Shown: piece after piece, positions 1-49,158 of the stretch
Layout: every line of letters begins with the position of its first letter
Position numbering within the stretch: position 1 is the first letter of the stretch
Source: an uncultured Lachnospiraceae bacterium
GTDB taxonomy: Bacteria > Bacillota > Clostridia > Lachnospirales > Lachnospiraceae
Direction: 5' to 3'
Length of the DNA stretch: 49,158 nt
Assembly (NCBI GenBank): GCA_902792005.1
Contig: CADAXW010000008.1
Span: forward strand, 1 to 49,158
Made by a program: the position numbers and the translations under genes
The notes under the pieces: generated by a model
Database searches by the model: none
What the model was told of the DNA's origin: nothing
Seen by the model: only the letters and a program-made list of their open reading frames with translations

Positions 1-5
1 GCCAT
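1..5 (-). CDS. Start of a LexA-box-controlled gene leaving the window (partial)
   Basis: An ATG on the minus strand at bases 5-3 follows a ribosome binding site (GGGGGCAGGA, then a 3-base gap). It sits about 50 bases downstream of a well-formed minus-strand promoter with LexA-type boxes. Only five bases of the gene are in the window, so the product cannot be read. From the operator arrangement it could be lexA itself or another SOS gene; that is inference only. Confidence 0.4.
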
Positions 6-55
6 ATATCCTGCCCCCTGAAAATGCGGTTCTTTCCGTTAGAATAACCATCTTT

Positions 56-84
56 ATTATACTATACTTCCGCACTTCAGGCAA
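56..84 (-). promoter_or_regulatory. Minus-strand sigma-70/A promoter
   Basis: Read on the minus strand, a -35 box TTGCCT (bases 84-79) and a perfect -10 box TATAAT (bases 61-56) are separated by 17 bases. It points at the gene that begins at base 5. The upstream LexA box abuts the -35 box, a position where a bound repressor would block RNA polymerase. Confidence 0.75.
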
Positions 85-116
85 GAACATTTGTTCGTGC
101 ATTCGGACATTTGTTT
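85..116. promoter_or_regulatory. LexA (Cheo/DinR) operator pair
   Basis: GAACATTTGTTC at 85-96 is a perfect GAAC-N4-GTTC dyad, the Gram-positive LexA consensus core. On the minus strand it reads CGAACAAATGTTC. A second, imperfect copy (GGACATTTGTTT, 105-116) sits 20 bases upstream centre to centre, about two helical turns. The first box touches the -35 hexamer of the promoter at 56-84. Autoregulated lexA promoters often carry paired boxes; that this gene is lexA is not shown. Confidence 0.6.
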
Positions 117-149
117 ATAGTCTGTATTTTTTGTTAGATTTGTCGCTAA

Positions 150-171
150 CCCCTCCCTAAAGAGGAAGGGG
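150..171 (-). terminator. Hairpin downstream of the P1 peptidase gene
   Basis: CCCCTCCCT (150-158) can pair with AGGAAGGGG (163-171) with one mismatch around a 4-base loop. It lies 20 bases past the stop codon of the peptidase gene. On the minus strand it is followed by TTAGCGAC rather than a clean T-tract, so it is at best a weak terminator. Confidence 0.35.
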
Positions 172-191
172 ATTGCGCGTCTATGTTCTGT

Positions 192-1187
192 TCAATATTT
201 CATAACATCCTTTTGGCACGGAAACCCATAAGCACTTTCCGCAGCCTCTACCGCCCGAATAATGGCCTCACTGACGACCTCCGCCGCAAGCGATCCCACT
301 AGATCCATATCCGCCTTCACATCTCCCAGGGAAACCGCGTAGATCGTGTCACCATCCGCGGAGGAATGCACGGGATGTATGGATCTTGCATACCCGTCAT
401 GCGCCATCCCGGCGATCTTACAGAGTTTGGTCTTGGTAAAAAGCGCATTTGTCATGACCACCGAAACGGTCGTGTTCTCAATAAACTTGTTCTCTTTCGG
501 CACGATGCCGAATCTCATAACCTCCATGGTGTCGGAGAACCCGGTATCATCCCCGGAACGAAGACCTGCAATCTTCATTCCGTTTTTCCAGTCATAGACA
601 TCGCCTAAAGCGTTCAGAACCACCACAGCTCCGATCTTCAGATCCCCGATAGAGACGGCAAAGCTTCCGATCCCGGTTTTCATGCAGGTATCCATGCCTT
701 TGACCTTACCCACTGTAGCACCGCATCCGGCGCCATAGTTCCCATCCTTATAATTCGGTGCGGTCATGGCGAGCTTCGCCGCCTCGAAGCCCATCCGGGC
801 ATCCGGCCGGACATTCTTATCCCCAACCGTAAGATCAAAGATATCGGATTGCACCACAAGCGGCACCTTCGTTACTCCCACATCAAAACCGATGCCCGCC
901 TCCTCAAGGTATTTCATCACTCCATCGGAAGCTGCGAGGCCAAAGGCGCTGCCTCCGCCAAGCACGATGGCATGGATCAGCTCATTTGCCATGAGCGGAT
1001 TCAACTGCTGAGAATCTCTGGAAGCCGGGGCTCCACCACGAATATCCACTCCGGTCCGCATACCATCACGACCGATAAAGACGGTGCAGCCGGTTCCCGC
1101 CTCTCTATCCTCCACCTGTCCGATCCCGATGGAGCATACTTCGGTAACCGGGATTTCCTTCATTTTGTCATTTAGATCGAATCTCAT
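192..1187 (-). CDS. P1 family (S58, DmpA/NylC-like) peptidase
   Basis: The 331-aa product resembles the P1/S58 N-terminal-nucleophile hydrolases, which cleave themselves into two chains and then act as aminopeptidases or amidases (DmpA, BapA, NylC). Visible family motifs are the Gly-rich HAIVLGGGSAFGL (about residues 72-84) and GNYGAGCGATVGK (149-161). The likely self-cleavage site is IEN/TTVSVV, between Asn238 and Thr239, which would make Thr239 the nucleophile, as in NylC-type members. There is no signal peptide, so it is probably cytoplasmic. The ATG is preceded by GAGGAAAC with good spacing. The substrate cannot be predicted. It lies alone, downstream of guaA and a cell-wall-repeat remnant. 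Confidence 0.85.
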   Translation of the reverse strand: MRFDLNDKMKEIPVTEVCSIGIGQVEDREAGTGCTVFIGRDGMRTGVDIRGGAPASRDSQQLNPLMANELIHAIVLGGGSAFGLAASDGVMKYLEEAGIGFDVGVTKVPLVVQSDIFDLTVGDKNVRPDARMGFEAAKLAMTAPNYKDGNYGAGCGATVGKVKGMDTCMKTGIGSFAVSIGDLKIGAVVVLNALGDVYDWKNGMKIAGLRSGDDTGFSDTMEVMRFGIVPKENKFIENTTVSVVMTNALFTKTKLCKIAGMAHDGYARSIHPVHSSADGDTIYAVSLGDVKADMDLVGSLAAEVVSEAIIRAVEAAESAYGFPCQKDVMKY

Positions 1188-1247
1188 ACAGTTTCCTCAC
1201 TTTCTCGAAACATCGCATAAATGAACAGAATCCGGCATATTATGATA

Positions 1248-1269
1248 TGTACCCAGAAAACTGGACACA
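1248..1269. repeat. Possible insertion-sequence end (relic)
   Basis: The minus strand reads TGTGTCCAGTTTTCTGGGTACA. The shape (a TGTCC start, an A/T-rich centre, GGGTACA) resembles terminal repeats of IS3-family elements as I remember them. No partner repeat, target duplication or transposase is visible nearby, and it adjoins a broken gene. It may be only a relic or chance. Confidence 0.2.
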
Positions 1270-1305
1270 TTTCACAGTGCCGGGTCCTGCCATAAATCCT
1301 AATGT

Positions 1306-1410
1306 TTACTTTGTGTATCCCTTCTTGTCAAAGGTGTACTTCTTACCGTCGATGGTGTAGGATTTGCCTTTTGTATACCAATCAGGGCGGAACCATCCCT
1401 TGCGATTATT
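1306..1410 (-). pseudogene. C-terminal remnant of a cell-wall-binding-repeat protein
   Basis: On the minus strand the frame ending at the TAA at 1308-1306 reads GWFRPDWYTKGKSYTIDG and then KKYTFDKKGYTK. This is the aromatic/glycine pattern of CW_binding (choline-binding-type) repeats, and it stops where such proteins normally stop. No start codon or upstream domain exists: the frame runs back into the end of guaA. It is therefore a decayed 3' end of a secreted repeat protein of the same class as the intact gene at 28.4-30.0 kb. Confidence 0.65.
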
Positions 1411-1420
1411 CCGCCCTGAT
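1381..1420. terminator. Perfect 12-bp inverted repeat after guaA
   Basis: ATCAGGGCGGAA (1381-1392) and TTCCGCCCTGAT (1409-1420) are perfect complements around a 16-base loop. On the plus strand a run of six T follows 8 bases later; on the minus strand no T-tract follows. It sits 38 bases past the guaA stop and overlaps the cell-wall-repeat remnant. It could still block guaA transcripts as an RNA hairpin, but it is not a canonical guaA terminator. Confidence 0.35.
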
Positions 1421-1458
1421 CTTATAGCTTTTTTATTACATCTCTCGGTCTTTTGATA

Positions 1459-3027
1459 TTAAAGGAGTTCAATCGTTCCCGGCGGCTTGCTGGTAAGATC
1501 ATACAGTACTCTGTTCACGCCCTTTACTTCGTTGATGATCCGGGTCATACATCTCTGGAGCACATTGAAGGGAATGTCCGTACAGTCAGCGGTCATGAAG
1601 TCGCTGGTGCAGACAGCACGCAGGACTACGGCGTAATCGTAGGTCCGGAAGTCTCCCATGACACCGACGGAACGCATGTTGGAAAGTGCGGCAAAATACT
1701 GGTTCGGCGGATTCTTGATCTCTCCACGGGCCACTGCAGCATCCACTTCCTCACGGTAGATGGCATCTGCATCCTGAACGATACGTACCTTCTCAGCGGT
1801 AATGTCGTCTATGATCCGGACACCCAGTCCCGGTCCCGGGAAGGGCTGACGGAATACCAGATATTCCGGGATGCCAAGCTCCAGACCGGCCTTTCGTACC
1901 TCATCCTTAAAGAGCATACGGAGAGGCTCTACGATCTCCTTAAAATCTACATAATCCGGAAGTCCACCCACATTATGGTGGGACTTGATGACGGCGGACT
2001 TGCCGAGGCCTGACTCAATGACATCCGGGTAAATGGTTCCCTGTGCCAGGAAGTCCACCGCTCCAATCTTCTTTGCTTCTTCTTCAAATACACGGATGAA
2101 TTCTTCACCGATGATGTGACGCTTCCGTTCCGGATCCGTCTCACCGGCCAGCTTCAGATAGAATCGCTCCTGTGCATTGACGCGGATGAAGTTCAGGTCA
2201 TACTGACCCTTGGGTCCGAATACCGCTTCCACCTCGTCACCCTCGTCTTTCCGAAGGAGTCCGTGATCTACGAATACACATGTCAGTTGCTTTCCTACTG
2301 CCTTGGAAAGAAGCACTGCTGCCACGGAAGAATCCACGCCGCCGGACAGTGCACAGAGCACCCGGCCACTGCCGATCTTCTCCCGCAGCTCCCGAACCGT
2401 GGTATCCACGAAGGAATCCATTTTCCAGCTACCACTGCAGCCACAGACCTTCATCACGAAATTCCGGAGCAGCTCCTGTCCGAACTCTGTATGCATAACC
2501 TCCGGATGGAACTGTGTGGCATAAAGCTTACGCCCTGCATCCTCCATGGCTGCCACGGGACAATGTTCCGTTTTTGCTGTTATACGGAAGCCATCCGGCA
2601 CCTCTGCAATATAATCCGTATGGCTCATCCAGGTTGTGAACTCGGAAGGGATCCCGTCGAAAAGCACGGACTTCTCTCCATTCTCCGGAGCCACGGTCAT
2701 TGTTTTTGTGTGTCCGTATTCGCTCACCGGCGCTGTCGCAACCCGTCCCTTCAGCTTGTATGCCATCAGCTGGGAACCATAGCAGATCCCCAGGATGGGG
2801 ATCCCCAGATTGAAGATTTCCTCCGAATAACTGGGAGAGTCCTCCAGATAAACGCTGTTAGGTCCTCCGGTGAAAATGATCCCCTTCGGATTCAACTCCC
2901 TGATCTTATCCATGGTCATGGTGTAGGGATGCACCTCTGCATACACGTTGCATTCCCGCACACGACGGGCGATCAGCTGGTTGTACTGTCCTCCGAAATC
3001 GAGAACAATGATAAGCTCCTGATTCAT
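1459..3027 (-). CDS. guaA: GMP synthase (glutamine-hydrolysing)
   Basis: Converts XMP, ATP and glutamine to GMP in purine synthesis, in the cytoplasm. The 522-aa length is normal. The class I glutamine amidotransferase domain (1-190) has the nucleophile Cys82 in GICYGSQ and the catalytic pair His174/Glu176 in FHPEVM. The ATP pyrophosphatase P-loop SGGVDSS is at 227-233, and the C-terminal dimerisation domain ends [11 protein letters not shown]. The ATG follows GTGAGGAAAACAC. It lies 52 bases after the ctp gene; no purine riboswitch is visible in that gap, so it may be read from the upstream operon or from an unrecognised promoter. Confidence 0.98.
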
Positions 3028-3079
3028 GTGTTTTCCTCACTCTTTATAGCTTTATTTCATCATTTCCTACTTAAATCAT

Positions 3080-4438
3080 CTACTCTTCCGTTGTTCCCGT
3101 CTCGGTACTCTCTGTCGTTCTCGTCTCGGTACTTTCCGTTGTGCCCGTTTCGGTACTCTCCGGCGATTTCGGGAGCGGATCTCCGCCGAGGATCTTCACC
3201 GCCTCTGCCAGCTGTGTGTCATCCCCATGAGGCAGCTGACTCAGTCTTACCTTCACGTCGCTTGGGATCTCGACCTTTACATCCGGATCGATTCCCTTTT
3301 CGTGAATGTTTGAACCGCTGGGGAGGAAATATCCGGCGATGGTCATTTTGACCGCCGATCCGTCTCCCAGCGGGAAGGTCTGCTGAACGATTCCTTTTCC
3401 GTAGGTCGTTTCACCAACCAGCTTGCCCTTTTCGTAATCCCTGAAACAGCCTGCGAAGATCTCCGCAGAGCTAGCACTATTTGCATTGACCAGCACCGCC
3501 ATGGGCAGATCCACACTGTGTCTGTCCTTGCAGTAATCCGAGTGGATGATCTGCTCCGACTTGTTGCGCATTTCCAGAAGAAGTCCGCGCTTGGAGTCTG
3601 TCTGTCCCTTTGCCAGCTGGTTATCATCCACCAGATAATCCACCATCTCGGTAACGATGTTCGTCAGTCCGCCGGGATTATCCCGAACGTCAAAGATGAG
3701 GCCCTTTGCACCCTGGGAGATCAGTGTATCCACCGCTTCCTTAAACTGGTCAAATGTAGTCTCGATAAACTGATCTACCTTGATATAGCCGATGCCGTTT
3801 TCCAGCATTTCATAATCTACGGTGATATTCTCGATCTTACGACGGGGAACTTTAAATTCCAGCATTTTCTTCTCACTGGGACGATACATCACCAGATTGG
3901 CTGTGGAATTTGCGGTGCCCCGGATAAAGGTAACCACCTCCTCCAGCTCCATATCCGTTGTAAGCTCCTTATCATCTATCTTAACAAAGACATCCTCCGG
4001 AAGAAGCCCCACTTCCTCCGCCGGACTTCCCTTGAGAGGCTTGACGATGTAAACCGTTCCTTCCTCCTGATTCTTGCTCACCGTAGCACCGATGCCTACA
4101 TACTCTCCCGAATCATCCTCCGTAACTCTTTTATACTCCTCCGGGGAATAATAGGTGGCATACTTATCATTCAGCCCCTTGATCAACCCCTTATAGTATT
4201 CCGTTTCCTGTTTTTCGGGATCCAGCTCATAATAGAAATTATTTTCGATCAGCTGATTGATGATGTTTGTTTTCTTCTGAACATCAACAGAATTCAGATT
4301 AAACTCTGTCTTCGTCTCCTGGCTCTCCGAAGAGTTCGGCAGCCATCCACTCTGACCGTCACTGCTTCCGCAGCCTCCGGCCGAAAGAAGCATCGCTCCT
4401 GTTAATGTCAATATTAGTCCACGCTTCCATCGCTTCAT
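3080..4438 (-). CDS. S41 family C-terminal processing protease, lipoprotein
   Basis: A 452-aa CtpA/CtpB-like serine protease. The N-terminus has a lipoprotein signal peptide with lipobox LSAGGC (Cys23), so it is anchored on the outer face of the membrane. A PDZ domain lies at about 110-190 and the S41 protease domain at about 205-395. The Ser-Lys catalytic pair is visible: Ser323 in NANSASSAE and Lys348 in YGKGIVQ, 25 residues apart as in CtpB, with Gln352 also present. The C-terminus is a Thr/Glu/Ser tail built from an 8-residue repeat (ESTETGTT and variants, encoded by imperfect 24-bp repeats near 3085-3165). It follows ftsE-ftsX-M23, so it may process or limit the division hydrolase. Confidence 0.93.
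   Translation of the reverse strand: MKRWKRGLILTLTGAMLLSAGGCGSSDGQSGWLPNSSESQETKTEFNLNSVDVQKKTNIINQLIENNFYYELDPEKQETEYYKGLIKGLNDKYATYYSPEEYKRVTEDDSGEYVGIGATVSKNQEEGTVYIVKPLKGSPAEEVGLLPEDVFVKIDDKELTTDMELEEVVTFIRGTANSTANLVMYRPSEKKMLEFKVPRRKIENITVDYEMLENGIGYIKVDQFIETTFDQFKEAVDTLISQGAKGLIFDVRDNPGGLTNIVTEMVDYLVDDNQLAKGQTDSKRGLLLEMRNKSEQIIHSDYCKDRHSVDLPMAVLVNANSASSAEIFAGCFRDYEKGKLVGETTYGKGIVQQTFPLGDGSAVKMTIAGYFLPSGSNIHEKGIDPDVKVEIPSDVKVRLSQLPHGDDTQLAEAVKILGGDPLPKSPESTETGTTESTETRTTESTETGTTEE
3085..3165. repeat. Imperfect 24-bp tandem repeats in the ctp 3' end
   Basis: About three copies of a 24-base unit containing TCTCGGTACT on the plus strand encode ESTETGTT-type octapeptides at the C-terminus of the S41 protease. 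In-frame repeats of this kind can expand or contract without breaking the gene. Confidence 0.6.
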
Positions 4439-4521
4439 GTTGTCTTATGTCCTTTCCTGCAACAAATCTGAAGAGCGGCTGCATACGCAACCGCCCATAA
4501 TAGACATGTTTTCCGATCGTG

Positions 4522-5979
4522 TCAGATACCCAGATACGGCTTGGGATCCACATACTGTCCGTTTACACGTACACTGAAATGTAGATGCGGGCCGCTGGAG
4601 ACTCCTGTCATACCAACGTGTCCAACGATCTGTCCGGATGTCACCTGCTGCCCCGTCGTTACGGAATAGTCATTTAAATGGTGATAGATAATGGTAATTC
4701 CGCTTCCCACGTCGATCATGACCGTCTTTCCACCGGTTCCGTAGTAACCGACATAGATCACAACGCCGTCCGCCGCTGCCACCAGTGGGTCATACATATT
4801 TGCGTGAATATCGATTCCCTGATGATAGGTTGATGCACCGGGAACACCGATATCTCCACGATATCCATAATCAGATGTGATCCTCGTACTGGAGGGCTGG
4901 GGCCAGAGGAACTGACCACCGGGGTACTTGATCGGTGTATAGGAAATGTTTGACCGGGCCGTTCTCTCAATCTCAGCGATCTGATTGGCCTGCATCTGTT
5001 CCTGAACCTGCAGCTTTGTAAGCTCTGCCTGCTGCTCATCGATCTGTCCCTGGAACGCCGTGATCTGCTTTTCCTTTTCATCGGAAAGGATCACGATGGC
5101 ATCCTGCCGATCCTTATAAACCTGCTCCATGACACCGTAATCCTCTGTCATGGTTTCCAACATTTTCAGGCGGTTTGCCAGCTGCTGACGTGCCGCGATG
5201 TAATCTCCCAGAAGAACCTCGTCATACTTGCTGACCTGCTCCACATACTCCGTCTTATTCAGGACATCCGCAAAGGTTACGGCCTGAAGCAGAGCATCCA
5301 TGTAGGAGAAGTTTCCGTTCTCATAGGAATTCTGGATATGATCCTTCAGCTTTGAATACTGGGACTGTACATCCTGCTCCGCATACTCCAGCTCATACCT
5401 GAGCTGAGCGATGGTTGCATCCACCTTCTTCTTCTGCTCCGACATTTCATCCAGCTGATCCTGGATTCGGATGATCTCATTGTCCATCTCCTGCAGGTTT
5501 TCAATGAAGGCATTCTGCTTCCGCTTCATATCGTTCAGAAGCTTCAGAACCTCCTGCTTTTCCTGAACACTCTGAGAATACTGGGCACGAAGGGCTGCGA
5601 TCTGCGCACCGGTATAGTAGGGCGACATGGTTGTAGCCGTCTCGGTACTGGTTCCGCTGGGATCCTCAGTACCCGTACCGGTAGTATCTTCGGTTCCCGA
5701 AGTCTTCTCGGTTCCGGTCTCCGTCTTCTTTCCGGGCTTCTTCCCCTTCTCGGTGGATTCCTCCGTGGAGTCCTTTTTCTTATTTGTAGTTTTCTCTGTT
5801 GTTGCAGTTTCTGTTTTTTTCTTCTTTTTTCCGGTTTCGAATTCCGGGATCGTACTCTCTTCTGTGGTGGCTTCCGTGGTCTTTTTATTATCCTTGGGAC
5901 TCTTTGCCGCATATACAGCAGAGCCTGCAAAGCCTAGCAGAAGAAGGTAAACTGCAAGAATGCGTATTCGTTTTTTCAA
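4522..5979 (-). CDS. EnvC-like M23 peptidoglycan endopeptidase (FtsX partner)
   Basis: A secreted 485-aa murein hydrolase. Positions are counted from the TTG at 5979. A signal peptide (MKKRIRILAVYLLLLGF, cleaved near AVYA) is followed by a Lys/Thr/Glu-rich linker (about 26-118), a long coiled coil (about 125-345), and a C-terminal LytM/M23 domain. The zinc ligands are present: His386/Asp390 in HQGID, and His467 in HLH with His465 before it. It should therefore be an active enzyme, unlike E. coli EnvC, whose LytM domain is degenerate. I chose the TTG at 5979 because AAAGGGGGC lies 7-8 bases upstream and the signal peptide then begins normally; an in-frame TTG at 6000 adds 7 residues with a poor binding site. 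It directly follows ftsX and is presumably activated by FtsEX through its coiled coil. Confidence 0.92.
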   Translation of the reverse strand: MKKRIRILAVYLLLLGFAGSAVYAAKSPKDNKKTTEATTEESTIPEFETGKKKKKTETATTEKTTNKKKDSTEESTEKGKKPGKKTETGTEKTSGTEDTTGTGTEDPSGTSTETATTMSPYYTGAQIAALRAQYSQSVQEKQEVLKLLNDMKRKQNAFIENLQEMDNEIIRIQDQLDEMSEQKKKVDATIAQLRYELEYAEQDVQSQYSKLKDHIQNSYENGNFSYMDALLQAVTFADVLNKTEYVEQVSKYDEVLLGDYIAARQQLANRLKMLETMTEDYGVMEQVYKDRQDAIVILSDEKEKQITAFQGQIDEQQAELTKLQVQEQMQANQIAEIERTARSNISYTPIKYPGGQFLWPQPSSTRITSDYGYRGDIGVPGASTYHQGIDIHANMYDPLVAAADGVVIYVGYYGTGGKTVMIDVGSGITIIYHHLNDYSVTTGQQVTSGQIVGHVGMTGVSSGPHLHFSVRVNGQYVDPKPYLGI

Positions 5980-6042
5980 TCGAATCGCCCCCTTTTTCAA
6001 GCGTTATCGTTCCATGTCCCCATTTTTTTTCATAACGCTTCA

Positions 6043-6951
6043 TCAAACCTTCAGATGCTTTCGGGTCGTCAGCCAACTTCCGATAAAACCGATTCCGATA
6101 CCGATCAGAAGTGAAACGGGAGCCAGGACCTTAAACAGATCCTCCTCCGGAACAAATTCGAAGATCGACTTCAGTACAGCGAATCGTCCTACGACATAAT
6201 CGATGATGGCACCGTACATATAGTACAGGATGATCACAGGGATCACCGATCCGATCATACCGATCACCACACCTTCAACGATGAAGGGCGCACGGACGAA
6301 GGCATTCGTCGCACCGATCAGCTTCATGATCTTGATCTCCTCTTTTCGGACCGTAATACCGATGGTGATGGTATTACTGATCAGGAAGATGGATACCAGG
6401 AACAGGATCACTATGATAAATATGGATGCGTAGCCTACAAACTTGTTGATGGCTGCCACATTGTTTGCCGTATATTCAGAACTCTTAACCTTTCGGACAC
6501 CCTTGATGGACTTGACAAACTGTACGAAGTCCGCCTGATAGGTTACATCCTTCAGCGAAATGGTAAAGGATGCGGAGTTTGCCAGCGGGTTGTCCGCACC
6601 GAAGGTCTCACGTGCAGCCTCCGGGTCATCATAGTTGGCCTCTGAGAACTGCTTCCATGCATCTTCTGCGGAGATGTAGTCCATCGTTGCCACTTCGTCT
6701 CTGGTCCGGATCTGCTCACGGATCAGATCGATCTGATCCTCTGAGATCCCCTCATCGAAGAATACGGAGATGGAGATATTTCCTTCAATATTCTTGATCG
6801 CTGTCTGGAAGTTCACGATGACTGCATAAAGAAGTCCGAACAGGAACAGACATGCGACGATGGTACCGATGGATGCCAGTGAAAACAGGAGATTTCTGCG
6901 GATGTTCTTTAAACCCTGACGGAACGTATATCCGATCGAACTAATCCTCAT
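6043..6951 (-). CDS. ftsX: Cell division permease FtsX
   Basis: A 302-aa membrane partner of FtsE. The topology is FtsX-like: a short cytoplasmic N-terminus, TM1 at about 20-43, a large extracellular loop (about 45-160) for contacting the hydrolase, then three TM segments in the C-terminal third. FtsX transmits ATP hydrolysis by FtsE to a periplasmic or extracellular peptidoglycan hydrolase. I start it at the ATG at 6951 (MRISSIGYTF), which has GGGAGGG seven bases upstream; a longer frame from 6978 would overlap ftsE more deeply without a better site. It overlaps the end of ftsE by 11 bases, which suggests translational coupling. Confidence 0.95.
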   Translation of the reverse strand: MRISSIGYTFRQGLKNIRRNLLFSLASIGTIVACLFLFGLLYAVIVNFQTAIKNIEGNISISVFFDEGISEDQIDLIREQIRTRDEVATMDYISAEDAWKQFSEANYDDPEAARETFGADNPLANSASFTISLKDVTYQADFVQFVKSIKGVRKVKSSEYTANNVAAINKFVGYASIFIIVILFLVSIFLISNTITIGITVRKEEIKIMKLIGATNAFVRAPFIVEGVVIGMIGSVIPVIILYYMYGAIIDYVVGRFAVLKSIFEFVPEEDLFKVLAPVSLLIGIGIGFIGSWLTTRKHLKV

Positions 6952-7627
6952 CGATATACCCTCCCTTCTCCACGTCACTTACGATAACGCCTTTCTTAAG
7001 GGTGATCACTCGCTTTTTCATGGCATTTACAATTTCTCTGTTATGGGTTACCACCACTACCGTGGTTCCCTTTGCGTTGATGTCCTCCAGAAGATTCATT
7101 ACTTCCCAGGTATTCTTGGAGTCCAGGTTACCGGTGGGCTCGTCTGCCAGGATGATATCCGGCTTGTTTACCAGTGCACGGGCCAGAGCCACTCTCTGCT
7201 GCTCTCCACCGGACAGCTGTCTGGGATAGGATTTATACTTGTCAGCAAGTCCAACCAGTGTAAGCATTGCCGGCACCTGCCGACGAATATATCTTGCAGG
7301 TGTTTCGATAACACGCTGCGCAAACGCTACATTTTCATATACGGTTCGATCCTTGATCAGTCGGAAGTTCTGGAATACGAATCCCAGCTTACGGCGGACC
7401 TTCGGGATCTGACGGCGCTTCAGCTTTGAATAGTCAAAGCCTGCCACCTTGATCTTACCCTTCGTCGGAACCAGCTCCCGGAGCATAAGCTCCAGCATCG
7501 TGGTCTTTCCTGAACCGGAGCTTCCCACGATAAATACGAATTCGCCCTTCTCGATATGCAGATTTACGTCCTTCAGGGCGAGGGTTCCGGTCGGGTACTT
7601 CATAGTTACATTTTCCATTGTAATCAT
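6941..7627 (-). CDS. ftsE: Cell division ATP-binding protein FtsE
   Basis: A 228-aa ABC ATPase. Walker A is GSSGSGKT (35-42), the signature is LSGGEQQRVALARAL, and Walker B is IILADEPTGNLD, followed by the switch His in VVVVTHN. The ATG follows GGAAGGA with 7-base spacing. FtsE pairs with FtsX at the septum and drives the wall hydrolase encoded next (4522-5979). It lies 37 bases downstream of the PucR-type regulator gene, with no terminator seen between them, so the two may share a transcript. Confidence 0.97.
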   Translation of the reverse strand: MITMENVTMKYPTGTLALKDVNLHIEKGEFVFIVGSSGSGKTTMLELMLRELVPTKGKIKVAGFDYSKLKRRQIPKVRRKLGFVFQNFRLIKDRTVYENVAFAQRVIETPARYIRRQVPAMLTLVGLADKYKSYPRQLSGGEQQRVALARALVNKPDIILADEPTGNLDSKNTWEVMNLLEDINAKGTTVVVVTHNREIVNAMKKRVITLKKGVIVSDVEKGGYIDED

Positions 7628-7664
7628 AATGGTATCCTTCCACTTGTTTCATTCAGAGACGCGG

Positions 7665-8756
7665 TCAGAACTCCAGTGTCTCCATGTATTTCATATATTT
7701 TACAACCATGAGGGCGATCTTAAATGTGATAGCATCCTCAAATACCCGAAGATCCAGCCCGGTTGCTTTCTGTATCTTATCCAGACGGTATACCAGAGTA
7801 TTCCGGTGGATGTACAGCTGACGGGAGGTTTCGGACACATTCAGGCTGTTCTCAAAGAACTTGTTGATCGTAACCAGTGTCTCGTCATCGAACTCATCGG
7901 GAGACTTTCCGTCGAAGATCTCCTTGATGAACATTCTGCAGAGCGGGATCGGGAGCTGGTAGATCAGACGGCCGATGCCCAGGTTGTTATATGCGATGAT
8001 ATTTTTGTCGCTGTAGAAGATCTTTCCTACATCCAGCGCCATCTTGGCTTCCTTGTAGGAACGGGATACTTCCTTGATCTCATTCACGATGGTACCAAAG
8101 GCTACATGCACGCTGGACATGGCCTCGGTATTCAGCATGTCCACGATCACCTTCGCGATCCGGAAGAGCTCATCATAGGTTTCGTTGGCTTTCACTTCCT
8201 TCACCAGGATGATGTTCTTCTCATCTACCGCGGTAATGAAATCCTTGGTCTTGCTTGCGAAGAGATTCCGTACGGTCTCCAGTGCATTGTTGTCCTTCTC
8301 GGTCTTGGTCTCAATGATAAATACCACACGCTTTACATCCGTGTCGATATGAAGCTTCTTGGAACGGTTGTATATATCAACCAGAAGAAGATTATCCAGC
8401 AGGAGGTTCTTGATAAAGTTGTCCTTATCGAAACGCTCCTTATATGCAACGAGAAGGTTCTGGATCTGGAACGCTGCCATCTTGCCCACCATGTAGGTCG
8501 TATCATTTTCGCCCTTTGCCATGATGACATACTCCAGCTGCTTGTCGTCATTCACCTTGAAGAACTGACAGCCCAGCATCGCCTGGCTCTCAGCCGGTGA
8601 ATCTGCAAATGCGGCAACAGCATCCTCATAGCCGTCCACGGAACCATCCAGTGTCTTGGCCAGAGTCCTTCCTTCCACATCCATAACCACTAAATCAACC
8701 TTTGTAATGGTGCGGATTCCTTCGATCGTATCCTGTAGAATCTGATTTGAAATCAT
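7665..8756 (-). CDS. PucR/CdaR family transcriptional regulator
   Basis: A 363-aa protein with the CdaR plan: an N-terminal sensory segment (about 1-125, sugar-diacid-recognition-like), a central GGDEF-like CdaR region (about 130-270), and a C-terminal PucR helix-turn-helix (about 300-350, NVSETSRQLYIHRNTLVYRL). The start is the ATG at 8756 with AAGGAGAAGAG just upstream. A longer frame to 8912 crosses a terminator hairpin and is rejected. CdaR proteins usually control sugar-acid catabolism, but this one heads the ftsE-ftsX-M23-ctp genes; its true target and ligand are unknown. Confidence 0.88.
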   Translation of the reverse strand: MISNQILQDTIEGIRTITKVDLVVMDVEGRTLAKTLDGSVDGYEDAVAAFADSPAESQAMLGCQFFKVNDDKQLEYVIMAKGENDTTYMVGKMAAFQIQNLLVAYKERFDKDNFIKNLLLDNLLLVDIYNRSKKLHIDTDVKRVVFIIETKTEKDNNALETVRNLFASKTKDFITAVDEKNIILVKEVKANETYDELFRIAKVIVDMLNTEAMSSVHVAFGTIVNEIKEVSRSYKEAKMALDVGKIFYSDKNIIAYNNLGIGRLIYQLPIPLCRMFIKEIFDGKSPDEFDDETLVTINKFFENSLNVSETSRQLYIHRNTLVYRLDKIQKATGLDLRVFEDAITFKIALMVVKYMKYMETLEF

Positions 8757-8776
8757 TCTCTTCTCCTTTTCTTGGA

Positions 8777-8798
8777 CTGCCCAACCGGGATTGGGCAG
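8777..8798. promoter_or_regulatory. Leader hairpin or operator of the PucR gene
   Basis: CTGCCCAA (8777-8784) and TTGGGCAG (8791-8798) form a perfect 8-bp inverted repeat around 6 bases. It sits just upstream of the ribosome binding site of the PucR-type regulator. It could be an autoregulatory operator or an RNA hairpin near the start of translation. Confidence 0.45.
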
Positions 8799-8829
8799 AG
8801 TTCCCCCACTACTTAAAACTATCCAACCT

Positions 8830-8838
8830 ATTTTAGCA
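8830..8838 (-). promoter_or_regulatory. Putative extended -10 promoter of the PucR gene
   Basis: On the minus strand TGCTAAAAT provides an extended -10 element. The -35 position holds only T-rich sequence belonging to the terminator of the gene upstream. It is the only plausible start for the regulator between that terminator and its ribosome binding site. Confidence 0.4.
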
Positions 8839-8850
8839 AAAAACGACAAG

Positions 8851-8889
8851 AAAAAAAAGAGGAAATACGGTATTTTACCGTATTTCCTC
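8851..8889 (-). terminator. Rho-independent terminator of the msmK-like gene
   Basis: GAGGAAATACGGTA (8859-8872) and TACCGTATTTCCTC (8876-8889) form a perfect 14-bp stem with a 3-base loop. On the minus strand it is followed directly by eight T. It lies 42 bases beyond the original stop codon (8931) of the msmK-like gene and isolates it from the PucR regulator downstream. Confidence 0.88.
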
Positions 8890-8930
8890 AGAAAATTCAT
8901 AGATGAGGCCACTTAGCGGCTTTTGTCTCA

Positions 8931-9034
8931 TTAATTTGCTATGATCTGCTCAGTTTCCTTATCGAAGATGTGGATCTTGGACAGGTCGAATGCAAACTGT
9001 ACTGTGTCGCCCGGACGTGCGGTTGTACGTGCAT
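8931..9034 (-). pseudogene. Out-of-frame 3' end of the msmK-like gene
   Basis: Past the premature stop of the upstream frame, this stretch still reads as the family's C-terminus when the duplication at 9035-9050 is ignored: [18 protein letters not shown], then SKIHIFDKETEQIIAN, then TAA at 8933-8931. Removing 8 bases restores a 370-residue protein. These roughly 34 residues complete the C-terminal TOBE-like domain of the ATPase. Confidence 0.85.
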
Positions 9035-9050
9035 TTACTCGATTACTCGA
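9035..9050. repeat. Perfect 8-bp tandem duplication breaking a reading frame
   Basis: TTACTCGA occurs twice head to tail (9035-9042 and 9043-9050). On the minus strand the second TCGAGTAA supplies the premature TAA of the msmK-like gene. Deleting either copy restores the normal family C-terminus. Confidence 0.95.
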
Positions 9051-10051
9051 GCTGTGATATCGAACTGATCGATGGAGAAGTACAGATATACTTCAGCACC
9101 AAGCATTTCGTAGATATTGATACGTGCATCGATTACGGACTCCGGTGAGGACTCGATGAACAGCTGCTCGTCGTGGATATCCTCCGGACGGATACCAAGT
9201 ACTACGTCCTTGTCGATGAATCCGCCTGCGATCAGCTTGTTTGCCTTTACCTCGGGAACCTTGATGGAGTGAGAACCGAACATCAGAAGTACATCTGCGC
9301 CGGACTTTACTACCTTGCAGTCGATGAAGTTCATCGGCGGCATTCCCATGAATCCTGCTACGAACAGGTTTGTCGGATGATCGTACAGGTTCTGCGGTGT
9401 ATCTACCTGCTGGATGATACCGTCCTTCATAACTACGATACGTGTACCAAGGGTCATAGCCTCTGTCTGGTCATGTGTTACGTAGATGATGGTTGTCTGC
9501 AGTCTCTGATGCAGCTTGGAAATCTCAACACGCATCTGAACACGAAGCTTAGCATCCAGGTTGGAAAGAGGCTCGTCCATAAGGAATACCTTCGGCTCAC
9601 GCACGATAGCACGTCCCATAGCAACACGCTGTCTCTGACCACCGGAAAGAGCCTTCGGCTTACGATCAAGCAGGTGCTCGATCTCAAGGATCTTAGCTGC
9701 CTCATGTACAGACTTATCGATCTTCTCCTTGGAAACCTTTCTCAGCTTCAGACCGAATGCCATGTTATCATATACAGACATATGCGGATACAGAGCGTAG
9801 TTCTGGAATACCATCGCAATATCTCTATCCTTGGGCTCTACTGCGTTAACCAGCTTGTCGCCGATCCACAGCTCACCGGAGCTGATGTCCTCAAGACCTG
9901 CGATCATACGCAGTGTTGTGGACTTACCGCATCCGGAAGGTCCAACGAAGATGATGAACTCCTTATCTGCGATCTCCAGATTGAAGTCCTTTACAGCGTT
10001 GAAGCCATTCGGATAGATCTTGTAAATGTTCTTCAGTGATAAACTAGCCAT
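9035..10051 (-). CDS. Sugar ABC transporter ATPase (MsmK/UgpC type), frameshifted C-terminus
   Basis: As it stands this is a 338-aa ATPase of the MsmK/MsmX/UgpC group, which powers several carbohydrate importers and often stands alone. Walker A is GPSGCGKST (37-45), the signature is [14 protein letters not shown] (135-148), and Walker B is VFLMDEP (155-161), followed by the switch His in VTHDQTEAM. The C-terminal regulatory region begins near 235. After ...QFDITARV the frame is broken by a perfect 8-bp tandem duplication and ends IE-stop, losing about 34 residues of the TOBE-type domain. The catalytic core is intact. The ATG follows TAGGAGGAAG. No permease or binding-protein genes are adjacent, as expected for a shared ATPase. 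Confidence 0.93.
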
Positions 10052-10113
10052 GTTTACTTCCTCCTAAATAAAATATAACTAAATATTATTTACCTACACT
10101 TTTTCACTGCTAC

Positions 10114-10170
10114 TAATATTACCCTTTTTAGGGGTATTAAACTATATGTGAATTGCATAAAGAAGTCCAA
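10114..10170 (-). promoter_or_regulatory. Putative promoter and dyad of the msmK-like gene
   Basis: On the minus strand TTGGAC (10170-10165) and TATAGT (10146-10141) are 18 bases apart. Immediately downstream is an imperfect dyad, TAATATTACCC (10114-10124) against GGGGTATTA (10131-10139), which could bind a repressor near the transcription start. The leader is about 80 bases, ending in the strong TAGGAGGAAG site. The -35 match is poor, so the promoter call is tentative. Confidence 0.4.
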
Positions 10171-10212
10171 AAAAGTTTGTCTATCTTGCACACAGGGGCA
10201 GACACCCCCATC

Positions 10213-10271
10213 ATATTTCACAAAAAAAGACAGGTGCTTCTTATGTAAAGTACCCGTCTTTTGTGAAATAT
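10213..10271 (-). terminator. Terminator hairpin after the LytR_C gene
   Basis: ATATTTCACAAAA...GACAGGT on the left arm pairs with ACCCGTCTTTTGTGAAATAT on the right, with a 3-A bulge and one mismatch, around a loop of about 16 bases. On the minus strand the stem closes into a run of seven T within the distal arm, giving a typical intrinsic terminator for the LytR_C gene that stops at 10348. The rest of 10052-10347 holds the msmK promoter region and no gene that I can support. Confidence 0.6.
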
Positions 10272-10347
10272 TCATTAAAAAAAACAAGTGTACTGAAAGA
10301 TGCCAAAATCCGTTACACAAACTTGTACAACATGCCTACGAAATCAG

Positions 10348-10887
10348 CTAGTTTGCACCAAGTATATCGTCATCCTGACCGATAACAATGATCACATCCA
10401 GCTCGGACAGATCCACATCCGTATCATCCTTCTTGATGGCTTCCGTCTCGACGGTTGCACCGTGCAGCATATCCTTCAGCTCGGCTCCTGCACCCTCTTT
10501 TAACATATAGATCCGAGAGGTCTTGATCTCAGCCATGTAGTTTCCGGCCTCAACGGAGGTATAACCAAGTCCTGTCAGCTTCTCCTTCCATGCACCTGCC
10601 AAACCGCTTGTCTGGGTTCCGTTCAGGACTGCGATTTTGATCCCGTAATCCACCTTCGGTGCTTCCGTCTTCGCCTCTGTTGCCTGTGCTGTAAGCAGCT
10701 CATCCTGCTGCGCTTCCTGTACTACGGAAGAACCGGTCCCGGTGGACGCTGTCTCCTTCCCTTTATTATGGAGCAGGGAACGCACCAGCGCAAAGATCAG
10801 ACACGCGATGACGATTCCAAGGATCACTACCACTGCACGAAGAAACATAGAAAAAAAGATTCCTGTTGCACTCGGCTTCTTTTTCAT
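10348..10887 (-). CDS. Membrane-anchored LytR_C domain protein
   Basis: A 179-aa protein with one N-terminal membrane segment (about 13-36, FLRAVVVILGIVIACLIFAL), a Ser/Thr/Ala/Gln-rich linker (about 40-80), and an extracellular LytR_C-like domain (about 82-175). The motif IAVLNGTQTSGLAG and the strand VIIVIGQDD fit that domain, which is found at the C-terminus of LytR-CpsA-Psr wall ligases and in free-standing proteins. There is no LCP catalytic domain, so it is probably an accessory envelope factor. The ATG follows GAGGAGG. It diverges from the SDR gene and has its own promoter. Confidence 0.8.
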   Translation of the reverse strand: MKKKPSATGIFFSMFLRAVVVILGIVIACLIFALVRSLLHNKGKETASTGTGSSVVQEAQQDELLTAQATEAKTEAPKVDYGIKIAVLNGTQTSGLAGAWKEKLTGLGYTSVEAGNYMAEIKTSRIYMLKEGAGAELKDMLHGATVETEAIKKDDTDVDLSELDVIIVIGQDDDILGAN

Positions 10888-10915
10888 TCCAAAATCCTCC
10901 TCAATTTATCCCCCA

Positions 10916-10939
10916 AAAAATCTTGAAAGAAAGATTTTT
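10916..10939 (-). promoter_or_regulatory. Leader hairpin of the LytR_C gene
   Basis: AAAAATCTT (10916-10924) and AAGATTTTT (10931-10939) form a perfect 9-bp A/T-rich stem in the 5' leader, about 30 bases above the start codon. It may stabilise the mRNA or act as a weak attenuator; no function is shown. Confidence 0.35.
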
Positions 10940-10955
10940 ATTTTCACTACATAAC

Positions 10956-10984
10956 AGTATAACAAATGTCATTTCCGTTTTCAA
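10956..10984 (-). promoter_or_regulatory. Promoter of the LytR_C gene
   Basis: On the minus strand a -35 TTGAAA (10984-10979) and -10 TATACT (10961-10956) are separated by exactly 17 bases. The start site would be about 60 bases above the ATG at 10887. Confidence 0.75.
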
Positions 10985-11007
10985 ACAAAATGAGAATGTG
11001 ATACAAT
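10979..11007 (+). promoter_or_regulatory. Putative promoter of the SDR-CARF operon
   Basis: The -10 box TACAAT (11002-11007) is good. The -35 position 17 bases upstream holds TTTCAA, a poor match that is also the reverse complement of the -35 box of the divergent LytR_C promoter. The two promoters would compete for the same hexamer. Confidence 0.5.
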
Positions 11008-11011
11008 AAAG

Positions 11012-11029
11012 TTGACTGATATCAGTCAA
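11012..11029. promoter_or_regulatory. 18-bp perfect palindrome, candidate operator
   Basis: TTGACTGATATCAGTCAA reads identically on both strands. It covers the expected transcription start of the SDR-CARF pair (-10 box at 11002-11007), an ideal place for a dimeric repressor. I do not recognise the motif, and no regulator gene is adjacent apart from distant ones in the window. Confidence 0.6.
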
Positions 11030-11059
11030 AATCAACGAAAATGTGTGAAAGGAAGTCAT

Positions 11060-11797
11060 ATGAAAACTGCTCTGATCACAGGTGCATCCAGAGGGATCGG
11101 CCGGGCTGCAGCACTTCGTCTTGCGGAAAGCGCCGCCTATCCTCTGATCTGCATCACCGCTCACACCCGGGAAAATGCGCTGCAGGAACTGAAGGAAGAG
11201 ATCCTCTCCCGTTATCCGGGGCAGTCTGTCCTCTGTTCTCTTGGAGATGCAGGAGATCCCTCCTATGCCCGACAGCTGAAGGAACAGCTGTCCGCTGCCG
11301 GCGGGACCGTCCGCCTTCTTATTAACAATGCAGCCATCAGCTTCCACGGTCTGCTCATGGATCAGACCCCCGAGGAATGGGACCGGGTGATCCGAACCAA
11401 TCTGTCTTCCTTATATAATATGTGTCATACATTTATCCCCGATCTTATGTCAACCAAAGACGGACGTATCATCAACATCTCCTCTGTCTGGGGTGCCGTA
11501 GGTGCTTCCTGCGAGGTGGCCTACAGTGCTGCAAAGGGCGGCGTGGACAGTTTCACCCGTGCCCTTGCCAAGGAGCTGGCCCCCTCAGGAATCGCTGTCA
11601 ACTGCCTGCAGATGGGAGTTGTGGATACTGACATGAACCGGAATCTTTCGGAAGAAGACCGGGCTGCACTTGCAGATGAAATCCCCTTCGGCCGTTTCAT
11701 CACGCCGGAGGAGGCCGCAGAGGCCATCTATCATCTGTCGGAAATGCCTGCCTGCCTCACCGGCTCCGTGATCCGGATGGACGGCGGCTGGTACTGA
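11060..11797 (+). CDS. Short-chain dehydrogenase/reductase (FabG-like)
   Basis: A 245-aa classical SDR. The cofactor motif TGASRGIG is at 7-14, NNAA at 89-92, Asn114 in the active-site tetrad, catalytic Ser142 in INISSVWG, and YSAAK with Tyr155 and Lys159. The C-terminal end is SVIRMDGGWY. The family reduces or oxidises carbonyl/alcohol groups with NAD(P); 3-oxoacyl-ACP reductase is the nearest annotation, but no fatty-acid genes are nearby. I start at the ATG at 11060, which has AAGGAAG upstream; a longer frame from 11012 would begin inside the palindrome. It is followed after 27 bases by the CARF nuclease gene, so the pair is probably one transcript. Confidence 0.92.
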   Translation: MKTALITGASRGIGRAAALRLAESAAYPLICITAHTRENALQELKEEILSRYPGQSVLCSLGDAGDPSYARQLKEQLSAAGGTVRLLINNAAISFHGLLMDQTPEEWDRVIRTNLSSLYNMCHTFIPDLMSTKDGRIINISSVWGAVGASCEVAYSAAKGGVDSFTRALAKELAPSGIAVNCLQMGVVDTDMNRNLSEEDRAALADEIPFGRFITPEEAAEAIYHLSEMPACLTGSVIRMDGGWY

Positions 11798-11824
11798 AAA
11801 AAATCAAAAAAAGGAGAGCTCAGC

Positions 11825-13030
11825 ATGGGAGATGTATTTGTAGAATTCTTCTCAGAAGAAGCCCTGGAGAATATCATGGCGCTTCTGCAATACAAACCGG
11901 AGCGTATCATTTATCTGGGACACAAGCACAACATGATCACAAAGAAGATGAAGAGTCTTCGGAAGTTCGCCTCCATTACGTCGCCGGACACGATCCTTGA
12001 ATTCATCGAGGTTCCCCGTGACAGCCTGGAGCTCTGCATCCAGACCATCGACGATATCTGCGAGGAGTATCCGGATGCCCGGTTTGAGCTGACCGGCGGA
12101 GGGGAAATGTTCCTCATCGCCTTCGGTTACGTCAGCGCTTCCCGAAGTCCGAAAACCCTTCGTATCGACCCCTATACGGGGACGGAAATGGATTTCTCAA
12201 ACGATACTGCTCCCGTTTCCTCCAAAACAAATGTAAAGATCTCCGTTTCAGAGAATATCGTCCTCCATGGCGGCGTTCTCAGGGCACCCATGAACGACTG
12301 GCGATTCTCGGAGCAGTTCCGGGATGAGATCCGCACCATCTGGGGCGTAGCCCAGGAGCTTCGGCACAACTGGAACAAACACTGCTCTGTTATAGAAGAG
12401 GTGGTAAAGAATTATCCCCCGGACGAAAACGGAGTTTACCGCCTGCCCAAGGCAGCACTCCGGGATGCGATCCAGATCCTGGAACGCCTCTACGAGGTCA
12501 GCATGATGGACTTCTTCCGGTTTGAGAGATCTCAGGTGGTATTCCGGTTCCGCTCAAGGCAGATCCGGGAGATCGTCACAAAGACAGGAAACATCCTGGA
12601 GCTCCATGTCTATGAGGTGGCCACACGAAAGCCGACGGAATTCACGGATGCAGCCATCGGCGCTGTCATTGACTGGGACGGCGAAGCGGATCCCAACACA
12701 GAGTACACGAATGACGGACGGCCCCGGAGTGAGACCATCAATGAGATCGACGTGATCCTGATGCGGTCTGCGGTCCCCACATTTATCTCCTGTAAGAGCG
12801 GACGGGCGGACTCCAAAGCCCTCCATGAGCTGGAGACCGTAACCAGCCGATTCGGCGGCCGCTACGCAAAAAAAGTACTGGTGATGGCAACGCCCTGCGA
12901 TGCCTCCACCAGCGGAACTTCCTTCTTCAAACAAAGAGCCAAGGATATGCATATCTGGGTGATCGATGATGTTTATTCCCTCACAGATGCCCAGCTGATG
13001 CGGAAACTAATGAGGATCCAGGGTGCATAA
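11825..13030 (+). CDS. DUF1887/Card1-like CARF-domain nuclease
   Basis: A 401-aa protein that fits the DUF1887 (Card1/Can2) family: an N-terminal CARF-like Rossmann domain (about 1-145, strands ERIIYLGHKHN and FELTGGGEMFLIAF), a winged-helix-like linker (about 155-250), and a C-terminal PD-(D/E)xK-type nuclease fold. Candidate active-site residues are Glu259 (GNILELHVYEV), Asp309 (NEIDVIL) and Lys324 (FISCKSG). The usual Glu of ExK is Ser322 here, so the metal site may be altered or completed by another residue. Known members are activated by cyclic tetra-adenylate made by type III CRISPR, but no CRISPR or cas gene is in the window. It lies downstream of an SDR gene. The ATG follows AAGGAGAGC. 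Confidence 0.85.
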   Translation: MGDVFVEFFSEEALENIMALLQYKPERIIYLGHKHNMITKKMKSLRKFASITSPDTILEFIEVPRDSLELCIQTIDDICEEYPDARFELTGGGEMFLIAFGYVSASRSPKTLRIDPYTGTEMDFSNDTAPVSSKTNVKISVSENIVLHGGVLRAPMNDWRFSEQFRDEIRTIWGVAQELRHNWNKHCSVIEEVVKNYPPDENGVYRLPKAALRDAIQILERLYEVSMMDFFRFERSQVVFRFRSRQIREIVTKTGNILELHVYEVATRKPTEFTDAAIGAVIDWDGEADPNTEYTNDGRPRSETINEIDVILMRSAVPTFISCKSGRADSKALHELETVTSRFGGRYAKKVLVMATPCDASTSGTSFFKQRAKDMHIWVIDDVYSLTDAQLMRKLMRIQGA

Positions 13031-13053
13031 GCGCCTTGGATCCTCAGTTTTTT
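13011..13053 (+). terminator. Terminator overlapping the end of the CARF nuclease gene
   Basis: TGAGGATCCAGGGTGC (13011-13026) pairs with GCGCCTTGGATCCTCA (13031-13046), 16 bp with two G-T pairs, closing a 4-base loop. GTTTTTT follows. The loop contains the stop codon (13028-13030), so the last five codons form one arm. It lies just beyond the end of the convergent dnaB gene and may work weakly in that direction. Confidence 0.9.
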
Positions 13054-14389
13054 ATTTCTCCAGGTTTGCAAATCGGGTGAACTTGCCCTGCCATGCAAGA
13101 TCGATGGAGCCTGTAGAACCATTTCTCTGCTTAGCCACGATGATCTCGGCGATACCGGGCTTTTCCGAGTCTTCATTATAATAGTCGTCACGGTAGATGA
13201 ACATAACCACGTCCGCGTCCTGCTCGATGGAACCGGACTCACGCAGATCTGCCAGTACCGGCTTATGATCCGTTCTGGAGTCCACGGCACGGTTCAACTG
13301 GGAAAGTGCAATGACCGGAACCCCAAGCTCCCGGGCCAGACCCTTCAGTGCACGGGATACCTCTGCAACGAACTGCTGACGGGACTCCACCCTGCCGGTG
13401 GCATTCATCAGCTGCAGGTAGTCCACGATGATCAGTCCGAGATTCTGTGTCTGCTTCAGCTTTCTGCATTTGGACCGGAGCTCCGGGATGGTGATGGCGG
13501 AATTATCCTCTATGAAGAGGGGCGCAAATGCCAGTCGCTCCGTACTTTCTATGATATCATCCCAGTTCTTATCCGTCAGTTCACCGGTACGGATCGCCTG
13601 GGCGTCCACCAGGGCATCCATTGCGATCATACGTGTTACCAGCGACTCCTTGCTCATCTCAAGGGAGAAGATAACCGTCGGTACCTTCTCATTCAGGATC
13701 ACGTGCCTTGCCATATTTAAGACAAGGGCGGTTTTTCCCATGGCAGGACGTGCTGCCACCAGGATCAGTTCTCCTTTATGTAAACCAGTCAGTTTCCGGT
13801 CCAGATCGATAAATCCTGTGGGAAGACCATTGATCTTTCCATCCTTTCGGGCCGCCTCTTCAATCTCTCCCACCACATCCGTGACGATCTGCTGCATGGG
13901 AACAAACTCTCCCTGACGGTTCTTGGACTGTGCCAGGCGGAAGATGGATTCCTCGGCCCGGTCCACGAGATTGTCGACCTGACCCTGTCCCTCATAACAT
14001 TCCTTCGCTATCCCGTCTGCGGTGCGGATCATTTGTCTGAGAAGTGACTTGTCCCGAATGATCCTTGCATAATCCGTGGCAAAGACCGAATTATCACTGG
14101 AAGCCACGATATCCCGGAGGAAGCTCATACTGTAAAGGGTCTCAGGAGCTCCCATGGAGCGGAGGCGCTCGGCAAGGATCACCTCATCCACCGCTTTTCC
14201 CTCGGAGTGCAGACTGCAGATACCCTCAAAAAGGATGCCGAACTGGCCGTTATAGAAGTCCTCCTTCACCAACATACCGCTGACATCGGAGATCGCATCC
14301 GCATCCATCAGCATGGAAGCGATCACACTCCGTTCCGCGTCGGAATCGTGAGGCATTATCCTTTTTACTGTATTCTCCGTTTCTGCCAT
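13052..14389 (-). CDS. dnaB: Replicative DNA helicase DnaB
   Basis: A 445-aa hexameric 5'-3' helicase that unwinds DNA at the replication fork. The N-terminal DnaB domain (about 12-115) is followed by the RecA-like motor (about 175-440). Walker A is AARPAMGKT (212-220) and Walker B is LIIVDYLQLM; the DnaB motif SQLNRAVDSR is also present. The ATG begins one base after the rplI stop (TAG-T-ATG) and uses AAAGGAAG inside the rplI end. The gdpP-rplI-dnaB order is common in Firmicutes. It is the last gene of a tight run that begins at 25626. Confidence 0.98.
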   Translation of the reverse strand: MAETENTVKRIMPHDSDAERSVIASMLMDADAISDVSGMLVKEDFYNGQFGILFEGICSLHSEGKAVDEVILAERLRSMGAPETLYSMSFLRDIVASSDNSVFATDYARIIRDKSLLRQMIRTADGIAKECYEGQGQVDNLVDRAEESIFRLAQSKNRQGEFVPMQQIVTDVVGEIEEAARKDGKINGLPTGFIDLDRKLTGLHKGELILVAARPAMGKTALVLNMARHVILNEKVPTVIFSLEMSKESLVTRMIAMDALVDAQAIRTGELTDKNWDDIIESTERLAFAPLFIEDNSAITIPELRSKCRKLKQTQNLGLIIVDYLQLMNATGRVESRQQFVAEVSRALKGLARELGVPVIALSQLNRAVDSRTDHKPVLADLRESGSIEQDADVVMFIYRDDYYNEDSEKPGIAEIIVAKQRNGSTGSIDLAWQGKFTRFANLEK

Positions 14390-14390
14390 A

Positions 14391-14837
14391 CTAAGCTTCC
14401 TTTACATTTACCAGCAGCTCAGCCGTCACCTCCGGATGGAGTTTTACGCCTACCTTATAGCTGCCCAGCCCCTTGATGGGGTCCTTTACCTGTATCTTCT
14501 TCTTGTCAATATCAAGTCCCAGCTGCTTCTTCACCAGCTCTGCGATCTCCTTGGAGGAAATGGAACCGAAGGCTCTTCCACCCTCACCCACCTTGATCTC
14601 GGCGGTAACGGACTTCTCCTTCAGCTGCTCAGCCAAAGCCTTCGCATCTGCCAGATTCTCAGCAGCCACCTTGGCATCATTCTGATTCTTCAGCTTCAGA
14701 TCGTTCAGGTTCTTGGCATTCGCCTCAACACCCAGTTTCTTCGGAAGCACGAAGTTCCGCGCATATCCCGGGTTTACCTCTACGATCTCGCCCTTCTTCC
14801 CCAGTGATTTCACATCCTGCAGTAATATAACCTTCAT
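14391..14837 (-). CDS. rplI: 50S ribosomal protein L9
   Basis: A 148-aa bL9 of normal length. The N-terminal 23S-binding domain carries the L9 signature (about 1-40: [16 protein letters not shown], then [11 protein letters not shown]). A long helix (about 42-75) connects to the C-terminal domain. The gene sits 33 bases after gdpP and one base before dnaB. Confidence 0.98.
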
Positions 14838-14870
14838 TTTATAACCTTACCTTTCCAAAACAATTTCAGT

Positions 14871-16916
14871 TTAAATGCTTCCCTCATCGGACATCTGCTT
14901 TAAGATATGCCGAAGCTTCAGGAAGAATTCTTCTTTTGTGGTATCCTTCACCTGTGCGCCTGCCACAGTGGCGTGACCGCCGCCGTTGAACCGCTCCATG
15001 ACCAGCTGAACATTTACGTCGCCGATGGAACGTGCCGACACGTAGAGGATTCCATCCTCTCCCTCGGTCACAACGAAGGATGCCTTCACATCTTCTACAT
15101 TTAACAGTTCATTTGCAGCCTTCGCCACAGGAACCGTAGGTGCCTCTGAGGAATCCGGATCCGGCTCCACATAGGACAGGGCGTAGCAGCCCATATAAAT
15201 CTCCGCGTTGCTGATTCCCTGCGCCCGCTCCTTCATGGAGACAAGGCTGCTGCGGAACATTTTTCTGACTCTTGTGATATCCGCGCCGCTCTTCCTGAGA
15301 TAGGATGCGGCCTCAAATGTGCGCACGCCCGTTTTATTCAGGAAGTTGTCCGTATCGATGAGGATACCGGAATACATGGCATCTGCTTCCACGGGACGGA
15401 TCTTCGGCTTAACGGAGATATACTGGAACATTTCCGTGATCATCTCGCAGGCCGAGGATGCAAAGGGCTCGATATAGGAAAGCGTTGCATTCTCGATGGG
15501 CTCGTTGGACTGCCGGTGATGATCGAAAACCACCACGGTGGAAACCATTTCCAGCAGTTCTTCGCACTCTGTCATGCTGGGACGGTTTACGTCGCAGACA
15601 ACCACCATGGTAGATGCGTCCACCATGGACAGGGCCTGTCCGCTGGATACGATCATATCCGAATAAACATTGCTGTTCTTAAAGCTGTTCACCAGAGGCG
15701 CGATGGCGTCGGTTTCGCCGTTCAGCACGATATATGCCTTTCTGCCCAGGGTGGTTACCAGCCGGTGGATACCCACTGCAGAACCGAAGGCATCTGCATC
15801 CGGCCGCTTATGGGCCATGATCAGAACCTTCTCCTTATTCTCCAGAAGCTCCTCAAAGGCCTGTGCCTTAACGCGGGCCTTGACACGGGTGGTCTTCTCC
15901 GTTCCGGTACTCTTACCGCCGTAGTAGGAAACCTGCTCGTTAAACTTCAGGGCTACCTGATCACCGCCACGGCCCAGAGCCAGGCCGATGGCAACCTTCG
16001 CATTTTCAAAGGCCTCCGTAAATGTCTCGCTGCCGGCTCCAATACCGATGGACAGCGTCATGGGGATATCATTTCCCACGTTGATACTCTTCACATCATC
16101 CAGCAGTGAGAAGCGGTCCGACTTCAGCGTCTGCATATATTTCTGACGGAATACGAAGAGATACTTATCGTTCTCCAGGTGTCTTACGATGGCGTCGATG
16201 TTGGTAAGATACATGTTGATCTTCCGGTCAACCAGAGCGGTCAGGATGGAGTGCTTTACCTCCTCCAGAGAATTCATGACCTCATCATAGTTGTCGATAT
16301 AGACCAGACCTGCGATCAGCTTCTGATCATAGGTCTCCTGCTCCAGGCGCTTCTCGTTGGTCACATCAAACATGTGCATGACAAGCACCAGATCCTCTTC
16401 CTTGTCACTGGAATCCTCACCAAACACAGTGGACAGGTCCACCCTGCGGATCACTGCATTGTACTTCCGATCATGCAGATCCACATCCATGGAGATCTCC
16501 CCTTCGATATCATCCAGGGCCTCCGGCGTCAGATCCGGGATGTAGCTGTCGATCCTTCGCTGGAGAAACTTCTTCTCGTTCATTTCAATGGCGCGATAGA
16601 ATTTCGCATTTGCCCACATGACCTTTCCATCCATATCCATCAGGACATAGGGTACTGCCAGACCATGCAGCAGCTCCTTCTGCACCTTCCCCTGTTCCAG
16701 GGAATAGTCCACCATGGTGGACCGGAACACCGGCATCAGACGGTTGTACGCGAAAAGCACGATCAGGATGTAGGCTGCCACGATAATAGCCGTGATGATG
16801 GTCTCTCTGGAATCGATCCCATACTGGACGATGATAACAACCAGAAGGATCATCGCCAGTAATATGGGAAGCAGCGTCAGATATTTTATTTTATTCCGCA
16901 TTCTTCTGCTATTCAT
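14871..16916 (-). CDS. gdpP: GdpP-type cyclic-di-AMP phosphodiesterase
   Basis: A 681-aa membrane protein that hydrolyses c-di-AMP and so adjusts potassium and osmolyte balance and wall homeostasis. Two TM segments (about 8-30 and 36-57) are followed by a PAS-like domain (about 75-175), a degenerate GGDEF domain (about 175-310), and DHH (about 345-500) with DHHA1 (about 585-675). Motif I is HKRPDADAFG (about 353) and the DHH motif FDHHRQSNEP is near 460; the glycine-rich FNGGGHATVAG of DHHA1 is intact. The ATG follows GAGGGAG. It lies 24 bases downstream of valS. Confidence 0.95.
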   Translation of the reverse strand: MNSRRMRNKIKYLTLLPILLAMILLVVIIVQYGIDSRETIITAIIVAAYILIVLFAYNRLMPVFRSTMVDYSLEQGKVQKELLHGLAVPYVLMDMDGKVMWANAKFYRAIEMNEKKFLQRRIDSYIPDLTPEALDDIEGEISMDVDLHDRKYNAVIRRVDLSTVFGEDSSDKEEDLVLVMHMFDVTNEKRLEQETYDQKLIAGLVYIDNYDEVMNSLEEVKHSILTALVDRKINMYLTNIDAIVRHLENDKYLFVFRQKYMQTLKSDRFSLLDDVKSINVGNDIPMTLSIGIGAGSETFTEAFENAKVAIGLALGRGGDQVALKFNEQVSYYGGKSTGTEKTTRVKARVKAQAFEELLENKEKVLIMAHKRPDADAFGSAVGIHRLVTTLGRKAYIVLNGETDAIAPLVNSFKNSNVYSDMIVSSGQALSMVDASTMVVVCDVNRPSMTECEELLEMVSTVVVFDHHRQSNEPIENATLSYIEPFASSACEMITEMFQYISVKPKIRPVEADAMYSGILIDTDNFLNKTGVRTFEAASYLRKSGADITRVRKMFRSSLVSMKERAQGISNAEIYMGCYALSYVEPDPDSSEAPTVPVAKAANELLNVEDVKASFVVTEGEDGILYVSARSIGDVNVQLVMERFNGGGHATVAGAQVKDTTKEEFFLKLRHILKQMSDEGSI

Positions 16917-16940
16917 AGATCTCCCTCTTGGTCCCGGGAC

Positions 16941-19607
16941 TTATTTTCCCAGGGCGTTCAGGCGCTCCAGCACCTGTGCATAGGTCTCTTTATACTTCTG
17001 CAGCTTCTGCTTTTCTTCTTCTACCTTTGCCGCGGGGGCCTTGCTGATGAAACGCTCGTTGCCAAGCATATTCTCACCGCGCTTGATCTCGCCCTCCAGA
17101 CGCGCCTTCTCCTTTGTGAGACGCTCCAGTTCCTTCTCGGTATCTACCAGATCCGCAAAGGGCATGTAGAGAACCGCATTGTGGATGACTGCGGATACCG
17201 CATCCTCTGCGATCCCTGCCTTATCTGCCTGAACCAGCACTTCACCGGCATAGGCCAGAGGTGCAAAGAAGTTCTTTGTCTCTTCAAAAAGATCGCGCAG
17301 CTCCTTTTCTTCTGAAACAACAATGACGGAAGCCTTCTTTGAAGGCGGTACATTCATGTCTGCACGTACATTTCGGATGCTGCGGATGGCTTCCTTCAGG
17401 ATGTCAGTATGACCTTCCTCCTCCGGGAAGCGGTACTCCTCCTTATACTCCGGCCAGCTGGAGATCATGATGGACTCCTCACCGGTCAGCGTACAGAAGA
17501 TCTCCTCTGTAACGAAGGGCATGTAGGGATGCAGCAGCTTCAGCGTACTGGAAAGAACGGTCCGAAGCGTGAACAGTGCAGCTGCCTTGGTCTCATCCGA
17601 ATCATCCCAGAGTCTGGGCTTCACCATCTCGATATACCAGTCGCAGAACTCCTCCCACAGGAAGCTGTAGATCTTATCTGCCGCGATACCCAGCTCGTAC
17701 TTCTCCATGTTCTCGGTCACATCTCGAACCAGGGTGTTGCACTTGCTGAGGATCCAGCGATCTGCCAGCGTCAGCTGATCCGTTGTTACCGCATCGATGG
17801 CTGCGGGATCTGCCTTGTCAATATTCATCATGATGAAACGGGATGCGTTCCATACCTTATTTGCAAAGTTCCGGCTTGCCTTCACACGCTCCCAGTAGAA
17901 ACGCATGTCGTTGCCCGGCGCATTTCCGGTGATCAGTGTGAAGCGAAGTGCATCTGCACCATACTGATCGATGACATCCAGAGGATCAATACCATTGCCA
18001 AGGGACTTGCTCATCTTCCGACCCTGATCATCACGGACAAGTCCGTGGAACAGTACGGTGTGGAAGGGAAGCTTTCCTGTCTGCTCGATGGATGAGAATA
18101 CCATACGGATGACCCAGAAGAAAATGATATCGTAGCCCGTTACCAGTACGTCTGACGGGAAGAAATACTTGAAGTCCTCATTCTCCGTATCCGGCCAGCC
18201 CACGGTTGAGAAGGGCCACAGCGCCGAGGAGAACCAGGTATCCAGTGTGTCCGGATCCCGTGTCAGCTTCTCGCCTCCGCACTTCGGACACTTGCAGGGC
18301 TCACCGTCCACTGCCGGATTCACTACGATGATCTCACCGCAGTCGTCGCAGTACCAGGCCGGGATCTGATGACCCCACCAGAGCTGTCTGGAGATACACC
18401 AGTCACGGATGTTGTCCAGCCAGTTGTAATATACTTTGTTCATACGCTCAGGAACCAGACGGAGTTCACCCTTCTCCACTGCTTCCTTTGCGGGCTTTGC
18501 CATTTCCTCCATCTTTACAAACCACTGAGGCTTTACCAGAGGCTCCACCGTGGTTCCGCAGCGGTCATGGGTTCCTACCATATGGGAATGAGGAACCACC
18601 TTCACCAGAAGTCCCAGTTCCTTTAAGTCCTCTACGATGGCTTCTCTTGCCTGATAACGCTCCATGCCGTCATACTTGCTGCCGGCCAGCTTGATGGTGG
18701 CATCATCATGCATGATGTTGATCTCTTCCAGACCGTTTCTCTTACCAACCTCAAAATCGTTGGGGTCATGGGACGGTGTGATCTTAACACATCCGGTTCC
18801 GAATTCCTGATCCACATAGCTGTCTGCGATCACCGGAATGGTACGTCCGGTAAGAGGCAGTTCCAGCATCTTGCCGACGATATCCTTATAACGCTCATCC
18901 TCCGGATTGACTGCAACTGCAGTATCACCCAGCATGGTCTCCGGACGGGTGGTGGCGATCTCTACGAAACGCCCCGGCTCCCCTACCACCGGATAGTTGA
19001 TATGCCAGAAGAATCCATCCTGCTCTTCATGCAGAACCTCTGCATCCGAGATGGATGTCTTGCAGACCGGACACCAGTTAACGATCCTGGAGCCCTTGTA
19101 GATCCAGCCCTTATCATAGAGCTTTTTGAAAACGGTTCCTACCGCCTTGTTATTTCCTTCATCCATGGTGAAGCGTTCCCGCTGCCAGTCTGCAGAGGAA
19201 CCCATGCGCTTCAGCTGCTGGATGATCCGTCCGCCGTACTCTGCGCGCCACTCCCATGCACGCTTCAGGAAGCCCTCGCGTCCCAGGTCCGTCTTTTCGA
19301 TCCCCTGTTCCCGGAGTGCGTTGATGATCTTGACCTCAGTAGAAATCGCCGCATGGTCCGTACCCGGCTGCCACAGCGCATTGTAACCCTGCATCCGCTT
19401 CATACGGATCAGGATGTCCTGCATGGTATTGTCCAGGGCATGTCCCATGTGCAGCTGTCCCGTGATATTCGGGGGCGGCATCATGATGGTGAAGGGCTTT
19501 TTGCTTTTGTCCACCTCTGCATGAAAATAACCTGCATCCTCCCATTTCTTATAAAGCCTTCCCTCGATCTCCTCGGGGTTGTAATTCTTTTCCAGTTCCT
19601 TGGTCAT
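16941..19607 (-). CDS. valS: Valine--tRNA ligase
   Basis: An 888-aa class I aminoacyl-tRNA synthetase that charges tRNA-Val. The HIGH-type motif HMGH is at 53-56 after PPPNITGQL, and KMSKS is at about 529 in GRKMSKSLGN. An editing domain lies between them, and the C-terminus has the coiled-coil tRNA arm (KEKARLEGEIKRGENMLGN). The ATG follows AAGGAG. Only 26 bases separate it from the 277-aa gene upstream, so there is no room for a T-box; it is probably transcribed from the promoter at 25.7 kb or from an unseen internal one. Confidence 0.98.
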   Translation of the reverse strand: MTKELEKNYNPEEIEGRLYKKWEDAGYFHAEVDKSKKPFTIMMPPPNITGQLHMGHALDNTMQDILIRMKRMQGYNALWQPGTDHAAISTEVKIINALREQGIEKTDLGREGFLKRAWEWRAEYGGRIIQQLKRMGSSADWQRERFTMDEGNNKAVGTVFKKLYDKGWIYKGSRIVNWCPVCKTSISDAEVLHEEQDGFFWHINYPVVGEPGRFVEIATTRPETMLGDTAVAVNPEDERYKDIVGKMLELPLTGRTIPVIADSYVDQEFGTGCVKITPSHDPNDFEVGKRNGLEEINIMHDDATIKLAGSKYDGMERYQAREAIVEDLKELGLLVKVVPHSHMVGTHDRCGTTVEPLVKPQWFVKMEEMAKPAKEAVEKGELRLVPERMNKVYYNWLDNIRDWCISRQLWWGHQIPAWYCDDCGEIIVVNPAVDGEPCKCPKCGGEKLTRDPDTLDTWFSSALWPFSTVGWPDTENEDFKYFFPSDVLVTGYDIIFFWVIRMVFSSIEQTGKLPFHTVLFHGLVRDDQGRKMSKSLGNGIDPLDVIDQYGADALRFTLITGNAPGNDMRFYWERVKASRNFANKVWNASRFIMMNIDKADPAAIDAVTTDQLTLADRWILSKCNTLVRDVTENMEKYELGIAADKIYSFLWEEFCDWYIEMVKPRLWDDSDETKAAALFTLRTVLSSTLKLLHPYMPFVTEEIFCTLTGEESIMISSWPEYKEEYRFPEEEGHTDILKEAIRSIRNVRADMNVPPSKKASVIVVSEEKELRDLFEETKNFFAPLAYAGEVLVQADKAGIAEDAVSAVIHNAVLYMPFADLVDTEKELERLTKEKARLEGEIKRGENMLGNERFISKAPAAKVEEEKQKLQKYKETYAQVLERLNALGK

Positions 19608-19633
19608 TGTATTATTACTCCTTACATTGGTTT

Positions 19634-20467
19634 TTAAACGATCTGGTCCCTAAATTCGTCTTTTAGTTGCGTCAGGATGATATCCATTCGCTTGTCATAA
19701 TCCGTCATATCCTTATGCATCCGGTTGTAGATGGCTCTCTGAAGCATGGCGTAGATCGTCATTTCCCGGACGTCATCCTTGGAATCTCCGATCTCCATCA
19801 TGATATCCTCGAAATAGCGCTCGGAGAGTCCCATCTTGTGGACCTCTGACTTCAGGGTCATGATGTCCTCCGTGGCGGAGACCACATAGAAATAGCTCTT
19901 CAGGGATTCCTGATTTCCATTCAGGTCGTAGGCCTTCAGGAAGAACTTCTTTGCATCCTCGGTATCCAGGTTGTTGGCTGCTGCCACCGCCCGGTTGTGA
20001 TATACATTTCCGAGGAATTCCCGATCCTGGATCTCAGCCTCCTGCTGAATGATCCCGTCATAAATGATGGAGGCACGGATGAATCTGCGATATCCCAGAT
20101 ACCCGTCCGCCTTCAGCTTCTCTCTCTGAATGGGAGAAAGCTTTCTGTATTTCTGCCATGCAGCCGCATAGGTCTTGACCTCCTCGGGCGTGTAATACTC
20201 GCCTGCATTCAGGATCTCTACCAGAAGATCCTGCACAAAGGGGGTTTTGTTGGCCAGACCCACCAGCCGGTCTGCCAGCTGAGGCATATCCAGTTCATCC
20301 CGGATCCAGGTCCAGAGACGGTCGGACAGGGCTGACTTGGAGATCAGCACGGTATTGTTGTAGATATAGAAGCAGAGCTCCTCATAGGTATAGATCTCAA
20401 CCTTCGTATTCAGGAAGGTGAAAGGAGTCTCTGCCTGCTTCGTTGTACATACGATCAGCTTTGCCAT
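19634..20467 (-). CDS. Uncharacterised 277-aa protein of the DUF5717/5716 cluster
   Basis: I do not recognise the family. There is no signal peptide or membrane segment, so it is probably cytoplasmic. The N-terminal part (about 1-90) has alternating strands and helices (AKLIVCTTKQ, VEIYTYEELCFYIYNN). The remainder is helical with a TPR-like stretch (about 148-190: VYHNRAVAAANN, AKKFFLKAYDLNGN). Its ATG lies inside the last codons of the upstream gene (13-base overlap), and it is followed after 26 bases by valS. Overlap and order argue that it works with the two large proteins upstream, perhaps as a subunit of one assembly. Confidence 0.85.
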   Translation of the reverse strand: MAKLIVCTTKQAETPFTFLNTKVEIYTYEELCFYIYNNTVLISKSALSDRLWTWIRDELDMPQLADRLVGLANKTPFVQDLLVEILNAGEYYTPEEVKTYAAAWQKYRKLSPIQREKLKADGYLGYRRFIRASIIYDGIIQQEAEIQDREFLGNVYHNRAVAAANNLDTEDAKKFFLKAYDLNGNQESLKSYFYVVSATEDIMTLKSEVHKMGLSERYFEDIMMEIGDSKDDVREMTIYAMLQRAIYNRMHKDMTDYDKRMDIILTQLKDEFRDQIV

Positions 20468-21720
20468 GTAATGGAAAACTCCTTTCTGTAGATCTTATTC
20501 GTGGTGGGGAACAGCTTGCCGAAGCCCAGATCCCGTATGATCACAGCACCGTCCGTGGGATTCTCGAATTCCACCTCCAGGGACAGCTTCGTGGTCTTGT
20601 TGGGCCGCTTCGGTATGCCGTGGATCTTCACCACCTCCCGCTTCTCCTCATCGGTATGACGGCTGCGGTAAACCAGGGTGATGGTATCCGTATCATCCAG
20701 GATCACAAAGATCTTGCCCCGGATGTTATACCACTGCTTTCCGCCGTTCACGATGGGAACGAAGGTATCCTTCTCGTCGTCCAGGGAAAGTCCCACGTCA
20801 AAGAGTACATTTTCCTTGGTCTCCACAAAGAACTGGTCATAGAAGGCCTTATACTCTCCTCCGACAGCCCGGTAGCATGCACCCTTTGTATAGATATTCT
20901 GTCCCACAAACACCCTGCGCCCCTGGCACAGTACATTTGTGGACTTCTTCATCCACTTGTTGGTAAAGCCCACTCCCGTCAGATAAACTGAGGAAATGTA
21001 GGCCTTCTTCATCTCATAATCTGCGATCTTCGCAAAGTCCACATCCATCTGATAGGTATCATTTCCGTACTGGCTGAGGGACATCTGGGAGGAATAATCC
21101 TCGTGGGTCACCGTCACCAGCTTGGGACTCCGATTCCTGGAAATGTCGATCCGATAATAATTCAGTCCGTCCGCATTATAATCATACAGGGCCACGGAGT
21201 TGATCCAGAGTCCCTGCTCCTGATTGAAGATATAGAAAAGTCCGCTGTCCAGATGGCTTGTGATCTCCACTGCCTCCTCCGGCACATCCATCAGCTTGTA
21301 AAGCCCGGAAAGCAGCTGATAGATCCTGCTGTTATACTCCGGGACGGAGATCACCAGCTTGCGGATGGTGGCGTCCTCATAACGGTACAGGAAGGAGTCG
21401 ATATGAAGCTTCACCATTTTCACGAACAGGTCCGGATAGGTGTAATCCTCTCCCTCCACGGAAACCGTGTCATTGCTTTCCAGATTCTCGAAAATGCCGT
21501 CAATGATGATACCCTCTTCATTGAAACGGGCCTCGGAGGCCTCACCGCCCACGTACCAGTGGCCGGTCTCCGTGCTGTGGAACAGGATGTTCGGCATGAG
21601 ATAGGTTTCTTTATTATTCAATTGGCTGACTGACTCGGGTTCCCGCTTGATATCATTATAGTAGGACAGCTGGGTAAAATCCGAGCATAGATCCATTCCG
21701 ATGTAAAACGCGTCCGCCAT
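20455..21720 (-). CDS. Degenerate Hsp70/actin-fold-like protein (DUF5716-like)
   Basis: A 421-aa protein, possibly DUF5716 (recalled, not checked). The N-terminal part looks like a divergent DnaK/actin-fold nucleotide-binding domain: FYIGMDLCSDFTQLSYY (5-21) sits where phosphate-1 (IGIDLGTT) is expected, SVALYDYNADGLNYY resembles phosphate-2, and SVYLTGVGFTNKWMKK followed by RRVFVGQNIYTKGACYRA resembles the adenosine motif and following helix. Key Gly/Thr residues are replaced, so ATP binding is uncertain. The C-terminal part (about 300-421) is strand-rich and may be a beta-sandwich. There is no signal peptide. It begins 21 bases after the 1294-aa gene and overlaps the 277-aa gene by 13 bases. 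Confidence 0.85.
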   Translation of the reverse strand: MADAFYIGMDLCSDFTQLSYYNDIKREPESVSQLNNKETYLMPNILFHSTETGHWYVGGEASEARFNEEGIIIDGIFENLESNDTVSVEGEDYTYPDLFVKMVKLHIDSFLYRYEDATIRKLVISVPEYNSRIYQLLSGLYKLMDVPEEAVEITSHLDSGLFYIFNQEQGLWINSVALYDYNADGLNYYRIDISRNRSPKLVTVTHEDYSSQMSLSQYGNDTYQMDVDFAKIADYEMKKAYISSVYLTGVGFTNKWMKKSTNVLCQGRRVFVGQNIYTKGACYRAVGGEYKAFYDQFFVETKENVLFDVGLSLDDEKDTFVPIVNGGKQWYNIRGKIFVILDDTDTITLVYRSRHTDEEKREVVKIHGIPKRPNKTTKLSLEVEFENPTDGAVIIRDLGFGKLFPTTNKIYRKEFSITWQS

Positions 21721-21741
21721 AGGTTTCCTTCTTTCTTTGTC

Positions 21742-24700
21742 TTACAGTAACGTCAGGTTCTCCTCGAAGAGGTGAACGGTATTGATATATACGTCCAGAT
21801 CCTCCAGCAGCTCCTTGTCCTTGCGCATTTCCTGTTTTACCAGCATGCTGTTGATCATCTCGAATCGGTTCAGGTCCTGCTTGTTGTAGGACTTCTTCTT
21901 CAGAACCTCGCTCTCCACGATCTGTGCGTTGCCGTCGGGATCGTCCTCGATGCTGTATACCAGACGTTCTCCGTGGAATACCACAAACTCCATAACATAG
22001 AGTCCGCTGACCACTTCCTCCATCCGGTGAACCTTGGTCATCTCCCGGGCTCTCACGCCGGTTCCCGTGCTGTAACGGACAAATACCTGCCGGCGATTCT
22101 CCGACTTGTAGATCAGATACGTCTTCAGGAATACATCCTGCGGCAGCTCCAGGAAGGAAGCAAAGCTCTTGTAGAAGGGCAGGATCTTTCCGGCATCCAC
22201 AAAGCGGAGCGCCGTGTCCGTGATCCATTTCTTCTGCTCATTGGTATAACGCTCCAGGCGGCTGAAATAGAGAAGCAGCGCCATGGAGGATATCTCGTCG
22301 TCGATATTCCCCTTCATGATCTCGGAATAAAGGGCCTCGAAGATATAGTTCGGCACCTGCATATCCTTGATCAGGTAATTGTGAGCGGCCAGCCGGAGGA
22401 ATGCCTTTACTACAAGGCCGCGGCTGCGTCCGTTATAGTAGGTGGCAAAGATATCGTAAATGTACTCCAGGTGCTCGCCCGCAAACATCATCTGTGCCAG
22501 GGTGTTCTCTGCCAGAGATCCCACATCTGCCACCTTATCCTTTGCCAGCTTGAACAGGCCTGCCAGCTCGTCGATGGAGCCGTTAAAGTTCATGACCATG
22601 TAGGTCAGGATATTGGCATTGACTGTTCCCGTCTTATACAGGTTCAGGCAGATGGACATCAGGTTCTCGTTCAGGAAGCCCTCGGAATCCTCCACACCAT
22701 AGTCTGCCAGACGATACAGCTCCCGGACATCCAGCTCGTTGAAGCCGTACAGCTTTACCGCCTCAAATGCCTTATCGAACAGGTTCATGTCGATGAGGTA
22801 GGTGATGATGGTGCGCGCATTTGCGTGAGTCAGATATTCGATATCCAGCCGGCGCAGATACTTGATCAGCACATCCGCATCCCGGTTCTCGTGATAATAC
22901 TCAATGATATCCAGGCATGCCTGCTGCTTGTAGTCGTCGGAGATCTCCTCACAGTTGATGATCTCCCGCGCCGCATTTACCTCGCGGGCGTTCTTGTAGG
23001 TAAACTCTCCGATGCTCTCGTAGTTATAAAGCAGTACCCGGTAATCTCTGGGACTGTACTCCCGGCAGATGGGGATGTATGCCTTTTCATCCACGATCCG
23101 CTCAAAGTGATAGGGAATGGATCCTGCGTAACGGTTTCCGTCCTTATCCTCGAAAATGATGGATGCGTTGTCCGAAAGGATCTCCACATAGGCTTCGCCG
23201 TCCACCAGCTGAACGTGCTGCACCTTGGACAGCTCGCCGTGGCTTACGATCACCGCACGGATATTCTTGTTGTAGCACACCAGCTTCCTGCGGAAGATGA
23301 TGTTGATCAGCTTGCCCGCAAACAGGGAGCTGACGGACTCCGGCTCCAGGAACTCATCATAGATCACCGTCAGGTCATCATTGACCTTGCCTTTCATGAT
23401 CATGCTCTCCATGAAGTCCTCCATGGTAGGTGCATATTCATGATAGATCTTCATATGCTCGGACTTGTTAAAGATCACATTTGCATAGAGATATGCAAGC
23501 TCATCCTCATTCAGGGTATTCTTGTAATTCAGGTACATCAGTACCGATGGCGGGATCAGCTCATAGTGCGTCCGGTCCATGCTTCGGATATAGCACTCGT
23601 TGAGGCCGATGAACTTCAGGGACTGCAGGACCGCTGCCTTATAGAACCGGTGATACCGGACATCCAGCATATTTGCGGAGATCAGCATGGAGCAGATGGA
23701 GCCCAGAACCTCCAGGTTCTCATTCTCCTTCTTCAGCAGACGCTCCTCCGCCTCGGCGTGGATGGTCTCATCAAACTTATCATCAAAGGACTGCTGCACC
23801 TTTTTGTCCAGCTGTTCCTCTTCTCTGTTGTATTCCTCATCTTCACTGGAAAGACGTAAAGGATCGCCCGGGGCGTTGATCTCCTCGCGGAGCTCCTCCT
23901 CCGGCTCGTCCTCATCAAAGCCGGTGAAAATGAAATCGTCCTCTTCCTCATCCGCGAAGGAGGGTGTTTCCTCCACAACCTCCTCTTCCTTCTCAAGGCT
24001 GTGGTGCTCGCGCATCAGGCGTTCCCGGCGGAGGACATCCTCATTCTTGTCATAGATGGAACGGAGCACATCAAAGATCTGCTTATTGAACTCCTTGTTC
24101 CGCCCTGCCAGCTTGACAAACTCATTCAGTACATCATCGGAAATGTAATTATGACGGAGTCCCCACTTGATGGTGGTGATCTCAAAGGGGGTCAGCCGCT
24201 TCAGCATCAGAGGATTCGCATTCAGGATATCGCAGAGCTCAAAGTAAATGATGGGGCTGTTTTCGCCCTCCTCGTACATTTCCGTCAGCTCACGGTACAG
24301 CGCGCCCTTATCCTCGCTGTAGACCGGATCCACAAAAAGCAGCAGCCAGAAGAAGAACATCTTCGGCTCCTGTGTCCGGTAGTTCCGGCGGATCATGTTG
24401 GCCGTCTTTTCCACGGTATCATCATCCCTGAGCATCATGGCCTTCAGGTAGCTGTAATAGCATTTCTCCTGATTGGTCATCAGACTCCGGTCCACATCCG
24501 CCTCGATGCGGACGAACTCCTGCTCCACCTTGGCATAGTCACCCTTCAGGATGTTCATGTGCATGACAGCAAGCCGGTACATATCCTCCTCCGGCTCCAT
24601 CTCCATCAGCACCCGCAAAGCTTCCAGGGTGTCGGCCACATACTCATCCAGCCCGATCCGATCCATACGGAAATCCAGATAGGCCTGGGTCAGATTGATG

Positions 24701-25626
24701 CGGCACTGCTTATATTCCTGTTCCTTCAGACGATTTTCCTGATCCATCCTGCGCTGCTTCGGCCGCTCCAGGTGAATCTCGATCTCGATCTTCTGGTAGA
24801 TATTCTCGACGATCAGTTTTCCGGTGTTCTCACCGTCCGGCACATGCTCCGGAGAGATATAGACCTGCAGATCACAGGAATTTGCCGTGAAATCTGCAGA
24901 AGTAAGGGTCTTCTTCGCCGGAATGATGAACTCCGCATTGCTGCGGATCTCAGACCGGGTATAACCCCAGGTATTCTTTGTCAGTGTTACAGAGATACTC
25001 TCTGTCTCGGCAGGCATGACCAGATCCAGTTTTGCCTTGTCGGTCGAGAGGGTCACGGTACGCTTTTTATGCACAAGAACCAGGAACTCCTCCATGGCCT
25101 GATCTACGGAGTGACTGTCCAGAAGACTCTCGTAAACCAGCTTCAGATGGGGTTCCCGATTGATAAATGTACGACGGAAGTCATCGCTCATGAACAGCCG
25201 CGTCGCCTCGGTCCAGTTACGCTCGGCCAGTGCGGCAAACTTGAACAGATCATCGATCCGCTCACTTCCGCAGGTAACGCAGGGCGGAACGATGCTGATA
25301 TCGTAGGGCAGACGGAATTCACCCCCGTCGGTGATCACATTTATGTGCCCACGGAAGTTCTGTCCTGCCTCAAGACAGGTTGCATCAAAGGAATAACGAA
25401 CCTCGAATTTTCGGCTGATAAAGCTGTGATTTTCGAAACGCAGCAGGTATCTGCTGTCATAGACCATGCCTTTGATGGGGTGCTTGTTCCGGCTCTCTAC
25501 CTGGAAGGCCCCCCAATATACGGTTCCCGCCTCAATACTGAGTTTAAAATTCTGTTTTGATATGTATACGTCCGGCCGGTCGATGCGAAAACCGCCCTTT
25601 GCATACTGTTCAACGATCGCCTTCAT
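21742..25626 (-). CDS. Uncharacterised 1294-aa helical-repeat protein (DUF5717-like)
   Basis: A very large cytoplasmic protein, possibly DUF5717 (recalled, not checked). The N-terminal part (about 1-300) is strand-rich; it has LSIEAGTVYWGAFQVES and a Cys pair in PPCVTCGS, like small beta domains. The middle and C-terminal parts are long helical repeats of solenoid/TPR type (for example MNLFDKAFEAVKLYGFN). They are interrupted by an acidic low-complexity segment around residues 570-640, rich in Glu/Asp. There is no membrane segment or signal peptide. I start at the ATG at 25626, which has GGAGAT upstream; the longer frame upstream lies in the promoter region. It is the first gene of a seven-gene run to dnaB. 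Confidence 0.88.
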   Translation of the reverse strand: MKAIVEQYAKGGFRIDRPDVYISKQNFKLSIEAGTVYWGAFQVESRNKHPIKGMVYDSRYLLRFENHSFISRKFEVRYSFDATCLEAGQNFRGHINVITDGGEFRLPYDISIVPPCVTCGSERIDDLFKFAALAERNWTEATRLFMSDDFRRTFINREPHLKLVYESLLDSHSVDQAMEEFLVLVHKKRTVTLSTDKAKLDLVMPAETESISVTLTKNTWGYTRSEIRSNAEFIIPAKKTLTSADFTANSCDLQVYISPEHVPDGENTGKLIVENIYQKIEIEIHLERPKQRRMDQENRLKEQEYKQCRINLTQAYLDFRMDRIGLDEYVADTLEALRVLMEMEPEEDMYRLAVMHMNILKGDYAKVEQEFVRIEADVDRSLMTNQEKCYYSYLKAMMLRDDDTVEKTANMIRRNYRTQEPKMFFFWLLLFVDPVYSEDKGALYRELTEMYEEGENSPIIYFELCDILNANPLMLKRLTPFEITTIKWGLRHNYISDDVLNEFVKLAGRNKEFNKQIFDVLRSIYDKNEDVLRRERLMREHHSLEKEEEVVEETPSFADEEEDDFIFTGFDEDEPEEELREEINAPGDPLRLSSEDEEYNREEEQLDKKVQQSFDDKFDETIHAEAEERLLKKENENLEVLGSICSMLISANMLDVRYHRFYKAAVLQSLKFIGLNECYIRSMDRTHYELIPPSVLMYLNYKNTLNEDELAYLYANVIFNKSEHMKIYHEYAPTMEDFMESMIMKGKVNDDLTVIYDEFLEPESVSSLFAGKLINIIFRRKLVCYNKNIRAVIVSHGELSKVQHVQLVDGEAYVEILSDNASIIFEDKDGNRYAGSIPYHFERIVDEKAYIPICREYSPRDYRVLLYNYESIGEFTYKNAREVNAAREIINCEEISDDYKQQACLDIIEYYHENRDADVLIKYLRRLDIEYLTHANARTIITYLIDMNLFDKAFEAVKLYGFNELDVRELYRLADYGVEDSEGFLNENLMSICLNLYKTGTVNANILTYMVMNFNGSIDELAGLFKLAKDKVADVGSLAENTLAQMMFAGEHLEYIYDIFATYYNGRSRGLVVKAFLRLAAHNYLIKDMQVPNYIFEALYSEIMKGNIDDEISSMALLLYFSRLERYTNEQKKWITDTALRFVDAGKILPFYKSFASFLELPQDVFLKTYLIYKSENRRQVFVRYSTGTGVRAREMTKVHRMEEVVSGLYVMEFVVFHGERLVYSIEDDPDGNAQIVESEVLKKKSYNKQDLNRFEMINSMLVKQEMRKDKELLEDLDVYINTVHLFEENLTLL

Positions 25627-25650
25627 GTTACTATCTCCGACAAATAAAAC

Positions 25651-25680
25651 TTGCGAATACCGGTCAAAATGTTGTAGAAT
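25651..25680 (+). promoter_or_regulatory. Putative promoter of the aminotransferase gene
   Basis: TTGCGA (25651-25656) and TAGAAT (25675-25680) are 18 bases apart on the plus strand, with a leader of about 90 bases to the ATG at 25776. It overlaps the leader of the divergent 1294-aa gene. Confidence 0.5.
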
Positions 25681-25716
25681 AATGGTAGCGTGTGAAAAAC
25701 GATACCAAGTCAATCT

Positions 25717-25745
25717 ATTATAGCAGATTCGGCATTGTTTTGAAA
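25717..25745 (-). promoter_or_regulatory. Putative promoter of the trio-valS-gdpP-rplI-dnaB run
   Basis: On the minus strand a perfect -10 TATAAT (25722-25717) lies 17 bases from TTTCAA (25745-25740). The leader to the ATG at 25626 is about 85 bases. No other convincing promoter or terminator is visible before the end of dnaB at 13052. Confidence 0.55.
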
Positions 25746-25775
25746 GTAAAATATCTACACGTCGGAGGTTTCGGA

Positions 25776-26828
25776 ATGAGTCCAAATCAACTACGGATCG
25801 AGCAATACGAAACAGTGCTTTATGATGCAAATCTGAACCCGCTTGGGATTCCTGTCTCGGTAAAGCAGTCCATCGCAAACAACATCAGTTCTATCATAAA
25901 ATACCCGGATATCTATTATGCAAATCTGAAAACTGCCATCGCAGATTATGCCGGCACCACCCTGGAACGTATCATCATGGGAAACGGTTCACCGGATCTG
26001 CTTCGCCTGTTTGCTGCGCTTCTTACACCGAAGAAGGCTCTGATCCTGGTACCCAGCAGCACCGAGTACGAGAAGGTCATGACCGCCTACGGATGTGAGA
26101 CCGTATTCTACAACCTGGATGAGGAGAAGGAATACGAGCTGGATGTGATGGATCTGATCCAGAAGCTGGATTCCTCTCTGGATCTGGTGATCCTGGGCAA
26201 TCCCAACAACCCCACCTCCAAGCGCATCACCCGGGATGAAGTGGCTCAGCTGGCGGAAGCCTGCAAGACTTTGGACATCTTCCTTCTTGTCGATGAGATG
26301 TACGTGGAATTCCTGGATGACTATGAAGAGGTCACCGCCGTTCCGCTGACGGATGAATTCACGAATCTGGCAGTTCTCCGGAGCGTATCCAAGTTCTTCG
26401 CCGTACCCGGACTCCGGTTCGCTTACGCCATCATGAACAATGAAGAGCTGGCCCATATCATTGACCTGACCACAACAAAGAACAATATCGCAACCCTGTC
26501 GGCCATCGCCGGCGTCGATATGTTCAAGGATACGAAATACATCGAGGATTCCCGCTCCACGGTTCATACCGAGCGCAGTCTGGTCTATCTGGCCATGGCA
26601 CCCTGCCGCACCATTAAGCTGTTCAAGCCTCAGGCAAACTTCATGCTGATGAAGATCCTGAAGGATGACCTGAACTCCTCCATGGTGGCTGAGCATTGCA
26701 GCCTGCGGGGCATCATGATCCGCCGGTGCGATGACATCCGGGGTCTCAGCAACAAGTATATCCGCTTCTGCTTCATGAACCCGAAGCAGAATGACCTGAT
26801 GGTAAATACCATTCTGGAGATCGTATAG
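25776..26828 (+). CDS. PLP-dependent class I/II aminotransferase (HisC/CobD-like)
   Basis: A 350-aa fold-type I PLP enzyme most like histidinol-phosphate aminotransferases and threonine-phosphate decarboxylases. Visible motifs are NPNNPTSKR (substrate/PLP contact), the PLP-binding Asp in FLLVDEMYVEF, the Schiff-base lysine Lys206 in RSVSKFFAVPGLRFAY, and the late Arg in KYIRFCF. The ATG at 25776 has GGAGG seven bases upstream; the longer frame from 25692 would start in the divergent promoter region. No histidine or cobalamin genes are adjacent, so the substrate is open. It is convergent with trpB2 and ends at a shared terminator. Confidence 0.85.
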   Translation: MSPNQLRIEQYETVLYDANLNPLGIPVSVKQSIANNISSIIKYPDIYYANLKTAIADYAGTTLERIIMGNGSPDLLRLFAALLTPKKALILVPSSTEYEKVMTAYGCETVFYNLDEEKEYELDVMDLIQKLDSSLDLVILGNPNNPTSKRITRDEVAQLAEACKTLDIFLLVDEMYVEFLDDYEEVTAVPLTDEFTNLAVLRSVSKFFAVPGLRFAYAIMNNEELAHIIDLTTTKNNIATLSAIAGVDMFKDTKYIEDSRSTVHTERSLVYLAMAPCRTIKLFKPQANFMLMKILKDDLNSSMVAEHCSLRGIMIRRCDDIRGLSNKYIRFCFMNPKQNDLMVNTILEIV

Positions 26829-26856
26829 TTCGTATAGATCATATAAAGCCGATCGA

Positions 26857-26911
26857 CAAAAAAAGAGACAATGGAAGCTAAACCTACGCTCCATTGTCTC
26901 TTTTGTTTTTT
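26857..26911. terminator. Bidirectional terminator between aminotransferase and trpB2
   Basis: AAAAGAGACAATGGA (26861-26875) and TCCATTGTCTCTTTT (26890-26904) form a perfect 15-bp stem. On the plus strand GTTTTTT follows; on the minus strand TTTTTTT follows. It serves both convergent genes. Confidence 0.92.
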
Positions 26912-26938
26912 ATGCTTTCGGTCTCAGCCGGTCTATCC

Positions 26939-28318
26939 TCAGCCCTCAACCTTGGGAAGCTTTGCAACGGATGCAGCGATCTCCTCATCTGAGGGGATGT
27001 AGTCGCTCATCTCACCGTCGTTATACTTCTGGTAAGCAACCAGATCGAAGTAACCGGTTCCTGTCAGGCCGAATACGATGGTCTTCTCCTCGCCGGTCTC
27101 CTTGCACTTCTTTGCCTCGTTGATGGCTGCACGGATGGCATGTGAGCTCTCCGGTGCCGGAAGGATACCCTCTGTTCTTGCGAAGAATTCCGCTGCCTCG
27201 AATACATCGGTCTGCTCAACGGAAACAGCCTCCATGTAACCGTCATGATACAGCTGGGAAAGGGTGCTGCTCATGCCGTGGAACCGGAGTCCGCCTGCAT
27301 GGTTTGCAGAAGGGATAAAGCTGGAGCCCAGCGTATACATCTTTGCCAGCGGGCAGATCATACCTGTGTCACAGAAATCATATGCAAATGTACCGCGTGT
27401 GAAGCTGGGGCAGGATGCGGGCTCTACAGCGATGATGCGGTAATCAGCCTCTCCCCGGAGCTTCTCGCCCATGAAGGGAGCGATGAGACCTCCCAGGTTG
27501 GAACCGCCGCCGGCACAGCCGATGATGATGTCCGGCTTGATGCCGTACTTATCCAGCGCTGCCTTGGTCTCCAGACCGATCACTGACTGATGCAGCAGTA
27601 CCTGATTCAGCACACTGCCCAGTACGTAACGATAGCCCGGGTTCTTTGTTGCAACCTCAACCGCCTCGGAGATGGCGCAGCCAAGGCTTCCGGTGGTACC
27701 CGGATGCTCAGCCAGGATCTTACGTCCTACCTCTGTGGTCTCTGAGGGTGACGGAACAACGGATGCACCGTAGGTTCTCATAACCTCACGACGGAAGGGC
27801 TTCTGCTCATAGGAAACCTTTACCATATAGACCTTGCAGTCCAGTCCCAGATATGCGCAGGCCATGGAGAGAGCAGTTCCCCACTGACCGGCTCCGGTCT
27901 CTGTGGTAACGCCCTTCAGGCCCTGCTTCTTTGCGTAATATGCCTGTGCGATGGCGGAATTCAGCTTATGACTTCCGCTGGTATTATTACCCTCGAATTT
28001 GTAGTAGATCTTTGCCGGTGTCTGGAGCTTCTCCTCCAGGCAGTAAGCACGAACCAACGGTGAGGGGCGGAACATTTTATAGAAATCAAGGATCTCCTGG
28101 GGGATATCCACAAACTTCGTATCGTTATCCAGTTCCTGCTTTACAAGCTCCTCACAGAAAATAGGTGCAAGTTCCTCTGCCGTCAGCGGCTTTCCTGTTC
28201 CCGGGTTCAGCAGGGGTGCCGGCTTTACCTTCATGTCCGCGCGGAGATTGTACCATGCCTTCGGCATCTCCTCTTCCGTCAGATAAATCTTGTAGGGTAT
28301 CTTCTTTTCTTCTGCCAT
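26939..28318 (-). CDS. TrpB-like pyridoxal-phosphate enzyme (TrpB2)
   Basis: A 459-aa tryptophan synthase beta subunit of the longer TrpB2 type, which condenses indole with serine. The PLP lysine is Lys118 in NNTSGSHKLNSA, and the phosphate cradle is GCAGGGSNLGG. TrpB2 has an N-terminal extension (about 1-85) relative to TrpB1. No trpA or other trp genes are adjacent, which fits a stand-alone indole-salvage role rather than the biosynthetic complex; that role is inferred. The ATG follows AAGGAGAAAGAAAC. It ends at a bidirectional terminator. Confidence 0.93.
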   Translation of the reverse strand: MAEEKKIPYKIYLTEEEMPKAWYNLRADMKVKPAPLLNPGTGKPLTAEELAPIFCEELVKQELDNDTKFVDIPQEILDFYKMFRPSPLVRAYCLEEKLQTPAKIYYKFEGNNTSGSHKLNSAIAQAYYAKKQGLKGVTTETGAGQWGTALSMACAYLGLDCKVYMVKVSYEQKPFRREVMRTYGASVVPSPSETTEVGRKILAEHPGTTGSLGCAISEAVEVATKNPGYRYVLGSVLNQVLLHQSVIGLETKAALDKYGIKPDIIIGCAGGGSNLGGLIAPFMGEKLRGEADYRIIAVEPASCPSFTRGTFAYDFCDTGMICPLAKMYTLGSSFIPSANHAGGLRFHGMSSTLSQLYHDGYMEAVSVEQTDVFEAAEFFARTEGILPAPESSHAIRAAINEAKKCKETGEEKTIVFGLTGTGYFDLVAYQKYNDGEMSDYIPSDEEIAASVAKLPKVEG

Positions 28319-28370
28319 GTTTCTTTCTCCTTCTTTCTCGGGCGCCGATTTCCATGCCGCCCTTCACATA

Positions 28371-30023
28371 TTACCGGTTTGTACAGACACCGGATTTATT
28401 AAACTTATAAACCTTGCCCTGGATCTTCACCTTGCCGGTGAGCATAACGCCCTTCTTGCCGGCCTTATTGCTGAAATAGTAATACTTGCTCTTATACTTC
28501 AGCCATCCGGTACGCATAGCACCGTCGCTGTTGAAGTAGTACTGCTTTCCTTTTATCTTCTTCCAGCCCTTGACCATGGCGCCGTCAGATGCAGCATAGT
28601 ACTTGTTTCCGTCACTGCTGATCCAGCCGGTCTGCATAACGCCCTGGGAGTTAAAGAAGTAGGTCTTTTTGCCTATCTTATTTACGCCGGTAACCATCTT
28701 ACCCTTGTTCAGATAGTACCACTTGTTGTTCAGCTTCATCCAGCCCTTGACCATCTTGCCGGCGGTATCGAAGTAATACCATCCGCCGTTGATCTCCTGC
28801 CAGCCGGTCTGCATAACGCCCTTGGAGTTGAAGAGATACTTCTCACCGTCCACTGTGATCAGGCCGGTGTCCTTCAGTCCCTTGGAGTTGATATGCCAGG
28901 TCTCTTTTCCCACATGCATAAAGGAGTTGTGGGGATAGGTATTGTTCTCCTTGGGAGAATTCACACGGATATGCATTACGTGCGCTTCCGTCAGTCCGCC
29001 GTGACATGCATAGCATGCAGGCCAGCGGTTGACCGTACCCACATTTCTGTTGTTATGGCAGTAGATCTTTGCGCAGCCGTCTTCACTCCAGCCCACAAAG
29101 AACAGGGAGTGAACAAAGGGTCTTCCGTCTGTACAATGAGGACAGTACAGAAGGATGGGGTCTCCTGCAGCGATCTCGCCGTGGGGAACATTCTCCAGCT
29201 TGATATAACCGTTATCCAGAGGAACCACGATCTCCTCGATCATGGGGTCATTCGCCAGCTGACCATGAAGGATCGTCGCATGATCGCTGTACTCCGGCAT
29301 ACCGCCCACCTTCAGACAGTTGGAAAGGAACTCCGCACACTGCCATCCGTAAATGCACTGGCTTCTTGCCAGGCCCTTGGACACATCCACTGCCGTATGC
29401 TCTTTCGCAAACTTAATGGCCTTGGCCGCATCATAGGTACGGCCCTGGAAGGTTTTGGATGTACTTCCGGATCCGGAGGTATCCACCTCTCCGGTCCACT
29501 GACCGTTGGGTTTGAAGTTGTGGAGCTTTCCGCCGATGACCTTCTGACCGGTAACCATCATACCCTTGCTGTTGAAGTAATACCACTTCTTGTTGATCTT
29601 CGTCCAGCCGGTCTGCATGATACCAAGCTTGCTGCTGAAATAATACCAGCTGTCATCCAGCTTCTTCCAGCCCTTCACAGCCGCTCCGTCCTCACCCAGG
29701 TAGTACCACTTGTTCTTTGACTCAAGCCAGCCGGTCTGCATGACGCCCTTCTTGTTGAAGTAGTACCGCTTGTTCTTGATCACCTTCCATCCGGTCTGCT
29801 TAACACCCTTCTTGTAATAATAATACTTATCACCGGATTTCACCCAGCCATTTTGGGACGCCATCACAACCGGCGTCTGTTTGGATAATACTCCGGTCTC
29901 ATACTGAGCCTGCACCGCATACTGCACCGTCGGAACGGAAGCCTCAGTGATCTGCGGCGTCGAAAGGGCGAGCGTACCCGCGATCAGCACCCCTGCAATT
30001 CCAAGTACCCAATTTTTTCTCAT
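28371..30023 (-). CDS. Secreted cell-wall-binding-repeat protein with putative amidase domain
   Basis: A 550-aa exported protein. A signal peptide (MRKNWVLGIAGVLIAGTLAL, cleaved near TEA) is followed by about five CW_binding repeats (about 55-180, GWKVIKNKRYYFNKKGVMQT type). A central enzymatic domain follows (about 190-355), and then seven or more further CW repeats to the end. The centre has QCAEFLSNCLKVGG, resembling the Cys-box of Amidase_6/CHAP-like amidases, and FVHSLFFVGWS with a later HNN; the candidate catalytic pair is Cys229 and His305. CW repeats bind teichoic acid or choline on the wall. I use the ATG at 30023, which has AGGTGAGG just upstream; an ATG at 30038 adds five residues. 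Confidence 0.85.
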   Translation of the reverse strand: MRKNWVLGIAGVLIAGTLALSTPQITEASVPTVQYAVQAQYETGVLSKQTPVVMASQNGWVKSGDKYYYYKKGVKQTGWKVIKNKRYYFNKKGVMQTGWLESKNKWYYLGEDGAAVKGWKKLDDSWYYFSSKLGIMQTGWTKINKKWYYFNSKGMMVTGQKVIGGKLHNFKPNGQWTGEVDTSGSGSTSKTFQGRTYDAAKAIKFAKEHTAVDVSKGLARSQCIYGWQCAEFLSNCLKVGGMPEYSDHATILHGQLANDPMIEEIVVPLDNGYIKLENVPHGEIAAGDPILLYCPHCTDGRPFVHSLFFVGWSEDGCAKIYCHNNRNVGTVNRWPACYACHGGLTEAHVMHIRVNSPKENNTYPHNSFMHVGKETWHINSKGLKDTGLITVDGEKYLFNSKGVMQTGWQEINGGWYYFDTAGKMVKGWMKLNNKWYYLNKGKMVTGVNKIGKKTYFFNSQGVMQTGWISSDGNKYYAASDGAMVKGWKKIKGKQYYFNSDGAMRTGWLKYKSKYYYFSNKAGKKGVMLTGKVKIQGKVYKFNKSGVCTNR

Positions 30024-30064
30024 AACCTCACCTGCCATTCTTTGTTATTTCTCTTTTCTCTCTC

Positions 30065-30865
30065 TTACTCCTGCCCCATGGCCTTCTTCAGGATCTCGAT
30101 ATACCAGTCCATCATCTGCGTACCAAACATAACCGCCAGATACATGCCTGCGCAAAGAGACGGTCCGAAGGGGATATGCTCCTTTCCGCCCTTCTTCTTC
30201 CGTACCATCACGGTGACGCCTACCACCGCTCCGACGATGGCTCCCATAAAGAAGCCGCTGACGATCATCTTCCAGCCCAGCAGGAAGCCTGCCGCAAACA
30301 TCAGCTTCACGTCTCCGCCGCCAAATGCGCCGGCTACCACCAGATTGATGAGGATCATGGGCACTGCTATCACCAGCATTCCCACAATACGGTTCACGAT
30401 GGTGATCTCCGAGAAGGGCTCCGTCCACTGAAATGTAAGGATGGACAGTCCCCCCAGTGCCAGGATGGCAAGATTCAGGGAAAATGGTATCTCCATGGTG
30501 TCCAGATCGATCATGGCAATGAGGATCAGGATCAGAAAGAAGGCCAGCAGTGTGGCAGTCGCCGCATTTGCGCCATACCGTACCACCAGGGATACAGCGG
30601 CAGCAACGCTTAGAACCATACAGGCGATCAGCCGCCTCGGCCGTTCCTTAACCACCTCGCCAAAGGGCATCCGGGTAAGCTTTGCTTCCGCTTCCTTCCT
30701 TGCCTGGAATGCTTCCTTTTCCTTCTTTGTCATTTTCCCGTCTACATCTTCATCATAGTCCTCCCGCGCCCGGATGTATGCATCCCAGCGACGGTTCACC
30801 AGTGTGATGATGAGAGACAATCCAAGAGCTGCTCCTATGAAGATTATCGTCCAAAGTATCTGCAT
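30065..30865 (-). CDS. A24 family prepilin peptidase
   Basis: A 266-aa polytopic aspartyl protease that cleaves type IV prepilin-like or pseudopilin leader peptides. Catalytic aspartates are Asp120 in AMIDLDTMEIP and Asp185 in FGGGDVKL, 65 residues apart, close to the 64 in TcpJ. The N-terminal methyltransferase zinc-cysteine region of PilD-type enzymes is missing; one TM and a charged loop precede the A24 domain instead. No pilin or secretion genes are adjacent. The ATG follows AGGAGTTGAT. It is 43 bases from aspS. Confidence 0.9.
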   Translation of the reverse strand: MQILWTIIFIGAALGLSLIITLVNRRWDAYIRAREDYDEDVDGKMTKKEKEAFQARKEAEAKLTRMPFGEVVKERPRRLIACMVLSVAAAVSLVVRYGANAATATLLAFFLILILIAMIDLDTMEIPFSLNLAILALGGLSILTFQWTEPFSEITIVNRIVGMLVIAVPMILINLVVAGAFGGGDVKLMFAAGFLLGWKMIVSGFFMGAIVGAVVGVTVMVRKKKGGKEHIPFGPSLCAGMYLAVMFGTQMMDWYIEILKKAMGQE

Positions 30866-30908
30866 ATCAACTCCTGTACCTGTTACTTATTCAAGACTTA
30901 TTCCTAAC

Positions 30909-32729
30909 TTATTTCTCTGACTCCTCTGACACCGCGGTTTCCTCCGGGGTTACCAGCGCGATCCCCAGCTCCTCCAGCTGTACGGGATCTACGATATTCG
31001 GTGCCTCGCTCATCAGGTCGGAGGCATCCTTCACCTTCGGGAAGGCGATGACTTCACGGATGGAGTCACATTTGCACATCAGCATGAGCAGTCGGTCCAG
31101 ACCATACGCAAGTCCTGCGTGGGGCGGAACACCGTACTTAAATGCCGTGAGCAGGAAGCCGAACTTGTCATTTGCATCCTCGGAGGTAAGTCCGATGACC
31201 TCGAACATTTTCTCCTGAATATCATTCTGGTGGATACGGACGGATCCTCCGCCGATCTCCACGCCGTTCAGCACGATATCATATGCCTTGGCACGAACTG
31301 CACCGGGATCGCTCTCCAGCTTGTCCAGATCCTCCTCCATAGGCATGGTGAAGGGATGATGCATCGCTACAAAACGATTCTCCTCCTCGCTCCACTCCAG
31401 CAGGGGGAATTCAGTGATCCATACGAACCGGAAGGTATCCTTGTCGCAAAGGCCCATTTCCTCTGCCATGTGGCAGCGAAGAGCACCCAGGGTTTCCAGA
31501 ACCAGTTTCTTCTTTGCATCTGCAAGAATCAGGATCAGGTCTCCGGGCTTCGCCTCAGTCTTTGCCTTGATGGCATCCAGTTCCTCGGGCTTCATGAACT
31601 TGGCGAAGGAGCACTTCTCTTCTCCTTCTTCCGGAATGGAAATGTATGCCATTCCCTTCATTCCGTACCCCTTCACAAACTCGGTGAGGGCATCCAGCTT
31701 CTTTCTGGCCATGCCGCCCATTCCCGGTACATTTATGGCACGAACGGTACCGCCCGCTGCCAGGGCACCGGAGAATACCACGAACTCGCAGTCCTTCACC
31801 GTGTCGGAAATGTCGATGAGTTCCATGCCGAATCGAAGGTCCGGTTTATCGGAGCCGTAACGCTCCATAGCCTCCTGCCAGGTCATCCGCTGGATGGGAA
31901 GCTGCACATCAACACCGATGGCATCCTTGAACATCCGCTGCAGCAGACGCTCGTTGACATCGATGACATCATCTACATCGACAAAGCTGAGCTCCATATC
32001 GATCTGAGTAAACTCCGGCTGACGATCAGCACGAAGATCCTCATCACGGAAGCATTTTGCGATCTGGAAATAACGGTCATACCCGGAGCACATCAGCAGC
32101 TGCTTGAAGAGCTGGGGTGACTGGGGCAGAGCATAAAAGCTGCCCGGATGGATGCGGCTGGGTACCAGATAGTCCCGCGCGCCTTCCGGTGTGGACTTGC
32201 AGAGGATCGGTGTTTCGATCTCCAGGAAGCCCTCTTCTGCCATGAACTGACGCACCGTGGTGGTCACCTTGCTGCGCAGCATGATATTTCTCTGAATGTC
32301 GGGACGACGAAGATCCAGGAACCGGTACTTAAGACGGATATCCTCCTTCGTCTTGCTGTTCTCTTCCACCGGGAAGGGAGGTGTCTCCGCTTCCGACAGT
32401 ACCCGGAGAGAATCTGCGATGAGCTCGATCTCACCGGTCTTCATATTCTCATTTACACCGCCGGCCCGAAGCTCGATCTTTCCGGTGACTGCGATAACAA
32501 ACTCGCTCCGCAGCTTTCCTGCACGCTCGAACACTTCTGCGCCTGCTGTCTTCTCTTCAAAAATGATCTGCAGGACTCCGGAACGGTCCCGAAGATCCGT
32601 AAAGACGATACCGCCCTTATTCCGGCTCTTCTGTACCCATCCCATCACGGTGACGGTCTCGCCGACATTTGCCTTTGAAAGCTCTGCACATCTGTGGGAC
32701 CGTTTCAGTCCCTTCATGGATTCTGCCAT
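30909..32729 (-). CDS. aspS: Aspartate--tRNA ligase
   Basis: A 606-aa bacterial-type class IIb synthetase. It has an N-terminal OB-fold anticodon-binding domain, the catalytic domain with motif 2 FRDEDLRADRQPEFTQ, an inserted GAD domain (about 290-420), and motif 3 GLAYGLDRLLML. Length is typical. The ATG follows AAGGAGATG. It has its own promoter (32779-32807) and lies 82 bases after hemZ. Confidence 0.98.
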   Translation of the reverse strand: MAESMKGLKRSHRCAELSKANVGETVTVMGWVQKSRNKGGIVFTDLRDRSGVLQIIFEEKTAGAEVFERAGKLRSEFVIAVTGKIELRAGGVNENMKTGEIELIADSLRVLSEAETPPFPVEENSKTKEDIRLKYRFLDLRRPDIQRNIMLRSKVTTTVRQFMAEEGFLEIETPILCKSTPEGARDYLVPSRIHPGSFYALPQSPQLFKQLLMCSGYDRYFQIAKCFRDEDLRADRQPEFTQIDMELSFVDVDDVIDVNERLLQRMFKDAIGVDVQLPIQRMTWQEAMERYGSDKPDLRFGMELIDISDTVKDCEFVVFSGALAAGGTVRAINVPGMGGMARKKLDALTEFVKGYGMKGMAYISIPEEGEEKCSFAKFMKPEELDAIKAKTEAKPGDLILILADAKKKLVLETLGALRCHMAEEMGLCDKDTFRFVWITEFPLLEWSEEENRFVAMHHPFTMPMEEDLDKLESDPGAVRAKAYDIVLNGVEIGGGSVRIHQNDIQEKMFEVIGLTSEDANDKFGFLLTAFKYGVPPHAGLAYGLDRLLMLMCKCDSIREVIAFPKVKDASDLMSEAPNIVDPVQLEELGIALVTPEETAVSEESEK

Positions 32730-32746
32730 ATCTATTCATCTCCTTC

Positions 32747-32765
32747 TGACAGCACCTTGCTGTCA
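32747..32765 (-). promoter_or_regulatory. Hairpin immediately above the aspS ribosome binding site
   Basis: TGACAGCA (32747-32754) and TGCTGTCA (32758-32765) form a perfect 8-bp stem with a 3-base loop, ending three bases before AAGGAG. It may tune aspS translation. It is too short for a T-box leader, and there is no room for one. Confidence 0.45.
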
Positions 32766-32778
32766 CAACTATTTTGTC

Positions 32779-32807
32779 ATTTTAGCACATCCCCATATGG
32801 AAAACAA
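32779..32807 (-). promoter_or_regulatory. Promoter of aspS
   Basis: On the minus strand TTGTTT (32807-32802) and TAAAAT (32784-32779) are 17 bases apart, with an extended -10 TGC. The predicted start falls about 45 bases above the aspS ATG. Confidence 0.6.
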
Positions 32808-32811
32808 CGGA

Positions 32812-34305
32812 TCATCCAAATCGCAGCTTCCCCTCGGTGGCTTCCCGCTTCCGCTCGATCATCTCATCGATCCGGCCCATATACTGGTCTACATTCTTCA
32901 CATCCTCAACCCGGTCCACGCCCAGGATCTCGCCCGTCTGCTCATCCATCCGGAGAAGCTTCGTTACGGAGCCTGCGCCTGCCGCCATGATGTCCAGCCG
33001 TTCTTCAATGGTGAGAACATTGTAAAGACAGGGCTTCTTCGCGTAGCCCACATTTTCAAGGTTCCCGGAAATGTTCTTCTGTCGGTACAGGTAGTAGGGC
33101 GTGAGCCCCATTCTCGTTGCGCTTTCATGGGCCAGCTCCAGCATTTTGTCCGTGTACCTGTGGAAGGTATGTCGAAGGGCATCAAACTGATTCTTCAACT
33201 CAGCCGCCCGTTTCACTGCCAGACTGTGGACTGTAAGGCTGTCCGGTGCCAGCTTCTCGATCAGTCCCAGGGTATAACGCATGTCATCCGGGGTCTCCTC
33301 CGGAAGTCCTGCGATGATATCCATGTTGATATTCTCAAAGGAGAATTCCTTTGCAAGGCGGAATGCCCGGATCACGTCCTCCGAGGTATGGTCCCGGCCG
33401 ATCTTCTGCAGCGTACGGTCCCGCATGGTCTGGGGATTGATGCTGATGCGGGTAACACCATGCCGCTTCATCACCCGCATTTTATCCGGGTTCATGCTGT
33501 CCGGCCTTCCGGCCTCCACCGTATACTCCCTGAGATGGGAAAAATCAAAATTATCTGCAATGGCCTGCAGCAGACGGTCCAGAAAGCCCGCTTCCAGGGA
33601 AGTGGGCGTACCTCCTCCGATATACACGGAAACCAGCCGTCTCTTTCGGTTTACATAAGATAAAATCTGCAGCTCCTGGATGAGAGCGTCCAGATATTCA
33701 CTGACTGACATGGCATACTGGTCGATGGGATATGCCGCAAAGGAACAGTAAAGGCAGCGGGTGGGGCAGAAGGGAATTCCCACATAGAGGCAATAATCCC
33801 GCATGGGATCCACACTTTCCAGCAGTTCCTTCTCGCGAATGGCTACGTCCACTGCAAGGGACGCCTTCTCCTCCGATACCTGATAGGCCTCCATGTATCC
33901 GTCGATGATCTCATCCCGTTCCAGTCCGTCCTTCAGTGCTTTGGAGGCGATCTTCGTGGGACGCATGCCCGTAAGGCTTCCCCAGGGAAGCTCCCGTCCG
34001 GTATAGTCCGAAAGCAGCCGGTATGACGCCAGCTTCAGACGATTTCGAAATGCGGCCCTGTTCTCATAATCCCCGTTGATATAGGCGGTAAATACCACCT
34101 TTCCGTTCTCCTCCAGACGAAGACGGGTATGCTGCTCCCGATAGAGCGCAGTAAATACAAACCGGAACTCCTGAAAGAGCTCCCGTTTGTAGTCCGCCAC
34201 CTGTTCCGGTGAAACCCCCTGGATCTTCTCCTCTGCATAAAAGGCCTGAAGCATGGCCCGGAGGTCATTCGTATAGGAAATGTCGTTCTCAACCAGCAGG
34301 ATCAT
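32812..34305 (-). CDS. hemZ: Oxygen-independent coproporphyrinogen III dehydrogenase HemZ
   Basis: A 497-aa radical SAM protein of the HemZ type. The 4Fe-4S cysteines are Cys180, Cys184 and Cys187 in FCPTRCLYCSF, and the YIGGGTPTSL glycine motif follows. The N-terminal extension of about 165 residues before the radical SAM core is characteristic of HemZ as opposed to the shorter HemN/HemW. The ATG follows AAGGAAAAAGA. It lies 66 bases after the MBL gene. hisS, often next in this order, is absent. Confidence 0.9.
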   Translation of the reverse strand: MILLVENDISYTNDLRAMLQAFYAEEKIQGVSPEQVADYKRELFQEFRFVFTALYREQHTRLRLEENGKVVFTAYINGDYENRAAFRNRLKLASYRLLSDYTGRELPWGSLTGMRPTKIASKALKDGLERDEIIDGYMEAYQVSEEKASLAVDVAIREKELLESVDPMRDYCLYVGIPFCPTRCLYCSFAAYPIDQYAMSVSEYLDALIQELQILSYVNRKRRLVSVYIGGGTPTSLEAGFLDRLLQAIADNFDFSHLREYTVEAGRPDSMNPDKMRVMKRHGVTRISINPQTMRDRTLQKIGRDHTSEDVIRAFRLAKEFSFENINMDIIAGLPEETPDDMRYTLGLIEKLAPDSLTVHSLAVKRAAELKNQFDALRHTFHRYTDKMLELAHESATRMGLTPYYLYRQKNISGNLENVGYAKKPCLYNVLTIEERLDIMAAGAGSVTKLLRMDEQTGEILGVDRVEDVKNVDQYMGRIDEMIERKREATEGKLRFG

Positions 34306-34371
34306 TCTTTTTCCTTAACCTCTGCCCTTAACTTTATCTCTCACTTTTATCTAATACTTCTTCCCTCAGGA

Positions 34372-35007
34372 TCAGAAGTACATATTCTCTGCGATCTCGC
34401 GTTCGATGGTGGTTGCCCGGTCATGTCCCGGGAATACCAGGGTATTCTCCGGAAGGGTAAAGAGCTTCTTCCGGATCCCGGACATCAAGGCATCCTGGCT
34501 TCCGCCGGGGAAGTCCGTCCGTCCCACACTGCCGGCAAACAGCGTATCTCCGTCAAAGAGAAGATGCTGCTCCGGGAAGTAGTAGCACATGCCGCCGGGA
34601 GTATGTCCCGGAACCTGAATGCACTGCATTTTCGTGCCAAGGATATCCAGTACCTCTCCGTCGGTTACGGTACGATCCGGCTCCAGAGAGAAGCTCTCGC
34701 CGATAAATGGAATGGACAGGTTCTTCATGGGATCCTTCAGCCACTCCACATCATCCTTTCCGATGATGATCTCGATCTCCGGATACTCCTCCTTCAGCCG
34801 CGGAACCGCCATGCAATGGTCAAAATGTCCGTGGGTCAGCAGGATCGCCTTCGGAACCAGGACCTGGTCCTCGATCATGGCAACCAGATGATCGCCGCTG
34901 TCTGCGGGATCGATGATCACCGTATCCTTGGTCTGCACATTTGAAACTGTATAGCAGTTGGTGGACACAGGGCCCAGCACTGCAGAAATGATATTTAACT
35001 CAACCAT
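34372..35007 (-). CDS. MBL-fold metallo-hydrolase (glyoxalase II-like)
   Basis: A 211-aa metallo-beta-lactamase-fold protein. Zinc ligands are His59, His61, Asp63 and His64 in LLTHGHFDH, with later ligands in PGHTPGGMCYYF, the Asp of LLFDGDTLFAG, and VFPGHD. It resembles the small hydroxyacylglutathione hydrolase-like proteins often found between relA and hemZ in Clostridia; the substrate is not known. It lies 63 bases after relA. Confidence 0.9.
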   Translation of the reverse strand: MVELNIISAVLGPVSTNCYTVSNVQTKDTVIIDPADSGDHLVAMIEDQVLVPKAILLTHGHFDHCMAVPRLKEEYPEIEIIIGKDDVEWLKDPMKNLSIPFIGESFSLEPDRTVTDGEVLDILGTKMQCIQVPGHTPGGMCYYFPEQHLLFDGDTLFAGSVGRTDFPGGSQDALMSGIRKKLFTLPENTLVFPGHDRATTIEREIAENMYF

Positions 35008-35070
35008 ATATTCTTCTCCGTCGTAATTATTGCACCGAAATGTCCGGCGTATCGCTCTTCGCCCTCGGCA

Positions 35071-37347
35071 TCAGCCTGTGGTACGCTCGATATCGATGAT
35101 CCCTTCTATGTTCCGGATCTTGGAGGACAGCCATGCCAGCTGCTCCTTGGAACGAACTCCGAACTGCATGGTGATGGTCATCTTTCCCTGCTTGGAGGTG
35201 CGCACCGTCATACCCTTGATGCCTACCTTTGCCTCGTTGAACACCTTGGAGATCTCGAATACGATTCCCTGTCTTCCGGATGCGTAAATGTTGATCTCCG
35301 TCATGTACTCTGCTTCCGGCTGCTCCGTTGCGCCCTCGGCCCATTCGGCTTCGATCAGGCGGGCACGGTCGCCCTCATCCATACTGAGTACATTGATGCA
35401 GTCCGTCCGGTGAATGGAGATTCCACGTCCCCGGGTGATGAACCCGACGATCTCGTCTCCGGGCACGGGGGAACAGCATTTGGAGAAGCGGACTGCCACA
35501 TCATGGATCCCCTGAACCTTGATCCCGCCCTTGGGGATCTCATAGACATGCCGGCCGCGTCGGATCTCAGAAACCAGCTCCTCATCCGTCTTGTCTTTAT
35601 TCTGCAGACGGGTGCGTTCCTCCAGCAGACGGTTAACGATCTGCCCCTCCTTGATACCGCCATGTCCCACGGCAGCCATAAGGCTGTCCCAATCCGGGAA
35701 GTTATACTTCTTCAGCGTGGGTTCCATCAGCTCCGGCACCAGAAGCTCGGAGGTGGCGATTCCCTTGGTCTTACAGTAATCGTCGACTGCCGCCTTCCCC
35801 TTCTGGATATTATCCGCCTTATGCTCCTGGCGGAACCACTGATTGATCTTGTTCTTGGCCTGCGAGCTCTTCACCACCTTCAGCCAGTCCTGACTGGGGC
35901 CCTTGGAATTACCCGAGGTAATGATCTCCACCAGATCCCCGCTGCGAAGCGGTGTCTCGATGGGAACCATGGAGCCGTTGATCCTTGCGCCGACCATGGT
36001 ATTTCCCACAGCGGTATGGATCAGATATGCGAAGTCGATGGGAGTGGAGCCCTTGGGAAGGGTCTTCACATCTCCAGCGGGAGTAAAGACATAAACCTGA
36101 TCCGTGAACAGATCCAGATCCGTCTTAACCGCATTCATGAATTCCTTATTATCCGTGGTATCGTTCTGCCACTCCAGGATCTCACGAAGCCAGTTCAGCT
36201 TCTCCTCCTCGCTCGTGACATTTTTCGAACCACTTTCCTTATATTTCCAATGAGCGGCAATACCGTATTCAGCGATCCGGTGCATCTCGTAGGTCCGGAT
36301 CTGAATCTCAAAGGGCTTGCCCTCATGTCCGATCAGGGTGGTGTGCAGGGACTGGTACATGTTCGCCTTCGGCATGGCGATATAGTCCTTGAACCTTCCG
36401 GGGATCGGCTTATATTTCTCGTGAATGATACCCAGAGCCGCATAACAGTCGCGCACGGTATCCACCTTGACACGCAGTGCGAAGACATCATAGATCTGAT
36501 CCAGCGTCTTGTTCTGGGTCTTCATCTTCTTGTATATACTGAAAATGTGCTTTACACGTCCGTCGATCTCCGCCTGAATGCCGGCCTCACGGATATGGCG
36601 GGATACCTCCTCCACCATATGAGAGATAAACTCCTCTCTCTCTGCCAGACGTTCGTCGATCTTCTGCTGCAGATCCTTATAGACCTCGGGATAGAGGTAC
36701 TGCATGCAGAGGTCATCCAGCTCGATCTTGATCTTGGAGATACCGAGCCTGTGCGCGATGGGCGCGTAGATGTCCATAGTCTCTCTGGCTTTTTCGATCT
36801 GCTTGGCGGGAGACTGATACTGCAGAGTTCTCAGGTTATGCAGACGGTCCGCCAGCTTGATGATGATAACGCGGATATCCTTGGCCATGGCCAGGAACAT
36901 TTTCCGAAGATTTTCTGCCTGGATCTCGATCTTATCCTGGGAAAGATTCAGCTGTGTCAGCTTGGTAACGCCGTCCACCAGAAGCGCCACCTCATCGGAG
37001 AACTCTCTCGCCACATCCTCCTTCGTCATGGCGGTATCCTCTACCACGTCATGAAGAAGTCCGGCAACGATGGTCTCCTTATCCATTTCCAGCTCTGCAA
37101 GTATGATGGCTACGCAGAGCGGATGAATGATGTAGGGCTCTCCTGATTTCCGCTTCTGCCCCTGATGTGCCTCGTCAGCCACATGGTACGCTTTCTCGAT
37201 CAGCGAAAAATCATCTGAGGGATGATATATGCGGATGAATCGCAGGAGTTCCTGGTACAGTACTTCCGGTGATGTGAAATCATCTGGTGTGGAAAGTTCT
37301 TGTGCCGGTTTATGCTGTTTGATCAATTCTCGAACGGTTTCTTCCAT
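35071..37347 (-). CDS. relA: Bifunctional (p)ppGpp synthetase/hydrolase
   Basis: A 758-aa Rel enzyme, the long stringent-response protein that makes and degrades (p)ppGpp. The hydrolase domain has His61, His99-Asp100, Glu103-Asp104 (HDVVEDT) and the DRLHNLRTL motif. The synthetase domain (about 255-370) has GRFKDYIAMPKANMYQSLH and EIQIRT. TGS (about 415-480), a helical/zinc-finger region with CCSPVPGD, and a C-terminal ACT domain (about 685-758) follow. Both active sites look complete. The ATG follows AAAGGGGAG. It is 59 bases after apt. Confidence 0.97.
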   Translation of the reverse strand: MEETVRELIKQHKPAQELSTPDDFTSPEVLYQELLRFIRIYHPSDDFSLIEKAYHVADEAHQGQKRKSGEPYIIHPLCVAIILAELEMDKETIVAGLLHDVVEDTAMTKEDVAREFSDEVALLVDGVTKLTQLNLSQDKIEIQAENLRKMFLAMAKDIRVIIIKLADRLHNLRTLQYQSPAKQIEKARETMDIYAPIAHRLGISKIKIELDDLCMQYLYPEVYKDLQQKIDERLAEREEFISHMVEEVSRHIREAGIQAEIDGRVKHIFSIYKKMKTQNKTLDQIYDVFALRVKVDTVRDCYAALGIIHEKYKPIPGRFKDYIAMPKANMYQSLHTTLIGHEGKPFEIQIRTYEMHRIAEYGIAAHWKYKESGSKNVTSEEEKLNWLREILEWQNDTTDNKEFMNAVKTDLDLFTDQVYVFTPAGDVKTLPKGSTPIDFAYLIHTAVGNTMVGARINGSMVPIETPLRSGDLVEIITSGNSKGPSQDWLKVVKSSQAKNKINQWFRQEHKADNIQKGKAAVDDYCKTKGIATSELLVPELMEPTLKKYNFPDWDSLMAAVGHGGIKEGQIVNRLLEERTRLQNKDKTDEELVSEIRRGRHVYEIPKGGIKVQGIHDVAVRFSKCCSPVPGDEIVGFITRGRGISIHRTDCINVLSMDEGDRARLIEAEWAEGATEQPEAEYMTEINIYASGRQGIVFEISKVFNEAKVGIKGMTVRTSKQGKMTITMQFGVRSKEQLAWLSSKIRNIEGIIDIERTTG

Positions 37348-37406
37348 TACAAACTCCCCTTTCTCTCATATTCCCCAGATAACAACGAACCCCCGGATCA
37401 AATGCC

Positions 37407-37931
37407 TTACAATCCCTTGTAGCTCACTACGCTTGCTACATCATAACCCTTCAGCTTCTCTCTGCCCTTCAGATCCTCCAGCTCAATGAGGAAGATCATC
37501 TTCACAACTTCTCCGCCAAGTGACTCTACCAGGTGCGCGGCTGCTGCCACGGTTCCGCCGGTGGCGATGAGGTCGTCAATGATGACCACCTTCTGTCCGG
37601 GCAGGATATCATCCTTATGTACTTCGATGGTGGCGGTTCCATACTCCAGATCATAGGTCTCCTCCACGGTCTCCCGGGGAAGCTTGCCCTTCTTACGAAT
37701 GGGAACCAGCGACTTCTTCTTGTTATAGGCAATGGGCGCACCGATCAGGAAGCCTCTGGACTCCACACCGGCGATCACATCATACTCGATTCCATCCAGC
37801 AGCTTTGTCAGCTCATCTATCGCCAGCCGAAAACCATCCGGATCCTTCAGCACGCTGGTCACATCACGAAACATAACCCCCGGCTTCGGAAAATCCGGGA
37901 TCGTTACAATATAATCCTCTAAACTCTTCAT
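37407..37931 (-). CDS. apt: Adenine phosphoribosyltransferase
   Basis: A 174-aa purine salvage enzyme (adenine + PRPP to AMP). The PRPP-binding motif VVIIDDLIATGGT is at 115-127, and the N-terminal adenine-binding region with GVMFRDVT is present. The length is normal. It lies 14 bases after recJ and 59 before relA, the usual order in Firmicutes. Confidence 0.97.
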   Translation of the reverse strand: MKSLEDYIVTIPDFPKPGVMFRDVTSVLKDPDGFRLAIDELTKLLDGIEYDVIAGVESRGFLIGAPIAYNKKKSLVPIRKKGKLPRETVEETYDLEYGTATIEVHKDDILPGQKVVIIDDLIATGGTVAAAAHLVESLGGEVVKMIFLIELEDLKGREKLKGYDVASVVSYKGL

Positions 37932-37945
37932 AGCCCCTTACCTTT

Positions 37946-39694
37946 CTATGCTTCCGTCTTCCGGAAGTCTTCCACGATACACTCCGCGCTTTCTTCTCCG
38001 CGGAAACGGTTCACGCCTACAGAATATATGATATCCAGCTTGGGATATTTATTTATTTTAACACAATTATTCACATCCGACCACATTTTTATAGATTCCA
38101 TGAAGGATTCCGGCCGAAACAGCTTTGCCTTTACCAACTGCCCCCGTTTATCCCGGAAGCTGAGTACCGCCAGGGCTCCGTCCCCTAAGGTCTTGATCTC
38201 CTCCAGCTGCAGTCCGCTCTCCCCAAAATGTGGCTTTGGATTCTTATTTCCGAAGGGCTCCAGCTGCTCCAGCTGTTTGGCCAGTTCCAGTGTGACGTAG
38301 GACAGGGGCATGGGGACATCGATATAGACCTTCTCCACCAGCTCGTCCTCCGTCAAGGTCTCCTGTTCGTTCATGCGGCTCCGCAGAGGCTCCAGTTCCT
38401 CTCTTCGGATGGTAAGGCCTGCCGCCATGGGATGTCCGCCGAAATGTACGATATGCTGCTCTGCGGATTGAAGTGCCTTAAACATGTTATAGGGCTCAAT
38501 GGATCTGGCGGAGCCCTTCAGCAGGGTTTCATCCTCGGAGGACTTTGCGAAAACGATGGTGGGCCGGTAGTAGGCCTCCTTGATCCGGCTTGCCACGATC
38601 CCTGCCAGGGATTCATGAAGCTCCGGTACCTCCACCAGAAGGATATGGTCTCTTTCTGCCATCCCCTGATCCTCAATGATCTCCAGTGCTCGGTCTGCCC
38701 CATCCTGGGTCGACTGCTTCCGGCTTTCGTTCAGCTCCTTCACTTCCTCCGCCATCCGCTTTGCTTCCTCAGGATCTGTGCAGAGCAGCAGCTTCATGGC
38801 TTCCTTTGCACTGGACAGTCTTCCCTCCGCATTGATGCAGGGGCCGATCACGTATCCCAGGTTACCTGCCGTCACAACGCCCTTCGCCATGATCCCCGTG
38901 ACCTCAAGAAGCGCCCGAAGTCCCACATTTTCAGTTTGGAGCATGACCCGAAGCCCCTCCCGCACCAGGATCCGGTTTTCCTGGATCAGCGGCATGATAT
39001 CACATACGGTTCCCAGAGCCACAAACTCCAGAAAATCCGTACTTCCCAGCGGTTTTCCCTCTGCCAGAGAAAGCTCCCGGATCAGCTTGTAGACCACCTC
39101 GGCGCCACAGATATTATTAAACGGATACTGGCAGGCCTCCTGCCAGGGATCGATCACCACATCCGCCGCCGGCAGCTTATCCTGTACCTGGTGATGATCC
39201 GTTACGATCACGGTCATTCCCAGTTCCTTTGCCCTGTCCACCGCCTCGTTGCAGGCGATGCCGTTGTCACTGGTTACAATGGTATCCACTCCCTCTTCAT
39301 GAGCCAGATCCACCATCCGGACATTCATTCCGTACCCATCCCGGATCCGGTCCGGAATATCGATGGATACCTCTCCGTCCAGACGGAGCAGTCCTTTATA
39401 CAGGATATATGCCGAGGTGACACCGTCCACATCATAGTCTGACATGATACGGATGTGCCTTTTCTCCTTCAGCTTCTCCTGCAGGATCCGTACCGCCGGC
39501 TCCATGCCCAGCATCAGTTTTGAATCCGGGATGCTGTCCAGTGTCCCGTAGAGATAATACTCCTGCTCCTCGGCTGTTGCGAACCCCCGGTTCACAAGGA
39601 CCCTGGCCATCACCGGAGAGATCCCCAGCCTCTGCCCCAAGCCGCTAAAATCGGCCTTCTTCATATGTACTCTCCACTCGACTGTTTTTCTCAT
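37946..39694 (-). CDS. recJ: Single-stranded-DNA-specific exonuclease RecJ
   Basis: A 582-aa DHH-family 5'-3' exonuclease for recombination and repair. The DHH domain begins with MSDYDVDGVTSA (about residue 83) and has DHHQVQDKLP. The DHHA1 domain carries HFGGHPMAAGLTI, and a C-terminal OB-like domain follows (FGNKNPKPHF onward). The true start is the ATG at 39694 with AGGAGATAT upstream; the longer frame to 39805 runs into the secDF terminator. Confidence 0.95.
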   Translation of the reverse strand: MRKTVEWRVHMKKADFSGLGQRLGISPVMARVLVNRGFATAEEQEYYLYGTLDSIPDSKLMLGMEPAVRILQEKLKEKRHIRIMSDYDVDGVTSAYILYKGLLRLDGEVSIDIPDRIRDGYGMNVRMVDLAHEEGVDTIVTSDNGIACNEAVDRAKELGMTVIVTDHHQVQDKLPAADVVIDPWQEACQYPFNNICGAEVVYKLIRELSLAEGKPLGSTDFLEFVALGTVCDIMPLIQENRILVREGLRVMLQTENVGLRALLEVTGIMAKGVVTAGNLGYVIGPCINAEGRLSSAKEAMKLLLCTDPEEAKRMAEEVKELNESRKQSTQDGADRALEIIEDQGMAERDHILLVEVPELHESLAGIVASRIKEAYYRPTIVFAKSSEDETLLKGSARSIEPYNMFKALQSAEQHIVHFGGHPMAAGLTIRREELEPLRSRMNEQETLTEDELVEKVYIDVPMPLSYVTLELAKQLEQLEPFGNKNPKPHFGESGLQLEEIKTLGDGALAVLSFRDKRGQLVKAKLFRPESFMESIKMWSDVNNCVKINKYPKLDIIYSVGVNRFRGEESAECIVEDFRKTEA

Positions 39695-39772
39695 ATATCT
39701 CCTAAGCTCCCTCTTCCAATCCTGTCCAAATTCCAACCCCTCCGAATGACGTCCCTCCCTTTCATTCGAAAA

Positions 39773-39802
39773 CGGAAGAAGCCACAGGAAACTCCTGTGG
39801 CT
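39773..39802 (-). terminator. Terminator of secDF
   Basis: AGCCACAGGA (39780-39789) and TCCTGTGGCT (39793-39802) form a perfect 10-bp stem with a 3-base loop, 16 bases past the secDF stop. On the minus strand TTCTTCCGTTTTC follows, a loose T-rich tail. Confidence 0.65.
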
Positions 39803-39818
39803 CATCCTGATTTATTAC

Positions 39819-42101
39819 TTATTTTGCCGCAACCTTTGCGGTCTTCTTATCCGAAGCTTTGACAGCCTTTCCGCCGTCCTTGTCCGATGAAGCATCTGCC
39901 TTCTTCCTTCCGATATGCTTCTTCAGGAACAGCCACAGCGGGCCGGTGATGAAGATGGAAGAATACAGACCACAGATCAGACCTGCGATCAGGGTCAGGG
40001 TGAACTCCTTCAGGGAAGCAACACCCATGATATACAGCATAAAGATCGTTGAGAATGTCGTCAGGGTTGAGTAGATATTTCTCGTCATGGTCTGTGAGAT
40101 CGAGGTATCGACCACAGTGTCATAACCAACCTGTTTTACATTCATATCACGCAGGTTCTCACGGATACGGTCGAAGATGATGATCGTCGCATTGATCGAG
40201 TAACCCACAATGGTCAGCATACATGCGATAAATGTACCGCCGACCGTAAGGTACGCCACGGAATAAACCATGAACACAACCATGACGTCGTGTACCAGCG
40301 CGATAACCGCAGCCGCACCGAAACGCACATCCGAGAACCGGATAGCGATATAGATCAGCATCAGGATGGATGCAACAACAACCGCCAGGATCGCATCTCT
40401 CTGCATCTCACTGGAGATGGTGCTGCTGATATTCTCAGATTCAATCTTATCATCGGTAAGACTGAACTTCTGCTCTAAGGCATCCGATACCTTTGTACGG
40501 GTTTCCTCATCCATTTCAGCCGTCTTGAAGACGATCTGATTTGTTCCGTCTACGGTCTGGATCTGGATGGTACCTACATTGATACCCGCTGCATCCGCGA
40601 TCACCGGAGCGATATCCTTCTCAGCCTCTTCCAGAGTATATGCCTTATCAAATGTAACGGTTGTGGATGTACCGCCGCTGAACTCCAGACTGTAGTTCAG
40701 GGAGCTGCCACGGCCGTCGATGCTCTTGTTTACGAAGAGTGCGCCGATACCGCAGGCGATAACAACCAGAGAAATAAGTCCTGTGAACTTGAATGCCTTT
40801 GTAAACTTAACAACCTTCTTATGCTTTGACTCGCCATAAAGCTTCTTATTTGTAACACCAAGATTTGCAAAGCAGTTCAGAAGTACACGTGTAACCACAA
40901 GGGCTGTAAACATGGACAGAACGATACCAAGGATCAACGTCTTTGCAAAGCCCTTTACTGTACCGGAGCCCATAGCCAGAAGCACGACGCCGGCGATAAT
41001 GGTTGTGATATTTCCATCGAAGATGGCGGAGAAGGCCTTGGAGAAACCGTTCTTTATGGCCGTCTTTACCGTCTTTCCTTCACCGATCTCCTCTTTGATA
41101 CGCGTGAAGATGATGACATTTGCGTCCACCGCCATACCTATGGACAGGATGATACCTGCCAGACCGGGCAGTGTAAGAGAGATGTTCAGTGTCTGCAGGA
41201 AGAACAGCTCCAGGATCACATACACGGACAGTGCAATGGATGCAAGGAATCCGGGGAACCGGAATACAATGATCATGATCAGGAATACGATTCCGAGACC
41301 GATGGCACCTGCCTTCAGAGATGTGGAAACCGCATCACTACCCAGCTTAGCACCTACGACCTGAGAACGCAGCTCCTTCAGTGTCAGAGGAAGTGCACCG
41401 ATCTTGATGGTGCTTGCCAGAGACTCAGCCTCCTCATAGGAGCTGATGTTGTTGATCTCTGCGCTTCCGCCTGTGATAGCCTCCTGTACAGTAGGAGAAC
41501 TTACGATCTGTCCGTCATAAATGATATAAACGGGAGAACCTACATTTGCTGCAGTAACATCCGCAAACTTCTTTGCACCCTCGTCAGTAAACTGCAGGGA
41601 TACCACATTTTCCTTAGAACCTGTGGTCTGATCCTCACGGATTCCGCCGGAAGCATCCTTTACATCGGAACCGGTCAGAGCAGCCGTGTACTCCTTCCCT
41701 TCCTGGAATGCGGTGATATTTGCGGGGTCTACAAACTCCAGGGTACCGGGACGACCCATCTCATCCAGAATCTTGTTGGGATCGTACTTGCTGGTATCCA
41801 CCGGAATTTCTACGGTCAGACGATCACTACCCTCACGGTAAACCTCACCGTCTGTACTGTAGTTATCAACTCTTCGCTGCAGCTTATCCTGAGTTGCTGC
41901 GATGGCTGCGTCATCCGCATCCTTTTCAACGATCTCGTAGGTGACGCTGACGCCGCCGCGAAGATCCAGACCCAGGACAATGTCCTCAGCACGTCCTGCA
42001 TTGGTCTCCCCCAGTCCGTTGATTACCGTATAAACGGCACCTGCTACAAGCAGAGCGAACAGAAGAAGCCCAAGTACTGCATTTCTCTTTGCTTTCTTCA
42101 T
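39819..42101 (-). CDS. secDF: Fused protein-export membrane proteins SecD-SecF
   Basis: A 760-aa fusion of SecD and SecF, RND-like partners of SecYEG that use ion gradient to drive late protein export. The SecD half (about 1-440) begins with one TM, has the D1 motif LGLDLRGGVSV and a first extracytoplasmic domain, then a five-TM block. The SecF half (about 445-735) repeats this with YSLEFSGGTSTTV. The C-terminus is a Lys/Ala/Asp tail. The start is the ATG at 42101 (MKKAKRNAV) with AAGGAG upstream; the ten residues before it are rejected. It lies 97 bases after scfB. Confidence 0.96.
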   Translation of the reverse strand: MKKAKRNAVLGLLLFALLVAGAVYTVINGLGETNAGRAEDIVLGLDLRGGVSVTYEIVEKDADDAAIAATQDKLQRRVDNYSTDGEVYREGSDRLTVEIPVDTSKYDPNKILDEMGRPGTLEFVDPANITAFQEGKEYTAALTGSDVKDASGGIREDQTTGSKENVVSLQFTDEGAKKFADVTAANVGSPVYIIYDGQIVSSPTVQEAITGGSAEINNISSYEEAESLASTIKIGALPLTLKELRSQVVGAKLGSDAVSTSLKAGAIGLGIVFLIMIIVFRFPGFLASIALSVYVILELFFLQTLNISLTLPGLAGIILSIGMAVDANVIIFTRIKEEIGEGKTVKTAIKNGFSKAFSAIFDGNITTIIAGVVLLAMGSGTVKGFAKTLILGIVLSMFTALVVTRVLLNCFANLGVTNKKLYGESKHKKVVKFTKAFKFTGLISLVVIACGIGALFVNKSIDGRGSSLNYSLEFSGGTSTTVTFDKAYTLEEAEKDIAPVIADAAGINVGTIQIQTVDGTNQIVFKTAEMDEETRTKVSDALEQKFSLTDDKIESENISSTISSEMQRDAILAVVVASILMLIYIAIRFSDVRFGAAAVIALVHDVMVVFMVYSVAYLTVGGTFIACMLTIVGYSINATIIIFDRIRENLRDMNVKQVGYDTVVDTSISQTMTRNIYSTLTTFSTIFMLYIMGVASLKEFTLTLIAGLICGLYSSIFITGPLWLFLKKHIGRKKADASSDKDGGKAVKASDKKTAKVAAK

Positions 42102-42198
42102 CGTTTTACTCCTTAACTTTCTATCTCTCACCCGGTTTCCCGGAAAAGCTCATAATTTATATAGAAATATGTTTAGAACTATGTATAGAACAAACGGA

Positions 42199-43704
42199 TC
42201 AGCACACCGGCATGCCGCCGATTGCCTCACAGGTGTCTTCACAGTCTCCGCCGGAATTCGGATCCCTGCGTTCCTCCTCAGCTGCGGAACATCCGTTCTT
42301 TGTATTCTCTTTCGTATTCTCTTTCGTTTTCTCCTCCGCCAGATCCGCCAGCGCCGCCTTCATCATCAGCGCGCACTCCACACGCTTCCGTTCCAGCTCG
42401 CAGCCGATATCATAGGCCTCCAGGATCTTGCCGTGGAACTGGAATGCATTTGCTGCGCAGCCTCCGCTGCAGAAGAACCTTGCAAAACAGTCCTGACACT
42501 TCTCCTTGGCGTAAACGTTGTTACATTTAAACTCATCCACGATGTCGGTCTGCTGTATGCCCTTCCAGACATCTCCCAGCAGGAAGCGCTCATCTCCCAC
42601 AAACTGATGGCAGGGATAGAGATCTCCCCAGGGCGTCACCGCCAGGTATTCCGTTCCGGAACCGCAGCCCGAAAGCCGCTTATAAACACAGGGTCCTCCG
42701 GTGAGGTCGATCATAAAATGGAAGAAGGTCACCGGCTTTCCGGCTCTGGCTCTCTTCACCAGCTCCGCCGCCAGCTTATCATACTGCTCCATCAGCTTCG
42801 GAACATCCTCTTCACGGATGGCATAATCCTGCTCCGGAGGTGCAACCACCGGCTCCATGGAAATGACCTTAAAGCCCTCATCCATCAGATGGATCACATC
42901 CTCACAGAAATCCAGGCTGTGATGGGTAAATGTACCGCGGATATAGTACTCGCCCTTCCGCTTCTTCTGAAACTCCTTATATTTCGGCAGGATCAGATCG
43001 TAGCTTCCCTTTCCGTTCCGGGTGGGACGCATGGCATCATTCACTGCCTTTCTTCCGTCAATGGAGAGGACTACATTCTTCAGCTCCCGATTGGCGAAAT
43101 CGATCACATCATCATTCAGAAGAACACCGTTGGTGGTCAGGGTAAACCGGAAGTTCTTACCGGTCTCCTTCTCTCTCTGGCGTCCGTAAGCCACCAGTTG
43201 CTTCACCACGTCGAAATTCATGAGAGGCTCGCCTCCAAAGAAGTCCACCTCCAGATTCCTGCGGTTTCCGGAATTTGCGATCAGGAAGTCCAGTGCCTGC
43301 TTTCCTACCTCATAGGACATAAGGGCCCGGTCTCCGTTATACTCTCCCTGTCCCGCAAAACAGTATTTGCAGGCCAGATTGCAGTCATGAGACACGTTCA
43401 GGCAGAGCGCCTTCACCACTGTCTTCCTTTTTTTGAAGTCGATCACTGCATCCTTATAGAGATCCTCTGCGAACAGCCGTCCGCTGGCTTCCAGGCTCTG
43501 CACTGCTGCATAAGCCTCCCTGATATCCTCCGGTTTTTCCTGGGGATACTTCTCTCCCAGGGTCTTCAGGATCTCCTCCTCAGAATGCTCTTCATACAGG
43601 GAGATCAGGTCATAAACCAGATCATCCACCACATGTACAGAACCACTGCAAACGTCCAGCACGAGATTGTATCCGTTATTCTTAAATAAATGTACCTGTT
43701 TCAT
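42199..43704 (-). CDS. scfB: SCIFF peptide thioether maturase (radical SAM)
   Basis: A 501-aa radical SAM-SPASM enzyme that forms sulfur-to-alpha-carbon thioether links in the SCIFF peptide encoded just upstream. The 4Fe-4S motif has Cys108, Cys112 and Cys115 (HDCNLACKYCF). The C-terminal SPASM region has GCGSGTEYLAVTPWGD, CHQF, and KCQDCFARFFCSGGCAAN for two auxiliary clusters. An N-terminal peptide-recognition-like region (about 1-90) precedes the core. I start at the ATG at 43704, preceded by GGAG with six-base spacing; an ATG at 43716 has no binding site. The last about 40 residues are Lys/Glu-rich and unusual. Confidence 0.94.
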   Translation of the reverse strand: MKQVHLFKNNGYNLVLDVCSGSVHVVDDLVYDLISLYEEHSEEEILKTLGEKYPQEKPEDIREAYAAVQSLEASGRLFAEDLYKDAVIDFKKRKTVVKALCLNVSHDCNLACKYCFAGQGEYNGDRALMSYEVGKQALDFLIANSGNRRNLEVDFFGGEPLMNFDVVKQLVAYGRQREKETGKNFRFTLTTNGVLLNDDVIDFANRELKNVVLSIDGRKAVNDAMRPTRNGKGSYDLILPKYKEFQKKRKGEYYIRGTFTHHSLDFCEDVIHLMDEGFKVISMEPVVAPPEQDYAIREEDVPKLMEQYDKLAAELVKRARAGKPVTFFHFMIDLTGGPCVYKRLSGCGSGTEYLAVTPWGDLYPCHQFVGDERFLLGDVWKGIQQTDIVDEFKCNNVYAKEKCQDCFARFFCSGGCAANAFQFHGKILEAYDIGCELERKRVECALMMKAALADLAEEKTKENTKENTKNGCSAAEEERRDPNSGGDCEDTCEAIGGMPVC

Positions 43705-43782
43705 TTCAATCTCCATGCAAGCAAAGAGGACTCTCCCTCGGGATCGTCCCCTTCTGCATAACCATCTATCAAAGGGTCGTCT

Positions 43783-43923
43783 TTACTGGTTCTCGCAGCT
43801 CTGATTTCCTACTGTGCAAGATGTCTTGCATGCGGACTGGCAGGAAGTCTGGCACTCGCCGCAACCACCCTGAACCATGGTCTCCTGATAAGTTGTCTCA
43901 GTTAAAGTCTTAATTCTGTCCAT
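43783..43923 (-). CDS. scfA: SCIFF ribosomal peptide (six cysteines in forty-five)
   Basis: A 46-aa precursor, too short for ordinary gene calls. It begins MDRIKTLTETT and contains CGECQTSCQSACKTSC and then TVGNQSCENQ. Six cysteines are spaced C-x2-C-x3-C-x3-C-x3-C-x6-C, the diagnostic SCIFF pattern, nearly universal in Clostridia, of unknown biological role. The ATG at 43923 has GGAGG six bases upstream; an ATG two codons earlier is possible. It is 78 bases above scfB and has its own promoter. Confidence 0.95.
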   Translation of the reverse strand: MDRIKTLTETTYQETMVQGGCGECQTSCQSACKTSCTVGNQSCENQ

Positions 43924-43934
43924 TTTCATCCTCC

Positions 43935-43962
43935 GATCCTCCCCTATCTACAGGGGGACATA
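43935..43962 (-). promoter_or_regulatory. scfA leader hairpin touching the Shine-Dalgarno region
   Basis: In the scfA leader CCCCT and AGGGG pair around a 6-base loop (plus strand near 43941-43956), and the distal arm runs straight into GGGGAGG. It could mask that ribosome-binding sequence. The small stem makes this a weak call. Confidence 0.35.
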
Positions 43963-43973
43963 GTACGAAGCAC

Positions 43974-44002
43974 ATTATAACATATTCCATTGTAAATGCA
44001 AA
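43974..44002 (-). promoter_or_regulatory. Promoter of scfA-scfB
   Basis: On the minus strand TTTGCA (44002-43997) and a perfect TATAAT (43979-43974) are separated by exactly 17 bases. The scfA start follows after a leader of about 45 bases. Confidence 0.8.
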
Positions 44003-44027
44003 CAAAAAGATTCGTTAATTCAGGCTT

Positions 44028-44699
44028 TTATTCTGTCTTATCTTCTGCAAGGATCGGGATAAGCTCATCCGCGTGTGACAGGATACAGTCCGTGTGTGCC
44101 TTCGCTCTTTCGTCCGGCCGGATCAGATCCACCACCATCGCCGTGAACAGCCCTGCACGCTTTGAGGATATGACTCCGTTGATGGAATCCTCCACCCCCA
44201 CTGCCTTCTCCGGTGCAACTCCCAGTTCTTCGCAGGCCTTCAGATAGATATCCGGCTCCGGTTTTCCGCGCTCCACCATATTTCCGTATACGATCCGGTC
44301 AAAATACCCGAAGAGCCCGTGGCGCTTCAGATGATACTCCGCCCGTTCACTGTCCGTGGAGGTGGCCAGTGCCACTGCAAAGCCATTCTCCTTCAGGTAG
44401 TCCAGCAGCTCCCGGATCCCCGGCTTCACGTCAAAGCCCGGATCTCTGCCATAGGCATCCACCCCCGCATTGACATGGGCACGGAATTCCATATAATCGA
44501 TCTTGGTTCCGAAGGTATCTTCAAAATGTTTTCGATTCGTGGCCTTCGTTCCCCCGGCGATCAGGTCGCAGAAGGGTTCCACCTTCTCATCCGGCAGGCC
44601 GTACCTTGCCGCCGTCCTGTGCTCCATCAGCCGGTAGATCCTCTCCGAATCAAAGATCACTCCGTCCATATCAAAAACCACTGCCTGAAATCTGCTCAT
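44028..44699 (-). CDS. HAD-superfamily hydrolase (beta-phosphoglucomutase-like)
   Basis: A 223-aa subfamily IA HAD phosphatase or phosphomutase. Motif I is FDMDGVIFDSE (nucleophile Asp10, acid/base Asp12), motif II is in ATSTDSER, the motif III lysine is in RGKPEPDIY, and motif IV is GVEDSINGV. A helical cap (about 15-85) gives specificity; the substrate is unknown. I start at the ATG at 44699 with AAAGGAAATT upstream; the longer frame to 44810 overlaps a terminator. It lies between scfA and the large repeat protein. Confidence 0.9.
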   Translation of the reverse strand: MSRFQAVVFDMDGVIFDSERIYRLMEHRTAARYGLPDEKVEPFCDLIAGGTKATNRKHFEDTFGTKIDYMEFRAHVNAGVDAYGRDPGFDVKPGIRELLDYLKENGFAVALATSTDSERAEYHLKRHGLFGYFDRIVYGNMVERGKPEPDIYLKACEELGVAPEKAVGVEDSINGVISSKRAGLFTAMVVDLIRPDERAKAHTDCILSHADELIPILAEDKTE

Positions 44700-44732
44700 A
44701 CCAATTTCCTTTCTGCTTGCGATCGAGCTCGC

Positions 44733-44755
44733 GTAGAGGAGGGACACGCCTCTAC
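44733..44755. repeat. Small inverted repeat above the HAD gene
   Basis: GTAGAGG (44733-44739) and CCTCTAC (44749-44755) flank nine bases in the leader of the HAD gene. It could be an operator or a hairpin; nothing else supports either. Confidence 0.3.
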
Positions 44756-44763
44756 TCACTGTC

Positions 44764-44799
44764 GCGCAAAAGAATAGCGCAGGGTTTCCTGCGCTATTC
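44764..44799 (-). terminator. Terminator of the Ig-like repeat protein gene
   Basis: GAATAGCGCAGG (44772-44783) and CCTGCGCTATTC (44788-44799) form a perfect 12-bp stem with a 4-base loop, 20 bases past the stop codon at 44820. On the minus strand TTTTGCG follows. Confidence 0.75.
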
Positions 44800-44819
44800 C
44801 AATTACTCATTGTCTCTTT

Positions 44820-47800
44820 TTACTTCTTGCTCCAGCTCTTCCGGCGGATGATGAGAAGGATGATGAGAAGGAGAAGAACTCCTCCGCCCACTGCTGCGAT
44901 CCACCACCAGCTGGACTTCTTACCATAGGTAAAGGTCAGCTTTGTAGAGCTTTCATTATTGGCAGAATCATGTGCCTTAACTTCCAGGGTGTAGTCGCCT
45001 TCCTGATCGATCTTGAAGCTTGCAGTGTTGTCTTTGATGGTCTGGGCTGCTCCGTTCAGGGAAACCTGATCCAGGATATCATCATTGATCTGAAGTGATA
45101 CACGGATATCTACCGGCTCTTCAACGATCTGGTTATCCTCGATTCCGCTGATGATGATGGTCGGTGCGATGGCATCCAGACTGAAGCTGTATTCTCTTGC
45201 ATCTTCATTCTTCAGCTCATCCACTGCATCCACACGCAGGGTGTGTGCACCATCGGAAAGGTCTGCCATTCCGTCGTAAGCAACACCATCCAGATAGATG
45301 GTCACATCGCAAACCGTAAGGTCGCGAACCAGCGCATTTTCATCCACATCCCAGTCAAACTTGTTCAGTGTCTGCTCTGTATACTGCGGAAGTTCTCCGA
45401 TCACCGGCTTGGTCTTGTCAATGGTGAAGTGAACTGCCTGCTTCGACTCATTTCCTGCCTTATCCTTTGTTGTTACGGTAACATCATAGATACCGTCCTC
45501 CTTGAAGAGCTGCTTGATATTTACTTCTCTTCCGGAGTGCGCATTGAAGGGCTGGATCTCAACCGGTGTCTTCTTTCCGTCGATATCCTGTCTTACACCC
45601 TCAATGGTAATGGTGTTGGTTGTGTAGAAATTCTCAGTTACGAGAACGTCCAGCTCAACATCTGTCTTTGTCTTTTCGTAGTTCTTAACACCGCCAAGCA
45701 CCAGTGTAGGTGCTGTTGCATCCACGAGGAATGTGTAGCTGGTGTGTGCTGTGTTTCCTGCCTTATCCTCTGCATCAAACTCGAAGCGATACTCGCCGTC
45801 ATCTGCGAAGGTCTCGGACATGGTGGAGTCCGGTCCTGTGGCCTTGAAGTCAACCTGACGGAGCAGGCTCTCGCTTGAACCGTCGATCTTCTTATAGACC
45901 TTAACGACTGCACTGTTCATATCCTTGTAGAAGGCCTCGATCACATGGTAGCTTGCAACTACGCTTGTGGTTGAGGTACCGCCCTCGGTTGTGCCGCTGA
46001 TCTGCAGCTGAGGAGCTGTCTTATCTACTCGGAAGGTCACCGTTCTCGTAGCACTCTTGTTACCTGCACGGTCCACTGCCTGATAGGTGATCTCATAATC
46101 CGCTTCTGTCTTGAAGTCTTCTGATCCCTCACGAACCTTGACTACAGCTGAAGTCTCCGCTGAATTCGGAGGCATGATCTTCTGTGTCTTGGTCAGATCG
46201 CTCTCATCCTTATTTACATCCGATACCGTAACCGCTACCGTACCGTCGGAAGTCAGATATCTAGTAGCTGCGCCCTCTGAGAAGGTAGTTCCGTTCAGTG
46301 TTGTACTGAGAACCGGATTGGTCTTATCGATCACAAAGGATACCGTCTTGGTTACAGATACATTCTCTGCCTTATCCTCGGAAACGATCACGATGTTGTG
46401 AACGCCTTCGGTTGTTGCCTTGTAGCTTGCTGTCAGCATTCCGGCCTCGGTTGTGAAGTCGCTTCTTCTTTTAACAACCTCGCCGTTATCTGTAACGGTT
46501 ACACTTGAGATATAACCATCCTCAACAACAAAGTCCATATCTACATTGTGATTGAAGTAGTTTGCATACTGATATTCCTCACCGGTTGCGGCGTTGGAAT
46601 ACTTGCTGTTAAACTGCTTGAACTTCGCTGCATTTTCAGGATCCCGGATAATGATATCATTCGTCGGACGCGTGGTATCTACTACGAATACGATGGTTCT
46701 TGAGGTTTCATTTCCTGCAAGATCCACTACATCATAGGTGATGGTGTAACGGCTGTCATCCGAGTACTTTACAGTACCTTCCTTATCATTCTCGATGATA
46801 TCCGTTGTAGCCATGCTGCCGTCATTCGGCCGTTCCTTGATCGTGGTTGTGATGCCGTAAGGATCCTTATTGACATCATCCACGGAAAGTGTGATGGCTG
46901 CTTCCTTGATTCGGTACCAGAGATCTCCCGGATCATATGCATTTCCGTCCAGCTCTGTAGTAACTTCCGGATCCGTCGTATCGATCACGAAGGTGACTGA
47001 CTTCTGCTTTGCCTTATTTCCGGCATCATCCGTTGCATTGATCTTTACGGTATGACTTCCTTCTCCGCTGACGGTAAGGATGCCGCGTCTTGAGTTTCCG
47101 TTCTCGGTCCATTCTACGGACTGAGCCTTTCCATCCAGTGTCACGAAAATGTTCTTCTCAGCAACATTCGCATCGGATACTGTCAGGATCACGCCTACAT
47201 TTTCTTCATTTGTATACTTGCCGTTCCGGATAATGTCCTTCGCATTTCTGATGGTTGCACTTACAACCGGAGGAGCATTATCAACAATAAAGCTTACTGA
47301 TTTGGAAGGAACCGTTTCAGAGATCTTCGGTGAAGCAACATTGTCCAGAGGAAGGTCTGCTACCTTCACGGTGATCTTATAGGTTCCGTCTGCCGGCTTG
47401 CTGCCCAGAAGGTCACTCAGCTTTGTCTCTGCCAGGCTGCCGGAGTTAAGCTTCGCTGATACATCCACTATGGAACCATCCGGCTTCCGGATCATCATGG
47501 TTGCATCATTGATCTTGATGTTATCCGTTGATTTTACTGTGATCTTCGGATCACCGGCCAGCTTCTTCGGTGACTCCATTCCATTCACCTTGATGCTCTT
47601 GATCTCCGGTGCTGTCTTATCGATGTAAATGGTTTCGGAATAAGACATCTTATGTCCTACCTTATCAAATACATCAAAGCTTACCTTTGTGCCGGCGGTG
47701 GATGTAGAAGGCTTCACTTCAAATACCGCAAAACCGGAAAGGCCGTCGGACTTGATCTTGAATTCCTTAACGGTTGCTCCTGTCACATTCTTCAGTGTAT

Positions 47801-49158
47801 CTTCCTGTGTTGAAGAGAAACCGGTCTGGAACTTGCCCGCCAGCGGATCGCCCGCTTTAGGATCCGTGAAGTTCACCTTCATCACAAGGCTTCTCCGCCA
47901 GGTTCCGTTTGTGATATAACCTTCCTGCTCTGAGCTGTCATAGGTGTAGCCCGAGGGTGAAAGGTCGATACCGATAAATGTAATGATGTCTGGCTGATCT
48001 GCTGTATAACCGTGCTCATTCTCAGCCGTCATGGTGATCTGCTTTAATGCTGTGGATACACTTTCCGACACTTCATACTCATAGGTATAAGTGCGCTGAT
48101 TGCCTGATATCGTCGGTGTTCCAAGCTGAGCTGCTGTGATAGGCTTTGTTGTTTCAGTTCCGTCATCCTGTGTCAGAGTGAGGGTTGCTCCCGTGAGATC
48201 CGCATCCGCTACGAAGGTATAAATGATCTTAAATGCGCCGTCCGGTGTATAGATCTTATTTCCTTCGTCCACACGCTTGGACATTTCCTGGATCTCGTGT
48301 GTGATCTCGATGGACTCTGCCAGGAATTGGATCCTGAACTCTGCTGTTGCTACATTTCCGGCCACATCCTTTGCAGTGATCTTAACCGGAACGGTTCTGC
48401 CCTGGTATGCAGCAGCTTCCGCAGCGCTTACCGAAAAGCTCATGTCTGTTCCGGAAACGGTTGCTGCCTTTGCTGTTCCGTTATCAATGGCAACGGTTAC
48501 TGTATCAAGTCCGCTCTCAAGGGATGCGGCATTTGTGGCATCCTTCACCGTCGCTTCAAAGGAGAGACCCTTTGAAACCGTCAGTGCATTTGCTGCCTGT
48601 CCGCCGTCTGTTACGTTCTGAGAAACAGAATCCTGTACCACCTTCATGTTTGTAATGGTGGGGGCAGACGGATCATACTTCAAAATAACGCTTTTATCGG
48701 AGATGGTGATTCCTCCGTCCGAGGTACTCTTTGCCCAGATCTTGTACTCTTTTTTCTCGGCTACCGTCGGATCATATGCAAACCTTACATCTTCCTGCTT
48801 GTTTGACAAGTTCACTGTTGCAGAAGCGGTAGGAGACACCATTCCGGAGATCACTTCGCGAAGTTCTGCTCTCTGAAGCGTAACTATATCATTTGTGACC
48901 TCGATATGGGCTTTGATATATGCCGACTTTTCTTCTTCTGCATTGATATAGCATGCGCCTGAGCCGTCCAGTGTTTTATCCGTTCCCTTTGCCTCTACTC
49001 CAAGGCCGGAGATCACCGGATTGGCACTGATATAGCTGATCTTCGCGGTCAGTACATAATCATTCCGCTTCGCACTATCTGCATTCCTGGACTTTGCAGT
49101 TACGGTATATTCCCTGTTTTTTCCTTCGTTGTTTGTGTTCTTGGGGAAGGTAAGTGTC
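44820..49158 (-). CDS. Large surface protein of Ig-like repeats, C-terminally membrane-anchored (5' end missing)
   Basis: At least 1445 residues; the frame stays open to the window edge, so the N-terminus and signal peptide lie outside. An apparent start at 49016 is only an internal GTG codon. The protein is a chain of about ten bacterial Ig-like modules of roughly 90-110 residues, each ending in a pattern such as DKAGNTAHTSYTFLVDATAP, DRAGN...TFRVDKTAP or DDAGN...TFVIDTTDP. The end is a hydrophobic helix (WWWIAAVGGGVLLLLIILLI) with a basic tail RRKSWSKK and no LPXTG motif. It is therefore probably membrane-anchored outside the cell by a C-terminal TM, not by sortase. Adhesion or scaffold function is inferred. 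Confidence 0.88.
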   Translation of the reverse strand, partial: TLTFPKNTNNEGKNREYTVTAKSRNADSAKRNDYVLTAKISYISANPVISGLGVEAKGTDKTLDGSGACYINAEEEKSAYIKAHIEVTNDIVTLQRAELREVISGMVSPTASATVNLSNKQEDVRFAYDPTVAEKKEYKIWAKSTSDGGITISDKSVILKYDPSAPTITNMKVVQDSVSQNVTDGGQAANALTVSKGLSFEATVKDATNAASLESGLDTVTVAIDNGTAKAATVSGTDMSFSVSAAEAAAYQGRTVPVKITAKDVAGNVATAEFRIQFLAESIEITHEIQEMSKRVDEGNKIYTPDGAFKIIYTFVADADLTGATLTLTQDDGTETTKPITAAQLGTPTISGNQRTYTYEYEVSESVSTALKQITMTAENEHGYTADQPDIITFIGIDLSPSGYTYDSSEQEGYITNGTWRRSLVMKVNFTDPKAGDPLAGKFQTGFSSTQEDTLKNVTGATVKEFKIKSDGLSGFAVFEVKPSTSTAGTKVSFDVFDKVGHKMSYSETIYIDKTAPEIKSIKVNGMESPKKLAGDPKITVKSTDNIKINDATMMIRKPDGSIVDVSAKLNSGSLAETKLSDLLGSKPADGTYKITVKVADLPLDNVASPKISETVPSKSVSFIVDNAPPVVSATIRNAKDIIRNGKYTNEENVGVILTVSDANVAEKNIFVTLDGKAQSVEWTENGNSRRGILTVSGEGSHTVKINATDDAGNKAKQKSVTFVIDTTDPEVTTELDGNAYDPGDLWYRIKEAAITLSVDDVNKDPYGITTTIKERPNDGSMATTDIIENDKEGTVKYSDDSRYTITYDVVDLAGNETSRTIVFVVDTTRPTNDIIIRDPENAAKFKQFNSKYSNAATGEEYQYANYFNHNVDMDFVVEDGYISSVTVTDNGEVVKRRSDFTTEAGMLTASYKATTEGVHNIVIVSEDKAENVSVTKTVSFVIDKTNPVLSTTLNGTTFSEGAATRYLTSDGTVAVTVSDVNKDESDLTKTQKIMPPNSAETSAVVKVREGSEDFKTEADYEITYQAVDRAGNKSATRTVTFRVDKTAPQLQISGTTEGGTSTTSVVASYHVIEAFYKDMNSAVVKVYKKIDGSSESLLRQVDFKATGPDSTMSETFADDGEYRFEFDAEDKAGNTAHTSYTFLVDATAPTLVLGGVKNYEKTKTDVELDVLVTENFYTTNTITIEGVRQDIDGKKTPVEIQPFNAHSGREVNIKQLFKEDGIYDVTVTTKDKAGNESKQAVHFTIDKTKPVIGELPQYTEQTLNKFDWDVDENALVRDLTVCDVTIYLDGVAYDGMADLSDGAHTLRVDAVDELKNEDAREYSFSLDAIAPTIIISGIEDNQIVEEPVDIRVSLQINDDILDQVSLNGAAQTIKDNTASFKIDQEGDYTLEVKAHDSANNESSTKLTFTYGKKSSWWWIAAVGGGVLLLLIILLIIRRKSWSKK

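Follow-up and report, generated by a model that had tools for sequence, protein, structure and literature searches.

A gene trio of Lachnospiraceae encoding a putative ATPase-dead Hsp70 homologue, a predicted giant scaffold and a TPR-derived partner

Three adjacent genes in a 49,158-nucleotide stretch of DNA (the window) from an uncultured Lachnospiraceae bacterium encode a giant DUF5717 protein, a degenerate Hsp70 homologue from family DUF5716, and a small third protein. Our leading reading, in which our confidence is evenly balanced, is that the three genes specify a pared-down scaffold complex built around an ATPase-dead Hsp70, with ATP-independent docking like that of yeast Ssz1. We infer a mechanism in which the giant would serve as the platform, and the pseudo-Hsp70 would sit on it together with the TPR partner. 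The SBD-beta of the pseudo-Hsp70 would provide constitutive ATP-independent docking or a low-affinity client site, as in Ssz1 within RAC. Clients might then be passed to the cell's DnaK, or the parts of an assembly might be held together.

Gene layout and predicted folds

All three ORFs lie on the minus strand. A 21-base gap (21721-21741) separates the giant's gene from that of the 421-aa protein, which overlaps the gene of the 277-aa protein by 13 bases (20455-20467); these coordinates agree with the arrangement described in an earlier note on this DNA. The giant has an ATG at 25626, and its open frame extends to a TTG at 25878. Features of the region are as follows.

25717..25744, minus strand: promoter-like site upstream of the giant, its second hexamer preceded by TG (consensus match only)
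21742..25626, minus strand: giant putative scaffold, DUF5717_N plus DUF5717, 1294 aa (Pfam, hhalign, AF2 of the L137 homologue)
24766..25548, minus strand: two predicted N-terminal beta-sandwiches, ASH/HYDIN-like, residues 27-124 and 193-287 (AF2 of L137, Foldseek)
21748..24741, minus strand: predicted solenoids, beta domains and C-terminal helices of the giant (AF2 of L137, A4 mapping, Foldseek)
23734..23991, minus strand: acidic insertion in the giant at residues 546-631 (D or E at 36 of 86 positions)
20455..21720, minus strand: putative pseudo-Hsp70, DUF5716, 421 aa (Pfam 8e-95, AF2, PDB matches, hhalign)
20821..21720, minus strand: actin-like domain of nucleotide-binding type, about residues 1-300 (motif alignments, motif spacing, secondary structure)
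20467..20808, minus strand: SBD-beta-like eight-stranded domain, about residues 305-418, no lid after it (strands, DnaK alignment)
19634..20467, minus strand: small TPR-derived partner, 277 aa (hhalign to the operon TPR protein; fusions to the pseudo-Hsp70)
16941..19607, minus strand: valS (ORF; neighbour 26 bases downstream, outside the trio)

The neighbouring gene, taken to be valS by similarity, is possibly co-transcribed with the trio. A T-box separates the trio from valS in two of the 12 relatives searched (L086 and L087), which means that a separate leader for valS is possible. Control of the trio and valS by a tRNA-responsive element was considered and set aside, as the window gave no Rfam match. 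Promoter-like matches in the region do not exceed those in shuffled sequence (8 versus a shuffled mean of 11.9).

The family names given in the earlier note proved correct (DUF5716_C, E 8e-95; DUF5717_N, E 1e-275; DUF5717, E 2e-64). The giant scores 917.3 bits for DUF5717_N and 218.1 bits for DUF5717, where the cut-off is 25 (PF18983, PF18984). Its fold was read from the AF2 model of the L137 homologue (pLDDT 86.1, pTM 0.58) and mapped through alignment A4, which holds 44 of the 80 fetched loci plus the window. The model predicts two ASH/HYDIN-like beta-sandwiches, separated by a helical stretch, and TPR-like solenoids. A first alpha-solenoid (residues 296-771), containing the acidic insertion, is followed by a beta domain (779-843), a second alpha-solenoid (847-1167), a C-terminal beta domain (1169-1228) and helices (1254-1293). 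By Foldseek, the N-terminus matches ciliary central-pair chains, with a TM-score of 0.72 by target for 2e6j, a human HYDIN domain, and the solenoids match TPR scaffolds of the Ski complex, Ctr9/Paf1, Naa15 and APC/C; whole-chain TM-scores are low, at 0.07-0.13 of the query among the matches listed. The acidic middle segment described earlier does exist. It occurs in only seven of 45 aligned giants, and is regarded as an insertion because the other 38 have nothing at that place.

Profile alignment points to the 277-aa protein being a shortened form of a TPR protein. It aligns by hhalign with the TPR protein of a larger operon described below (99.8%, 1.5e-29, 176 columns), and its Pfam TPR_2 match (E 0.021) falls below the cut-off. 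In three genera (L093, L095, L103) the 421-aa and 277-aa proteins are fused into one.

Hsp70 homology and loss of the ATPase parts

That the 421-aa protein is an Hsp70 homologue, with a domain of the actin-like nucleotide-binding type and an SBD-beta, is well supported. The earlier note had proposed an actin/Hsp70 fold from the motifs MDLCSDFTQ and YLTGVGF, both of which are found in the protein, and structure prediction bears the proposal out. The AF2 model (pLDDT 91.5, pTM 0.88) shows an actin-like domain and an eight-stranded SBD-beta-like domain, with strands at residues 307-416, that was aligned with the corresponding domain of the host DnaK. All 50 PDB matches listed by Foldseek are Hsp70-family proteins or complexes containing one; among these, the best has an E-value of 4.2e-20, and RAC/Ssz1 (6sr6) and Sse1 (2qxl) are present. 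The protein scores 317.6 bits for DUF5716 (PF18980), where the gathering cut-off is 34.7. By hhalign, DUF5716 matches HspB, its orthologue in related families (100%, 7e-59), and HspC, a motif-intact Hsp70 encoded beside it (99.6%, 2e-24). The HspC profile, searched against 80 named loci, matched 75 ORFs, every one a DUF5716 orthologue (E 7.6e-16 to 6.6e-6). Profile searches, of the kind suggested in the earlier note, match DnaK at 4e-6 for DUF5716 and 1.9e-22 for HspB. An actin-type filament protein such as MreB or FtsA was rejected, as Pfam and NCBIfam gave no such match and the structural matches listed are to the Hsp70 family.

Statements about single sites rest on alignments, since the trio proteins drop to 20-30% identity between genera. 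Alignment A1 provides 26 DUF5716 rows (25 loci plus the window), and A3 holds 56 of the 80 fetched loci plus the window; the numbers Lys70, Met404 and Ala429 are what we take those positions to be. The GTT-type phosphate-1 loop and the GGGT phosphate-2 loop occur in none of 83 DUF5716 rows (80 without three duplicates) and are missing also from 11 of 11 HspB sequences, while both are present in 25 of 25 sequences of HspA, HspC and HspD, the intact Hsp70s. The Lys70 column holds lysine in 25 of 25 intact Hsp70s and in none of the 26 DUF5716 rows, of which two are gapped there. A segment the length of subdomain IIB is gone: motif spacing is 60-77 aa in all 26 DUF5716 rows versus 137-152 in the 11 HspB, and the helix and strand pattern of the AF2 model also shows the subdomain missing. 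Subdomain IIB closes the nucleotide cleft and is a surface where GrpE-type exchange factors dock. The AF2 model of the 421-aa protein has no helix past the last SBD strand that could represent an alpha-helical lid. At the Glu171 column, His, Arg, Lys or Tyr replaces Glu in 26 of 26 rows, a loss that is insecure because a shifted alignment could restore the residue through an acidic one found two columns beyond in 24 of the 26. The proposal that the protein is a pseudo-ATPase holds in these alignments, and its status as a pseudo-enzyme that has lost the ATP-splitting machinery is, at the level of sequence, well supported.

The nucleotide-sensing role suggested earlier for the protein fares less well. 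As a nucleotide-responsive switch, it would bind ATP or another nucleotide without hydrolysis and signal the level to the scaffold, and the motif-1 Asp (22 of 26 rows), the first Gly of the adenosine motif (26 of 26) and the acidic residue near Glu171 are consistent with this, as is Ssz1, which binds ATP without hydrolysing it according to an excerpt of PMC7083937. However, the second adenosine Gly is missing in 26 of 26 rows, subdomain IIB is missing, and, with neither phosphate loop left and no Lys70 position, nucleotide binding is doubtful. We regard such a switch as quite improbable.

Somewhat less improbable, but still unlikely, is a purely structural pseudo-Hsp70, one that binds no client and is simply a permanent component of some large assembly. 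HSP70 homologues serve structurally in the ciliary central pair and in closterovirus particles. The resemblance of the giant's N-terminus to central-pair proteins, and of its solenoids to large TPR scaffolds, fits this idea. So do a chain of the central-pair structure 7n6g, among the matches listed for the 421-aa protein and named HSP70A under the HspB profile, the closterovirus HSP70 homologues among viral matches, and the peptide-arch Met404 column, mostly unconserved and mostly polar or charged. Yet R372, D397, G399 and G401 of the SBD-beta (Arg plus DxGxG) are invariant in A1 and A3, where few positions are, and all 83 rows have a hydrophobic residue in the peptide-arch Ala429 column. This is more than a generic spacer needs; given the Met404 column, the SBD-beta may or may not bind peptides.

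Origin from a larger operon, conservation and selection

Outside Lachnospiraceae, 24 families of the order were sampled, and 11 of them carry HspB. In five of those 11 its neighbours are a TPR protein, a protein with a GrpE domain and three intact Hsp70s, one of which carries vWA. The best-preserved of these larger operons also holds DUF5717 split into two genes, and the giant aligns to the two separately (hhalign 100% each). All eight gene types are carried by the L031 lineage, and the larger operons of L031 and L036 have valS close by; G051 has DUF5717 and HspB only. In a phylogenetic tree the Lachnospiraceae proteins form one group (100/98) that joins L031 (100/100), with the direction of change resting on a tree that has several long branches and a drawn root. 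Among 60 Lachnospiraceae genomes, no match listed for the Hsp70-vWA protein passes column 540 of 692, and G093 has no match at E 1e-30. The large GrpE protein is missing from 60 of 60 family genomes, four of which match only its last 73-83 columns, and at E 1e-10 none of 291 genomes of the class has it (positive control, 11 of 24 order genomes). A J-domain partner was sought through the HPD motif and rejected: the three window proteins have none, the letters HPD appear in 2 of 76 relatives of the 277-aa protein, 0 of 80 of the 421-aa protein and 0 of 79 giants, and the larger operon has HPD only inside HspC of L032 and L036.

Ancestry of the trio from a larger chaperone operon is well supported, and the trio is best read as a multi-Hsp70 operon reduced. 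In the Lachnospiraceae ancestor, the intact Hsp70s and the GrpE protein would have disappeared and the two DUF5717 genes would have merged into the giant, leaving the scaffold, the pseudo-Hsp70 and the shortened TPR protein.

DUF5716 is present, essentially in single copy, in 290 of 293 good Lachnospiraceae genomes. Those without a match are G082, G135 and G141; G003 and G012, from the host's genus, also have none, and both assemblies are fragmented. Searching G082, G135, G141 and G003 again gave weak Hsp70-type matches only. In G011 (L046) DUF5716 is split over two frames, possibly through sequencing error. Across the class, DUF5716 occurs in eight of 196 genomes, all eight in Lachnospiraceae. 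The C part of DUF5717 occurs in 12 of 243, ten in Lachnospiraceae and two with a stretch of about 160 columns only, read as a TPR-like chance match; across the phylum it occurs in 4 of 299 at E 1e-10, all Lachnospiraceae.

The trio is contiguous wherever contigs permit (80 named loci, 30 divergent genera), so that the neighbourhood check put forward in the earlier note finds the genes nearly always adjoining. Distances between the trio proteins correlate at 0.986-0.992, with partial correlations on valS of 0.94-0.96 (0 of 999 permutations), over the 56 of 117 loci with all four genes full-length and unfused, where five locus pairs come from the same genome and up to five genomes may be counted twice. 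Contiguity, the fusions and lockstep divergence uphold the view of the trio as a multi-protein unit kept together. Joint inheritance of a linked unit would also produce the contiguity and the lockstep divergence. Change between genera is very fast for all three proteins (divergence of valS and the 421-aa protein was binned over 61 loci with both matched over half their length). Within the host's genus, trio dN/dS is 0.04-0.12, like that of valS, which indicates purifying selection; dS was 0.7-1.1, near saturation, L115 was unusable and L114 lacked valS.

These results bear on two further explanations. A decaying remnant on its way out would explain the lost catalytic partners and Hsp70 parts, the two frames in G011 and the five genomes without a match, but retention in nearly every good genome and valS-like dN/dS strongly disfavor it, and its probability is very small. 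A conflict or defence complex, akin to sets of HSP70, GrpE, second HSP70 and TPR/vWA genes, has a comparable parts list in the GAP1-N2 GTPase systems treated in a portion of PMC7159879, and the fast divergence between genera would suit it. A PADLOC scan of seven of the eight L036 operon proteins (all except HspC) gave weak matches to models of candidate defence systems, PDC-M61B for HspA and HspD (4e-5, 3e-6) and PDC-M71B for the TPR protein (2e-9). However, the trio drew no PADLOC match at E 0.01, neither it nor the L036 operon shows a GTPase or effector domain in Pfam scans, and purifying selection acts within the genus. A near-universal, essentially single-copy distribution is wrong for a defence island, and a defence system was rejected as improbable.

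Relation to known systems

Few bacteria of the gut are as abundant as the Lachnospiraceae. The pseudo-Hsp70 is present in nearly all those sampled, yet the trio proteins bear only the names DUF5716 (PF18980) and DUF5717 (PF18983, PF18984), to which they belong by score and which carry no function. Our literature search found no paper on these families; a match for the family names was a motif-search remark on human max. This anonymous core gene set poses a testable question, namely what role is left for an Hsp70 that no longer has an ATPase, an exchange-factor site or a lid. An operon of eight genes resembling the ancestor persists in neighbouring families, and the full operon, the DUF5717 and HspB pair of G051, the trio and its fused forms make a natural series for pseudo-enzymes taking structural roles.

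The larger operon shares HSP70 with GrpE, further HSP70s and TPR with the GAP1-N2 systems, as far as the excerpt of PMC7159879 describes them, but the L036 operon and the trio lack the GTPase core by Pfam, and the trio is near-universal in one family. The giant resembles HYDIN and the ASH/MSP and TPR scaffolds of the ciliary central pair in domain folds only. With DnaK/Hsp70, the 421-aa protein shares the actin-like domain, the SBD-beta and detectable homology; it differs in lacking the phosphate loops, Lys70, subdomain IIB and lid.

Yeast Ssz1 is a lidless, non-hydrolysing Hsp70 in RAC whose SBD-beta is held by a partner, as set out in part of PMC7083937. The 421-aa protein is likewise lidless with an SBD-beta, and RAC structures are among its matches listed, a likeness that need not reflect a specific relationship. 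Ssz1 keeps ATP binding, according to the same excerpt, and works with a J-domain partner, whereas the window trio has no HPD. It is possible, and we suggest this more tentatively than the complex itself, that the trio forms a core machine across Lachnospiraceae, working as a chaperone or as a platform for assembly without ATP. The multi-Hsp70/GrpE/vWA operon would have lost its ATPases, and the pseudo-Hsp70 would have become a constitutive client-binding subunit on an ASH/TPR scaffold. Bacteria would then have their own version of the RAC-type non-canonical Hsp70 complexes, one that includes no J-domain protein.

Layout and conservation of the gene trio

ORF calling reproduced the three genes at 19634-25626, together with the 21-base gap and 13-base overlap described in the earlier note. 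All lie on the minus strand and encode, in order of transcription, a giant protein of 1294 aa (DUF5717), a protein of 421 aa (DUF5716) and a protein of 277 aa. A valS-like gene begins 26 bases downstream of the trio, within a longer run.

13052-25626, minus strand: same-direction run with short gaps, comprising the giant, 421-aa, 277-aa, valS-like, 681-aa, 148-aa and 445-aa ORFs
13011-13046: hairpin of 16 pairs, listed as an opposite-strand terminator

The 681-aa, 148-aa and 445-aa ORFs are GdpP-like, rplI-like and DnaB-like, respectively. A promoter-like site occurs upstream of the giant; promoter-like matches around the trio are not commoner than in shuffled sequence. T-box leaders separate the trio from valS in two of the 12 relatives searched (L087, 7750-7945; L086, 2284-2524). 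None was found in the window, so valS may there depend on transcription of the trio. Elsewhere the window encodes a 555-aa choline-binding-repeat protein, likely a surface protein (28371-30038; Choline_bind_3, E 1.9e-65), and a 1398-aa protein with bacterial Ig-like domains (44820-49016; Big_13, E 1.4e-31).

Of 293 good Lachnospiraceae genomes, 290 carry DUF5716 (295 of 298 overall; 277 of 280 genera); only four genomes with it show more than one match. Within the genus it occurs in 34 of 36 genomes, and both that lack it are fragmented assemblies. By tblastn against 30 divergent genera, the giant adjoins DUF5716 in 29 and the 277-aa protein lies beside it in 28. The one locus without the giant (L097) is truncated at the edge of its contig; the two without the 277-aa protein (L096 and L104) yield it to profile searches. 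Of 80 named loci searched by profile, 79 have the giant and 76 the 277-aa protein; all five gaps coincide with the end of a contig or locus. Three of the 30 genera (L093, L095, L103) have DUF5716 and the 277-aa protein fused into a single ORF of 690-710 aa, the two profile spans lying in series. The gene valS falls within the fetched stretch, at times too short to reach it, in 48 of the 80 named loci and in half (14) of the 28 divergent loci for which tblastn also detected the 421-aa protein.

Outside the order Lachnospirales, samples of 196 and 243 genomes from the class and 299 from the phylum, rather than whole collections, yielded neither DUF5716 nor DUF5717, two short TPR-like matches being the exceptions. 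Searches of open-licence literature gave no paper on either family or its Pfam number, except for a motif-search remark on human max.

Folds of the three proteins

The 421-aa protein is a pseudo-Hsp70 that has lost its ATPase parts. Its Hsp70-like nature, proposed in the earlier note from worn motifs, is borne out by fold and profile alike. The AlphaFold2 model, made with 57 sequences, has pLDDT 91.5 and pTM 0.88; all 50 PDB matches listed are, by entry title, Hsp70-family proteins or complexes holding one, led by DnaK (E 4.2e-20) and including RAC/Ssz1 and Sse1. Profile comparison pairs DUF5716 with two Hsp70s of a larger operon found outside the family, at 99.6% with HspC and 100% with HspB. 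The profile of HspC, whose motifs are intact, retrieves 75 ORFs from the named loci, every one a DUF5716 orthologue.

The GTT-type loop and GGGT are absent from all 83 DUF5716 rows (80 without duplicates). Among 26 rows, none has Lys at the Lys70 column (two are gapped). Loss of Glu171 is less certain: none of these rows has Glu at its column, but 24 carry an acidic residue two columns further along. The phosphate-2 and adenosine motifs are 60-77 residues apart in these rows vs 137-152 in 11 HspB proteins, a shortening that matches a missing subdomain IIB of the nucleotide-binding domain (NBD). The lid, too, is absent from the model.

The substrate-binding beta domain (SBD-beta) is retained, with eight strands in the model. 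Its residues R372, D397, G399 and G401 are invariant in both the 26-row and 57-row alignments. In the peptide arch, all 83 rows have a hydrophobic residue at the Ala429 column and most have a polar or charged one at Met404, so peptide binding may be possible.

The giant, modelled through a 1188-aa homologue from L137 (pLDDT 86.1, pTM 0.58), has scaffold folds: a pair of beta-sandwiches is followed by two alpha-solenoids with a beta domain between them, then by a final beta domain and helices. By Foldseek, the N-terminal region resembles ASH/HYDIN-type domains found in ciliary proteins, and the solenoids resemble TPR scaffolds from the Ski, Paf1, NatA and APC/C complexes; whole-chain scores are low. 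The acidic middle segment that the earlier note ascribed to the giant does exist, but as an 86-residue insertion in just 7 of 45 aligned giants. In the 277-aa protein Pfam detects TPR below threshold only; profile comparison aligns it with the N-terminal part of the operon TPR protein (1.5e-29 over 176 columns).

The larger operon and the direction of change

The sample comprised 24 further families of the order, with one genome per family. HspB, the DUF5716 orthologue, occurs in 11 (best E 2e-141 or lower); in the other 13 the DUF5716 search reaches at best 2e-16, with generic Hsp70 matches. A large GrpE-domain protein is likewise found in 11 families, and one or both in 12. Four loci (L032, L034, L036, L038) share the order DUF5717 N, DUF5717 C, HspA, GrpE-ended protein (613-645 aa, GrpE domain at the end), HspB, HspC, HspD with a C-terminal vWA domain, and TPR protein; domains were assigned by Pfam in L036 and by alignment elsewhere, and L034 has one extra ORF. 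L033 has the same order from within DUF5717 C, so HspB stands beside three intact Hsp70s in five of the 11. HspA, HspC and HspD retain ATPase motifs; HspB lacks GTT and GGGT, yet its NBD is full-length.

L031 carries all eight gene types, with the vWA-Hsp70 and TPR genes each in two frames (6339-8383 and 5204-6230) and a short GrpE-type gene (279 aa). This closest outgroup with all eight may show early decay, or sequencing error. Two of the three Hsp70s are visible before the contig end in L035, L037 and L040. In one genome (G040) the set is split, with HspB and the GrpE protein at L039 and HspC, HspD and TPR at L042; near the latter lies a 2466-aa ORF (L042, 11777-19177) with a sub-threshold Pfam match only. 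Of the eight gene types, a 19-kb stretch in G051 contains just DUF5717 N, DUF5717 C and HspB (L041, 5316-10412), with no TPR and no other operon Hsp70; this looks like a further case of reduction, in a different family.

In a 47-protein tree the Lachnospiraceae DUF5716 proteins cluster together (100/98) and next join the HspB of L031 (100/100). Since an intact Hsp70 must precede a motif-less one, the trio is read as a reduction. The large GrpE protein is absent from 60 of 60 Lachnospiraceae genomes; in four, ORFs of 206-233 aa match no more than its final 73-83 columns, like ordinary GrpE. In the same 60, no match listed for the Hsp70-vWA protein extends beyond column 540 of 692. Subdomain IIB is a docking site of GrpE, and its loss coincides with that of the GrpE protein, which supports reduction. 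The details of the reduction are unsure, given the tree's long branches and drawn root. Fold, loss and ancestry of the pseudo-Hsp70 are very probably as described.

Joint divergence and the proposed mechanism

Within the genus, purifying selection on the trio equals that on valS: three comparisons (dS 0.7-1.1) gave dN/dS of 0.044, 0.067 and 0.107 for the 421-aa protein vs 0.069, 0.065 and 0.106 for valS. Beyond the genus, the identity of the 421-aa protein collapses relative to valS, its median falling from 76% at valS identities of 75-80% (31 loci) to 35% at 70-75% (7 loci) and 26% at 65-70% (15 loci). The three proteins evolve jointly, their pairwise distances over 56 loci correlating at 0.986-0.992, or 0.94-0.96 once valS distance is removed; none of 999 residual permutations reached the observed correlation for any protein pair. 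Such lockstep divergence fits a co-evolving complex, but it would also follow if the linked genes were simply inherited together.

Active Hsp70s are available in the window's genome, which encodes a DnaK-like protein of 619 aa and two further Hsp70s of 567-568 aa bearing GIDLGTTNS and GGGT (contigs C17, C2 and C4; loci L195, L196 and L197). On its scaffold platform the pseudo-Hsp70 would be an ATP-independent docking or client-binding subunit, a mechanism we hold tentatively, at somewhat under an even chance; the whole account, from fold, loss and ancestry through to mechanism, stands at about even. The main rival explanation is a purely structural role for the pseudo-Hsp70. For the docking mechanism the nearest precedent is Ssz1, described in passages of one paper as having no lid, performing no hydrolysis, and binding nascent chains through its SBD with its partner's help (PMC7083937).
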